From the NCBI GenBank assembly GCA_026874595.1, contig CM049309.1, positions 96,990,723 to 97,054,722 on the forward strand: a stretch of DNA of 64,000 nucleotides, in the 5' to 3' direction. How positions within the stretch are numbered: position 1 is the first letter of the stretch; every line of letters begins with the position of its first letter. Made by a program: the position numbers and the translations under genes. This DNA is from Sipunculus nudus (Eukaryota > Annelida > Sipuncula > Golfingiida > Sipunculidae). The notes beneath the pieces are model-generated. The model did not search any database. It was not told the origin of the DNA and saw only the letters and a list, made by a program, of their open reading frames with translations. Positions 1-64,000 of this stretch are shown one piece after another.

Positions 1-737
1 GAACCTCTGCCTGTTTATACAGATTTTATATTCCGTGCCGTATTCTTGTTTGCTACTGATTTGTCATTATATTTTGGAAAAAAATATTCTGCTGATCCAT
101 TTCAAGTCACTGTATATTTTAATTCTAGAAGTAATATTTTGAAATCTTAATTTTTAATGAAAATTCCATTTTCTAGAATTACTCGGAAGATTCAAATCAT
201 TTTCATACCGGTTACTTCGGTATTATCATCGTCACATCGTACGTTGACATCGCTCCATGTTACAATTTGCTGGTTCGTTTGAAAACATCGCTGGTCACCT
301 TAACTAAATAACAAATTAACTGAAGTTACCTTGTCGAGATACGCACGTATAGGAAACATGACGCTTGAAAACGAGTGATTTTAAGGTAAAATTAAAGTGG
401 TCAGTCGGGGTAAGCAAGTTTTTTTCCTGAAGAAACTTTCCGTGTGGGGAGCCATTTTGTCAAGGCAGTGTTCGCGCAAGGCACGCTGGGACGAAATAGG
501 TGGCTGTTCTGTTTACCACCCACCGAGAGTGCCCTAGAAGATGATTTGAGGAAACTGGAGACATTCCACATGACAATTAAAATCTTATATTTCGTCTGAA
601 AATGTTGAATTCGTTAAGAAATAAATATATTCTTATCAAATACGCATATAACATTCCACTTAGACAGTGTTTGTCCACTTTAAATGTTGATTAGAAGAAT
701 ATGTATTATCCTAATAAACGGTGATACACGGGGAACG
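1..737. other. Non-coding, apparently unique DNA upstream of a candidate first exon
   Basis: No repeat family found elsewhere in the window is seen here and no long ORF is present. Positions about 450-540 are more GC-rich and include a GCCATTTTG motif (YY1-like), which would suit a promoter for the candidate exon at 738. That link is inference only. Confidence 0.35.
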
Positions 738-888
738 ATGTCTGCTCTGGGTTTTCCCTCCAGCCGGCCAGCAGCCGCTTGTGTAACCAGTGGTAACGGG
801 CCTTGTTGGCTCAGCGAGCAAAGGTTACGCAGTTCATTGTTTCAGATTCTGAGACAGTTTCAAGCGCAAGGATTGCAAAGTTTTAAAA
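738..888 (+). CDS. Candidate first coding exon (hypothetical, possibly with a mitochondrial-type leader)
   Basis: An ATG at 738 opens 50 codons that run to a good 5' splice-site match (AAAA|GTGAGT, intron starting at 889). The peptide begins MSALGFPSSRPAAACVTSG, is rich in Ser, Ala, Leu, Gln and Arg, and has a single acidic residue (in LSEQR). That composition resembles a mitochondrial targeting leader. The exon would end in phase 1. An in-frame ATG lies upstream at 684, but the 738 start is preferred because the peptide looks more protein-like from there. No downstream exon could be identified in the window, and I do not recognise the protein. It could be a chance ORF; the call rests on composition plus the donor site. 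Confidence 0.3.
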
Positions 889-3509
889 GTGAGTCTTGTT
901 CACATACTAAAACAATATTTAGCTGAATTTCGTGGTCATTCGAATAAAGTACTATATCTCCCTTAGATTACTTAAAGTTTCCTTTTCATAAACGCACTAT
1001 TTGATTTTACACGATTTTTTTCCGACAAGGGTTTGAAGTTCTCCAGTTTACTCTGAAGCTTTTTATGCGGCGGTATCCAGAGTCCTTGATACCGCCGCAT
1101 TTAATGCAGTAAGGCTGCTGTGTGTTACAGCAGGGTTGTTGTAAACGTATTATTTGGTAACAATTACCAAGATTTTATAACAAGTTATATATCACACGAA
1201 AACTAGTCAGCAATATTTTAATTTATAAATAACAAATAATCGTAAATAATACATTAACACACGGCTCCCATGCATGCGAGACTGCTGCTAAGAACGGCCT
1301 TCGAAAGTTGCAATATTATCGCCCACTTGCCGCCTCAAAAACGATGACTGTCAGGAAGATTTTCAGGAAACCCTTCTAGTATAAACCGCACAGTGCTTTC
1401 AGGAAATCAACCTGATTTCAAGATTTTGAATTTCTTGATTAAACCGCGGTTTTAAGTGGAGATTTTACGGTAATTAGTAATTTCCACTGTTTCTTTCTAC
1501 CTGGATCACTTATGAAAACTAATGAAAAATCAAGTCTGATGTCCAATTAGTAAATGAGTAGCATGAAGGAACAGAAAAGGCTGTGACACGACCTGCCATG
1601 CTGAGCTTAACTGTATCAGCACATGTGTAACTGCTGTGACAAGTGAGCACGTGTCTTTGTTATTCCCCACTGGCCTCGCTTTGGCCTCTGGTATGTGTGG
1701 CATGCATAGAATTTAAGAGTCCCCTATGTCACCTTAAATGCACGTTTACTGATACATCTTTTCCTTTTATAGTGCATGTGTGTCTTTATTTCAGTAAAAT
1801 CTTCAATCAATTATTCTATCACTGCATCACTGCCATCAGGCAACATGAGTCCACAAAGCCAATTACCAAGTTAAGCCGTTTGTAAATCCTGATTATCACC
1901 CAAAATTGTTTCACTTGTATTTTAAGCAATCAAAGAATTTCTTCAAAATCAAATGAACAAAATCAAGTGTGGAAGTGGTTCCCGCTGTATCCAATAGACT
2001 GTTTAATTTGTTGAAATATGCCTTGATTATGGCTTGAATATGGCCTCGTGAAAAAATGGAATTTCCCGCCGAGAAAATAATTGAAATATATACCAACCTT
2101 GTTTATGCCTGCTTCTCAGCCACAAAGAAACAAAGTTTATGTTACAGTTCACTGTAACAATACACAAGTAAAGTCTCTGCAGTTCACTGCAATTCACAAA
2201 CAGACTCGATAAACTTTGTTTTTTTTTTTTTTTTTTTGTAGCACCGCCCAATAGCAATAATATGGACTAACACAACAGAGCTTGCGCAATGTTTCCGCTT
2301 TGACTAAAACCCGGACGTCGGTTGTTAAAAACGCACTGGAAATACCCCAACATGGCACCGACGTCTGATAACAAATTACAGGGAATTCTTTCATAATCGC
2401 AACTCCATATGGCATTATTCCACAATTGCTGAGGCGTGAAAAAGCTAGACTGGTACCCTGCTCTATTGTGGCCAACAGCTGAGAAAGAACCTTGCGCAGC
2501 TCGAGCGCCACCGTGTGTCCGATTAAGATACTAAACCGTTATGTGCAGACTGAAACATGGATGTCGATGATAGGAAGTCGTGCTGTTTTAATTAATAATT
2601 TTTTTATCTTTCATAAAAATAGGCCAATAACATATCTAGATACCATTACAAAATTTAAAATTTTGGCTGCTTTCTAAACATAAAACGATTTATTTACATA
2701 ATAACAAACAGTAATCATGGAGACATGTAGTCAAGGAAATGGTTGATACTTGCAGTAACACACTTCAGTTTTGTTGACTGAAGGAAACAAACTTGAGATT
2801 GACACATCATCCAAAATCCAACATGGGGGAAAAAATTAATAAACATCATAAGATAGGAAAATTCTCATTTTAATTAGATATTTAAACAAAAGGCATAATT
2901 GAACTATTTCCTGTTGTCATGGTGGAATTTAATTGAGCCTAAAATCTGACAGAGATTCACAAAAACAAACATTCTTGCCATATAATTATCTTATATTGAC
3001 AACTGATATCCTATTTGATTCTCCTACAGACAGACAACTACTAATATTTAAACATTCCTACATCATTAATTTTATTACCTTTTTACATTCTAATAGAATT
3101 ATAGCATATTTTGTAGACCACTGACATGACACCTTTTGTCTGATGAAGATCTTAAATATACAGATTGTGTGAATAATATATTGATTAAAGCCATGCAACT
3201 GAACATTTTATACAGATTATGCTTTATGTGATAATTTAAGTGCACAAAGGATATTTGTCTGAAAGCTAAAACACAAGCCAGCATAAAACTCTTAAGAGGA
3301 AATTTTATTATATAATGTTCCTGTGCATAAGTGTCCATCAGGCCAATTCAACCAATGATTTTTCAAGTATATTCATAAGAATTCAACACTTTTAAAATAT
3401 TATTCTTCTCCAAACAGTCCTTGTCTGGGCCATACATCAGCAGCATTCTTGTGTGTTCCATCGGCTGTTCAGAGTGGTCTCTGTTTTCTCTGCTCGAGTT
3501 TTCTTCAAA
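889..3509. other. Intergenic or intronic DNA, no recognisable gene
   Basis: AT-rich sequence with a T-run at about 2220-2238. Positions 2246-2360 hold a GC/CCAAT-like motif (CGCCCAATAG), two GACGTC palindromes and a CCAACATGGC motif, so this is a possible promoter or first-exon region. Short ORFs on both strands here have no recognisable similarity. From 2680 to 3500 I see nothing beyond AT-rich sequence. Confidence 0.4.
1065..1100. repeat. Perfect 13-bp inverted repeat (hairpin)
   Basis: ATGCGGCGGTATC at 1065-1077 is the exact reverse complement of GATACCGCCGCAT at 1088-1100, with a 10-nt loop. The arms are GC-rich in an otherwise AT-rich region, so the match is unlikely to be chance. Function unknown: it could be a transcribed hairpin, a small palindromic element or a footprint of one. 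Confidence 0.85.
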
Positions 3510-5325
3510 AAGGCAGTAGTTATTCAGACACTGGAGCTTTTGTATCAGATTCTTAATTATACTGGGGGGTATTTACAAACCCAATAAGTTAAAGGATCTA
3601 GGTAACAGAGACCTTATTTCAGGTTCCCAAGGAGATTTTTTAGTGTACCTCCCTGCTCGTCAAGTAAGAAGATTCTAGGTCCAGTGGTTATGATTTGTGC
3701 CCTGTTAACAGACAACTGTTTGTTTAAAGGTCTCATAACTAGCGAAAAAATGTGTATCAATTAAAAAAAATAAAGATGGTGCCACCAGTCTGCAGGAACT
3801 GATGAAACCCTCAATGATCACAATATGCATGCAAAAATCATGGTGATCAATGCATTAGTACTTCAGATACTGGAGTTTTTGTATCAAATTGTTAATTATT
3901 CTGGGTCGTAATTCTGAGCTCCATTTCTCAAAGGATATGGGTAATAGACACCTAATTTTAGGTTTCAATGGAAATTTTTCATGGGCCTCAATGTTTTTTT
4001 TTAAATTAGAAGATTCTAGGTCCATTGGTTACAATTAGTGCCCTGTTAAGAGACTTCTTTGAAGGTCTAAAAAATTCAGAAAAAAATGCGTAAACATTTA
4101 AAAAAAAATCCATGTGGTGTGAGCAGGCTGTAGGACCAAATAAAACACTCCATGATGATTTCAGGTTTCCAAAGAGATTTTTCATGGAACTCCCAGAATG
4201 TCATGGTGATCAATACATTATTCATTCAGATGCTGGAGCTTTCGTATCAAATTTGTAATTATTCTGGGGGGTACTTCTGAGCCCCATAGCTTAGAGGATA
4301 TGGGTAACAGAGAGCTACTTTCCGTTTTCCTAGGAAATTATTTATGGACCTCCCTGGATATCAAGTTAGAAGATTTCAGGTCCAATGGTTACAATTTATG
4401 CCTGGTTAACGTATCATTGCATCTTTGAAGGTCTCAAAAATAGAGAAAAAATGTGTAAAAATTCAACAAAATCCATGTTCTGCCACCAGTCTGCAGGAGC
4501 GAATGAAACACACCATGATGAATATCCACGCAAAAAATCATGGTGATCAATGCATTAATTGTCCAGATAGTGCAGCTTTTGTATGTTAACAGAAGACAGT
4601 TACTTTGAAGGTCTCAAAAACAGAGAACAAAATTTGTAAAAATTGGAAAAAATACAGGTGGCGCCACCAGATTACAGAAACTGATTGAACACTCCATGAT
4701 GAATATTCATGCAAAGAATCATGGTGATCAATGCAGTAGTTATTCAGATAACTGAGCTTTTGTATCAAATTTTTTATTATTCTGGGGGGTACTTCAGAGA
4801 CCCATAGCTCAAAGAATATAGGTAACAGAGACCTAATTTCTGGTTTCCACAGAGATTTTTCATGGACCTCCCCTGATGTACAGTTAGAAGATCCCAGGTT
4901 CAGGGGTTAAAATTTGTGCCCTGTTAACAGATGACAGCTTCTTTGAAGGTATCCAAAATAGAGAAAAAAATTCGTAAAAATGGAAAAAAATACAGGTGGC
5001 GCCACCAGGTTATAGGAACTGATGGAACACTCCATGATGAATATTCATGCAAAGAATCATGGTGATCAATGCAGTAGTTATTCAGATAACTGAGCTTTTG
5101 TATCAAATTTTTTATTATTCTGGGGGGTACTTCAGAGACCCATAGCTCAAAAATATAGGTAACAGAGACCTTATTTCAGGTTTCCACAGAGACTTTTCAT
5201 GGACCTCCCTTGATGTAAAGTTAGAAGATCCCAGGTTCAGGGGTTACGATTTGTGCCCTGTTAACAGATGACAGCTTCTTTGAAGGTATCCAAAATAGAG
5301 AAAAAAATTCGTAAAAATTGGAACA
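3510..5325 (-). repeat. Tandem array of about 338-bp family A core units
   Basis: About five diverged units, each with a GGTGGCGCCACC-type palindrome, a CTCCATGATGAATATTCATG segment, a TTCTGGGGGGTACTTC segment and a TGTGCCCTGTTAACAG segment. The last two full units match closely with a 338-bp offset (for example 4586 against 4924). The same unit occurs in the opposite orientation at 48.4-50.0 and 58.6-61.7 kb, where it follows a family A head hairpin. No head or tail is visible here. The array stops at 5325, where family J sequence begins (ACAAGGCCTACAGGCC) inside what would be an A-run of the unit. Confidence 0.9.
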
Positions 5326-6028
5326 AGGCCTACAGGCCTAATGTGAACCTGTGCTTATAGATATACACAAGGTATAACGCTTCAATGCTGAACCACTACT
5401 TTTCATTTATATGAACAATGCAAGTACTAAACATCTGAACAAGAAACAATACACAAACATCACTGCTGAAATTCTCGCATGGGTGCACACAACACAAAAA
5501 TTATTGTAGGTGGCACCACCAGTCTTGTATACAACAAAGCTATTTGACATGTATAAATATGCCCAATTTCAGGCTGATATATCAAATTCCTCCGTAGAAT
5601 TTAGCAGGCACATACACTTTGCAAAAGTCATTGCAGATGGCGACACCTGTCTTGTGAACAAGAAAGCCATTAAAGACACATAGACAGGTCAGAATAACAG
5701 GCCAATACATCAAACTTACCTTGAGTCTGATGCATGGGGCTGACCAGGCTTAGGTGAGAAAGGCTGTTGCCCCGAGTGTACTGTGACAAATTACTGGCTC
5801 AGGCTACTGCACTGAGTGAACTCTTGACCTGCACCTGGGTAGACTGAGTGAACTTCTGACCTGTACCTGGCTGCACTGAGTGAATTCTTCACCTGTTGCA
5901 TAATCTGACACAGTTGGCAGTCTGCCAAAGCTATAAATAAATCCAGACTGACCTTTTGCCTGTTGCCAAATCTGAAATAGTAGCCACACAATTGCATAAG
6001 CACACAGATTGGCTCCATATGCAGCCCT

Positions 6029-6150
6029 GAGGGGCATGACACCCATGTGGTGATCACATGATACTCATGATGTAATCACATGCTACCCATAAGATGATCA
6101 CATGCTGCCCATGAGGTGCTCACATGACACCCATGAGGTGATCACATGCC
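6029..6150. repeat. Short tandem array, about 22-bp unit
   Basis: About five copies of a unit close to CCATGAGGTGATCACATG, with one or two changes per copy. Each carries a TGATCACA or near variant. Confidence 0.75.
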
Positions 6151-6959
6151 TTGTGCTTGGCTGCACTGATTGAACTGTTGACCTTTATTTGGCTGCACTG
6201 AATGAACTCTTGATCTGTTGCCAAATCTGATACAGTTGGCAGTTTCTCAACCTATTCAAGAAACATACACAATCTTGGCCTGTTATGTAACTCTGCTAAA
6301 ATTTATCAAACACAAACCATTTGAATAAACTTGAGAGGGCTCGCCTCTGGGATCATTTCTGTAAATTTCTGACCGTTTAGAAGAATAAGACTTTTAAAGT
6401 TTTTTTCAGCTTTTCCCTGTAAAATCTAAGTAAATACAGATAGCAAAAATAAGCTGAATCCATCAACATTTATTTTGTGACAGATAATTGCATAAAATTT
6501 GGGGATGGTAGCTCCTGCTATTCCTGAGAGATTATGAGTTAGTGTACAGATGATATCTAATATCATAAATCTATATTTTTAAAAGCTTTTAAAAAACATT
6601 CTTGTCAATATTTTCCATAGATAACCTGAAATTTAAATGTCTAGAGGCATGATGTAATGGATGCTGATAAACTGGTGCTAGGCTAGATGTATCTGCTTCA
6701 CCCAGCTAACATGTATGGTAAAATGACTCAATTCAATCTTTATAAATCAGCCAAAATTCATTCTTTGGAACCATAAAAGACAATTATTATAAGAATTATT
6801 CAGGGAATTATTCTTGCAAAATATTAAACAAACTGGCCTCAGCATCATCAGTCAAAAAACGTTTTGTAGGTTTATAACTCATATGGGAAAATACAGCAAA
6901 ATGGCAAAGTTCAGGTTCCCATAATTCAGCCAAAAATCATTGAACCAAAACCATTTGAA

Positions 6960-7560
6960 CAAACTTGAATTATCAACATCTAAGGATAATTAATGTGTGA
7001 GATTTAAGAACTTGGCCCAGTGGTTTTTGAGAAGGAGATTTTTGTAGCCGCTTAGCTAAAATGGGCTGTTATGGCATATGACTAAATTCAGCTTCCCATA
7101 ACTCAGCCAAAAGTCACTGAACTGAGACCATTTGAACAAACTTGAATTATCAACATCTAAGAATAATTAATGTGTGAGATTTAAAAATTTGGCCCAGTGG
7201 ATTTTGAGAAGAAGATTTTGTAGCCACTTAGCTAAAATGGGCTGTTACGGCATATGACTAAATTCAGCTTCCCATAACTTAGCCAAAAGTCACTGAACTG
7301 AGACCATTTGAACAAACTTGAATTATCAACATCTAAGGATAATTAATGTGTGAGATTTAAGAATTTGGCCCAATGGTTTTTGAGAAGAAGATTTTTGTAG
7401 CCACTTAGCTAAAATGGGCTGCTATGTCATATGACTAAATTCAGCTTCCCATAACTTAGCCAAAAGTCACTGAACTGAGACCATTTGAACAAACTTCAGA
7501 AAGCACTACCCTAGGATCATTTCTGTGCGATATTAAACAATTTGGCCAAATGGTTTCAAA
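6960..7560 (-). repeat. Family C tandem array, 176-177-bp unit
   Basis: AAACTTGAATT or AAACTTC recurs at 6961, 7138, 7314 and 7491, so the period is 176-177 bp. Each unit includes CAACATCTAAGGATAATTAA, a TTTGGCCCAGTGGTTTT segment and a CCCATAACTTAGCCAAAAGT segment. The same unit is present inverted at about 50640-50880. Confidence 0.9.
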
Positions 7561-8094
7561 AAAGAAGTTATTTGTAGACTTCAGTCTGATACAGGCACTG
7601 ATGACCCCCGTACAAAAAAGGCCGATGCAGATGGCGCCACCAATACCTCAATTTCAGATATGACTTATGTGACCAACATTGGCATAAAATTTGGTGATGA
7701 TAGCTCAAGCCATTTCTAATTTTAGTATGCTTTTTTGGACAGATGACTAAGTTCAACTTCCTGTAACTCGGCCAAAAATCACCGAACTTAAACCATTCAA
7801 ACAAACTTGAGAGAGATTGTTCCAGAAATCATTTCTGTAAAATATTGGACAATTTGGCTGAATAGATTCGGAGAAGAAGATTTTTTAAGCTTTTTTTGCT
7901 TTTCCCTATAAAATCTAAGAAAATGCAGTTAGCCAAAAAATAGGCAAAATCCGATAGTTTTTTAGATGACTAATTTTATGCATAAAATTTGATGATGCTA
8001 GTTCTTGCCGTTTTCAAGATAGTATAGGTTAACATACAGACGACGGACGCCGGACGACGCCACACCATCGCATAAGCTCACAGGTTCGCTAAAA

Positions 8095-8396
8095 TGCAGG
8101 TGGCACCACCGGGTTACAGGAACTGATGGAACACTCCATGATGAATATTCATGCAAAGAATCATGGTGATCAATGCAGTAGTTATTCAGATACTTGAGAG
8201 CTCGGAGAATATGGGTAACAGAGACTTAATTTCACGTTTCCAAGGAGATTTTTCATTGATCTCCCTGGATGTCAAGATAGAAGATTCCAGGTCTAGCGGT
8301 TACGATTTGTGCCCTGGTAACAGACTGACGGCCGGACGGACGGCCGACGGACGAAGAGTGATCGCTATAGCTCAGATGACTTTCAGTCAGCTGAGC
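8095..8396 (-). mobile_element. Family A element fragment with head
   Basis: Read on the minus strand it starts with the family A head hairpin (AGCTCAGCTGAC, then GTCATCTGAGCT; plus-strand 8363-8396) and a CCGTCCG-rich leader, then one partial core unit. It sits within family C sequence, which continues on both sides. The plus-strand right flank is AAAA, which fits insertion at a T-run. Confidence 0.8.
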
Positions 8397-11214
8397 TAAA
8401 AATAAGCTGAGTCCCACAACATTTGATAGGTGACAGATTATTGCATAAAATCTGGGGATGGCAGCTCCTGCTATTCCTGAGAAATTATGGGTTAATGTAC
8501 AGATGACCAATGACCCCTGTACAAAAAAAAAGGTCAATGCAGGGGGCACCACCAATACCTCAATTTCATATATGACTCATGTGACCAACACTGGCATAAA
8601 ATTTGGTGATGATAGCTCCGGCCGTATCTGAGATTGTCATTTTAGTATGCTTTTTTGGACAGATGATTAAGTTTAACTTCCTGTAACTCCCCCAAAATTC
8701 ACCAAACATGAACCATTCGAACAAACTTGAAAGAGATGGTATAAAAGATTATTTCTGTGAAATATTGAACAATTTGGCTTGACCGTTTCAGAGGAGAAGA
8801 TTTTTAAAGGTTTTTAGCATTTTCTCTATAAAATCTAAGAAAATGCAGAGTTTTTCAGATTGATAATTTTTTGCATTAAAATTCATGATGCTAGCTCCAG
8901 TTGTTTTTGAGATAGTATGGGTTAACAGACAGACAACAGACGCCACCACACCATCGCATTAACTCACAGGTTTGCTAAAAATTACTACAGATGCATATTG
9001 AATGCAAAATTATAAAACAGATACATCTCACTGATGCCAAAATCTTGAATTAAGTTGAGTATGGATACCAATTATTTATAATCCATGTACAGCCATCTTT
9101 ATATACCCACAGAGAGCTGTATACCTGTGATTGTAAACATTGCCTGGAATGAGGAATATCTAAAATCATAAATCTACATTTTTTAAAAGCTTTTAAAAAC
9201 ATTCTTGTCAATATTAACCAAAGATAACATGAAATCTAAATGTCTAGAGGCATGATCAAACAGATGCTGATAAACTGGTGCCAGGCCAGATGTATCTGCT
9301 TCACAAAGCTTACATATATGGTAAAATGACTCAATTCAATCTTTATAATTCAGCCAAAATTCATTCTCTGGAACCATAAAAATCAACTATTATAAGAATT
9401 ATTCAGGGGATTGTTCTTGTAAAATATTAAACAAACTGGCCTCAGTGTTGTCAGTCAAAAAACGTTTTGTAGGTTTATAACTCATATGCGAAAATACAGC
9501 AAAATGGCTGAGTTAAGCTTCCTATTACTCAGCCAATAATCACTGAACAACAACCATTTGAACAAAGTTGAATTATCAACATCTAAGGATAATTAATGTG
9601 TGAGATTTAAGAATTTGGCCCAATGGTTTTTGAGAAGAAGATCTTTGTAGCCACTGAGTGAACTGTGACAATTTTGCTGGCTCAGGCTACTTCACTGAGT
9701 GAACTCATGACCTGCACCAGGCTAGACTGAATGAACTTTTGACCTGTACTAGGCTGCACTGAGAAAACTCTTGACCTGTTGCATAATCTGACACAGCTGG
9801 CAGTCTGCCAAAGCTATAAATAGATCCAGGCTGAACTTTGGTGCCAAATCTGATGCAGTGAGCAGTCTGCCAAAGTTATAAATAGAATGCAGCTACTGCA
9901 CTGAGTGAACTCTTGACCTATACCTGGCTGCACTTCTTCCAATCCTGGTACTGTGCCAAAACTATTTATAGAGCTGACATCATCTTAGCTAATGGCCAAC
10001 ATCAAGGCACTGGCAATCTGCCAATGGTAAACCAAGTGCTGCCATCTGTACACAAAAGTGGTCCCTACTTGAAATAACTTTGAAATTAATTTTCCCAATA
10101 CAAAATGCTTTATAGCTGACTTTTTATAAAAAAAAAAGAAATCAGAAATACATGTAAAATTATTACAGACGCATACTGAATGCAAAATTCAAATACAGAT
10201 ATATCACACTGATGGCAAATTCTTGAATTAAGTTAAGTAGGGATACCAATAATTTATAATCCATGAACAGTTGTATTTATATAGCCACAGAGAGCTGAAT
10301 ATCCATGAATATCCCATTGCCTGGTATGATGAATAACTTAAATCATAAATCTAATTTTTTAAAAAGCTTTTAAAAAAAACTTTCTTGTCAATATTAACCA
10401 AAGATAACCTGAAATCCAAATGTCTAGTGGCATGATGTAAGATGCTGATAAACTGGTGCCAGGCTAGATGTAACAGCATCACACAGCTAACATATATGGT
10501 AAAATGACTCAATTCAATCTCCATAATTCAGCCACACATACTTGTTGTCTGTATAATGATGGATATGCTCTGTTAATTGTATGATGAGATTGTGACAAAC
10601 TTCAGAAAGCACAACCCTAGGATCATTTCTGTGCAATATTAAACATTTTGGCCATATGGTTTCAGAGAAGAAGTTTTATGTAGCCCTCAGTGTGATACAG
10701 GCACTAATGACCCCGTACAAAAAAAGTTGATGCAGGTGGTGCCACCAATACCTCAATTTCAGATATGACCTAAGTGACCAACATTGGCATAAAATTTGGT
10801 GATGATAGCTCCAGCCGTTTCTGAGATTTAAATTTTAATATGCTTTTTTGGACAGACGACAAAGTTCAACCTCCTGTAACTCAGCCAAAAATCTCCAAAC
10901 TGGAACCATTTGAACAAACTTGAGAGAGATTGTTCCAGGGATCATTTCTGTGAAATATAGGACAATTTGGCTGGACATTTTCAGAGGAGAAGATTTTTAA
11001 GCTTTTTAAGCTTTTTCCCTATAAAATCTGAAAAAAATGCAGTAAGAAAAAAAAATAAACAAAATCCGATATAGTTTTTTGGATGACTGATTATTTGCAA
11101 AAACTTTGGTGATGCTAGCTCCTGCTGTTTTTGAGATAGCTATGGTAAACGTACAGACAACGCACCATGCACGACAGACGACGACGCACCATCGCATAAG
11201 CTCACACGTTCGCT
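8397..11214 (-). repeat. Family C repeats with two further heads
   Basis: Family C heads (CACCATCGCATAAGCTCACA or close variants) end at 8976 and 11214, each followed by an A-run. Positions about 9748-11214 are an inverted copy of about 50050-51832: both include the CAAAGCTATAAATAG segment and the CTTGAAATAACTTTGAAATT segment. The copies differ in length mainly by the number of 177-bp units. No coding capacity. Confidence 0.8.
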
Positions 11215-12295
11215 AAAAACTGAAAAATGCGAAAATATATTGCAGTGAATAAGTTGCAAACCACAGAATATTCATAATCACTTTTGGGCTGTGTTCAGCC
11301 TAAAGGCCTGAGAAACACACATGTTATGGACTAAGTCTTTTATCACACCACTCCTGAATACATTGCAATAAAACTCTGAGAAAAGGGCATTAATTCATAC
11401 AAAGAAAACACCTGCTGCCACCTGTCTGGTTTATGAGAAAACTCTCCAAGATAGATTGACATGCCAAATTTCAGACCAATACTTTGTGCACTCCTGAGAT
11501 AGGAGCAATTTTCACCCAAAGCAAATGTACAGATGGACACCACAGGAAAACAATTACAGATGGCACCACTGGGTACAAGATGGAGGAGCCAAATATCTAT
11601 GGATATGTACAATTTCAGGCGAATACGGAACACCCATCCTAAGGAAAAAGCATTAATTTTTTCTACAGAAACAGATAGGTAGGTGGCGCAAACTGTTTAT
11701 GAGAAAAATGTCAAAGATGGATGGACATGCCAAATTTCAGATCAATACATTGAACCACTCCTGAGATATGAGCAATTTTAACCAAAACACATGTAAAGAT
11801 GGATGCCATAGGAAAACAATTGCAGATGGCCCCACCAGTCTTGGGAACAAGGCAGATGAGTCCAAGATCTATGGATATGCACAATTTCAGGCCGATACTG
11901 AAATAAACTCCTGAGAAAAGATCATTTATTTATTCTACAAACAAGGCCTACAGGCCTAATGTGATCCTGTGCAATTGGATATACAGCAGGTATAATGCTC
12001 CCATGCTGGACTCTTACTTTTTAAGTATGTACAATATGTGCACAGAACATCTATGGATATGCACAAATTCAGGCCTATACTGTGAATCACTCCTGAGAAA
12101 AGGGCATTAATTTTTTCAATGAAAATGGAAAGGTAAGTGGCGCCACCTGTGTGCTTTACGAGAAAAATTTCCAAGATGGACGAACTTGTCAAATTTCGGA
12201 CCAATACCTTGACCCACTCCTGAGAAAAGAGCATTTTTGATCTAAAGCATATGTACAGATGGACACCACAGGAAAACTTTTGCAGATGGTGCCAC
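11215..12295. repeat. Family J tandem repeat region
   Basis: Repeated segments around GGACATGCCAAATTTCAGA (11458 and 11721) give a period of about 263 bp. The units alternate GCAGATGGCACCACTGG-type and AGGTGGCGCAAACTG-type segments. A palindromic piece AAGGCCTACAGGCCTAA at 11945 matches the one at 5330, and a related AGCCTAAAGGCCTGAG lies at about 11297. Probably another hairpin-ended, tandem-cored element, but its ends are not resolved. Confidence 0.65.
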
Positions 12296-12299
12296 CATC

Positions 12300-12672
12300 A
12301 TATGTGTAACAGAAATAGTAGAGGTTCCTAGTACCGTTCCTTGTGGTACCATTGATGTGACATCTGTGTAATCTGAGTGTACACCATCACAGATACAGGT
12401 TGTCGTCCCCATAAGGAACAATCTTATCCATTGTAGTATATTACCTTCCAGTCCATATAGCCCGAGTTTATTTAAAAGACGTTTATGTGGCACTGTATCA
12501 AAAGCTTTGCTGAAATCAAGTATTCGAACATCTTTTTGTTGTCCATTATCATGTGACTTTTGTAAGTCATGACCAGTAAGTAGTAACTGAGTTTCACATG
12601 ATTGACCAGATTTGAAACCATGGTTTGCCGGTGCCAGTATGCCATGTTTATCAAGGTGACCTCTTATTAGCC
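12300..12672 (-). pseudogene. LINE (non-LTR retrotransposon) reverse transcriptase fragment
   Basis: On the minus strand, frames joined by one or two frameshifts give HGILAPANHGFKSGQSCETQ, then DFSKAFDTVPHKRLLNKL, then VPQGTVLG. These are motifs of the fingers/palm part of non-LTR reverse transcriptases. The catalytic YxDD motif and the rest of the element are missing on both sides. The fragment abuts family J sequence at about 12298, where a GATGGTGCCACCAT core is interrupted. It is a dead fragment. The motif style suits the Jockey/CR1 group, but the exact clade is not certain. Confidence 0.85.
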
Positions 12673-13318
12673 CATAAGAATGGACTCCTCAATTGCCTTT
12701 TTATAGTGACTGATGCAATGTGGAGTCCATAGACTGCCCCGGCAGTTAACTGTGATTAGAACACTCCATAAACAATTGTGAAATTTAACATATATCCATT
12801 GATAAATGTTCAGTATATCTATGTGTATTATATATTTGACCACTGAAAAACATTACTGTTCTATTCAGCACTATTAAGCACCAAGGAAGTGAAAATATGA
12901 ACATAATAGTGTAACACCTCGTGGGGGGGGGGGGTGTAGCACACGTGAGTTTGGGTTAGTTTAATAAAGTCCTGACGGCCCCGGTTGATGTATCTGCACT
13001 TGACACTCTAAGTCGCATGCATTCACAAATGAAATAAGGCAGCAGTACATAATTAAGGCCTTACTTATTTAATAAAAATTTCTCGGACAAAGAAATGAAA
13101 AGTGGTGGGGAGGAGGAGGGAAAATAAAAATAAATATAATACAAAATTTAAAAAATGAAAAGCGCCATTTTTTCCATATAAATTTTACAAATGATGAAAT
13201 GAATATATAGGAACTATATGCCCTTCTGTAAGGTCAAGTGAACCAAAGTATTTTCTGGATCTGCAGGATATCCTCAATACTTTCTGGAAAGCTGGTAAAA
13301 AATCAACTTTTCTAAAAA
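12673..13318. other. Unassigned non-coding sequence
   Basis: AT-rich sequence with a G-run at 12925-12934. I recognise no gene or repeat family. Confidence 0.4.
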
Positions 13319-16300
13319 CAAGGGACCCATGGGTCACGGCGCTCAGCTGATCGCGATTGGACTATAAATGTTTCTTCACTGTGATACTATATCGAGTCGA
13401 TAAAGCTTATATCATGTACATGTTGGGCTATTATAAAGGAATGTAATGTAATATGTGAGTAAATGATAAATGAAATTACCTGACTGATGGATTAATAGAG
13501 TCAAATAAAGTGGTTTAATTTTTATTTATTTAGGAGGGGTTGAAAATTGTGATATATTTGAGCAAATATGAATGTAATGACAGCAGTAATAAGCAGTAGT
13601 AGAATGATGATAAGGCTATTTATTGAAGGATCTAAAGTGTATGGTAGTCTGCAAGCATTCAATTTGACAGATATGATGTTATGATTAACTATGCTGATGA
13701 AGTGATTTATGAATATGTGACTGTATGACACAATATCTCTTTAGTCTGGACAAGGTACATTATTGTGATGCCCACTATGTCTACATATTACACAATATTG
13801 ACATAATTTCTGGCATGTACATAGGTACCTATGGACGAATAGTTATACAAAATATTAAAGTATGAATATATCTGATTCATCTTGTTCTTGCTTACTGAGG
13901 CTGACTTTGGGATGGGGTTTGGAGAAGGGAAAAGTGAGGGCAGCACGAAGGTGGATGTAGAAATATTCTATTGTAATGTTTTTCATTTATATAAGAATAT
14001 GAAAAGCTAAGAGGAAAGGGGCCCTCCTACTTGGTTATAGTAAAGTTCTAAATATATGATTGCAAACTAATACTCTGACAAGACTGTCATGAAGAAAAAC
14101 AGTAAAAGTTTTGAGATACTGTGTTGCATACGAAAATTTACAGATGGACAGGCAAGTGGACAGAAAGGACTAATACCTTTATTTCACTTTCAAGAGAATA
14201 ATGCATTTAAGTTTATATATAATCCTATTTTTTTAAGCAGATCCACTTTTTCCATTAAGAAGATTTTATCTGAATCATTTTTTTATTTACAGGTTTATAA
14301 ATTTTTAATTAAAAAACCTGAAAATATAAGTTAAAATATTAGAATTGTTGCAAAAGTTGCAATCATTATATATACAGAGTAAAAACATTGGGTCATATTA
14401 TGCATACACATATATTTTATTATTTTTAAATCATAAAAGTTTTAACTGATTTTAAAAGAAAATAATGCCACAACATGGCATCTACAAGAATATTCCTTGA
14501 ATCACAATTAAAATGTTTTGCACATTGGAGTTTTCAGGACATGCTTAATTTTATTCACCAAAATAAAATAAAAGTAAATTTGATAAAATAAAACATATTT
14601 CCAAATAAAGTATACACACTGTTGGTTGAATGAGGGACAAACAATATCATTGTGCTAATTGATATCCCAGTTTTAATTAATTACTGGAATTAATAGTCAA
14701 TTTCACACCTGGTGAAGTTTTTACTCTTCTGAAGTAAGGAATTACTTATCTCATGAACATCCACACTTTCACAGCAATACACCACTTTGTGGACACAATT
14801 AAATGTACACTTTAATCATTGTAACCCTGGTGGTTCAATACAAAATCTAAAATGTAGCATGTCCAAGAATAAAATAAAATACAGAAAAATTATAACATTC
14901 ATCTAGTTTATGCACCTGCTGGGGGGGGGGAATGAGTGCAGGGCAGAGGGGAAGCCTGCTAGTAGTGGCCAAGCTGGGCCAAGGTAAGCTGCCTGGGGTG
15001 GGTTACATAATGCAAGTGAAGGCTGTACTACTAGGTGGGCTAGATGTAAACAACACTTGACATGATGTTTGAAAACACGAATAAAAGCTATTCATTCCAA
15101 TCAATTTCTTTTGAATGTTCAGATTTTAAAAGATTAAATCCTTATGCATATATGCTGGGAAAATTAAATCAACAGTGCCAAAGTTGGACAAAATTTAAGG
15201 TATTGATTTTTTATTTATGCTAATAACTTGAAAAATTTGCAAAATTCAGATCTAATTTTGGGTAAACAATTGAATCTTGATTAAATAAAGTTATATTCCT
15301 GAAAAAAAGTCTCTAGGTTCAGCAATTCTCATGTTAGGGGAGTAAATATATTTCCTGATTTTTTTTAAAAATTGCATTATTTTTTGGCCCATAACTTCAA
15401 AATAATACCCAATACTGACCTAATTTTTGGTATGTTCTTAGAAAATGTATAAAAGAATGTGAATACTAAATATAATGAAAAACAGATCAGTGGTTTTGAT
15501 ATTAGGCAGCCTTGAAGTGTAACAATGGCTTTTTTTTAAGGAAAACGGAGTTTTTTTTCTTAATATCTCGAAAGAACAAAGTCCTAATGACCCAATTTTC
15601 GGTATGGTAGGAGATTTTGGGGACATCTAAATTTATGTCAACAGCCGGGGGAGCATAGAGATGTGGACTGATTGACCTACAGTCATCAAAGTGGACTGCT
15701 TGACAATGTAAGGGAATACAAGAGCCTCCAAAAAAATTCACTAACTAGCCTAATTTTGCAGCTTCTTTTTTCAAATTTCAGATTTTAACAGATTAAATCC
15801 TTATGTATACATGCTGTGAAAATTTAAATCCACAGTACTTACAGGAAAAAAACGTGCCATGGCCAAAGTTGGGCAAAATTTAAGGTACCAATTTTATATT
15901 TTTGCCAATATTTAAAAAAATTTAACAAATTTTGATCTAATTTTTGGTATACAATTAAATTTTGATTAATTAAAGTTGTATTACTCGAAAAAAAGTCTCT
16001 ACCTTTAACACTTTTGGTCTTAAGTGACCAAATATCTTCCTGATTTTTTTACAAAGTCCATTATGTTTGGGCCCATAACTTTTTTAAATTATATAATACT
16101 GACTTAATATCTAGCATGTACATAGCAACTATATAGAAGAATATTTATGGTAAATATGAATAAAACCAGATGAGTGGTTTTGATATTAGGCAGTCCTGAA
16201 GTGTGAAAATAGATTTCTAATAAAAAATTGAGGTTTTTCCTTAATATCTCAAAGGAACAAAGTCCTATTGACCCAATTTTTGGCATGGTAGGAGATTTTG

Positions 16301-16484
16301 GGGACATCTAACTGTATGCCGAAATTCAGATTCGTAGGTCCAACGGTGTCGAAACGTGCCAGTCTTACGGACGGACATCCAGACGGACAGACATCCAGAC
16401 GGACGGCCGGACGGACAGACAGGCGGACGGACGACGGACAATGGACCATGACTATAGCTCAGATGACTTATAGTCAGCTGAGCT
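13319..16484 (-). mobile_element. Family A non-autonomous element (3.2 kb, Helitron-like ends)
   Basis: Read on the minus strand the head hairpin (AGCTCAGCTGAC and GTCATCTGAGCT) is at 16453-16484, followed by a leader of CCGTCCG repeats. The tail (GATCAGCTGAGCGCCGTGACC, the palindrome GACCCATGGGTC, then CTTG) ends at 13319 against an A-run (plus strand AAAACAAG). The body contains a tandem duplication of about 670 bp: the GAGATTTTGGGGACATCTAA segment occurs near 15611 and near 16291. An inverted, related copy lies at 52029-53851. ORFs of 60-80 codons inside are repeated non-coding sequence. Confidence 0.8.
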
Positions 16485-17220
16485 AAAAAATCATGATTTT
16501 TCTACTTTTTAAATAAACTTTTATCAATTTAAATTAACAATTAATAAATTAATAATTTCCACTAAATTAACATTTTTGAAAAACCAATCAGTCCACTTTC
16601 TTACTAAAACAGCTGGAAAGTTTAAAATGACCTGTACAGGCGACTGGTTGTAAAATCAACTGTTAATTTTGAAGTATATTATATGGTCAGTTGAAATACA
16701 AAGCTTACAGCAAATACAGAAAAGTTCAGGCAAATGAAAATAGCCATGAAATAAGCAATATCAAGGTTCATCAGGGTCACCCAGTCAGAAAATAAGCAAA
16801 GTCCTTTTTATTTAAAATATCACTGAAATCAGCTTTAAGATAGGATCTATCTGTTGTCAGTCATTGAAAAAACCCCTCAGAAACACAAAATAAAAATTAC
16901 TATATAAAAAATCTGGTAAAAATATACCCATAAGAAATTTAATCAAATATATCAAATGAGGTAAAACTTTACCCCTCAGAAATGTAAACAATTGCAAGGT
17001 GGGAAAAAATCAAGCTAATATAAACAAATATATCAGACGTAAGTATATATTGATGAACATCATTTCAGAATGTTTTGCAACAAGGTTCGTACATCTGTCA
17101 CTTGATAAACGCTTCGGAGCCCTTAAAATAGCGGTATAACGTGGTAGCGGTATATAACGCGGTATTTGCCACCCAGTAAACAACACACAGGTGCTCAGTG
17201 CTATTTTTAACATTTCCATC
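16485..17220. other. AT-rich unassigned sequence
   Basis: No gene is visible. It ends in a small set of GCGGTATA-like repeats at about 17130-17165. Confidence 0.4.
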
Positions 17221-17223
17221 GCG

Positions 17224-17353
17224 TGAGTATTTGATTTAGAGTTTATTTGCATATGACAACCTGACAGGGCTTCAACGCGATTGGCGAGTATTTGATTGAG
17301 AGGTAAGAGTTTATTTGCATATGACGACCTGACAGGGCTTCAACGCGATTGGC
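17224..17353 (+). promoter_or_regulatory. Duplicated octamer plus CCAAT-type promoter module
   Basis: A 45-bp segment is repeated at 17241-17285 and 17309-17353 with a single A/G difference. Each copy has the octamer ATTTGCAT (in TTATTTGCATATGAC) and ends in GATTGGC, an inverted CCAAT box. A GTATTTGATT piece precedes both. A GC box (CCCCGCCC) follows at about 17362 and an ATGGCGG motif at about 17448. Octamer, CCAAT and GC boxes together are typical of polymerase II promoters, including histone and snRNA genes. No gene product is identified downstream: the ATG at 17448 opens only 23 codons. Confidence 0.4.
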
Positions 17354-17554
17354 AAAAAGAGACCCCGCCCAGCAGCCCTAAGGGAGCCACTCAGAGATTC
17401 ATAGTATACTACACCCATGCGCGTTAAGTTTCATTCATGTGATTTCATGGCGGAAAATTGTCCGTGTGCAACAATTCCTGTGCTCTCAAATGCGATGCTA
17501 CAAGCATACACACAGTGATACACAGGTTTTCCAAATTATCGAAAGTAGCTGATT

Positions 17555-17938
17555 TCATCCAGAATTTCCATAATCACAACCTCGTAGTAACAGGTTCATA
17601 GCCATTTTAACAAAGAGATTTAAATAAGTCGACTTTTCCGCCTTCGGCCTTATGATTCCTTGTTTACAGAGGATTTTCCATGCAATGTCAAGAATGTCAC
17701 AATAGTTCAATTGTGACCCTGCGTTGAGATGGCATCCGAAACTGAGATCGGCAGAACCATTCAAAAGCCAGACTTTTTCTGACACCTTGTGGAAAATATT
17801 GCAGTCCCTGCTGATATAATATATAACAGTCAGCACCTTTAATGTTTTCGAACGTGAGCGGTCCATCATTACAAGAAGAACATAACAACTGAAATCGGGT
17901 AAGATCGTGATGAAACGTGAAAGTATGAAGGAGAACAT
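17555..17938 (-). CDS. Hypothetical ORF of 127 codons, doubtful
   Basis: An ATG-initiated minus-strand ORF, overlapping a shorter one in another frame at 17697-17888. The predicted protein has a hydrophobic start and segments such as LDIAWKILCKQG, but I recognise no domain. The surrounding kilobase is not part of any repeat family seen here, so a gene exon is possible. The overlapping open frame keeps confidence low. Confidence 0.2.
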   Translation of the reverse strand: MFSFILSRFITILPDFSCYVLLVMMDRSRSKTLKVLTVIYYISRDCNIFHKVSEKVWLLNGSADLSFGCHLNAGSQLNYCDILDIAWKILCKQGIIRPKAEKSTYLNLFVKMAMNLLLRGCDYGNSG

Positions 17939-19139
17939 TTGAACGGTTTGACTTGAGGAAGATCTCCGACGAAAATCTTTTTTATCTCCGCAGATCCTTG
18001 GATTTTAGATGATCATGAGAAAGACAAGGGAAATGTTTCGAACAAGGGAAATATTTCACTAACCATGGGCACGGCAAAATGCGGCGTCTTAAAAAATGAC
18101 CGACTCTGTCGTGTGGGTCGCATTTTGTAGGAGGTGACTGGGAGTTCATTTTTTTAGGGGATTTATATCACGACTCATGGACACATTTTATAACAACGGC
18201 AAAAAAAAACGACATGGACACTTGTATTTATTTTCCAAATTGTCACAACTTAGGGTTGGCGGGTCTCAGAAACGAAAAATTAAATAAGTATGGCCTAAGG
18301 TTTAAATACAACTCAGTAATAACTTACAGATGGCAAAAGTAGAGGGTGAGGCGCTCTCTCTCTCCATTGCAGGCAAAGCCAGGGGCATGGTGTCACTCCA
18401 CTACGCATGAAACACAATACCCTATACAATAATCCCCGTAAATGTAGGCTGGTAAAGTTATCCAATTACATACTCCAATGCAGTGTAGGTAATCCAAGAG
18501 TAAATGTTAATATTTCAGTATAAAATCCCATTGGAGCGTTAACAAATCACTGCTAAGGCTGACATGAGAGCTGACCACCCTGAGAACAGACTGAGCAACA
18601 CTGATTTGACACGCTCTGCGCTTAAGGTGGATGGTGACCGTCCGAGCCGTATCCACATGGTCAGCCCTGCATAGGCAGTTATCGCCTAGTGCTACATCGC
18701 TGTTACAAGCCAGCAGACAAACCCCGCTTACATAAGCGAGATACGCAGCTAACCTGGGCACCTGCAGTGTGACTGACCCCCACGGAACCATAGTCACTAC
18801 AATAGTACACAGGCGTAAAGCATTATACAGGACTGTCATCAAATGCAAGATGTCTACTGGGCTGTTAATGCTTCAATTCTCTCTGGACAAATAAATCAGT
18901 TAATGATGTTACAGGTGCTTCAAGCATTCCAGAATGGTTATTTTTTATTACAGGCATTTTGACATACAACACAATGTGAACATTGGTATGCGAAAACCAG
19001 AGGAAATATTTTTTTTTAATTTCCTTTCTAAGAGTAACAGATCGTATTGTGCTATATATAACCCCAGTTAGCCCTTTGGTGGGCCGGCGACGCAACAGAA
19101 ACCTGAAACCTGTTGCGTCACCGTCGGTGGCTGACCTGT
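17939..19139. other. Unassigned sequence
   Basis: No repeat family or recognisable protein. A minus-strand ORF at 18507-18848 (113 codons) has no recognisable domain and is not called as a gene. Confidence 0.35.
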
Positions 19140-19575
19140 TATATGGGAGCAAATTACATGTTCCATTAGCTTGCATACTATGCAAGTTAATAATACCAGC
19201 GGGTGTGTTGCATTAAGGTGACTTAAGTCATGTAGGTGACTTAAGCCCAGGGGCATCTGTGTGTCACCATGGTAACCATTATGACGTCACAATTGTAATC
19301 ATGGTATTTAGGCCCCCAACTGGGCTTAAGTCCAGTAAAATGTTATTGCAACAGGCCCCTGGTCTATAATTTGCTGAATTGTTTCTTGCACCTTTTTTAA
19401 ATACTGGCGTTATCCAAGCGTCTTTCCTTGCTTTTGGTAGCATGCCACTGGACAGTGACTGATGATTTAAAAGTGTTACAACTGAAAATATTTCAGTTGC
19501 AAGCCCTTTCAATAAGCGTGTAGGTCCCGAAGCCTTATTTTGGTTTAAATTGTTTAAAAAATTGAGGATACCCGG
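19140..19575 (-). pseudogene. LINE reverse transcriptase N-terminal fragment, split by a MITE
   Basis: Minus-strand frames read LNFLNNLNQNKASGPTRLLK, then WITPVFKKGARNNSANYRP, and after an interruption LLTCIVCKLMEHVICSHI. Those are the start of a non-LTR reverse transcriptase (the KASGPDGI, FKKG and NYRPxSL-type motifs). The break falls immediately after NYRP, where 158 bp of foreign sequence are inserted (19201-19358). The D of GPDGI and several residues after it are missing, so part of the fragment is deleted. It is a different fragment from the one at 12.3-12.7 kb and covers an earlier part of the enzyme. Confidence 0.85.
19201..19358. mobile_element. 158-bp MITE inserted in the LINE fragment
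   Basis: The ends are imperfect inverted repeats: GGGTGTGTTGCATTAA at 19201 against GGGCCTGTTGCAATAA read from 19358 on the minus strand, with a GACTTAAG subterminal pair. The interior includes TGACGTCA. Removing the segment rejoins the LINE reading (NYRP to LLTCIVCKL) to within one base of frame. A clear target duplication was not found, so the superfamily is not assigned. Confidence 0.7.
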
Positions 19576-20232
19576 TTCTGTAACATGCAAGGGCTCAATA
19601 GGTGGTCACTGCGGACCCTCCAGTCAAGTATCCGCTGTATCTCTTAATCTTGTACCAGTACATACTAACTGGGCGCACCTTTCAAACGAAAATGCTAGTT
19701 ATCATCTGCATAGAAGATGGGCATGAGTCGAGTTGTAGGCACGAGAAGAACGAAGGATTAAACAAGTTACCCAGTCACTCACCTGGCCAAACTTGTTTAC
19801 GTCTACTTGGTTGCTAGAGCAAAACAGTACGCCCGTTGATACAGTAATTTTCACACCTGTCCAGCAGAGGGCGTCACGCTCCGTCTGAAGCAATCGTGAC
19901 ATCAGAAACTGGACATGGAAAAGTTTAATAATAAAAGCCTACTCTGAAAAAAAGGCAGCGGGACCGTTCAGGTAGGTCGACCGGATCAGAATCATTTTAA
20001 TTATATATCATTAATTATTACATCTTTAGATTGTTTGTTTTGAGTGAATAATATATTAAGATTTCATTCTCATTGAATATACACTATTACAGATAACCGG
20101 ATCTAAGTTACGGCTTCTAGATTGCGGCTGTATAAACTATATACATGTGTCTTAGGCGTAGCCGCAGGTCGAGAGGCCGGGGGCAAGGGTAAAGCTGACA
20201 TAACTTGGTCATTAAGAGTTGACCATTAACCA

Positions 20233-20237
20233 GTAAG
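20233..20237. repeat. Candidate 5-bp target duplication GTAAG of the 7.9-kb hAT (left copy)
   Basis: GTAAG directly abuts the CAG start of the inverted repeat. The matching copy is at 28112-28116. The wider 8-bp windows do not match. Confidence 0.6.
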
Positions 20238-21235
20238 CAGGGGCGGATCCAGAAATTTTGAAAAGGGGGGGGGGGGGCCGTGTCCTGGATGTAGGTATGG
20301 GGGGGGGGGAGGATATATAAAAGTAACAAAATTAAAGGACGTCATTGATGCGTTTATTCTCCTGCAGTAAAAAGTAGAATGAAACCATGGCAATAAAATA
20401 AGTTTCCAGAGGCCACAACGAGCAAGAATTAAAATGACTGCTCTCAACAACTTGAAAAAATAATAATATATCCACAGTCCCTTTCATGTTTACTTGCCTG
20501 AATGTTCTTGATGTGGTATATGAATCCATTTTAATGATTCAAATGTAATTTCACACTTGTCCAAATACTGTTTGTGTTGTTTCTTGACTGAAAAACGGTC
20601 TGGCCTTTTTTTTTTAATTCTATACACCATTTCTATATATAAGGAAAATATGACATTTTCAAATCAGCTGTACATATCCTACTATAGACTCCCAAAGATC
20701 ATCTAGTCAGGTCTATTTGACACATGAACTGGTACTCCATCAATATGTACATGTAGAACTTTGGCTGAATATAATATATCTGGTACATAATTGCCATAAA
20801 AATTGTGTAAAAAGTTTTTATCAATCTATTGTCGATATCTTTGACACATTTTCTTAATATCCATGGTACTGATATCTGCCTGACAAATTTTACTTGTCGA
20901 GAACTCTGCCTTGGACAACTACCTTTGTGTATCAAAGTTGTAGAATTATATTCTTGGAGCACTAGCTGTTTACCCATGTTAACTCTTGGGCGAAGATAAC
21001 CTAAAGATAATCTTAACCTGTCAGATTAACTTCTTAACATTCACATAATAGAATAAAATGACCAAAATTTGTAATCATTGTTCCCTTGAATACAAAATTC
21101 ACTAAAATATTAAAATATTATCTGCAGGTGACCACTGCAAAAAAAAGTTTCATAAAATTAAGTAAAGGAAATCACTTGCATATTATTATTATAAGATAAG
21201 CTGTAGCTCATCATGACAGCATTGTTATTGATTAG

Positions 21236-21297
21236 CATATATATATATGTTTATATATATATATATAGATATATATATATATATATATATATATTCT
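21236..21297. repeat. TA microsatellite
   Basis: Mostly (TA)n with a few interruptions, just downstream of the transposase remnant. Confidence 0.95.
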
Positions 21298-22727
21298 GTT
21301 ATTCCCTTATTCTGTTCTAACAGGTGGGTGTATAATTTTCACAGTTTCAGTTAAGTATAACAGAAAACATATAATTCTCCCTTTCTTTTCAAGATTGCCA
21401 TGTTTTTTCTTAGTCTGTTATGCTAATTTTATACATCACATTAATGTAACACTAAGCTTAATTCTAGTTGTCATCCATGGGATTCAGAAGGGTCATGCGT
21501 CTTGGTTTCTTGTTAGCATAGATGTCTACAATTTTTTCATAGTCAAAGGGAATGTCCCTGTGTATGTAGAGCATCATGAGGGCATTCAGCCGCTCTTCCC
21601 CCATGGTTGTGCGCTGAAAGGTCTTAATATATCTCAAGGAAGCGTGTGCCCTCTCAACAGCTGAGGAAGTCACTGGTACCAGCAAAACTAGTTTCAAAAT
21701 TGCGGTGACATTAGGAAACTGTTTGGCATTGATGACAGCCAGTGTCCCAGATGTTGTTGCTTGCAGTTCAGGTTGGTTGTGCCACAACCTCCTCCACAGA
21801 CGCATCTCCTGGTTAAAGGTGTCATGTGCAGGCAAATCTTCTTTGTAATACGAATATATCGGTTCTTGTTTTTCCTCCGTCAGGGCCTCTAGGTTTGCAG
21901 GCAACACATACAGGGCACCGATGGCATGGACATTGACTTTTCAAATCTTGTTTCAAGTTGTAGGATAAGTCCATCCAAGTATGGAATAAAACTGTTCTTC
22001 TCCAGTAAACGTCTGGAGTATATCCTTCGTGGTTTGTCCTCATTGTCTGCCGCCCACATCTTCTTGGTATGCCTATTTGGACCTGTGCACTGCTCCCCAT
22101 TGCTTGTGATTTGGCCATAATAATAGCAAACTCTTTTTCAACGTTTCAGCGAATATCTTTCATCTCTTTAAGAATTAGTTGAATTTCTTCATATGCATGT
22201 ACTATTTCCATGCTTCTGCCTAAAAGCATTGTAGCCAATGCTGCTGTAAATCCGAACAGATATTTGGCACATTGAAAAGAAACGATGAACGAAGAAGAAG
22301 TTATTTGTGCAGCAGCCCATTGGCTTCTGTGATGGTTTTTGAGTCCCTTTTCGTCTTGTTGGCATCGTTGTCTCTGATTATCTCTAAGCAATCCAGTAAA
22401 GGTGGATAAACCTCTTCAAAATCAAATAGAGACGTATGGCGCTCTACTCAACGAGTCTCACAAAGAACTTTTACTTTCAAGGTAGAAATTTTAGCGCTTG
22501 GTCCTGCATCAGAGTTGTGATGGTCAATACATTCCTCCAGCATTGACTGCCGTTTGGGGGAATATTTGTAAAAAATTGCCACTTCTTTGATGGCAGACAA
22601 CATACAATGAATGTCACATACTGAACATGACTTAGACAAGGCTAAGTTCAGATCATGGCTGGTGCAGTGGAAATATGGGGCTCTAGGTGCATGGGCCATA
22701 AACCTTGCAGCACAGCCCCTCTGTTCA

Positions 22728-22735
22728 CCTGCTAT
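22728..22735. repeat. 8-bp target site duplication CCTGCTAT (left copy)
   Basis: CCTGCTAT directly precedes CAGACATGGGG and recurs exactly at 24878-24885 directly after CCCCATGTCTG. On the transposase strand this is ATAGCAGG, within the codons for the IAG that follows YDGAGN. Confidence 0.95.
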
Positions 22736-24448
22736 CAGACATGGGGTAATAGTAATAAGTAATAGTAATAGTAATAGACTATTACAGCTTTTTCCATGTA
22801 ATAGTAATAGTAATAGTAATAGACTCAAAAATTTTAGCTGTAATAGTAATAGTAATAGAAACAGAAGGCAAAGTAATAGAGTAATACATATTACTTTCTA
22901 TTACTTCCTGTGAGCCTCTTGATCATGAAGCATATCAGCAAATAATGCTGATCGAACACACTCAATTCTTGTCCAGCAATTGCCCAGGAAGTGCCTTTTG
23001 TTGAGACAAGCATGGGCCAGCTGCCACACTGCTGGTGACCACTGGTGCTTATTACATAAGAGTACTGGACAGAGCAGGTCACAGCCAAATAGGTAACCTG
23101 GCACAATCTGACCTTTGATTAGTAAACCATGGATAAACAGAGGAATGTTTGATGTTATGAGACAGATAAATTGTGTATTATTATATTGACATGTACATCT
23201 TATCTCACATCCATCAATCCATATGCATATTCTGAAACGTACCTAGATTTATTTTCACAAGCCAGTTTGCATTTTAATCATACAGATTGCAGTAACACAC
23301 ATTTAAGAAAAATAGAATATGGAACCAGATGTAGTTGCAGTGCAGACCCAAAATGTTCATGATAAGCTTATGGTGTTTTCACTACCCATAACATATGGAA
23401 GCCTACAATGCTATATAAACTCATACCAGTACTACAGTCACTTTGATAAAGTCATACTGCAGGCACATGTATTATCTATTTAATTTATATAAATATTCTT
23501 TTAAAATAATTCTTTTAATACTTGTCTGTTATTTCATAGTACCAATTTTGCAGACCTTCATTCCGTATCTAAAATTATGTTAATTTATATTTTGAAAATT
23601 AAATGAAGAATTTTTTTAAGATATTAATTTATTTGATTATATAATATGAGAATATAAGTAACTGTTAATATTTTGTTATTTAATATCTGAAATTTTGATA
23701 TCAAATAATTAGATCCTGTTATGTACAAAATTTAAAGTATAAGATTGTTGAATACCAAATTAATTGTGAAAGTGATATAAATAATATTTTATTTGTTTTG
23801 TAAAATTGATATAAGTTTAAATCACTCTCCATATTCCTAAATTATCCTATGCTGGTTTTGCTGCAATAAAGAAGGGCATGCCTGAAGAATAAAAGCCATG
23901 CATGCTACCATTATTGTAAAGTTTACCCCCTCTCTGTTCACTCTCAAGATGTACTATGTGATAAAATAAAACATGGCATCATATCCAAATGAACATATAT
24001 ACACTTGAGAAGATGGGGTACTTTTGTCTCTTTTGTTTAGAATCTGTCGTGAATCTTGATGTGAACAGTAGAAACAGGACACAGCCCTACCAAAATTCCC
24101 CTCCTGATACATACATAAAGGACTAAATTGTCAGCTTTGATACTAAATATTAATATGACATAATCATGAATAATTCCTTTGGAGACCATTTTTAGTTACA
24201 CTGAAAACTTTATTTATTAATTATGCGAAAGAAGATTAAATCTTAACAGAAGTCAGTACTTTAAAATAAATTTATGTGAAATATATATGAAAATAATAAA
24301 AAATGTACAAGTATGCATATAATTATAAATCAATATTTTACATATGCCAGGGGCTTTACAATGGGTTGCTTTTAAATTACATGTATTCAAGAGTTCATAC
24401 AATTATCTTATAATTTCGACTTGAAACGCCCTAATAATCATTGAGGTT

Positions 24449-24517
<69 letters not shown>

Positions 24518-24877
24518 AGAATTAAAGAAGCTGAAATAATTAAGATCTCCAGTATCATTAGGCTTATTGTTAATGACAGACACAGTATAAGAAAATTGTG
24601 CAGGTAACTGGATGATATAGGTGCTTCTAATATTAATATATAATATAAAAATGTTATTGCAGTGCTAGTTTATAGCACTCAAGGCTGCGCAAAGTGTAGA
24701 ATCCTCCCATCAGTTTATGTAATAGTAATAGTAATAGTAATAGATACCCCAGTAATAGTAATAGTAATAGTAATAGAAGATAAAATGTGGTAATAGTAAT
24801 AGTAATAGTAATATCAGAAATTGAAAGTAATAGTAATAGTAATAGTAATAGAACAACTGTAATAGACCCCATGTCTG
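22736..24877. mobile_element. Non-autonomous hAT-like element with TAATAG-repeat ends, copy 1 (2142 bp)
   Basis: Ends CAGACATGGGGT and its exact reverse complement ACCCCATGTCTG-type end, with an exact 8-bp duplication, are diagnostic of hAT-type transposition. Blocks of TAATAG hexamers lie at both ends (22746-22870 and 24720-24868) in inverted arrangement, so the termini can pair over a long stretch. The interior is AT-rich and non-coding, with a TA microsatellite at 24452-24513. ORFs reading poly-Leu or Ser-Asn are just the hexamers. It interrupts the hAT transposase. A second copy, inverted relative to this one, spans 28904-41385. Confidence 0.92.
24452..24513. repeat. TA microsatellite
   Basis: About 62 bp of uninterrupted (TA)n inside the non-autonomous element. 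The second copy of the element has a T-run at the equivalent place (39651-39662). Confidence 0.95.
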
Positions 24878-24885
24878 CCTGCTAT
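24878..24885. repeat. 8-bp target site duplication CCTGCTAT (right copy)
   Basis: Exact match to 22728-22735, directly outside the right terminal repeat. Confidence 0.95.
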
Positions 24886-26481
24886 GTTTCCTGCACCATC
24901 ATAGGTTTGTGCCTGGCAGTTTTCAGGAGAAAGTCCAGCACTGTTTATGATTCCCAATATTTCATTACAGACCGCTTCACCTGTGATACTTTTGCATGCT
25001 ACATATTCAAGAAGACGCTCTACAACAGCATTGCCTTTGGTATAGCGCAAGACTAGACCAAGTTGTTCTCTGTTAGACAAGTCGCTGACCTCATCAGCTT
25101 GAATGCCATACAGAGCTCCTATTGATTGCTGATGTACTTCCTCAGTAATATAGTTTTGCATAAAATCTTTGATGCAGTTTAGTAGATCATTCTGTGCTGT
25201 TTTGGAAATATATGTAGCATTCTTCGCACATGTTTCTAGATGCTGTTGAAGAATCTTATCTCCCGACTCCACTCTAAATTTCAGCAAAACCTTTAGGTTT
25301 CCAGTATGTTCAATATCTGACATCATTTCTGCTACACTCTGTACATCGCCAGTGCCTTTTCGTCCACCATCAACTCTGTGTCCTATGAGAGCTTGTCCTT
25401 GGTGACCACAGAACTCAATAGACTTAGTGATAGATACAAGAACTTGACGATTCTTTTTCACTCTTTCAAGGGCTTGCACTGATATGGAGCTGTCTATTCT
25501 CACTGATGGGTTTTCCATTGTTCTTACAAAAGCTTCAAGACGAGTCTGAGCAGCTCTGTGATACTCAAGAGTAGCGTGGACAGCCAGGTCGGTTATTGCA
25601 TCTTTCCAGTTCTGGTAGGCCTTTGTGATCAATGTTGATGCCCTGCAACCTTGCCTTGGGTTACCTGGAAAGAGCACACATGGAAGGCAGAAGAGACCAC
25701 TTGCTTTCTTGGAGCACGTGATGAATGGAAACACATCAAACGAAGACCGTTGGCAATAACGTCTTTTTAAACCGTCTTTTGCTGTCTTATCTTTGTATAC
25801 CTTTTCAGGGAATTTGAAGTCCAAGTCTGGGATGCGTTTTTGGATGAAGAGGTTTCTTTCAGTATTATTTATACCTTCTGGTCTGCTGACAAAGTGGCTG
25901 ATATCCACTCTCGTTTCAATGTTGTCTGTAACCATGGGAACCAACTCTGGTTCGCTATGCAGATTCTTTGATGCCTCTTGCTCATTTTCTTCCCTATAAG
26001 GGAAATTTAATGCTTTTGAAGACGACTTTTTAAGGACCTTAACTATCTTGATGTAATTTAGTCTAAAATGAACAGTTCTTTTTATTAAATTGGCTCCTAA
26101 TTACACCTGACACTATTATGTGTGTACATGTCTTGACTTCTCAACTCATCAAACATTATGAAGATTTTTTAACTTATTTTATTACAAATCAGGTAACACT
26201 AGCATAGTTACAGGTTTCTCAGGAGAACATTTATAAATTTGATGGCATGATTAATATGGAAAAACAATGTGCCTTAAATATTTTTGTTATTTATGCCCCA
26301 GCTGTTGCAGTACAATCTAAAGTGACTCAGTCTAAAATTAGTCTAAATCATCCTTATCTTGTAGGGGGGGGGGGTCGGGTATTTGCAAAACAATAATAAC
26401 AGTAATAATATAATAGTAATAATAGAATTATGTAAACTAATTAGGGGCATACTTTGGCCATAATATTTATTATCCAAACTT

Positions 26482-26645
26482 CAGGAACATCGAGACCCAG
26501 CTCAGCATCAGTTGAACGCATCTTCTCAAACTTCGGAGTTGTACAGACAAAACTGAGAAACAGGCTGGGCATAGACAAAGCCACTAAACTTGTGACGTGT
26601 TATAGGCATTTGAGAGGAACAGAAGAAGTAGACTGGGAGATATAA
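26482..26645 (+). pseudogene. C-terminal exon of a second hAT transposase
   Basis: The plus-strand reading SSASVERIFSNFGVVQTKLR, then NRLGIDKATKLV and a stop at 26645, is the hAT C-terminal dimerisation motif with the conserved SSASVER block holding the catalytic Glu. It belongs to a different hAT lineage from the minus-strand transposase, which reads SSAVERAHASL at this place. A possible splice acceptor (CCAAACTTCAG) directly precedes the motif. No upstream coding part is present, so this is a 3' remnant. Confidence 0.85.
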
Positions 26646-27067
26646 AGCTTTGATTTAGTAAACACAGGACTTAAAAGAACGCAACATGTTTAAAAAATAC
26701 CTGTTGAGTAGTTGTACATATATTTTGGATTAATAATATATGCTGTGAGGTGATATGATGTGGCAAATACTAATTGGTGCTTTAAAGTTAGATCTTATTT
26801 TTATAACTTGAAAACACTTTTTACATGAATACACAAAAGATTCTGAATATATTTAAAAATATGTGTAGCAAGCTGTCTTCACTGTAAACAATTGAGTAGT
26901 TTTCTTTTTGTGAAAATGGAATGTTTTATAACATTAAATTTATAAAAATGAGTGGACTATGACTAATATTCCTGAATAAACACTGGTTTACCTTTGTTAG
27001 TTCAGTTAGTTTAATAAAACACATATTGAGAGATGGTTTTTCCTTATTTCTCACTCACATTATTACT

Positions 27068-27188
27068 ATCCAGGGGGTATTTCCCAGTAATTCCCAGATG
27101 GTAGTATTTGAGCTGTATTTCCCAGGGCGGGAATTCCCAGGAATTCCAACCCGAGAATTCCCACCCTGGGAATTCCCGAACAACCCTT
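27068..27188. repeat. Subterminal AATTCCCA repeat cluster, probable right end of the second hAT
   Basis: The motif TTCCCAG/AATTCCCA occurs at least six times in both orientations. Read on the minus strand the block begins CAAGGGTTGTTCGGGAATTC, resembling hAT termini that start with CA(G/A)GG. It lies about 540 bp past the second transposase remnant, so it may be that element's 3' end. The matching left end is not seen. Confidence 0.55.
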
Positions 27189-28111
27189 GACCAGACACTA
27201 TTAAATCTCAGCCTCACTATTAAATCTCAGCTCATCTAACTTACAGTATCTGAGCTGAAAACTGTCTGAGATAAGGTTTATCTTTAGTGAAAGGAACAAA
27301 CTATGATCTTACTTACCTTACTTGGTCAGAAGTGGAAGGTCTGGCAAAGAAATCAGAAATTTTCCGCTTTTTGCTGGCTGCCATCATATAATACACACAC
27401 AGTGAACATGTCCTTTGATTTCCATACAGTAAATGTGACCGCAACTGACCGGTTTGACCAGCAAGTCAGTTCATTAAAGAATAGCAAAGATGGGCCTTCC
27501 TGGTCTGGACAATTTCACACTTCATGGTGTCAGGACCTAGGCAGCCTGGCAAGCCCTGGTCTGACCAGTGACACTTTGATTCATTAATATACCTATGGTA
27601 ATTACATTGTGAAAACAGAGCCTTTGATACAAAGTAGTCAAAGAGTGAGGGAGGCAGTGACTACCTGCTTCCTCCTTGCATGTATATAGTTTATAGGTAA
27701 CAGTTTGTGTGTATGTTTAAGATCATTGTCAGTTTTAATTTAAAATTATATTTCTCATAGGACAACTTGATAGGAGGAAATGTGTGAATGGACCACTGCA
27801 GACACCTCTGCAGCCCAAAGAATGTAGCCATGGGCAATTAAGTCATTAGTTTTTTATCTGCTGGGCCAGCACAGTCACCCCAGGCGCAGAAGGCCTGATA
27901 ACACACAGATTCCAGGAGACTCCAGACTGCCAGCATGATTATAGGGTATAAGATATCAAATTATAGTAACAGCTCCAGGCAGATATGTTACATGTGAGCT
28001 TGTGATAGATGTGCCTGTACTTAATAGTTAAGTGCCCTGCTCTGTGCAAAATAGGGCCCCCCCCCCCCCCCCCCGGCCGGGTGGCCCCCCCCCCCCTTGG
28101 ATCCGCCACTG

Positions 28112-28116
28112 GTAAG
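28112..28116. repeat. Candidate 5-bp target duplication GTAAG of the 7.9-kb hAT (right copy)
   Basis: GTAAG directly follows the CACTG end of the right inverted repeat and equals 20233-20237. Confidence 0.6.
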
Positions 28117-28895
28117 TCACCAGTCGCGGGCGGGTGTACAGATATCGGTAACAGCTGATTGCACGTCTGGTAATACAGGGCCGGTAAAAAGATCACGAGC
28201 CGTCAGTATTTAGGGTTCAGTGTACCAGTTGACTGGGGGTATCAATAGTTGCCTTTTGCTAAAGACACGTTCATACTATGCCTGCAGCTTGCCTTCATCT
28301 GTGGGCTCTAACTGTCACGTATTGTTCCATATCCGTTCTTTATCAGCCATTGCTGATAAGCAAATACCAAATCACTTGAACCTCTGTGCCCCTTGATCAC
28401 AACTCGTTTACTGCATGTACAACAAATTATTGTCACATGGTAAATTGTGTGCCTGTTCAGCCCTTTTAGTCAGTGTCTTTAGAATCCTGACTAATGTAAG
28501 TTTGATAAGCTGGTGATCTAATTTATTGAGGAAACCCTCATTACTAAAGTTCACTCTCTTGTCACAGCTATGGTCATTATCTAAGGCATGGTATACAGCC
28601 AGTATGTGCATGTGCTTGGTTGGACTTTGGGCTACTCCTGTAAGTGAAGGTAGGTGTACCATAGTCACAATATATATGTTATTATTCAATTATATGTATG
28701 TTACTCTCTATTCTATCACACTAATCATGTTAGATCACATGTATCCTATCAGAATACTTCTTTTAAGAAGAAGGTATAATTTTAGGAAGTGCTTATTTCC
28801 ACTCCCCCTGGAAGTTTAAATAAAGAATACTTATTTCCACACCCTATATATAACAGAAAAGTTAAATATTTGCAAATTAAGAAATTCACTTTCAT
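28117..28895. other. Unassigned sequence between two transposons
   Basis: No gene or repeat family recognised. A segment around 28787-28850 (TTATTTCCACTCCC-like, twice) resembles 42230-42270. Confidence 0.4.
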
Positions 28896-28903
28896 CAGCC
28901 CTG
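28896..28903. repeat. 8-bp target site duplication CAGCCCTG (left copy)
   Basis: Exact match to 41386-41393. The two lie 12.5 kb apart and directly flank the ends of copy 2 of the non-autonomous hAT-like element. Confidence 0.95.
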
Positions 28904-28921
28904 CAGACATGGGGTCTATTA

Positions 28922-28926
28922 CAGTT
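28922..28926. repeat. 5-bp target site duplication CAGTT of the BEL element (left)
   Basis: Directly precedes the 5' LTR and is repeated exactly at 39326-39330. In copy 1 of the target element the sequence is uninterrupted at this point (GTAATAGA on one side, ACAACTG on the minus strand), confirming the empty site. Confidence 0.95.
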
Positions 28927-30042
28927 TGTAGCTGTCATCAGCTGATCGTATTTTGTTTTCATGTATTGTACGAGCGTCATGCATATTTTACCGTTTTAAG
29001 CCATGAGTGACCATGCGTGTTTACAGTTATACATACACGATACAAAGTATTTCCTGGATATAGTTGTTTGTAGATTCCAAAGTTTTATGTTTATAATGTA
29101 CGTCTCATTTTGTCATATATAACATTTTGTGAACTCTAACTTATTGAGCTACGGGTTATAAGGCAGATATTCTACTTTTACTCGATACCGCGTAGTGATA
29201 CGAGGCATGTCTTCAAGTTAGGAACGATCATGTATGGTTTTCATGTCCGATGGTACGAATTTAGAAGTTCATCTCGAAGATTGTGATTTACTGTATTTAG
29301 AACTACGATCGAGAAGAACGTAAAGTCATATTGCACCAAACATGAACCCTTAGATGTTGAGAAACATGCTTGATGGCCCAGAGTCGGTTAGTTTTCATTT
29401 TATTTTAATCCTGTTAAATGGTTAAGATCGCATGTTCAGTAGCACATGTTTTGTTCTTGCATGTAGCACGCAATAAGATGAATGTCAGTAAAACTCGTTA
29501 TGTAGAGGTGACAAAACGCCTTCATTACTCAACCGGAGAGTTAATTTTGTACACGATCTCTTCTTTTGTACCAGTCGAAGGCAGTTATCTGATGCCATTT
29601 AATGATGACAGTCATTCAGTCCATATTAGAATATTTCACTATTAATCTTATTATTGTTATTCGTCATATTGAGTACTACTCAGACACTTTGTGTTTTATG
29701 TCAGAGATAACATGTGCTAGTTAACTTTACTAAGAAATCACCATGTAACTCTCATTATGATGAATGTTTCTTTTGTCTGTCCGTTAGTCTGTTTGCATGA
29801 TCATAACCTTGTGACGAGAATATTATGTGATATATCATACATGGCTGACAATAATATGTGTATCAGCATATCGTGCTACCAAGTGGTAAGGTCTGCATTC
29901 CTGTCTTTGTAGTTGACGGTTCATGGTTGATGGTTAACGGTTGACGGTTAACCAGGTTAATCAACCGAGGAATAAACCAGTATAAACCAAACGTCCTGGT
30001 CCTTGTTTGAGTCAGTTTTGCGAAAGCATGTATACCACTACA
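28927..30042 (+). repeat. 5' LTR of BEL/Pao element (1116 bp)
   Basis: Begins TGTAGCTGTCATC and ends CCACTACA, the TG...CA form expected of LTRs. By eye it differs from the 3' LTR at about six substitutions plus one small replacement, so the pair is over 99% identical and the insertion is young. A 75-codon ORF beginning MVKIACSVAHV is open in both LTRs, but with such similar copies that carries no evidence of function. Confidence 0.95.
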
Positions 30043-31938
30043 GTCAACGACTAGAGCCAGAGGCTCATAGGACCCTACGTCATGGTGATGTCATAAGATG
30101 CTGTACAGGTGTGCTGATGTGGTATCAAGCTGTGCATCAGTTTCAACTCAGCGGTGATGTCATAGGACGCTGTGTGTATTAGTTTCAACTTCACAGAACA
30201 TATTTAAGCTCAGTTGTGAAGCAGACTCACAGAGGCTAGAGAACTGGATGTGATAACTGTTGTTAAATATAATATGATATCTGAGCTCAACCATTGAAAC
30301 AGTACTTTATGCAACTGATATGATATGTGACACTGATGTATGCCATCACGAGCAGTGGAATTGTCAACAAGTTGTGACTGTCAGTAAGGCCTGAATTTCA
30401 CCAGACTATTTGAAGCCCTGATTGTGAACTTGAACATTAATATCATACAGTCTGATTCCACTTTGATGAACTTGCTCAGTATATTTTGCATTTTAATGTC
30501 TGATGATATCTGATGACACATTCCATGCTGCGCACACATTTGGTATTTGTTAGAAATTATGTATCTTGATGACTGATGCTTGATGATATCTGATGACACT
30601 TTCTATGCTGCATACACATTTGTTATTTGTTGAAAACAACATTTGATGAACATTTTGTTATTTTATGCATACTAAATGTTTGATGTAGTTCATGATCCAG
30701 TATGATGCTACATGATTCTTAGTGTTCAGGTGGTTTATGACAGACTGCAGTACCGTATCTGAAGTTCAACACTTTCATACATTCTAAGATAATTTGTTTA
30801 CTTCATGACAAATAAATGTGGCCTATGCAGTGGCACTTCATGACTTGAAATATGATAAAGAATATGATAAACGTGCTTCATGGTATTATACACACCTTTA
30901 ATATGATGTCTAATGTGCATGGTCTTTGATACACTGTCAACAGGTATTTGACTGTGTTTTCTTTTTTTTTTGTTGTGAGTTTACACTAGAGTGTCTTAAG
31001 TTTAATGATGACATGGAACTATATAGGCATATGTTTCATGTGTTATGATACTTATTGATCATATTAATGATATATTAATGATACTTTGTGTTGATGTACC
31101 GACAGTACCAGACGAATACATTTCATAACTTGATAGTTAACACCAGATGATAATCTTATACAGAGGACATTCCGCGATATTTTGTTAATGTTGGTACACT
31201 GCTATTTAAGAAACTGGAATGTTTAATATCTTGACAATTAGTTACAAACCAACAAGATTTTGTACTTTTAAATAAGTAGTATAAGGGTGACTTTCTTTCC
31301 AATACCATATTGTCAGATTGTTTTAAGTTAACTTGGATTTGCATACCCTTAGACAAGCAGCAATCATCTGTGACATTCAGCTGCAGATTGTTAAATGACT
31401 AAACTTTTAAGCTTGTTGATGTATTTGTATGGTCAAGGTTACATAGTGATGTATATGTTTTCCATGATGTTGTTTTACCCATAATACTTTACTTCACTGA
31501 TGCATTTCTGAACTGAAAGGTTACATATTGCGATTATTGTTTTATTTAGGCATACAGGTCACTAACAGAGACAGCAGTCACATTGATTCATGTGCTGCAC
31601 CGATTTGTTGTGCTGTGTTTTCTGATAACTGTATGAGGTTAAGTAAGATCGGGTAAAATTTTGTTGAATTGTATGAAACTGCCTGTCGAGCTTATCTTTA
31701 TAAGAACACGGTAATGATGAAAGTTATGATTGTTGACAACTTTGTTAGACCTTTGCCTAACTGCTATACTGACAAATCACATTGAGTCATAGATTGCACG
31801 TGCACGGTGTAAGTTGTTATCTGTAAGGGTTAAATTAGATTTGACCAATATGTGCAAAGCTTTAACTGCCTAACAAGGGTATATTCGGTGCATTCATTAG
31901 TAAGGGCTCTTACTCTTTGTGAATTAAAAGTTTAGGGT
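30043..31938 (+). other. Long untranslated leader of the BEL element
   Basis: About 1.9 kb between the 5' LTR and the gag ATG with no long ORF. An 80-bp direct repeat (TGATGATATCTGATGACAC...) occurs at 30501 and 30581. GTGATGTCATA motifs recur at 30083-30160. Confidence 0.75.
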
Positions 31939-33411
31939 ATGGCTACACACAGGGCAGAGTCATTACATGTTAATTCCTCTGATGACGAGGGCTCGTACTC
32001 AAACTTAGAAAGGGCTTTGTCAGTTGATACTGGTCTACGTCGAGACAGAAGGGCCAGGAAACTTACACGTAAGGTACTTGAAAATATGGATCAAGAGAAA
32101 GAGGTAGTTGAGAAATTCTGGTCCACTGTTAAGCAAATTTCTAATTGTATCAAGGAGACATGGGTAAACCTAAAATGTTCTTCAGACATTGGGACATTTT
32201 CCATTTATATAAAAAATCTGAATGCATATGAAACTGATCTGGACTTAGCATATGCAAGCCTTAGAAAATCCCTTAAGGGAGTCGTGCCACAAGAAGCTAG
32301 ACGCTTTGTTGACAAGTGTAAGGAAAATCTTAAAGATCTCCTAAGACGGATAGAAAAGCATGATTTAGATGAGAAAAGTGTAATTTCGAGTCGTAGTAGT
32401 AGCAGCTCACGGTTATCACGGGCGAGTAGCACTTCGTCTAAGAGGGCTCTTCTAGCAGCTCGAGCTGCGAGCTTGCAGGTAGAAATAAAAGCTTTGAAAC
32501 AAGAAAATGCTCGCAAAGCAGAAATAAAACGACTACAAACTGAGGAACTAGAGCGCCGTGCTGAACTCGAAGCAAACGAGAAGAAAAGGCGAGCTAAGAT
32601 ACAAGCTGAGATAGAGCAAAGGCAGCAAGAGCTTGAAAGTCAGAGACTCTATACAGAGTTTAGGAAAACTGCCACTGAGCTGCAGACTCTAGAGAAAGAG
32701 TTAGAGATTAGGAGCGATAGACTATCAGATATAAATGATGTAGTGCCCCCTGAAGTTGAGCAACCCTTGAATGTAGATGCACCAGTGTTTACACCAAAGT
32801 TTATCAAAACAGTCGCACCTCCGGCAGAAACCCCGGTGGGAAATACTGAGGTGCTCAGTCTAATGAAGAGTGTTAGCAATTCCGTAAACTTGAGTAGACT
32901 TCCCATGCCAGAGCCGTTTGTATTCGAGGGAGATCCCATGCAATATATTGCATGGAAGGCAGCATTCGGTACGTTGATTGAAGCAAGAGATATCCCAGCT
33001 TCGGAAAGGCTGTATTACATGAAGCAGTACCTCAAAGGAGAGGCAAGAGAAGCGGTGGAGGCACTTCTTTATTTCAGTACTGAGCAGGCCTACGATAGTG
33101 CCAAAGCAATTTTAGATCAAAGATACGGGAACCCCTTTATCGTTGCCGAGGCATTTCGCGACAAACTGGAAACCTGGCCATGTATTAGTAGAAATTACCA
33201 TAAAGGACTCCGAAAACTTGCCGATTTCCTCCGCCAGTGTGTGACCGCAATGTCTCATATTGAGGACTTGCAAATCTCAGGATGTCACAGCATGATACAG
33301 GCTGGGCTTCTCACAGATGACCCCTGTATCAGTAACACATGTGAGTATATAGGGACCCCCCTGTGTGTTTGTAGACTTACTTTTCCATCATCATACTCAG
33401 CAGGTAGTTAA
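31939..33411 (+). CDS. gag: BEL/Pao gag-like protein, 3' end replaced
   Basis: This ORF encodes the structural protein that would package element RNA into cytoplasmic particles. A Ser-rich linker at about residues 150-168 is followed by a charged coiled coil (about 170-260; repeated EL, QAEIEQ and KELE blocks) and a DUF1759 domain (about 318-435; begins LSRLPMPEPFVFEGDP and includes the conserved YIAWKAAF and KQYLKGEAREAV). Family-like sequence stops at about residue 445 (SHIEDLQ). The last 45 residues are unrelated and come from the segment that replaced the 3' part of gag. The two or more CCHC zinc knuckles usual in BEL/Pao gag are absent. The ATG at 31939 is the first in the frame after the leader. 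It is in a different frame from pol. Confidence 0.88.
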   Translation: MATHRAESLHVNSSDDEGSYSNLERALSVDTGLRRDRRARKLTRKVLENMDQEKEVVEKFWSTVKQISNCIKETWVNLKCSSDIGTFSIYIKNLNAYETDLDLAYASLRKSLKGVVPQEARRFVDKCKENLKDLLRRIEKHDLDEKSVISSRSSSSSRLSRASSTSSKRALLAARAASLQVEIKALKQENARKAEIKRLQTEELERRAELEANEKKRRAKIQAEIEQRQQELESQRLYTEFRKTATELQTLEKELEIRSDRLSDINDVVPPEVEQPLNVDAPVFTPKFIKTVAPPAETPVGNTEVLSLMKSVSNSVNLSRLPMPEPFVFEGDPMQYIAWKAAFGTLIEARDIPASERLYYMKQYLKGEAREAVEALLYFSTEQAYDSAKAILDQRYGNPFIVAEAFRDKLETWPCISRNYHKGLRKLADFLRQCVTAMSHIEDLQISGCHSMIQAGLLTDDPCISNTCEYIGTPLCVCRLTFPSSYSAGS

Positions 33412-33954
33412 GCAACTTTAATGATTTCAGGCTCACATATATATCACCATTAGTTCTAAGAGGATCCAGGATATCTAGAATATATATTTTGTAATTATTG
33501 AGATATTTGAATATACATAGAAATTGTAATTATCCTAGACAATGAAAATCGCCAGTTCTGTGTAAATTACCATATAAATATTTAATATTATGAGCTGAGA
33601 TTTGGTGCATTCAAAGTAGTAAAGATGAAGTTTAATTAGTGTTAATTACAGGATTTTTCATATAATATTACAGAAGATATAGGTATATTAATCTTGGACA
33701 CAAATCACAGAAATTCAGTTTGTCATGATTTTAGGGGTAGAAGTCATAGCGTCGGTCACCCTCAGCCAGCCAATCAGCTCCCTGCTGGGGGTGATTACTT
33801 AAGACCAGATGCCCATTAACAGACACAGAGTCCGTTTTGAATTCAACCTGTGCTGGACACCAGTAAGCCAGCCAGGGCTTAGCCAGTCAGTTCACTAGTG
33901 CCTGCCAGCCTGGAAGATATGTATGATTTATTTAAATAAAATACTTTGTGGACA
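33285..33954 (+). mobile_element. LTR-like insertion between gag and pol of the BEL element
   Basis: The segment between the last gag-like codons and the first pol-like codons has the layout of a solo LTR: a TG start (TGTCACAG at 33285 or TGTGAG at 33340), a CCAAT box (CCAATCAG, 33770), a TATA-like TTACTTAAG at about 33796, an AATAAA at 33935, and a CA end at 33954. No target duplication is seen, and the gag zinc-knuckle region is missing. An LTR insertion accompanied by deletion would explain both. The family is not recognised, and the exact left end is uncertain. An intron is unlikely: the best GT...AG pair creates a stop codon. Confidence 0.45.
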
Positions 33955-36900
33955 ATAATCAAGGATTCAAGTCATTAAACTACTTTAACAGACACCCTAC
34001 GTGCTTGCATGGCGATTATGAGGCACTGAATCCTACTCTAACAGAACCGACACAAAGAGAGCCTGCCGTTGTACGGAGCGCTTCGCGGTTAGATAAAGGT
34101 CTGGGTTGTTGTTCGATGACTGTACCAGTCTATGTTACAACCAAGGACAATCCTGACACGGAAGTAATGGCGTATGCATTGCTAGATACACAAAGTGATA
34201 CCACGTTTATCTCTGATGAAATAATTTCAAAGCTAAACCCAAAGGCAACACTAACGAAGCTTAAGATTTCGACTATGACATCATCAGAGACAGTCAACTG
34301 TTCGAAACTTTGTGATCTTCAGGTCAGGGGAGTAAACTCGAAAGTGAAAGTTTCACTTCCAGCAACACATACTACAGACTGTGTTCCAATTAAGCACTCG
34401 CACATTCCAACCCCTGATGTCGCTAGAAAGTGGGCTCATCTTCAAGAATTGTCTGATCATTTAGTACCATTGCAAGACACACACATAGGTGTACTGATAG
34501 GCTATAATTGCCCACAAGCCTTGGCACCCATAAACGTGAAACATGGAACAGACAATGAACCCTATGGTATTGAGACCAATTTAGGTTGGAGCATTGTGGG
34601 TTTTGTGACCAGTACAGATGAGAACGAAGATGACCATACAATCTCACACAGAGTGATGTCGAGGTCCATTCCTGAGCTGTTACAAGTAGATGAAAGGCAG
34701 AGGGTCAGTTTTGTGTTTAGAACCAGTGTAAAGGAATCGCCAAATTTTGTTGATCCATCACAAATCATAAGAGTGCTGGAATCGGACTTCCAGGATAAAG
34801 ATAAGGAAAAGACCATGTCGCAGGAAGACATTAGGTTTCTTGACATTTTAAATGATGGTATTCACCAGAACGAGGATGGATTCTACCAGATGCCTTTGCC
34901 ATTTATAGGAAGAAAGCCGGACCTACCTGATAATTCATCATTGGCAAAAAGACGGTTGAGTCAGTTACGGCAAAAATTGGAGTCTGACCATTCTTTTGCG
35001 GACGAATATAGACAGTTTATGACTCACATGATCCATGATGGGTATGCTGAGTTAGTGCTCAATGAGGAAATTGACAGTTCTGGCACGTGGACTATCCCAC
35101 ATCACGGGGTTCGCCACAAGAAAAAGGGTAAACTCAGAGTTGTTTTCGATTGCGCAGTGAGATATGGAGGTGCCTGCCTAAATGACCACCTTCTTCAAGG
35201 CCCTGATCTCATGAACTCTTTGCTGGGCTGTTTGTGTAGATTTCGAGAGGGTCAAGTAGCCATAGCAGGAGATATTGAAAAGATGTTTTACAGGTTCAAG
35301 GTGATCCCTGAACATAGAGACTACCTGCGATTCCTGTGGTGGGATAACAATATAGATGAGGAACCAAAGATCTACAGAATGACAGTACATATATTTGGCG
35401 CTGTCAGCTCGCCCGGGTGCGCCAATTTCGCCCTAAAACAGTTAGCCTCAGATCACGGGCACGATTTTAACCAAGATGTTTGCCAGTTCCTTCAGCAGAA
35501 TTTCTATGTGGACGATGGTCTGTTTAGTTGTGATTCTTCCGATCAAGCCATCAACATAATCCGTGGTGCCATCAAATTGTGCGAGAGGGCAAACATACGG
35601 TTGCAAAAATTTGTCAGCAATAGCAGGGAAGTAATGGATGCAATTCCAGCTACCGAGAGATTGTGCGATACAGACTCTTTGAATCTTACCAGTGATGTTG
35701 AGAGAGTCTTAGGGGTGCAGTGGAATGTCCAGAGTGACAACTTGCAGTTTTCCCTCACTTTGGACTCAAAACCGATGACTAGAAGAGGAATACTATCAAC
35801 GATAGCATCGATTTACGACCCTCTGGGTTGTTTAGCTCCATTCATCCTAATTGGCAAGCAGGTTCTCCAAGAGATGTGCCGTTTAGAATATGACTGGGAT
35901 GATCATCTTTCACAAGAGCTTGGACCAAAATGGGAAAGGTGGATAGCAGAATTACTAAAGATCACCAAAGTGAAGATACCAAGATGTTACGTTCCCAAAG
36001 ACTTTGGTGATGTTGTACATTACGAGATTCACCATTTTTCAGACGCCAGTAGCACTGGCTATGGTCAGTGTTCCTACCTTCGCGTGGTGAATCAGCTGGG
36101 TCAGGTCAGTTGCACCTTACTGATCGGAAAGTCTCGAGTAGCTCCTTTAAAGTTAACGACCATTCCCAGATTGGAGCTGACCGCTGCTGTGGTGTCTGTG
36201 AGAATTGCTGAGATACTGCAAGATGAGTTGACATACAACTTTTCGAAGGAAGTTTTTTGGACGGATTCCAGGATAACCCTTGGGTACATTAATAATGAGG
36301 AAAGAAAGTTTCACATATTTGTTGCGAACCGCGTACGCAGGATCAAGCAATCATCCAATCAAGAACAATGGCAATATGTAACAAGCAAAGATAATCCTGC
36401 AGACCATGCCTCTAGAGGTATGTACCCAGACGAACTAAATAAATCCTATTGGTTCAGAGGTCCGGAATTTCTATGGCGGTCAAATCTGCCAGATGAGGGA
36501 AATCAAGAGTTCCCATTGAGTTTGAATGATCCTGAACTTAAGAAAGTCACAGTGAATGCAACAGTTGCAGATGCAGACGGAGTAAGGACCGTTTACAGTG
36601 TTACTCAGAGGTTGCAAAAGTTTTCAAAATGGTCCAGTGTTGTCACTGCTATTGCGGTTATACTGCGTGCCCTCAAAGGGAGATCAAAACCGCTAACTCC
36701 TCTCGACCAGTCAAATGCAGAAATTACTATCTTAAAACCGATTCAAGCTGAAACTTTTGCTGAGGAATTGCAGCTCCTACAAAACAAGAATGTGCCGAAG
36801 GGTAATAGACTTCACAAATTAGACCCGTTTCTAGATGAAAATGGCCTTATGAGAGTAGGAGGGAGACTTAAGAAGTCCTCGTTGTCTTATTATGTGCGAC

Positions 36901-38096
36901 ATCCAGTCATTTTACCGAAGCGGAATCACGTTGTGAATTTGATCATTCGAGATTGTCATGAGAAAATCGCACATCAGGGAAGAGGCTTTACGGTCAATGA
37001 GATACGATCCAGAGGATACTGGATACTCAGTTGCTGCAAGGCTGTATCCTCTGCAATTCATCAGTGTGTGACTTGCCGCAAGTTAAGAGGTAAAGCTGGA
37101 GGCCAAAGAATGGCCGAATTACCTAGTGACAGAACGGAGCCTTCTCCCCCTTTCTCTTATTGTGGAATGGACTGTTTTGGCCCTTTCGTGGTGAAAGAGG
37201 GCCGTCGTCAGATTAAGAGATACGGACTGATTGTGACATGTATGGCTTCTCGCGCTGTGCACATTGAATGTCTTGACGACATGTCAACTGACTGTCTCAT
37301 TAACACTCTCCGTTGCCTGATAGCTATTCGAGGACCAGTAGTTCAGATGAGATGCGACAACGGAACAAACTTTATCGGAGCCAAGCGTACTATAGATGAA
37401 GCTTTCACCGAGATAGACAGTGAACGAGTAAGACGTTTCCTTCGTTCACACCAGTGCCACTTTCTTATGAATAGTCCCTACTCCAGCCACATGGGAGGTT
37501 CGTGGGAACGCCATATTAGAACCATCAGAAGTATTTTGTCAGCACTACTTGGACAGCATAACGCTAGACTCGATACATCATCGCTACGCACTTTGTTTTA
37601 CGAGGTGATGGCTATCATCAATTGCCGTCCACTTACTGCTCAAAACTTGACTGACCCCATGGGTCCGGAACCTCTCACTCCAAATCACTTGATAACCATG
37701 AAATCGAACGTGATAACGCCTCTACCTGGTAGATTTGTTCGAGAAGATCTCTACGCTCGTAAAAGGTGGCGTCAAGTGCAGTATATGGCACAAGAATTTT
37801 GGAAGAGATGGAGGAAAGAGTATTTGTTGATACTCCAAAGCCGTCAAAAGTGGAGCGAGTCTCAGAGAAATGTTAGTGTCGGTGATATTGTGCTCTTGAA
37901 GGATGAAGATTTATGCAGAGTTGATTGGAAACTTGCAAGAATCTTAGATACTGTTGCTTCAGACGACGGGCTTGTGCGTAAAGTTAGACTACTTGTTGGT
38001 GATCCATGCCTATCGACAGAAGGAAAGCGCATACGTAAAGCATTCGTACTGGAAAGACCTGTTCATAAACTAGTTATGATCCTGCAGAACTGTTAA
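33948..38096 (+). CDS. pol: BEL/Pao pol polyprotein: protease, reverse transcriptase, RNase H, integrase (1382 aa)
   Basis: This intact polyprotein would be cut to the enzymes that copy element RNA into DNA and integrate it. Residues 16-25 (HPTCLHGDYE) are the usual end of the BEL gag zinc-knuckle region. The aspartic protease motif is DTQSD at 80-84. Reverse transcriptase covers about 367-560 with Asp442 (AGDIEKMF) and YVDD at 520-523. RNase H begins near FSDAS (Asp699). The integrase zinc finger uses His1004, His1009, Cys1040 and Cys1043, and the catalytic triad is Asp1075 (GMDCFGP), Asp1137 (RCDNGTNF) and Glu1187 (GGSWERH). A DUF5641 C-terminal domain ends the protein (SVGDIVLLKDED). No stop or frameshift interrupts 1382 codons. 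The ATG at 33948 lies inside the LTR-like insert, so the natural start is unclear; pol is normally fused to gag. Confidence 0.95.
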   Translation: MDNNQGFKSLNYFNRHPTCLHGDYEALNPTLTEPTQREPAVVRSASRLDKGLGCCSMTVPVYVTTKDNPDTEVMAYALLDTQSDTTFISDEIISKLNPKATLTKLKISTMTSSETVNCSKLCDLQVRGVNSKVKVSLPATHTTDCVPIKHSHIPTPDVARKWAHLQELSDHLVPLQDTHIGVLIGYNCPQALAPINVKHGTDNEPYGIETNLGWSIVGFVTSTDENEDDHTISHRVMSRSIPELLQVDERQRVSFVFRTSVKESPNFVDPSQIIRVLESDFQDKDKEKTMSQEDIRFLDILNDGIHQNEDGFYQMPLPFIGRKPDLPDNSSLAKRRLSQLRQKLESDHSFADEYRQFMTHMIHDGYAELVLNEEIDSSGTWTIPHHGVRHKKKGKLRVVFDCAVRYGGACLNDHLLQGPDLMNSLLGCLCRFREGQVAIAGDIEKMFYRFKVIPEHRDYLRFLWWDNNIDEEPKIYRMTVHIFGAVSSPGCANFALKQLASDHGHDFNQDVCQFLQQNFYVDDGLFSCDSSDQAINIIRGAIKLCERANIRLQKFVSNSREVMDAIPATERLCDTDSLNLTSDVERVLGVQWNVQSDNLQFSLTLDSKPMTRRGILSTIASIYDPLGCLAPFILIGKQVLQEMCRLEYDWDDHLSQELGPKWERWIAELLKITKVKIPRCYVPKDFGDVVHYEIHHFSDASSTGYGQCSYLRVVNQLGQVSCTLLIGKSRVAPLKLTTIPRLELTAAVVSVRIAEILQDELTYNFSKEVFWTDSRITLGYINNEERKFHIFVANRVRRIKQSSNQEQWQYVTSKDNPADHASRGMYPDELNKSYWFRGPEFLWRSNLPDEGNQEFPLSLNDPELKKVTVNATVADADGVRTVYSVTQRLQKFSKWSSVVTAIAVILRALKGRSKPLTPLDQSNAEITILKPIQAETFAEELQLLQNKNVPKGNRLHKLDPFLDENGLMRVGGRLKKSSLSYYVRHPVILPKRNHVVNLIIRDCHEKIAHQGRGFTVNEIRSRGYWILSCCKAVSSAIHQCVTCRKLRGKAGGQRMAELPSDRTEPSPPFSYCGMDCFGPFVVKEGRRQIKRYGLIVTCMASRAVHIECLDDMSTDCLINTLRCLIAIRGPVVQMRCDNGTNFIGAKRTIDEAFTEIDSERVRRFLRSHQCHFLMNSPYSSHMGGSWERHIRTIRSILSALLGQHNARLDTSSLRTLFYEVMAIINCRPLTAQNLTDPMGPEPLTPNHLITMKSNVITPLPGRFVREDLYARKRWRQVQYMAQEFWKRWRKEYLLILQSRQKWSESQRNVSVGDIVLLKDEDLCRVDWKLARILDTVASDDGLVRKVRLLVGDPCLSTEGKRIRKAFVLERPVHKLVMILQNC

Positions 38097-38193
38097 GAGA
38101 CAAAGTCGCGATATTCTTTAATGGTATATTCCTACTTACGATTTTGAACTAGTAAATGTTTATTCCCTTAATATTGAAAATCAGACTGATTTT

Positions 38194-38202
38194 GGTGGGG
38201 AG
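38194..38202 (+). other. Polypurine tract of the BEL element
   Basis: GGTGGGGAG directly precedes the 3' LTR, the position of the plus-strand primer in LTR retrotransposons. Confidence 0.8.
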
Positions 38203-39325
38203 TGTAGCTGTCATCAGCTGATCGTATTTTGTTTTCATGTATTGTACGAGCGTCATGCATATTTTACCGTTTTAAGCCATGAGTGACCATGCGTGTTTAC
38301 AGTTATACATACACGATACAAAGTAGTTCCTGGATATAGTTGTTTGTAGATTCCAAAGTTTTATGTTTATAATGTACGTCTCATTTTGTCATATATAACA
38401 TTTTGTGAACTCTAACTTATTGAGCTACGGGTTATAAGGCAGATATTCTACTTTTACTCGATACCGCGTAGTGATACAAGGCATGTCTTCAAGTTAGGAA
38501 CGATCATGTATGGTTTTCATGTCCGATGGTACGAATTTAGAAGTTCATCTCGAAGATTGTGATTTACTGTATTTAGAACTACGATCGAGAAGAACCTAAA
38601 GTCATATTGCACCTAACCCTAACCCTGAACCCTTAGATGTTGAGAAACATGCTTGATGGCCCAGAGTCGGTTAGTTTTCATTTTATTTTAATCCTGTTAA
38701 ATGGTTAAGATCGCATGTTCAGTAGCACATGTTTTGTACTTGCATGTAGCACGCAATAAGATGAATGTCAGTAAAACTCGTTATGTAGAGGTGACAAAAC
38801 GCCTTCATTACTCAACCGGAGAGTTAATTTTGTACACGATCTCTTCTTTTGTACCAGTCGAAGGCAGTTATCTGATGCCATTTAATGATGACAGTCATTC
38901 AGTCCATATTAGAATATTTCACTATTAATCTTATTATCGTTATTCGTCATATTGAGTACTACTCAGACACTTTGTGTTTTATGTCAGAGATAACATGTGC
39001 TAGTTAACTTTACTAAGAAATCACCATGTAACTCTCATTATGATGAATGTTTCTTTTGTCTGTCCGTTAGTCTGTTTGCATGATCATAACCTTGTGACGA
39101 GAATATTATGTGATATATTATACATGGCTGACAATAATATGTGTATCAGCATATCGTGCTACCAAGTGGTAAGGTCTGCATTCCTGTCTTTGTAGTTGAC
39201 GGTTCATGGTTGATGGTTAACGGTTGACGGTTAACCAGGTTAATCAACCGAGGAATAAACCAGTATAAACCAAACGTCCTGGTCCTTGTTTGAGTCAGTT
39301 TTGCGAAAGCATGTATACCACTACA
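38203..39325 (+). repeat. 3' LTR of BEL/Pao element (1123 bp)
   Basis: Same TG...CA ends as the 5' LTR. The 7-bp length difference comes from one place (about 38613), where this LTR has CCTAACCCTAACCC while the 5' LTR has CCAAACAT. The inserted piece contains two copies of the TTAGGG telomere hexamer in complement. Confidence 0.95.
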
Positions 39326-39330
39326 CAGTT
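39326..39330. repeat. 5-bp target site duplication CAGTT of the BEL element (right)
   Basis: Exact match to 28922-28926, directly after the 3' LTR. Confidence 0.95.
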
Positions 39331-41385
39331 GTTCTATTATTATTACTATTACTATTACTATTACTATTACTATTACTATTACTTTCAATTTCTGATATTA
39401 CTATTACTATTACCAATACCACATTTTATCTTCTATTACTTTTACTATTACTATTACTTAAACTGATGGGAGGATTCTAGACCTTGTGCAGCCATGAGTG
39501 CTATAAACTAGCACTACAATCACATGTTTAAATAATATTAAAAGCAACTATATCATCCAGTTACCTACACAATTTTCTTATACTGTGTCTGTCATTTACA
39601 AGAAGCCTAATGATACTGGAGATCTTAATTATTTCAGCTTCTTTAATTCTGTTTTTTTTTTTTAATATTTTGAAACCTCAGTGATCGTTATTGGGGGTTT
39701 CAAGTCGAAATTATAAGATAATTCTATGAACTCTTGAATACATGTAATTTAAAAGCAACCCATTGTAAAGGCCCTGGCATATGTAAAATATTGATTTATA
39801 ATAATTTTTGCATACTTGTACATTTTATATTATTTCCATATACATTTCACATAAATTTATTTTATAGTACATACTTTCGTTTAGATATAATCTTCATTCT
39901 CATAGTCAATAAATAAAGATTTTCAGTGTAACTAAAAATTTTCTCCAGGAGAATTATTCATGATTATTGCATAATATTATTTAGTATCAAAGCTGAAAAT
40001 TCAGTCCTTTATGTATGTATCAGGAGAGGAATTTATGTAGGGCTGTGTCCTGTTTCCCAATCCTCATAAATATATCCAATAAAAATACTGTTTACATCAA
40101 GATTCTGGACAGAACCAAACTGGAGACAAAAGTACCCCATATTCTCTGGTGTATATGTTCATTTGGATGTGATACCATGTTTTATTCCATCACATAGTAC
40201 ATCTTGAGAGTGAACAAAGAGGTGGTAAACTTTGAAATAATGGTAGCATGCATGGCTTTTCTTCAGGCATGCCCTTCTTCATTGCAGCAAAACAAGCATA
40301 GGATAATTTAGGAATATGGAGAGTGATTTAAACTTACATCAATTTAAGAAAAAAATAAAATATTATTTAAATCACTTTCACAATAAATTTGGTATTAAAC
40401 AATCTTGTACTTTAAATTTTGTACATAACAGGATCTAATTATTTGATATCAAAATTTCAGATATTAAATAATAAAATATTAACATTTACATATATTCTCA
40501 TATTATATAATCAAATAAATTAATATCATGAAAAAAATGGTTCTTTTAATTTTCAAAATATAAATTAACATAATTTTAGATACTGAATGGTCTGCAAAAT
40601 TGGTACTATGAAATAACAGACAAGTATTAAAAGAATAGTTTTAAAAGAATATGTATATAAATTAACTAATGTGTCTGCAGTATGACTTAATCCAAGTGAT
40701 TTTAGTACTGGTTTGAGTTTATAGCATTGTAGGCTTCAATATATAATGGGGAGTGAAAACACCATAAGCTTATCATGAACATTTTGGGTCTGCACTGTAT
40801 CTGGTTCCATATTATATTTTTCTTGAATGTATGTTATTGCAATCTGTATGATTAAAATGCAAACTGGCTTGTGAAAACAAATCTAGGTACATTTCAGAAT
40901 ATGCATATGGATTGATGGATGTGAGATAAGATGTACATGTCACAATAATAATACACTATTTATCTGTCTCTAAACATCAAACATGCCTCTGTTTATCCAT
41001 GGTTTACTAATCAAAGGTCAGATTGTGCCAGGTAACTTATTTGGCTGTGACCTACTCTGTCCAGTACTCTTATGTAATTAGCACCAGTGGTCACCAGCAA
41101 TCTGGCAGTTGGCCCATGCTTGCCTCAACAATAGGCACATCCTGGGCAATTACTGGACAAGAACTGGTCTGTTCAGCATTATTTGCTGATATGCTTCATG
41201 AAGGCGCTCACAGGAAGTAATAGAAAGTAATATGTATTACTCTATTACTTTGCCTTCTGTTTCTATTACTATTACTATTACAGCTCAAATTTTTTAGCCT
41301 ATTACTATTACTATTACTATTACATGGAAAAAGCTGTAATAGTCTATTACTATTACTATTACTTATTACTATTACCCCAATTCTG

Positions 41386-41393
41386 CAGCCCTG
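41386..41393. repeat. 8-bp target site duplication CAGCCCTG (right copy)
   Basis: Directly follows the CTG end of the non-autonomous hAT-like element. Exact match to 28896-28903. Confidence 0.95.
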
Positions 41394-42295
41394 TGGGATG
41401 TATAGAATGTAATAGAAGTTGGTTATTTGTCCTACCTGTAATGCCCAACACTGGTGACAACAGTCCTTAATTACTCTTAATATGTTTGGATCCTTTGTTT
41501 CTTTGTAGTTCTAGTTTTTCTTTCAGACAAAGTTCACTTATTCTGACATCACAGTCCAGCCATTGAAATTGTTTTGGATAAAATCAGCTAGTGGTCAGAT
41601 AAATTCATGAAGTTGCGAACCAGAGTGTATGGTGCTGTGCAACTGTCTAAGCTTTACCTGTGCACTAAGCCAAGACATGACAACACTTAGTCTGGGCATA
41701 TGGAGACACAGACTTTAGACTAGCCCTACTGATGAGGTGCTAACCATCAACTGATAGGGACAAAGTTTGGAAACAAGTGTTGTCAAAACATTTCCAACCC
41801 CATTTAAGCTACTGCAAGCTTGTTCCAATGCCTAATATATAAACCTTTAAAATTATGAAACAAACTTATTGACAAAATTTAACTATTTGCAGAAAAATAT
41901 ACATTTTATTTGTCTTTAAAAATCTGGCCAGAAATTTGAATGTTCCTGGTAATTTAACCCCAGGGTTTATTCTAGCAGATCATATATATGTTTTAATTTT
42001 ATGTATAATACAGTAACAATTTCACTTTGAAATGCATTACAATGTAAAAACTGAAACCTTATTAAGTGCACAAATATAAAACTATATAGGCTATATAGAT
42101 GAACCTATAATGACTCAGTATTATAGAGAGTATAAATAAACTATAATGCACATTCGCAAAAATTCTTTTAACAAGAAAAACTTCTTATACTTCCCAGAAT
42201 ACTTATACTGCACCAGCCTTTTTTATGAGGGAGTGGAAATAAGCATTCCTTATTTCCACTCCCGGGGAGCAGAAATAAGGCCTGCCATAATTTTA
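41394..42295. other. Unassigned sequence
   Basis: AT-rich with no recognised gene. 42230-42280 holds two inverted TTATTTCCACTCCC-like segments. Confidence 0.4.
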
Positions 42296-43474
42296 AGCTC
42301 AGCTGACTGAAAGTCAACTGAGGTACAGGTATAGCGCTTTGTCCATCATCCATCTGGGTGTCCGTCCGTCTGTTAGCACAAATCATAACCGCTGACCATA
42401 GATGCTTCTAGGTTTTATCCTTAGAGGTCAATGAAAAATCTCCTTGAAAACATGAAATTAGGTCACTGCAAGCCATATTGTCCAAGCTATGGGGCTCGAA
42501 AGTAACCCCCCACCCCCAGAATAATTAAAAATTTGATACAAAACCTCCAGTATCTTTATAATGATTGCATGGATTGCCATAAATCTTGCCGATTACGTGT
42601 CAGTTGGAAGGGCACCAGTTGGACGGGTCCCATTTAGACGGTCCCAGTCAGACGGGTCCCAGTTAGACGGGTCCTAGTTGGACGGGTCCCATTTAGACAC
42701 TATGTTATATTTATGTGACTTAATTACATACGTAAGTAGCCAGGGATTGAAGCTTTATGGGAAAGCCTAACTAAAATAATAAAAGTTTATTTATGTTGAT
42801 CAAACATGGTATAGCTATGACATTTTATGCAAGCCCTTATACCTGTGTACATGAATTATTGTTCAAAGAGCTATAGATTTTAACAGTTATATTGTTTTCT
42901 TCCCTGATGTTGCTAATTTTTTCTGTTTTGTCAGAGTTACAATAATGAATCAACATGCAATCAAATGTCAAATAAATTAGTGATATATATACTATAATAA
43001 CTGACATGCGGTCGAAATGTTCCGCCAATTTATGTAAATAAGCAAAATATATAAGCTAGGTTTTCGGCAAAATCTCATATTTTATTCCGATATATCACAT
43101 AATCCATGTGCTGCCATATTGTTAGTCCAACATTATGCATATTTCCAAGAAACAAGAGTGGAAACGCTTTACCGCATCAGGGATATATGACGGAGAAACC
43201 TGCACCTCTGACATGGTCACCACACTCCAAAGGGAAGCGAGGTCACTTTATAATTAACTTATTGTTTGAATAACGAGACTAATAAGTTGCGTTTCACAAT
43301 GAATATTATGGTACGGCATTTTATAAGTTCAGTAAAAACAGCCGATTACCCTTTGATAGGTGTTTTATTAATCAATAAGACACAACCCCACAAACAAGGT
43401 AAACAGAACAACAGTTATCTCTCGTGGTCCCTTCTATTATTTATCAAAATGAGCAGAGGGAAGGCTTTGTGCAA

Positions 43475-45223
43475 CTAGAATATGGGTAGTCGACAAGCGA
43501 CTACGTGTATCCGCCTAAATCAGAGTGGAACGGGTGAAGTGAGGCATGGATTAAGTGGCAAGGGGAAATAGAGTGAAGTGTTGCATATTAGCATGGATGT
43601 CTGCAGCCAAATTGTGTATGAAGGTTGCCCCCCCCCCCCCCCCACCACAAAATCCAGAAAGCCGTCCCAATTGTATACATATGCAAAATTTAAGGCAGAT
43701 AAGTCAAACCACTACATGTATACGAGTGATTTTAGCCCGTGGCAGACAATCAGATGGACGCTGAGCAAAAATGGTTGCAGGTGACGGCACCGATGCGTAT
43801 GATAAAGACCTATGTGAGAACTATACACATGCAAAACTTTGGCCCAATTGGTCAAACGGTTCCCAAGATATGAGCTTGGAAGTCTGCTGCATAAACTAGA
43901 ATGCAGGTGGCTCCACCTGTCATAAAATCAAGAGAGCTGTCGGGGATGTATAAACCTGCAAAATTTTAGCCAGATATGTCAAACCACTGCGGAGATATGA
44001 GTGATTTTATCCCATGGCAGACAAACAGACAGGAGCTGTGCAAAAATGGCTGCAGGTGGCGCCACCAGTTTTGCGTATGTTATAAAGCTCTCCAAGGGCT
44101 ACATTTGTGCAAAAAAATTTTCCTGATCGGTCAAACGGTTCCTGAGATATGAGCTTGGATGTCTGCAGCGTAAACGTGAATGTAGGTGGCACCACCTGTC
44201 ACAAAATCAGAAAAGCTATTCAGGATGTATAAGCATGCCAAATTTCAGGTGAATTAGTCAAGTCACTGTAGAGATATGAGTGATTTTAACCCAAGGCAGA
44301 CGAACAGATGGACACTGTGCAAACATGGTTGCAGGTGGCGCCACCATTTTTTGTGTATTTTATAAAGCTCTCCAAGGGCTACATTTGTGCAAAAAAATTT
44401 TCCTGATCGGTCAAACGGTTCCTGAGATATGAGCTTGGATGTCTGCAGCGTAAACGTGAGTGTAGGTGGCGCCACCTGTCACAAAATCAGAAAAGCCATC
44501 CAGGATGTATATGCATGCCAAATTTCAGGTGAATTAGTCAAGTCACTGTAGAGATATGAGTGATTTTAACCCAAGGCAGACAAACAGATGGACACTGTGC
44601 AAACATGGTTGCAGGTGGCGCCACCATTTTTTGTGTATGTTATAAAGCTCTCCAAGGGCTACATTTGTGCATAAAAATTTTCCTGATCAGTCAAACGGTT
44701 CCCGAGATATGAGCTTGGATGTCCGCAGGGTAAACGTGTATGTAGGTGGCGCCACCTGTCACAAAATCAGAAAAGCCATCCAGGATGTATATGCATGCCA
44801 AATTTCAGGTGAATTAGTCAAGTCACTGTAGAGATATGAGTGATTTTAACCCAAGGCAGACGAACAGATGGACACTGTGCAAACATGGTTGCAGGTGGCA
44901 CCACCATTTTTTGTGTATGTTATAAAGCTCTCCAAGGGCTACATTTGTGCAAAAAAATTTTCCTGAACCGTCAAACGGTTCCTGAGATATGTGGGTTTAT
45001 GTGTGGAAACAGACGCACAAACGGACGCAGAGCGCAGAGAAAAGGTCAGAGGTCAAAACAAAATCGGGGCGCAGCAGTTCACATGTGACCCGAACATAAT
45101 CCCGGGTTTCGTAAAATTCCGCCCAGCGGTTACGGAGGAGTTCTCCGGAAACCTACGCGGCGGCAGCGGCGGCGGCGTGCAGCTGAAAACATAGTATCCG
45201 CAAAACTCTGTTTTGGCGGATAC
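43475..45223 (-). mobile_element. Family F element, complete, with 280-bp tandem core
   Basis: Read on the minus strand: head hairpin GTATCCGCCAAAAC/GTTTTGCGGATAC (45194-45223) preceded by TT; a GC-rich leader with TGACCTCTGACCT; a core of 280-bp units (44052, 44331, 44611 and 44891 mark the same GCAGGTGGCGCCACC site); older diverged units; then GGCGGATAC (the head arm inverted, 43507-43515), a perfect 7-bp hairpin (43486-43504), and CTAG at 43475-43478 followed by TT. Total 1749 bp. The 60-80-codon ORFs are shadows of the repeat: the 280-bp unit is not a multiple of three. Confidence 0.85.
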
Positions 45224-45343
45224 AATTAAATATACACATTTATGTTTGTCTGTGTTGTCGTATGTATTTTGGATGAAGTTTATATTCACTTATTGCTATC
45301 CGCTAAATACACTGGTAATATACGTACTTGGTAAATACATGAA

Positions 45344-45365
45344 CAGAGAGAGAGAGAGAGAGAGA
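45344..45365. repeat. AG microsatellite
   Basis: About 22 bp of (AG)n. Confidence 0.95.
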
Positions 45366-45585
45366 TAATGCCTCAGAGAGATATGATAGAAAGAAAGGAG
45401 AAAGATGTTATTTTCATAAAAAATGAATGGTTTGAAAAATGAAATTATTACCATATAATACAAATTTGTTTTATTTCACAGGGGACTTTAATGTTTGGTG
45501 GTTGATGTTAATCAACAGAATATTTATCAAAGATCACCGTGCTGTTATTATAACAGTTACAACATGGCTTAGACAACCTGTAGCA

Positions 45586-46047
45586 ATTATAACCTGGTCC
45601 AGAATGAATTGGTGACAAACTTACAAGTCTCTGAGTTGATGTAAAAGATTCTTTATTTTAACTATACAGGAGAGGGTATGCCAAACCCCTCTTCAGGGCT
45701 TGGCCCCCAGTTTGTTACTGACTCTACCCCCACGACATATCTTCAATCAAGATTCATAAAACCATTTGTAAACCAATCAGAGATTTCCCTGACGTGTCAC
45801 AACAGATGCAATTAAAGAAAGGTGTGCACAGGAGCTGAATGAAAGTGCAATTAGACTGAATAGAGTTGCCATGTAATCAAGGCTAAGCAATTACAGTCAT
45901 TATGTAAATACTTGGCAACTCAGCTCTGACATTTGAATACACAAAGTCCCAATTAACTTAAACACCTGCAACTTACATAATATATAATCATGATGAAATA
46001 CTGTGAGTGAGAATTGTAGTAATAGACTGTCCCTTAGTACATTACAA
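45586..46047 (-). repeat. Dispersed LTR-like repeat, copy 1
   Basis: On the minus strand it reads TTGTAATGTACTAAGGG... to ...AAAATAAAGAATC...GTTTGTCACCA then TGGACCAGGTTATAAT. TG start, a polyadenylation-like AATAAA near the end and a CA end followed by a TGG-starting stretch would suit an LTR plus primer site. It matches 54404-54853 throughout with modest divergence. No internal retroelement coding lies beside either copy, so both could be solo LTRs. Confidence 0.6.
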
Positions 46048-46224
46048 ACTGGTGCGGAACGAAACCTAATCACAGTAACTGGTTAATTAACAAGAAGATG
46101 CACTTATGTGGTTTCCCTTTGAAACGTGGTAATATGGGATGTACAGTTTCTCCTTCCTGGTAAGGTCTTTGAAGAAAGTGATTTATACATAAATTTATTT
46201 AAGGAGTTAATAAATATATGTGAA

Positions 46225-46284
46225 ATCTATCTATCTATCTGTCTGTCTATCTATCTATTTATCTATCGCTCTATCTATCTATCA
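46225..46284. repeat. CTAT tetranucleotide microsatellite
   Basis: (CTAT)n with a few interruptions. Confidence 0.95.
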
Positions 46285-46679
46285 ACTAAAATGAAAGGCA
46301 TTGTATGATACAAGTCCGTAAAGAATCACTGAACTTAATACTTAAATAATAGGCAGTGTAGGATAACCTACACCTGTGAGTAAAAAACGCATTGAATTTG
46401 ATAACCAAAGGCTGTTTATGAAAGAAAAATATGTAACATATGAAATGAATAACTCATATTTTATTGATTGACCATGTAACTCGGCTTTCAAATAAGGACT
46501 ATTCTGATTTTATTGATGTCACAAGCAAGCAATAATTATTTAAGCTCTGTACATATTCAAAAAAAAAAAATAATGAACGGCATTTCTTTTAAGATAACAT
46601 CTCATTAATTATCGTTCCTATAAATAAATTCAATATAGACTTCAACGATGCCAAATATATGACATTTTAATGATTGCAT

Positions 46680-46776
46680 TTTATGTCGCCAGGTAGCCGT
46701 GTGTTCTATGTAAATAGGCGGTTAATTTTTCATTGCGTTGCAAATTGTTCAATACTATCATATACAATTAAAATGC

Positions 46777-46824
<48 letters not shown>

Positions 46825-47235
46825 ACAAAAATACAGCAAAATATCCTTGATATTACAAGGTAAGTGATAATAAAACGAGACATAATGCTTGCACATGATG
46901 TCGGCGTCGCCAGTCAGCCGGGTGGTCTATGTATATAGGCCGTTCATCCTTCATGGCGTTGCAAATGGTTCAATATTTTCATATATACAATTAAAATGCT
47001 ATATATCTATATATTTATATATCGATGTATATGTATATATATAATAAGACAACAAGACAGCAAAATACCCTAGATATTGCAAGGTAAGTGATAATAAAAT
47101 GAGACAAAGTAACACATCGCCAAATAGCCGGGTGGTCTATATGGGAATGAGCCGTTCATCCTTCAGGACGTTTCAAACTGCTTGATATTTTCATATATTC
47201 ATTCATATTACTATATATAATATAAAAATGCACAT
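46680..47235. repeat. Tandem array, about 210-bp unit, 2.5 to 3 copies
   Basis: Segments like GTCGCCAG...AGCCGGGTGGTCTATGT, then GGCGTTGCAAAT and ATACAATTAAAATGCTA, recur at about 46685, 46905 and 47122. A TA microsatellite lies within the first unit (46780-46820). Confidence 0.85.
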
Positions 47236-48406
47236 ATTTTAGCCTTCGTGTATTATACCCATACGTTATTGATAGAGTGTCTGACTGGGACCCGTCCAAC
47301 TGGGACCCGTCCAGATGGGATTGAAAAAATTTGACCCGTCTATCTGAAACCCGTCCATATGGGATGACACCATCTTGCCATGAATATTGACTATAACTAG
47401 TTTTGTCAGTTCATTAAAACTGGTGGAGCCACCTGTATAATTTCTAATTTTTTACAATTTTTTTTCTTTTTTTTTTTAGACCATGAAATGACAGCAGTTA
47501 TGTCAGTTTCTCAGCTTTTGTTTCATCCAGTGTCCCAAAACCCAGTGTGCTACTGATAATGATTGATTTCTTCAGTTTTTGAAGACTGGTGGTGCCACCC
47601 TTTATTTTTTCTATTTTTGATGCATGTTTTCCTTTATTGTGAGACTGCCAAATTATATTGATTCTATCAGATTATGAACTGTGGCTTTGTCTGTGTCCTG
47701 AAACCTTGTATGTTTATTAGGGCCCCTCTCAAATAAGCGTTGGTCTATATTTATTACCCTGTCTGTCGGTGTTCATCTTTCTGTATGTCCGTCAAATTTG
47801 TTTCCTGATGATAACTCAAGTTTGGATTGACATGGATTTCAAACTTGAATTGTATATGGCCCATCTCTAACACAGGAACTCTGTTGATTTGGGGGTTATG
47901 AGGTCAAAGGTCAAGGTCACAGGACCCACTATTTTGAAAGATTGTGCATGCATTTTAAGCCAAGGTTTTCATTCCAAACCTTCCATCTAGCACATATTTT
48001 AGCTGACTTGCCACCAGACGAAGAACCTGATTAATTTTTGGTTCACAAGGTTTAAGGTCAAGGTCACAGGGGCCATCTGTGCACATGTGTTTCTTGATGA
48101 TAACTCCAGTTTGAATTGACATATTGGTTTCAATCTTGACTTATATATGACCCTGAAATAATGTAAGAACCCTTTTGATTTTTGGGTCATGAGGTCAAAG
48201 GTCAAGGTCGCAGAACCCACTTTGTTAAAAAGATTGTGGATTCCTGTTTGGGTAGATGTGTTGCCCTTAAACTGATCACAGGACCCATATTTTGAAAAGG
48301 TCCATCAATATATCCTGTAGAGAAATTCAGCTGAACATCAAAACCCATGGGTCCCTAGTTTGTTTATGAAATGTATCCTTTAATATATCACTTAGGTCCT
48401 TTTCTT

Positions 48407-50049
48407 AGCTCAGATGACTAAGTCATCTGAGCTATAGAGATCACTCTTTGTCCGTTGTCCGTCTGTCCGTTAACCTGGCACAAATGGTAACCGCTGGACC
48501 TAGAATCTTGTAACTTGATATTCTGAGAGGTCCCTGTAAAATCTCCTTGGAAACCAGAAATCAGGTCTCTGTTACCCATATCCTTTGAGCTATGGGGCCC
48601 CAAAGTACCCCCCAGAATAGTAAAAAATTTCATACAAAAACTTCAATATCTCATTAACTACATCACTGATGGTCATAATTTTTGGCATACATATTGATCA
48701 TGAGATGTTTCATCAGTTTCTGCAGACTGGTGGCGCCACCTGTATTTTTTTATTCTTTACAAATTGTTTTCTCTATTTTTGAGACCTTTAAAAATGTGAA
48801 CATCTGTTAACCTGGCACAAATCGTAACCGCTAGACCTAGAATCTTTTTTACTTGACATTCTGAGAGGTCCATAAAAAATCTCCTTGGAAACCAGAAATC
48901 AGGTCTCTGTTACTCATATCTTTTGAGCTATGGGGCCCCAAAGTACCCCCCAGAACAGTCAAAAATTTCATACAAAAACTTCAATATCTCATTAACTACA
49001 TCACTGATGGTCATAATTATTGGCATACAAATTGATCATGAGATGTTCCATCAGTTCCCGCAGAGTGGTTGTGCCACCTTTATTTTTCGATTTTTTACGA
49101 ATTATTTTCTCTATTTTAGAGACCTTTAAAGATATGAACATCTGTTAACAGGGCACAAATCATAACAACTGGACCTAGAATCTTCATTCTTGACACACTG
49201 GGAGACCCATGAAAAGTCTCCATGGAAACCTGAAATTAGGTCTCGGTTACCCATATCCTTCGAGCTATAGGGCCCCAAAATACCCCCCAGAATAGTCAAA
49301 AATTTCATACAAAGAGATCATGAGATGTTTCATTAGTTTCTGCAGACTAGTGGCTCCCTGGAAACCTGGAATTAGGTCTCTGTTACCTATATTCTTCATG
49401 CTATGGGGCTTGTTTCAAATTTTTAAGAATTTTTTTCTCTATTTTTGAGACCTTTAAAGATGTGGTTATCTGTCCACAGGGTACAAATCGTATCAACTGG
49501 ACCCAGAATCTTCATTCTTGTCATGCAAGGATGCCCATGAAAAGTGTCTGTAGAAACCTGAAATTAGTTCTCTGTTTCCCATATCCTTCAAGCTATAGGA
49601 CTCCGATGTATCCCTCAGAATAATGGACAATTTGATACAAAAGCTGAAGTATCTGAACACCTTATGCAGAGGTCACCATGATTCTTTGCATGGATATTGA
49701 TTATGGAGTGTTTCATCAGTTTCTTCAGACTGGTGGTGCCACCTATATTTTATTAAATTTTTTGAATTTTTTTCTCTATTTTTGAGACCTTTAAGGATGC
49801 TGTCATCTGTTAACGTGGCACAAATTGTAACAACTGGACCTAGAATCTTCATTCTTGTCATGCAAGGAGGCCCATGAGAGTGTCTGTGGAAACCTGAAAT
49901 TAGGTCTCTGTTACCCATATCCTTCACGCTATAGGACTTCGAAGTATCCCTCAGAATAATGGAAAATTTGATACAAAAGCTGAAGTATCTGAACAATTAA
50001 TGCAGAAATCACCATGATTCTTTGCATGGATATTGACCATTGTGTTTTT
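48407..50049 (+). mobile_element. Family A element, head and core, cut by family C
   Basis: The head is a perfect 12-bp hairpin: AGCTCAGATGAC (48407-48418) and GTCATCTGAGCT (48422-48433). A CCGTC leader and about five core units follow (CATCTGTTAAC at 48798 and 49136 gives 338 bp). The core stops in GTGTTTTT at 50049, where a family C head begins. No tail is seen. It starts 49 bp after the tail of the preceding family A element. Confidence 0.85.
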
Positions 50050-51914
50050 AGCGAACCTGTGAGCTTATGCGATGGTGTGGCGTCGTCCGGCGTCCGGCGT
50101 CTGTCGTCTGTAAGTTAACCTATACTATCTTAAAAACGGCAAGAGTTAACATCACGAAATTTCATGCAAATAATTAGTCATCTAAAAAACTCTATCAGAT
50201 TTTGCTTATTTTTATGCTGACTGCATTTTCTTAGATTTCATAGGGAAAAAGCTTTAAAAATCTTCTTCTCTGAAACTGTTCAGCCAAATTGTCCAATATT
50301 TCACAGAAATGATCCCTGGAACAATCTCTCTCAAGTTTGTTCGAATGGTTCCAGTTTGGAGATTTTTTGCTGAGTTACAGGAGCTTGAACTTTGTCATCA
50401 GTCCAAAAAAGCATATTTAAATTTAAATCTCAGAAACGGCTGGAGCTATCATCACCAAATTTTATGCCAATGTTGGTCACATAGGTCATATCTGAAATTG
50501 AGGTATTGGTGGCGCCACCTACATTGGCTTTATTTGTGCGGGGTCAATAGTGCCTGTATCACACTGAGGGCTACAAAAAACTTCTTCTGTGAAACCATAT
50601 GGCCAAGATGTTTAATATCACACAGAAATGATCCTAGGGTAGTGCTTTCTGAAGTTTGCTCAAATGGTCTCTGTTCAGTGACTTTTGGCTAAGTTATGGG
50701 AAGCTGAATTAAGTCATATGCCATAACAGCCCATTTTAGTTCAGTGGCTACAAAGATCTTCTTCTCAATAACCACTGGGCCAATTTCTTAAATCTCACAC
50801 ATTAATTATCCTCAGATGTTGATAATTCAAGTTTGTTCAAGTGGTTTTGGTTAAGTGCTTTTTGGCTGAGTTACAGGAAGCTGAACCTATAGCCAGTTTG
50901 CTGTATCTTCCTATATGAGTTATAAACCTGCGAAACGTTTTTCGACTGTTGCCACTGAAGCCAGTTTGTTAAATATTTTACAAGAATAATCCCTACAATA
51001 ATTTTTATAATAATTGTCATTAATGGTTCCACATGAATGATTTTTGGCTGAATTATGGAGATTGAATTAAGTCATTTTACCATATATGTTAGCTGTGTAA
51101 TGCTGTTACATCTAGCCTGGCACCAGTTTATCAGCATCTATTACATCATGCCACTAGACATTTAGATTTAAGGTTATCTTTGGTTAATATTGGCAAGAAA
51201 GTTTTTTTAAAAGCTTTTAAAAAAAATTGGATTTATGATTTAAGTTATTCATCACACCAGGCAACGGGATATTCATGGATATTCAGCTCTCTGTGGCTAT
51301 ATAAATAAAACTGGATTATGGATTATAAATTATTGGTATCCCTACTTAACTTAATTCAAGAATTTGCCATCAATAAGATATATTTGTATTTTAATTTTGC
51401 ATTCAGTATGCATCTGTAATAATTTTACATGTATTCCTGATTTCTTTTTTTTATAAAAAGTCAGCTGTAAAGCATTTTGTATTGGGAAATATAATTTCAA
51501 AGTTATTTCAAGTAGGGACCACTTTTGTGTACAGATGGCAGCACTTGGTTTACCATTGGCAGATTGCCAGTGCCTTGATGTTGGCCATTAGCCAAGATGA
51601 TGTCAGCTCTATAAATAGTTTTGGCACAGTGCCTGGATCGGAAAAGGTGCAGCCAGGTATAGGTCAAGAGTTCACTCAGTGCAGTAGCTGCATTCTATTT
51701 ATAGCTTTGGCAGACTGCTCACTGCATCAGATTTGGCACCAAAGTTTAGCGTGGATCTATTTATAGCTTTGGCAGACTGCCAACTGTGTCAGATTATGCA
51801 ACAGGTCAAGAGTTTTCTCAGTGCAGCCAGGGGTTTGAAATATCAGTCAGACATTTGGCATATGTATATATCTCTTCGTTGTATACAAGACTGGTGGTGC
51901 CAGCTACAATCATT
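50050..51914 (+). mobile_element. Family C element, inverted relative to 9.7-11.2 kb
   Basis: The head AGCGAACCTGTGAGCTTATG begins in a T-run of a family A unit. The body has 177-bp-type units and the CAAAGCTATAAATAG segment of the left-hand copies. A plus-strand ORF at 50309-50692 is repeat-derived. The end is not resolved; family F sequence begins at 51915. Confidence 0.75.
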
Positions 51915-52028
51915 GTATCCGCCAAAACAGAGTTTTGTGGATACTATGTTTCAGTCGCTGCCACTGCGACCTCCACTGCTGCATTTTTTCCCGAGAACTC
52001 CTCCGTAACCACTGGGCAGAATTTTTTT
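51915..52028 (+). mobile_element. Family F head fragment
   Basis: GTATCCGCCAAAACAGAG with its inverted arm, then a leader matching that of the complete F elements (GAGAACTCCTCCGTAACC), cut at GGGCAGAATTTTTTT by insertion of a family A element. Confidence 0.85.
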
Positions 52029-53851
52029 AGCTCAGCTGACTATAAGTCATCTGAGCTATAGTCGTGGTCCATTGTCCGTCGTCCGTCCGTCTGTCCGTCC
52101 GTCCATCCGTCCGTCCGTAGATGTGGCACGTTTTGAAACCGTAAGACCTAGGAATCCAAAATTCAGCATAATGTTAGATGTCCCCAAGATCTCCTACCAG
52201 GCCGAAAACTGGGTCTTTGCGACTTCGTTCCTTTGAGAAATTAAGGAAAAACCTCAATTTTTTATTAAAATCCTATTTTCACACTTCAGGACTGCCTTAT
52301 ATCAAAACCACTCATCTGTTTTTCCTCATATTTACTATAAATATTCTTCTATATAGTTCCTATGTACATGCCAGAAATTAAGTCTGTTAAGTATAAATTC
52401 TTTAAGTTATGGGCCCAAACATAATGGACTTTGTAAAAAATCAGGAAAAATATTTACTCACTAAACATGAAAAATTTTGAAACTAGAGTCTATTTTCCCA
52501 AGTATATAACTATGTTTAATTAAGATTCAATTGTTTACCCAAAATAAGATCTGAATTTTGTAAATTTTTTAAGTAATTAGCATAAAAATAAAATCAGTAC
52601 CTTAAATTTTGCCCAACTTTGACCATGGCACGTTTTTTTTCTGTAAGTACCATTGATTTAATTTTCACAGCATGTAAACATAAATATTTAATTTGTTTAA
52701 ATCTGAAATTTGGAAGTAAAAGCTAAAACATTACAATAGAATATTTCTACATCCACCTTTGTGCTGCCCTCACTTTTCCCTTCTCCGAAACCCATCCCAA
52801 AGTCAGCCTCAGTAAGCAAGAACAAGATGAATCAGATATATTTATACTTTAATATTTTGTTTAACTATTCGTCCATAGGTACCTATGTACATGCCAGAAA
52901 TTATGTCAATATTGTGTAATATGTAGACATAGTGGGCATCACAATAATGTACCTTGTCAAGACTAAAGAGATATTGTGTCATACAGTCACAAATTCATAA
53001 ATCACTTCATCAGCATAGTTAATCATAACATCATATCTGTCAAATTGAAAGCTTGCATTTACTGTTTTTTACTTCATGACAGTCTTGTCAGAGTATTAGT
53101 TTGCAATCATATATTTAGAACTTTACTATAACCAAGTAGGAGGGCCCCTTTCCTCTTAGCTTTTCATATTCTTATATAAATGAAAAACATTACAATAGAA
53201 TATTTCTACATCCACCTTCGTGCTGCCCTCACTTTTCCCTTCTCTGAACCCCATCCCAAAGTCAGCCTCAGTAAGCAAGAACAAGATGAAACAGATATAT
53301 TTATACTTTAATATTTTGTATAACTATTCGTCCATAGGTACCTATGTACATGCCAGAAATTATGTCAATATTGTGTAATATGTAGACATAGTGGGCATCA
53401 CAATAATGTACCTTGTCAAGACTAAAGAGATATTGTGTCATACAGTCACAAATTCATAAATCACTTCATCAGCATAGTTAATCATAACATCATATCTGTC
53501 AAATTGAAAGCTTGCAGACTACCATACACTTTAGATCCTTCAACAAATAGCCTTATCATCATTCTACTACTGCTTATTACTGCTGTCATTGCATTCATAT
53601 TTGCTCAAATATATCACAATTTTCAACCCCTCCTAAATAAACAAAAAATAAACCACTATATTTGACTCTATTAATCCATCAGTCAGGTTATTTCATTTAT
53701 CATTTACTCCCATATTACATTACATTCCTTTATAATAGCCCAACATGTCCATGATATTCATAAGCTTTATCGTCTCGATATAGTATCACAGTGGAGAAAC
53801 ATTTATAGTCCAGTCACGATCAGCTGAGCGCCGTGACCCATGGGTCCCTTG
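52029..53851 (+). mobile_element. Family A non-autonomous element (1.8 kb)
   Basis: The head hairpin AGCTCAGCTGAC/GTCATCTGAGCT at 52029-52055 lies directly after seven T. A long CCGTCCGTC leader follows. The interior has a 477-bp tandem duplication (the CATTACAATAGAATATTTCT segment at 52730 and 53207). The tail GATCAGCTGAGCG, palindrome GACCCATGGGTC and final CTTG ends at 53851, followed by TTT. It is related to the inverted copy at 13319-16484. Confidence 0.85.
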
Positions 53852-54403
53852 TTTAACAACAATTAACTGCTATATTATTTTAAAATTGTTTAGTATTCCT
53901 ATCAGAAGAATATATAAAATGCATATACAGTCTATTGATACCATAGTTATTCTGTGCTGCTGCATGGCTTGGAATGGCTCCCTTGCTCCTGATAACTGTC
54001 GACGCGTCCTGGGGTTTGTTTCCTCTGACCTGTGTTCCATGAGGCATATGAGCGGTGGCATCACAAGCATCAAGCTCTTCTCTTGTAAATTGGCATCAGC
54101 GACATCACTAAATGCTTCTTTCCCAAGTGACTTTTTCTCAGTGCTCTTGATATTTAGTTGAAAACTATAGCCAGTGATCAGATCTATGTTACTGTTTGGT
54201 TATATTCTTAAGGGTACATCAGCAGGTTAGCTTCTTCTTGCCATGATGGATCACAACAGGCTTTCACTGGAGCAGCTTAGGTACTGTTGCACGAACATTC
54301 TACATGAATTTTACTGTATTATTGCAGGTATGCTTGTAAGGTATATTTTGACTTACTGCATTTGATTCCAGGTACAATAAGAGGCATCCTCGCCAGTGTA
54401 GAG
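53852..54403. other. Unassigned sequence, possible coding remnant on the minus strand
   Basis: A minus-strand reading at about 53930-54155 (KSLGKEAFSDVADANLQEKS, then EETNPRTRRQLSGAREP) has protein-like composition but no motif I recognise. It could be a diverged transposon gene or an exon. Confidence 0.25.
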
Positions 54404-54853
54404 ATTATAACCTGGTCCATGATGCTTTGGTGACAAACTTACAAGTCTCTGAGTTGATGTAAAATATTCTTTATTTTAACTAGACAGGAGAGGGTATGCC
54501 AGGCCCCTGTTCAGGGCTTGGCCCCCAGTTTGTAACTGCCTCTGAACACCTCGCCTCTCTGCCAGCATGATTCACACACTATTAGTAAACCAATCAGAGA
54601 TTTCCCTGACGTGTCACCACAGATGCAATAAAAGAAAGGTGTGCAATGAAAGTGCAATTAGACTGAATAGAGTTGTCATGTAATAAAGGCTAAGCAATTA
54701 GTCATTATGTAAATACCTGGCAGCTCAGCTCTGACATTTGAATACACAAAGTCCCAATTAACTTAAACACCTGAAACTTATATAATATATGAATAATGAT
54801 GAAATACAGAGAGTGAGAATTGTAGTAATGGACTAGCCCTTAGTACATTACAA
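54404..54853 (-). repeat. Dispersed LTR-like repeat, copy 2
   Basis: Matches 45586-46047 from ATTATAACCTGGTCCA through GCTTGGCCCCCAGTTTGT to CCCTTAGTACATTACAA. Same orientation as copy 1. Confidence 0.6.
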
Positions 54854-54868
54854 CTGGACCCACTTTTT

Positions 54869-57092
54869 GTATGCCCCCGCCACAAAGTGGCTGGGGCATA
54901 TAGTTTTACCCATGTCCGTCCTTCCGTCATTCCGAAATCAAACAGTTGTACGGACTTTTTTTCGCAATGCCTGCAGATATTGGCCTGATTTTTGGTGTGT
55001 GGGCAGATAATGACCAGTTACAGATCAAGTTCGCGTTTCGTCCCGGTTGACCTATTTTGACCGTTTTACAGCTCCTAAACTTAGAAAATTTCATGAAAAA
55101 TAGAAATTTTCATGACAAATACACATGTACGGACTTTTTTTCGCAATGCCTGCAGATATTGGCCTGAATTTTGGTGTGTGAGCAGATAATGACCAGTTAC
55201 AGATGGAGTTCATGTTTTGTCCTGGTTGACCTACTTTTGACCGTTTTACAGCTCCTTAACTTAGAAAATTTCATGAAAAATATAAATTTTCATGACAAAT
55301 ACACATGTACAGACTTTTTTTCGCAATGCCTGCAGATATTGGCCTGATTTTTTGAGTGTATGCAGATATTGACCTGTTACAGATCGAGTTCGCGTTTTAT
55401 CCCAGTTTACCCACTATTGACCGTTTTACGGCTCCTAAACATAGAAAATTTCATGAAAAATATAAATTTTCATGACAAATACACATGTACGGACTTTTTT
55501 TCACAATGCCTGCAGATATTGGCCTGATTTTTGGTTTGTGGGCAGATATTGACCAGTTACAGATCGAGTTTACATTTTGTCCCAGTTGACCTACTTTTGA
55601 CTGTTTGACAGTGCCCTAACATAGAAAATTACATAAAAAATATAAATTTTCATGACAAGTGCACATGTACAGACATTTTTTTTGCAATGCCTGCAGATAC
55701 GGACCTGATTTTTGGTGTGTTGGCAGATAATGACCAGTTACAGATTGAGTTCTTGTTTTGTCCCAGTTGACCTACTTTTGACCATTTGACTGCTCCTGAA
55801 TATAGAAAGTTTCATGAAAAATAGAAATTTTCATAACAAATGCAAATGTACAGACTTTTTTTCCGCAATGCCTGCAGATACCGTCCTGATTTTTTATGTG
55901 TGGGCAGATAATGACCAGTTACAGATCGAGTTCGCGTTTCGTCCCGGTTGACCTACTTTTGATTGTTTAATGGCTCCTAAACATAGAAAATTTCATGAAA
56001 AATATAAATTTTCATGACAATTGTATATGTACAGCTGTTTTTAGCCCTCAGCTCATAGGCTGATGGGCTATTGTCGTCACCCAAGCCATCCGTCTTTCCG
56101 TCCGTCCATGTGTCTGTCCGTTGTCCGTCCGTCTGTTAACTTTTACCTTGTGAGCGGGATATCTCTAAAAGGATTCACCGTTGGAATTTTATTTCATCAG
56201 TGAATGTTGTATATCAATAAAATCTCGGTCAAGTTCGTAGATGGGTGACCTTGACCCATTTTTCTACATTTTAGAGCTGATTATAGAAAAACACTCAGAA
56301 GCTTATATCTCAGGAACCATTGTGTGGATTTTCACAAAACTTAGTATGATCATTGGGACTGATGGTCTGTACGTGCTGCATAATTTTGGTTGCGCCCACT
56401 GCAATTTCTGATTTTTTAATGAAATTTTATCTGATTTTTCAATTTTGGCATTTTGTGCAGGATATCTCCAAAGGTATTCAACACAGAAACTTCATTACTT
56501 CAGTGCTTTTGCATCATATTTACAAAATCTTGGTCAAGTTCAAAGATGGGTGGTCTTGACCTACTTTTCAAGGTCACAGAGCTTAGTATAGAAAAAAACT
56601 TAGGAGCTTATTTCTCAGGAAGCATTTGGTGGATTGTTATGAAACATGGTACATACCTCTCCAATTTAAATTTATAACTGATTATCAGCTTTTGCTAATA
56701 TTCTAGTTTCGCGATGCAATGCTTACAGATACTGGCCTAATGTTTGGTCTATGGGCGCATAATGACCACTTACAGATCGAGTTCGCGTTTCATCCCAGTT
56801 AACCCATTTTTGACCATATGACAGATCCTGAACATAGAAAATTTCATGAAAGACAGAAATTTTTATGAAAAATGCACATGTATGGACTTTTTTTCACAAT
56901 GCCTGCAAATACTGGCCTGATTTTTGGTGTGTTGCTTGATAATGACCCGTTACAGATCGAGTTTGCATTTTGCCCTTGTTGACCTACTTTTGACCATACA
57001 ACCCCTCCTGAATTTAAAAAATTTTACAAAATTTAACAAATGTTTCTGAATTGCTCCAGGCGGGGGCATTCGTGTCATTCCAACACATCTAG
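54869..57092 (+). mobile_element. Family D element with 180-bp tandem core, split by family E
   Basis: The head hairpin TATGCCCCCGCCAC (54870-54883) pairs with GTGGCTGGGGCATA (54887-54900) with one mismatch. Six or more core units follow at a 179-182-bp period (CGCAATGCCTGCAGATA at 54963, 55141, 55321 and onward). The head arm recurs inverted as GGCGGGGGCAT (57059-57069), then GTGT...ACAC and CTAG at 57089-57092, followed by TTTT. Its flanks identify it as an insertion into a T-run of a family A tail. A family E element interrupts it at 56043-56706. Confidence 0.88.
56043..56706 (+). mobile_element. Family E element, copy 1, nested in family D
   Basis: The head AGCCCTCAGC/GCTGATGGGCT (56043-56069) begins in a T-run of a D unit, followed by a CCGTCC leader and about two diverged core units. 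The tail ATCAGCTTTTGCTAAT ends with CTAG at 56703-56706, followed by TTTCGCGATGCAATGC, where the D unit resumes. Contains GGTGACCTTGACC. Confidence 0.88.
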
Positions 57093-57261
57093 TTTTAAAA
57101 GATTGTTACAATAACCTAAATGCTGTAAGTTCAAGGATAATAAGTTCTCAGATTTTTTGGTCACAAGGTCATTGGTTAAGGTCACAGGACTGTCATTCTG
57201 AAAATGTCTTAAAAAATATCCTTAAAAAAATTCAGCTGAGCTGAGACCCATGGGTCCCTAG

Positions 57262-58411
<1,150 letters not shown>

Positions 58412-58631
58412 TGCCCAATGTTGGACAAATTTTATTGTACATCAGAATTAATGTTGGACAAATTTTATTGTACATCAGAATTAATGTTGGACAAATTTTA
58501 TTGTACATCAGAATTAATGTTGGACAAATTTTATTGTACATCAGAATTAATGTTGGCAGATTTTATTGTACATCAGAATTAATGTTGGCAGATTTTATTG
58601 TACATCAGAATTAATGTTGGCAGATTTTATT
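58412..58631. repeat. 33-bp tandem array (left part)
   Basis: Seven copies of ATGTTGGACAAATTTTATTG plus TACATCAGAATTA. The first copies have GGACAAAT (33 bp), the last three GGCAGAT (32 bp). The array is cut at 58631 by a family A element and resumes at 61893. Confidence 0.95.
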
Positions 58632-59676
58632 AGCTCAGCTGACTGTAAGTCATCTGAGCTATAGGGATCACCTTTTGTCCGTCGTCCGTCCGGCCGTCCG
58701 GGCGTCTGTCCGTTAACAGGGCACAAATCGTAACCGCTAGAACTGGAATCTTCTTACTTGATATCCTGGGAGGTCTATGGAAATTCTCCTTGTAAACCTG
58801 AAATTAGGTCACTGTGACCTATATTCTTCGAGCTATGGGGTTCCGAAGTACCCCCCAGAATAATGGAAAATTTGATACAAAAGCTCAAGTATCTGAACAA
58901 CTAATGCATTTATCATCATGATTTTTTGCATGGATATTGATCATGGAGTGTTTCATCAGTTTCTGCAGACTGGTGGCGCCACCTGTATTTTTTTCGATTT
59001 TTACCAATATTTTTCTCTATTTTTGAGACCTCTTAAGATGCGGCCATCTGTTAACAGGGCACAAATCGTAACGACTACACCTAGAATCTTCTCTCTTGAC
59101 ATGCAGGGAGGCCCATAAAAAGTCTCTTTGGAAACCTGAAATTAGGTCTCTGTTTCCCATAACCTTTGAGCTATGGGGCTCCGAAGTACCCCCCAGAATA
59201 ATGGAAAATTTGATACAAAAGCTCAAGTATCTAAACAACTATTGCAGTGATCAACATGATTCTTTGCATGGATATTGATCATGGAATGTGTCATCAGTTT
59301 CTGCAGTATGGTGGCGCCACCTGTATTTTTTTTATTTTTACGAATTTTTTTCTCTATTTTTGAGACCTCATAAGATGCGGTCATCTGTTAACATGGCACA
59401 AATCGTAACAACTGGACCTAGAATCTTCTCTCTTGACATGCTGAGAGGCCCATGAAAAGTCTCCTTAAAAACTTGAAATTAGGTCTCTGTTACCCATAAC
59501 CTCTGAGCTATGGGGCTCCAAAGTACCCCCCAGAATAATGGAAAATTTGTTACAAAAGCTCAAGTATCTGAACAATAATTATATTGATCACCATGATTCT
59601 TTGCATGGATATTGATCATGAAATGTTTCATCAGTTTCTGCATTCTGGTGGCGCCACCTGTATTTTTTCAATTTTT

Positions 59677-59703
59677 AGCTCAGCTGACTGAAAGTCATCT
59701 GAG
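59677..59703 (+). repeat. Second family A head hairpin inside the element
   Basis: AGCTCAGCTGAC and GTCATCTGAGCT again follow TTTTT in a core unit, with a new CCGTCCGGCC leader behind. Only one tail is seen downstream. Confidence 0.9.
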
Positions 59704-60053
59704 CTATAGGGATCACCTTTTGTTCGTCCGTCCGGCCATCCAGGCGTCTGTCTGTTAACAGGGCACAAATCGTAACCGCTAGACCTGGAATCTTCTTACT
59801 TAACATCCTGGGAGGTCTATGGAAATTCTCCTTGTAAACCTGAAATTAGGTCACTGTGACCTATATTCTTCGAGCTATGAGGTTCTGAAGTACCCCCCAG
59901 AATATTGCAAAATTTAATACAAAAGATCAAGTATCTGAACAACTAATGCATTAATCACCATGATTCTTTGCATGGATATTGATCATGGAGTGTTTCATCA
60001 ATTTCTGGAGATTGGTGGCGCCAGCTATATTTTTTTTATTTTTTACGATTTTT

Positions 60054-61087
60054 AGCCCTCAGCCCTTAGGCTGATGGGCTATTGTCGTCACCCAAGCTGT
60101 CCGTCCGTCTGTCCGGCCGGCGTCCGTTAACTTTTACCTTGTTTGCGGGATATCTTGAAAAGGATTCACCGTCAGAATTTAATTTCCTCGGTAAAGTTGT
60201 ATATCGACAAAATCTCGGTCAAGTTGGAAGATGGGTGACCTTGACTTATTTTTCTACATTTTAGAGCTGATTATAGAAAAACACTTAGATGCCTATTACT
60301 CAGGAACCATTTGGTGGATTTTCACAAAACTTACTATGATTATTGAGACTGATAGTCTGTACGTGCTGTACAAGTTTGGTGGCGCCACCTACAATTTCTG
60401 ATTTTTAATTAATTTTTCTTGGATTTTTTAACTTTGGGCTTGTGAGCGGGATATCTCAAAAAGGATTCACCGTAAGAATTTTATTTTTTTGGTGAAGATG
60501 TATATTGACAAAATCTCAGTCAAGTTTGAAGATGGGTGACCTTGACCTATTTTCCTACGTTTTAGAGCTGATTATAGAAAAAACATTTAGAAGCTTATTT
60601 CTCAGGAACCATTGGATGGATTTTCACAATACTTACTATGATCATAGGGACTGATGGTCTGTAACTGCTGCACAAGTTTGGGGGCACCACCTGCAATTTC
60701 TGATTTTTTATTGAATTTTTCTTGGATTTTTCAACTTTGGCCTTGTGAGCGGGATATCTCTAAAAGGATTCACAATAGGAATTTTATTTCTTTGGTGAAG
60801 ATGTATATCGACAAAAATCTCGTTCATGTTCGAACAATGGTGACCTTGACCTACTTTTCAAGGTCACAGAGCTTATAATAGAATAAAACTTAGGAGCTTA
60901 TTTTTCAGGAAGCATTTGGTGGATTGTTATGAATCATGGTACATACCTCTTCATTTTAAATTTATAACTGAGACATGTACAGATATACATCCATGTGAGA
61001 ACAGATATTAAGTACTTGTTACTGTTACCACCTCTAAACACTGTTCTTTTGGCTGAGGGCTTTTGTCAGCTTTTGCTGATATTCTAG
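60054..61087 (+). mobile_element. Family E element, copy 2 (1034 bp), nested in family A
   Basis: The head AGCCCTCAGC/GCTGATGGGCT follows a TTT run in an A unit. A CCGTCCGTC leader and about three core units of 300 bp follow (GCGGGATATCT at about 60146, 60447 and 60749). The head arm recurs inverted as GGCTGAGGGCT (61051-61061), then the hairpin TCAGC-TTTT-GCTGA (61066-61079), TATT and CTAG at 61084-61087. The A unit resumes with TTTTTCTCTACTTTTG. Contains several GGTGACCTTGACC sites. Confidence 0.92.
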
Positions 61088-61892
61088 TTTTTCTCTACTT
61101 TTGTGATCTTTAAACATTTGGTCATCTGTAAACAGGGCACAAATCATAATGACTGGACCTAGAATCTTCTGTCCTCACCTCCAGGGAAGCCCATAAAAGG
61201 TCTACATGGAAACCCGAAATAAGGTCCCTGTTACCCATATTCTGTGAGCTATTGGGCTCTGAAGTACCCCCCAGAATAAAGATTTGGTCATATATTAACA
61301 GGGCACAAATCATAATGACTGGACCTAGAATCTTCTTTCTTGACATGCAGGGAGGCCTTTGGAAAGTCTCTTTGGAAATCTGAAAATAGGTCTCTGTTAC
61401 CCATATCCTTCATGCTATGGCTCCGAGAATAAAGATTTGGTCATCTGTTAACAGAGCACAAATTATAATGACTTGACCTAGAATCTCCTTTCTTGATATG
61501 CTGGGAGGCCCCTGAAAAGTCTCCTTGTGCACCTGAAATTACATCTCTGTTACCCATATCCTTCATCCTATGCGGCTTTGAAATACCCCGCAGAATAAAC
61601 ATTTGGTCATCTGTTAACAGGGCACAAATCATAATAACTGGACCTAGAATTTTATTTTTTGACATGCTGGGAGACCCCTGAAAAGTCATCTTGTAAACCT
61701 TGAAAATAGGTGTCTGTTACCCAAATCCTTCATGCTACAGAGCTCCATAGTACCCCAATGAATATTGGATGATTTTATACAAAAGGTCAAGTTTGGAAAA
61801 AGTATTTCATTCAAATTTGACATTCAGATGATAAAATTTTTTTTGTCAATGTCTTCCTGGTCAGCTGAGCGTCATGACCCCTGAGTCACTTG

Positions 61893-62125
61893 TTGTACAT
61901 CAGAATTAATGTTGGCAGATTTGATTGTACATCAGAATTAATGTTGGACAAATTTTATTGTACATCAGAATTAATGTTGGACAAATTTTATTGTACATCA
62001 GAATTAATGTTGGACAAATTTTATTGTACATCAGAATTAATGTTGGCAGATTTTATTGTACATCAGAATTAATGTTGGCAGATTTTATTGTACATCAGAA
62101 TTAATGTTGGCAGATTTTATCCTTA
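61893..62125. repeat. 33-bp tandem array (right part)
   Basis: About seven further copies, again GGACAAAT-type in the middle and GGCAGAT-type at the end. Confidence 0.95.
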
Positions 62126-62167
62126 GATGGGCAATGATAAATCTTTCTCTTGCACTTTGAAGTTTTC

Positions 62168-62405
62168 TGATGTTTACAGGTGCTACAGTCTTCCCTGTGA
62201 TTTGCACTGATGATGTTTACAGGTGCTACAGTCTTCCCTGTGATTTGCACTGATGATGTTTACAGGTGCTACAGTCTTCCCTGTGATTTGCACTGATGAT
62301 GTTTACAGGTGCTACAGTGTTCCCTGTGATTATAGTTATAGTATTGCAAAAGCATTTCTGATGTTTACAGGTGCTACAGTCTTCCCTGTGATTTGCACTG
62401 ATGAC
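62168..62405. repeat. 43-bp tandem array
   Basis: GATGTTTACAGGTGCTACAG then TCTTCCCTGTGATTTGCACT recurs at 62169, 62212, 62255 and 62298, with a fifth copy after a gap at about 62359. Confidence 0.95.
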
Positions 62406-62634
62406 AGGTGAAGCTTTGTGAAGACTACCGTATTTATTCCAATTTGGCGATCCCTCTTATTTCTCAACCCCAAAAAATATTTTTAAAGCATAATTTCTAA
62501 AATGACTCTAATTTCGCGACTGCCGACAATGTCTTCTGTCGAAGATGTTAAGGTGAAATGCCTCCGTCATTCACGGGCACCGCAGTTTGTATCAGGCTTC
62601 TGGTTTTTAAATCATAAATGACCCAATCTTTAAT
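62406..62634. other. Unassigned sequence
   Basis: No gene or repeat recognised. It ends in CAATCTTTAATT, just before a family F head. Confidence 0.4.
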
Positions 62635-62637
62635 TGT

Positions 62638-64000
62638 ATCCGCCAAAACAGAGTTTTGCGGATACTATATGTTTTCAGCTGGACGCTGCCGCCGGCGCGG
62701 CGTAGGTGTCTGGAGAACTCCTCCGTAACCGCTGGGCGGAATTTTCCGAAACCCGGGATTATGTTCGGGTCACATGTGAACTGCTGCGCCCCGATTTTGT
62801 TTTGACCTCTGACCTTTCCTTTGCGCTCTGCGTCCGTTTGTGCGTCTGTTTCCACACATAAACCCACATATCTCGGGAACCGTTTGACCAATCAGGAAAT
62901 TTTTTTTGCACAAATGTAGCCCTCGGAGAGCTTTATAACATACACCAAAAAAATGGTGGCGCCACCTGCAACCATGTTTGCACAGTGTCCATCTGTTCGT
63001 CTGCCTTGGGTTAAAATCACTCATATCTCTGCAGTGACTTGACTAATTCACCTGAAATTCGGCATGCGTAAACATCCTGGATAGCTTTTCTGATTTTATG
63101 ACAGATGGCGCCACCTACATTCACGTTTACGCTGCAGACATCCAAGCTCATATCTCGGGAACCGTTTGACCGATCAGGAAAATTCTTTTGCACAAATGTA
63201 GCCCTTGGAGAGCTTTATAACATACACCAAAAATGGTGGCGCCACCTGCAACCATGTTTGCACAGTGTCCATTTGTTCGTCTGCCTTGGGTTAAAATCAC
63301 TCATATCTCTGCAGTGACTTGACTAATTCACCTGAAATTTGGCATGCGTATACATCCTGGATAGCTTTTCTGATTTTGTGACAGGTGGCGCCACCTACAT
63401 TCACGTTTACGCTGCAGACATCCAAGCTCATTACTCGGGAACCGTTTGACGGATCAGGAAAATTCTTTTGCACAAATGTAGCCCTTGGAGAGCTTTATAA
63501 CATACACCAAAAATGGTGGCGCTACCTGCAACCATGTTTGCACAGTGTCCATCTGTTTGTCTGCCTTGGGTTAAAATCACTCATATCTCTGCAGTGACTT
63601 GACTAATTCACCTGAAATTTGGCATGCGTATACATCCTGGATAGCTTTTCTGATTTTATGACAGGTGGCGCCACCTACATTCACATTTACGCTGCAGACA
63701 TCCAAGCTCATATCTCAGGAACCGTTTGACCGATCAGGAAAATATTTTTGCACAAATGTAGCCCTTGGAGAGCTTTATAACATACACCGAAAATGGTGGC
63801 ACCACCTGCAACCATGTTTGCACAGTGTCCATCTGTTCGTCTGCCTTGGGTTAAAATCAATCATATCTCTGCAGTGGTTTGATTAATTCACCTGAAATTC
63901 GGCATGCTTATATTACATCCTGGATAGCTTTTCTGATTTTATGACAGGTGGCGCCACCTACAATCAAGTTTACGCTGCAGACATCCAAGCTCATTTCTAG
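62638..64000 (+). mobile_element. Family F element, head and core, running off the window
   Basis: The head hairpin GTATCCGCCAAAAC/GTTTTGCGGATAC begins at about 62638, followed by the GC-rich leader with TGACCTCTGACCT (62803-62815) and 280-bp core units (GGTGGCGCCACCTGCAACC at 62955, 63237 and 63517; GGTGGCACC at 63797). Inverted relative to the complete copy at 43475-45223. The tail is beyond the window. Confidence 0.9.

Follow-up and report, generated by a model that had tools for sequence, protein, structure and literature searches.

Repeat families of Sipunculus nudus with the features of non-autonomous Helentrons and satellite-like tandem cores

Introduction

Non-autonomous Helentrons (HINEs) are described as elements with palindromic subterminal inverted repeats (subTIRs), a 3′ palindrome, a tandem core and a head microsatellite, which insert at TT without target duplication (PMC4067079, PMC7492417). 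HINE/DINE-1 elements and Helentrons are known from mites, mosquito and Drosophila. Their palindromic subTIRs lie close to the 5′ end and, on the other side, 38-60 bp before the 3′ end, and a 3′ palindrome is present. Insertion into T-rich sites leaves the target unchanged; the terminal Ts are part of the element, and their number varies (PMC4067079). In the oyster Crassostrea gigas, Cg_HINE is reported to combine a head subTIR and IR, a GTCC/GTCY microsatellite, a tandem core and a 3′ subTIR with a palindrome, again with a TT target and no target duplication, and its group 2 comprises elements that have common ends and different cores (PMC7492417). Pearl, DTC84 and MgE of bivalves are likewise non-autonomous and carry short tandem-repeat arrays (PMC7492417, PMC5139131).

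Here we analysed a window of 64,000 nucleotides of the Sipunculus nudus genome (C4:96990723-97054722, ~0.5 Mb from the end of C4, which has 97,527,750 bases). A sequence-only reading had proposed that four repeat families in it, A, D, E and F, were unrelated in sequence and shared one HINE-type plan. We place at about 93% the probability that these families, together with a fifth (V), are non-autonomous Helentrons moved via rolling circle by a Rep/helicase encoded elsewhere. The plan is already published for Cg_HINE and Pearl (PMC7492417), and the families described here would be a further member of that group. They share the features listed above with the arthropod elements, for which autonomous partners are known (PMC4067079), whereas the present families are known from non-autonomous copies. 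As in Cg_HINE group 2, one type of end (A) carries two cores, A and V, but the units measure 180-338 bp against mostly 140-180 bp in Cg_HINE (PMC7492417). The less ordinary parts are a 12-letter palindrome common to several families and chromosome regions with nearly uniform element orientation.

Results

Elements in the window

The element A1 (42296..48358, + strand) runs from head to CTAG end, with a foldback-like element (42591-47371) lodged in between that itself contains F1; its head and tail probably belong together, as the A core lies on both flanks of the interruption. F1 (43475..45223, − strand), the sole complete F copy between 42296 and 64000, has the head GTATCCGCC, a tail hairpin, the end ATATTCTAG and TT on both sides. 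Next to A1 lies A2 (48407..50049, +), an A head with a 338-bp array whose 3′ part is cut by G (50050..51914, +), a dispersed repeat that starts with AGCGAACC after a T-run and holds the palindrome once. In G neither a head hairpin (193/200 shuffles were as good) nor an inverted arm was detected, and its HINE status is uncertain. An F head fragment (51915..52028, +) and V2 (52029..53851, +) follow; V2 has A-type ends (CTTG) and a core that differs from A, and the same A-type ends enclose the V core in V1 (13319..16484, −). D1 (54869..57092, +), built of 180-bp units, is split by E1 (56043..56706, +), an E copy inside a D unit that has lost its inverted arm; the D head, placed differently before, was corrected to 54869 (GTATGCC). 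Beyond an A-type tail with palindrome and CTAG (57232..57261, +), A3 (58632..61892, +) is inserted in a 33-bp satellite, has a second head at 59677 and contains the complete element E2 (60054..61087, +) inside an A unit. A further F-family element (62636..64000, +) runs off the window, and 3510..12308 contains more A, G and F-related copies, each of them in minus orientation. The A, D, E and F copies are short, gene-less, probable rolling-circle elements bearing satellite-like arrays. Neither Rep nor helicase was found in the 7 of 14 long ORFs of the window scanned against Pfam, and Rfam gave no match within the window.

Architecture of heads and tails

The head hairpins proposed for the four families were all more stable than dinucleotide shuffles (z of -4.4 for A, -5.9 for D, -3.7 for E and -7.0 for F). 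Tail hairpins, claimed for A, E and F, held for E and F, in which only 3 and 11 of 200 shuffles folded as well. In some copies the A tail is a perfect palindrome, GACCCATGGGTC, but the two A-type tails folded no better than chance (112/200 and 63/200 shuffles as good); the D tail behaved alike (90/200). The inverted copy of the head arm near the tail was present in A, D, F and E2 and absent from E1. Palindromic subTIRs were seen in A, D, E2, F and V, and a GTCC-type microsatellite after the head, in the left module, accompanies the tandem core. With these, the TT target, the 3′ palindrome (weak in D) and the absence of target duplication, the HINE-type reading stands, and the common plan of hairpin head, inverted arm, CTAG/CTTG end and T flanks is present as proposed, with the corrections given here.

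The window was also scanned without reference to the families for a T-run, a head hairpin, its inverted arm and then CT[AT]G-TT. This untargeted pattern returned 15 rows, corresponding to 8 head-tail pairings as certain heads or tails were used twice, compared with 0-2 rows in each of 20 shuffles (8 in total) and 3 rows in the reversed sequence, indicating that the architecture is rare by chance. Family E escaped the scan owing to an extra base in its hairpin.

Ends, targets and empty sites

Ends, T targets, empty sites and nesting of the A, D, E, F and V elements could be read directly from the DNA. The ends were surveyed in the window and in a further 200 kb of C1, taken as 20 stretches of 10 kb (L011-L030), 18 of them placed at listed motif sites and 2 in a gap of that listing. 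Tails ended in CTAG or CTTG in 53 of 59 rows and were followed by TT in 56 of 59, with a background TT frequency of ~0.10 per position. Heads followed TT in 62 of 77 rows, among which certain A and D rows are reverse readings of the hairpin; the remaining 15 had fewer than two Ts ahead of the head, A1 having none directly before it. F heads were preceded by exactly two Ts in 16 of 18 cases.

Pre-insertion sites agreed with these ends. Intact units of the 33-bp satellite reveal the empty site of A3, where the joined flanks differ by 2 additional Ts only, and E1 and E2 split a D unit and an A unit, respectively, both within T-runs. The candidate empty site of D1 is an A-tail paralogue that matches weakly, and no convincing one emerged for V1, V2, F1 or A1. 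No target duplication appeared in the empty-site comparisons, extra T being the sole difference; this is consistent with HINEs, whose end Ts are part of the element and variable in number (PMC4067079). Fixed, T-flanked ends without target duplication had been predicted and were borne out in these copies; a search for deviating end points and for target duplications revealed neither. E heads occupied the same D position in 4 of 6 cases, and 4 of 6 E tails had lost the same arm (window, L012, L018 and L025), suggesting that a D element carrying E was copied as a composite. E1 is therefore not an independent insertion record.

The same ends bear on two other classes of element. Canonical Helitrons, which begin with 5′-TC and insert between A and T, also end in a hairpin followed by a CTRR-like sequence such as CTAG, and the A3 site (ATTTTA followed by TT) can be read as an A-T insertion, an ambiguity that concerns A3 alone. 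However, the heads found here begin with AGC or GTAT rather than TC, subterminal inverted repeats exist, and E1 and E2 lie within T-runs, making canonical Helitrons very unlikely. Still more improbable, and already disfavoured, are TIR (MITE-type) elements moved by a DDE transposase: inverted head-arm copies do lie near the tail and Pearl elements were at first named MITEs (PMC7492417), but at the tail this copy lies subterminally, ahead of the CTAG/CTTG end, and the empty sites lack target duplications.

A palindrome shared by several families

The four families had been called unrelated in sequence; their heads differ, but for their cores this proved not wholly true. Read in the direction of the element, A, E, F and G all have GGTGGCGCCACC in the core, with TRYA behind it; one such copy, with TGTA in that place, lies at 58972..58987 (+). 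The 64 kb contain 18 exact copies of GGTGGCGCCACC where 0.0003 are expected. TRYA stood downstream at 40 of 45 sites and upstream at 0 of 45 (54 rows minus 9 judged to lie outside elements). D and V lack the motif. Across 1,426,538,692 bases in 153 contigs, the 16-mer GGTGGCGCCACCTRCA has 62,948 exact copies (31,998 + 30,950), while its reversed control has 0. Eighteen 12-mers occur in at least three of seven element groups, 12 of them belonging to the motif and 6 to the GTCC microsatellite. Once the motif was masked, core consensuses retained weak similarity between E and F (4 of 200 shuffles as good), E and D (2), A and D (8) and A and F (18), and the remaining pairs aligned no better than shuffles. 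In separate searches, the A-head pattern had 0 matches in viral contigs, and the motif matched two of them, which have long open frames and no head sequences, a result judged to be chance; prokaryote genome contigs gave 0 matches.

In the literature searched, as far as the sources extend, GGTGGCGCCACC is not described as such a motif, and the string was met only in chitinase work. No cross-family palindrome was found in the text on Cg_HINE (PMC7492417); in DTC84 a palindrome is conserved close to the junction between repeats (PMC7492417, PMC5139131). The palindrome might be a site for a host protein, possibly CTCF-like, kept in otherwise unrelated cores. The abundance of exact copies in the window, the one-sided TRYA and the motif's share of the common 12-mers would fit such a site, and the reverse complement of GGTGGCGCCACC contains YAGRKGGCRS, which matches 39 times where shuffles average 1.3 and is part of the CTCF consensus given as CCASYAGRKGGCRS (PMC6746451). 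Nevertheless, the CCAS half of that consensus is missing and full-type matches number 1, two families do without the motif, and descent of a core segment accounts for the palindrome equally well. Compared with the rest, the motif is less conserved in E, mildly more in F and more in A (19/326 windows as good). Judged from sequence, a host-protein site is rather unlikely.

Regional orientation of the elements

The minus strand carries the elements found at 3.5-16.5 kb of the window and a 43-bp V match at 40449; the plus strand carries those at 42.3-64 kb except F1. Matches of at least 120 bp on C4, not independent of each other, numbered 0 plus and 68 minus to the left of this flip and 70 and 7 to the right, the 7 being F1. 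A second flip was found on C1. Among the sites listed, at least 95 minus motif sites and no plus site occur from 140,931 to 1,076,610; the first plus site lies at 1,102,798, and at least 62 plus sites occur up to 2,963,405, with minus sites on that side at 1,142,289 and 1,491,754-1,492,326. The plus listing was complete against the DNA of the eight stretches compared (L021-L027 and L030). In matches of at least 120 bp, which are not independent of each other, L011-L020 gave 0 plus and 180 minus, L023-L030 gave 91 and 0, and the flip zone L021-L022 was mixed (13 and 15). Query copies apart, identities to the queries spanned 64 to 99%, so that diverged copies point the same way as recent ones.

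Because the strand of the motif sites was known when L011-L027 and L030 were placed on them, the motif families there are a biased sample. Five other places (L031-L035, one of them beside the window) were chosen irrespective of the motif: L034 and L035 contained plus copies only, and L031-L033 none of these families, as was the case for L038 less 1,722 bases. On the left of the window, minus orientation was predicted for L036 and L037 after the pattern had been seen, and both contained minus copies only. An orientation-blind sample was obtained genome-wide with long exact patterns for V (484 copies, 252/232) and D (217 copies, 108/109). In the first 100 of each, pairs on the same strand made up 7 of 9 below 50 kb, 3 of 7 at 50-100 kb and 6 of 8 at 100-150 kb, then 8/21, 9/19, 22/43 and 85/176 at successively longer distances. 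Below 150 kb this amounts to 16 of 24 in these 200 copies (391 of 5000 label shuffles as good), distributed as V-V 9/11, V-D 7/10 and D-D 0/3; on C2, a V and a D copy 2.3 kb apart are on opposite strands. This weak coherence suggests that coherence elsewhere is short or moderate and that the 0.94-Mb domain of C1 is exceptional. When non-element repeats were taken as an orientation control, the leftovers acted like elements and probably include unmasked element parts.

These patterns probably, though far from certainly, arose with no link to replication, through nested insertion into the T-rich strands of elements, through duplication (local or segmental), or through selection or insertion linked to the transcription of long genes. 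Nesting, local duplication or long genes could account for part or the whole of the regional orientation. Nesting is frequent (element sequence lies upstream of 18 of the 34 heads at 0.2-0.83 Mb of C1), certain flanks recur, genome-wide coherence is weak, and no difference in base skew was seen in the remaining DNA across a flip. Against this, the 16 heads of that C1 region with a non-element upstream flank are all minus (0 plus), albeit in stretches picked at minus motif sites; the motif-less families D and V agree in orientation, and poly-T and poly-A targets are equally used (198 and 191 in L011-L020).

A possible but unlikely reading is that Helentron-type elements insert in the single-stranded lagging-strand template, their orientation being a fossil record of replication-fork direction, with one origin in the window and another at 1.08-1.10 Mb of C1. 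Lagging-strand insertion fits the two flips, would explain them together with the equal poly-T and poly-A targets, and is weakly supported by the orientation-blind sample. Replication forks at chromosome ends must run outwards, so it would also explain, post hoc, why the end regions of C1 and C4 point outwards. In the literature searched, as far as the sources extend, no link between the lagging strand and orientation was found for Helitrons; the Helraiser work offers lagging-strand dependence or supercoiling as mere possibilities for target choice (PMC4778049). The IS200/IS605 elements, which also insert into single strands, have orientations that track the replication direction of their hosts (PMC5371812), but they are bacterial and use another enzyme, and for the present families the replication link is a hypothesis.

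Discussion

By analogy with the known family, the five families would move as follows. A Rep/helicase encoded elsewhere would nick a single strand at the head, and the nicked strand would be peeled off through rolling-circle copying. Copying would halt at the CTAG/CTTG end of the tail, which the inverted arm of the head may mark together with the 3′ palindrome. The single strand would then be inserted into a T-run, joining to a T on either side and producing no target duplication. As passengers, the tandem cores would multiply in this cycle, and growth of the arrays is likewise presumed from the known elements. The sequence-only reading further proposed that at least three families probably use one replicase. 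What speaks for a single enzyme is end similarity: E and F have ATATTCTAG in common at the 3′ end and the D and F heads both begin with GTAT, so that a shared replicase may serve these families.

A connection between Helentrons and satellite DNA has been published, and these elements broaden it; the 62,948 exact motif copies raise the question of whether a host protein binds the palindrome. For target choice of Helitron-type elements, thousands of oriented copies in one genome offer a direct test of the lagging-strand link. If the replication link were true, sequence alone would give a replication map.

Other repeats and nested insertions

The window also contained sequences of other transposon classes. 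Pieces of a hAT-like transposase, with the domains DUF4371 and Dimer_Tnp_hAT, were located at 21467-26097 (-), and a reverse-transcriptase fragment (RVT_1), probably of the non-LTR type, lay at 12245-12688 (-). A Pao-type LTR retrotransposon with the domains Peptidase_A17, rve and DUF1759 occupied 31936-38093. The sequences around it, near 28.9-30.0 and 38.2-39.2 kb, resembled each other and probably represent its end repeats, since 14-mers recur and the sequence matches between them.

Inserted in the A-family copy A1 (42296-48358, +), we found a foldback-like element (42591-47371) that enclosed the complete F-family copy F1 (43475-45223, -). Inspection by eye identified 15-bp tandem repeats, in inverted orientation at its two termini, and showed that the element is flanked by the 8-bp sequence ATCTTGCC in direct repetition, at 42583-42590 and 47372-47379. 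Another A-family copy, A3 (58632-61892, +), interrupted a 33-bp satellite (58417-58631 and 61893-62120), which provided a natural empty site for this insertion.

Outside the window, the 10-kb stretch C1:2100001-2110000 was a tandem array over nearly its whole length, whose copies agreed at ~92-95% when compared after a shift; its poly-T runs were all on one strand (49 versus 0). Three other stretches of contig C1 (L012, L018 and L025) and the window (54869-57092) carried an E element at the identical site within a D element, with the identical loss of the inverted head-arm copy near the E tail. The D element carrying E thus seems to be a composite copied as one unit.
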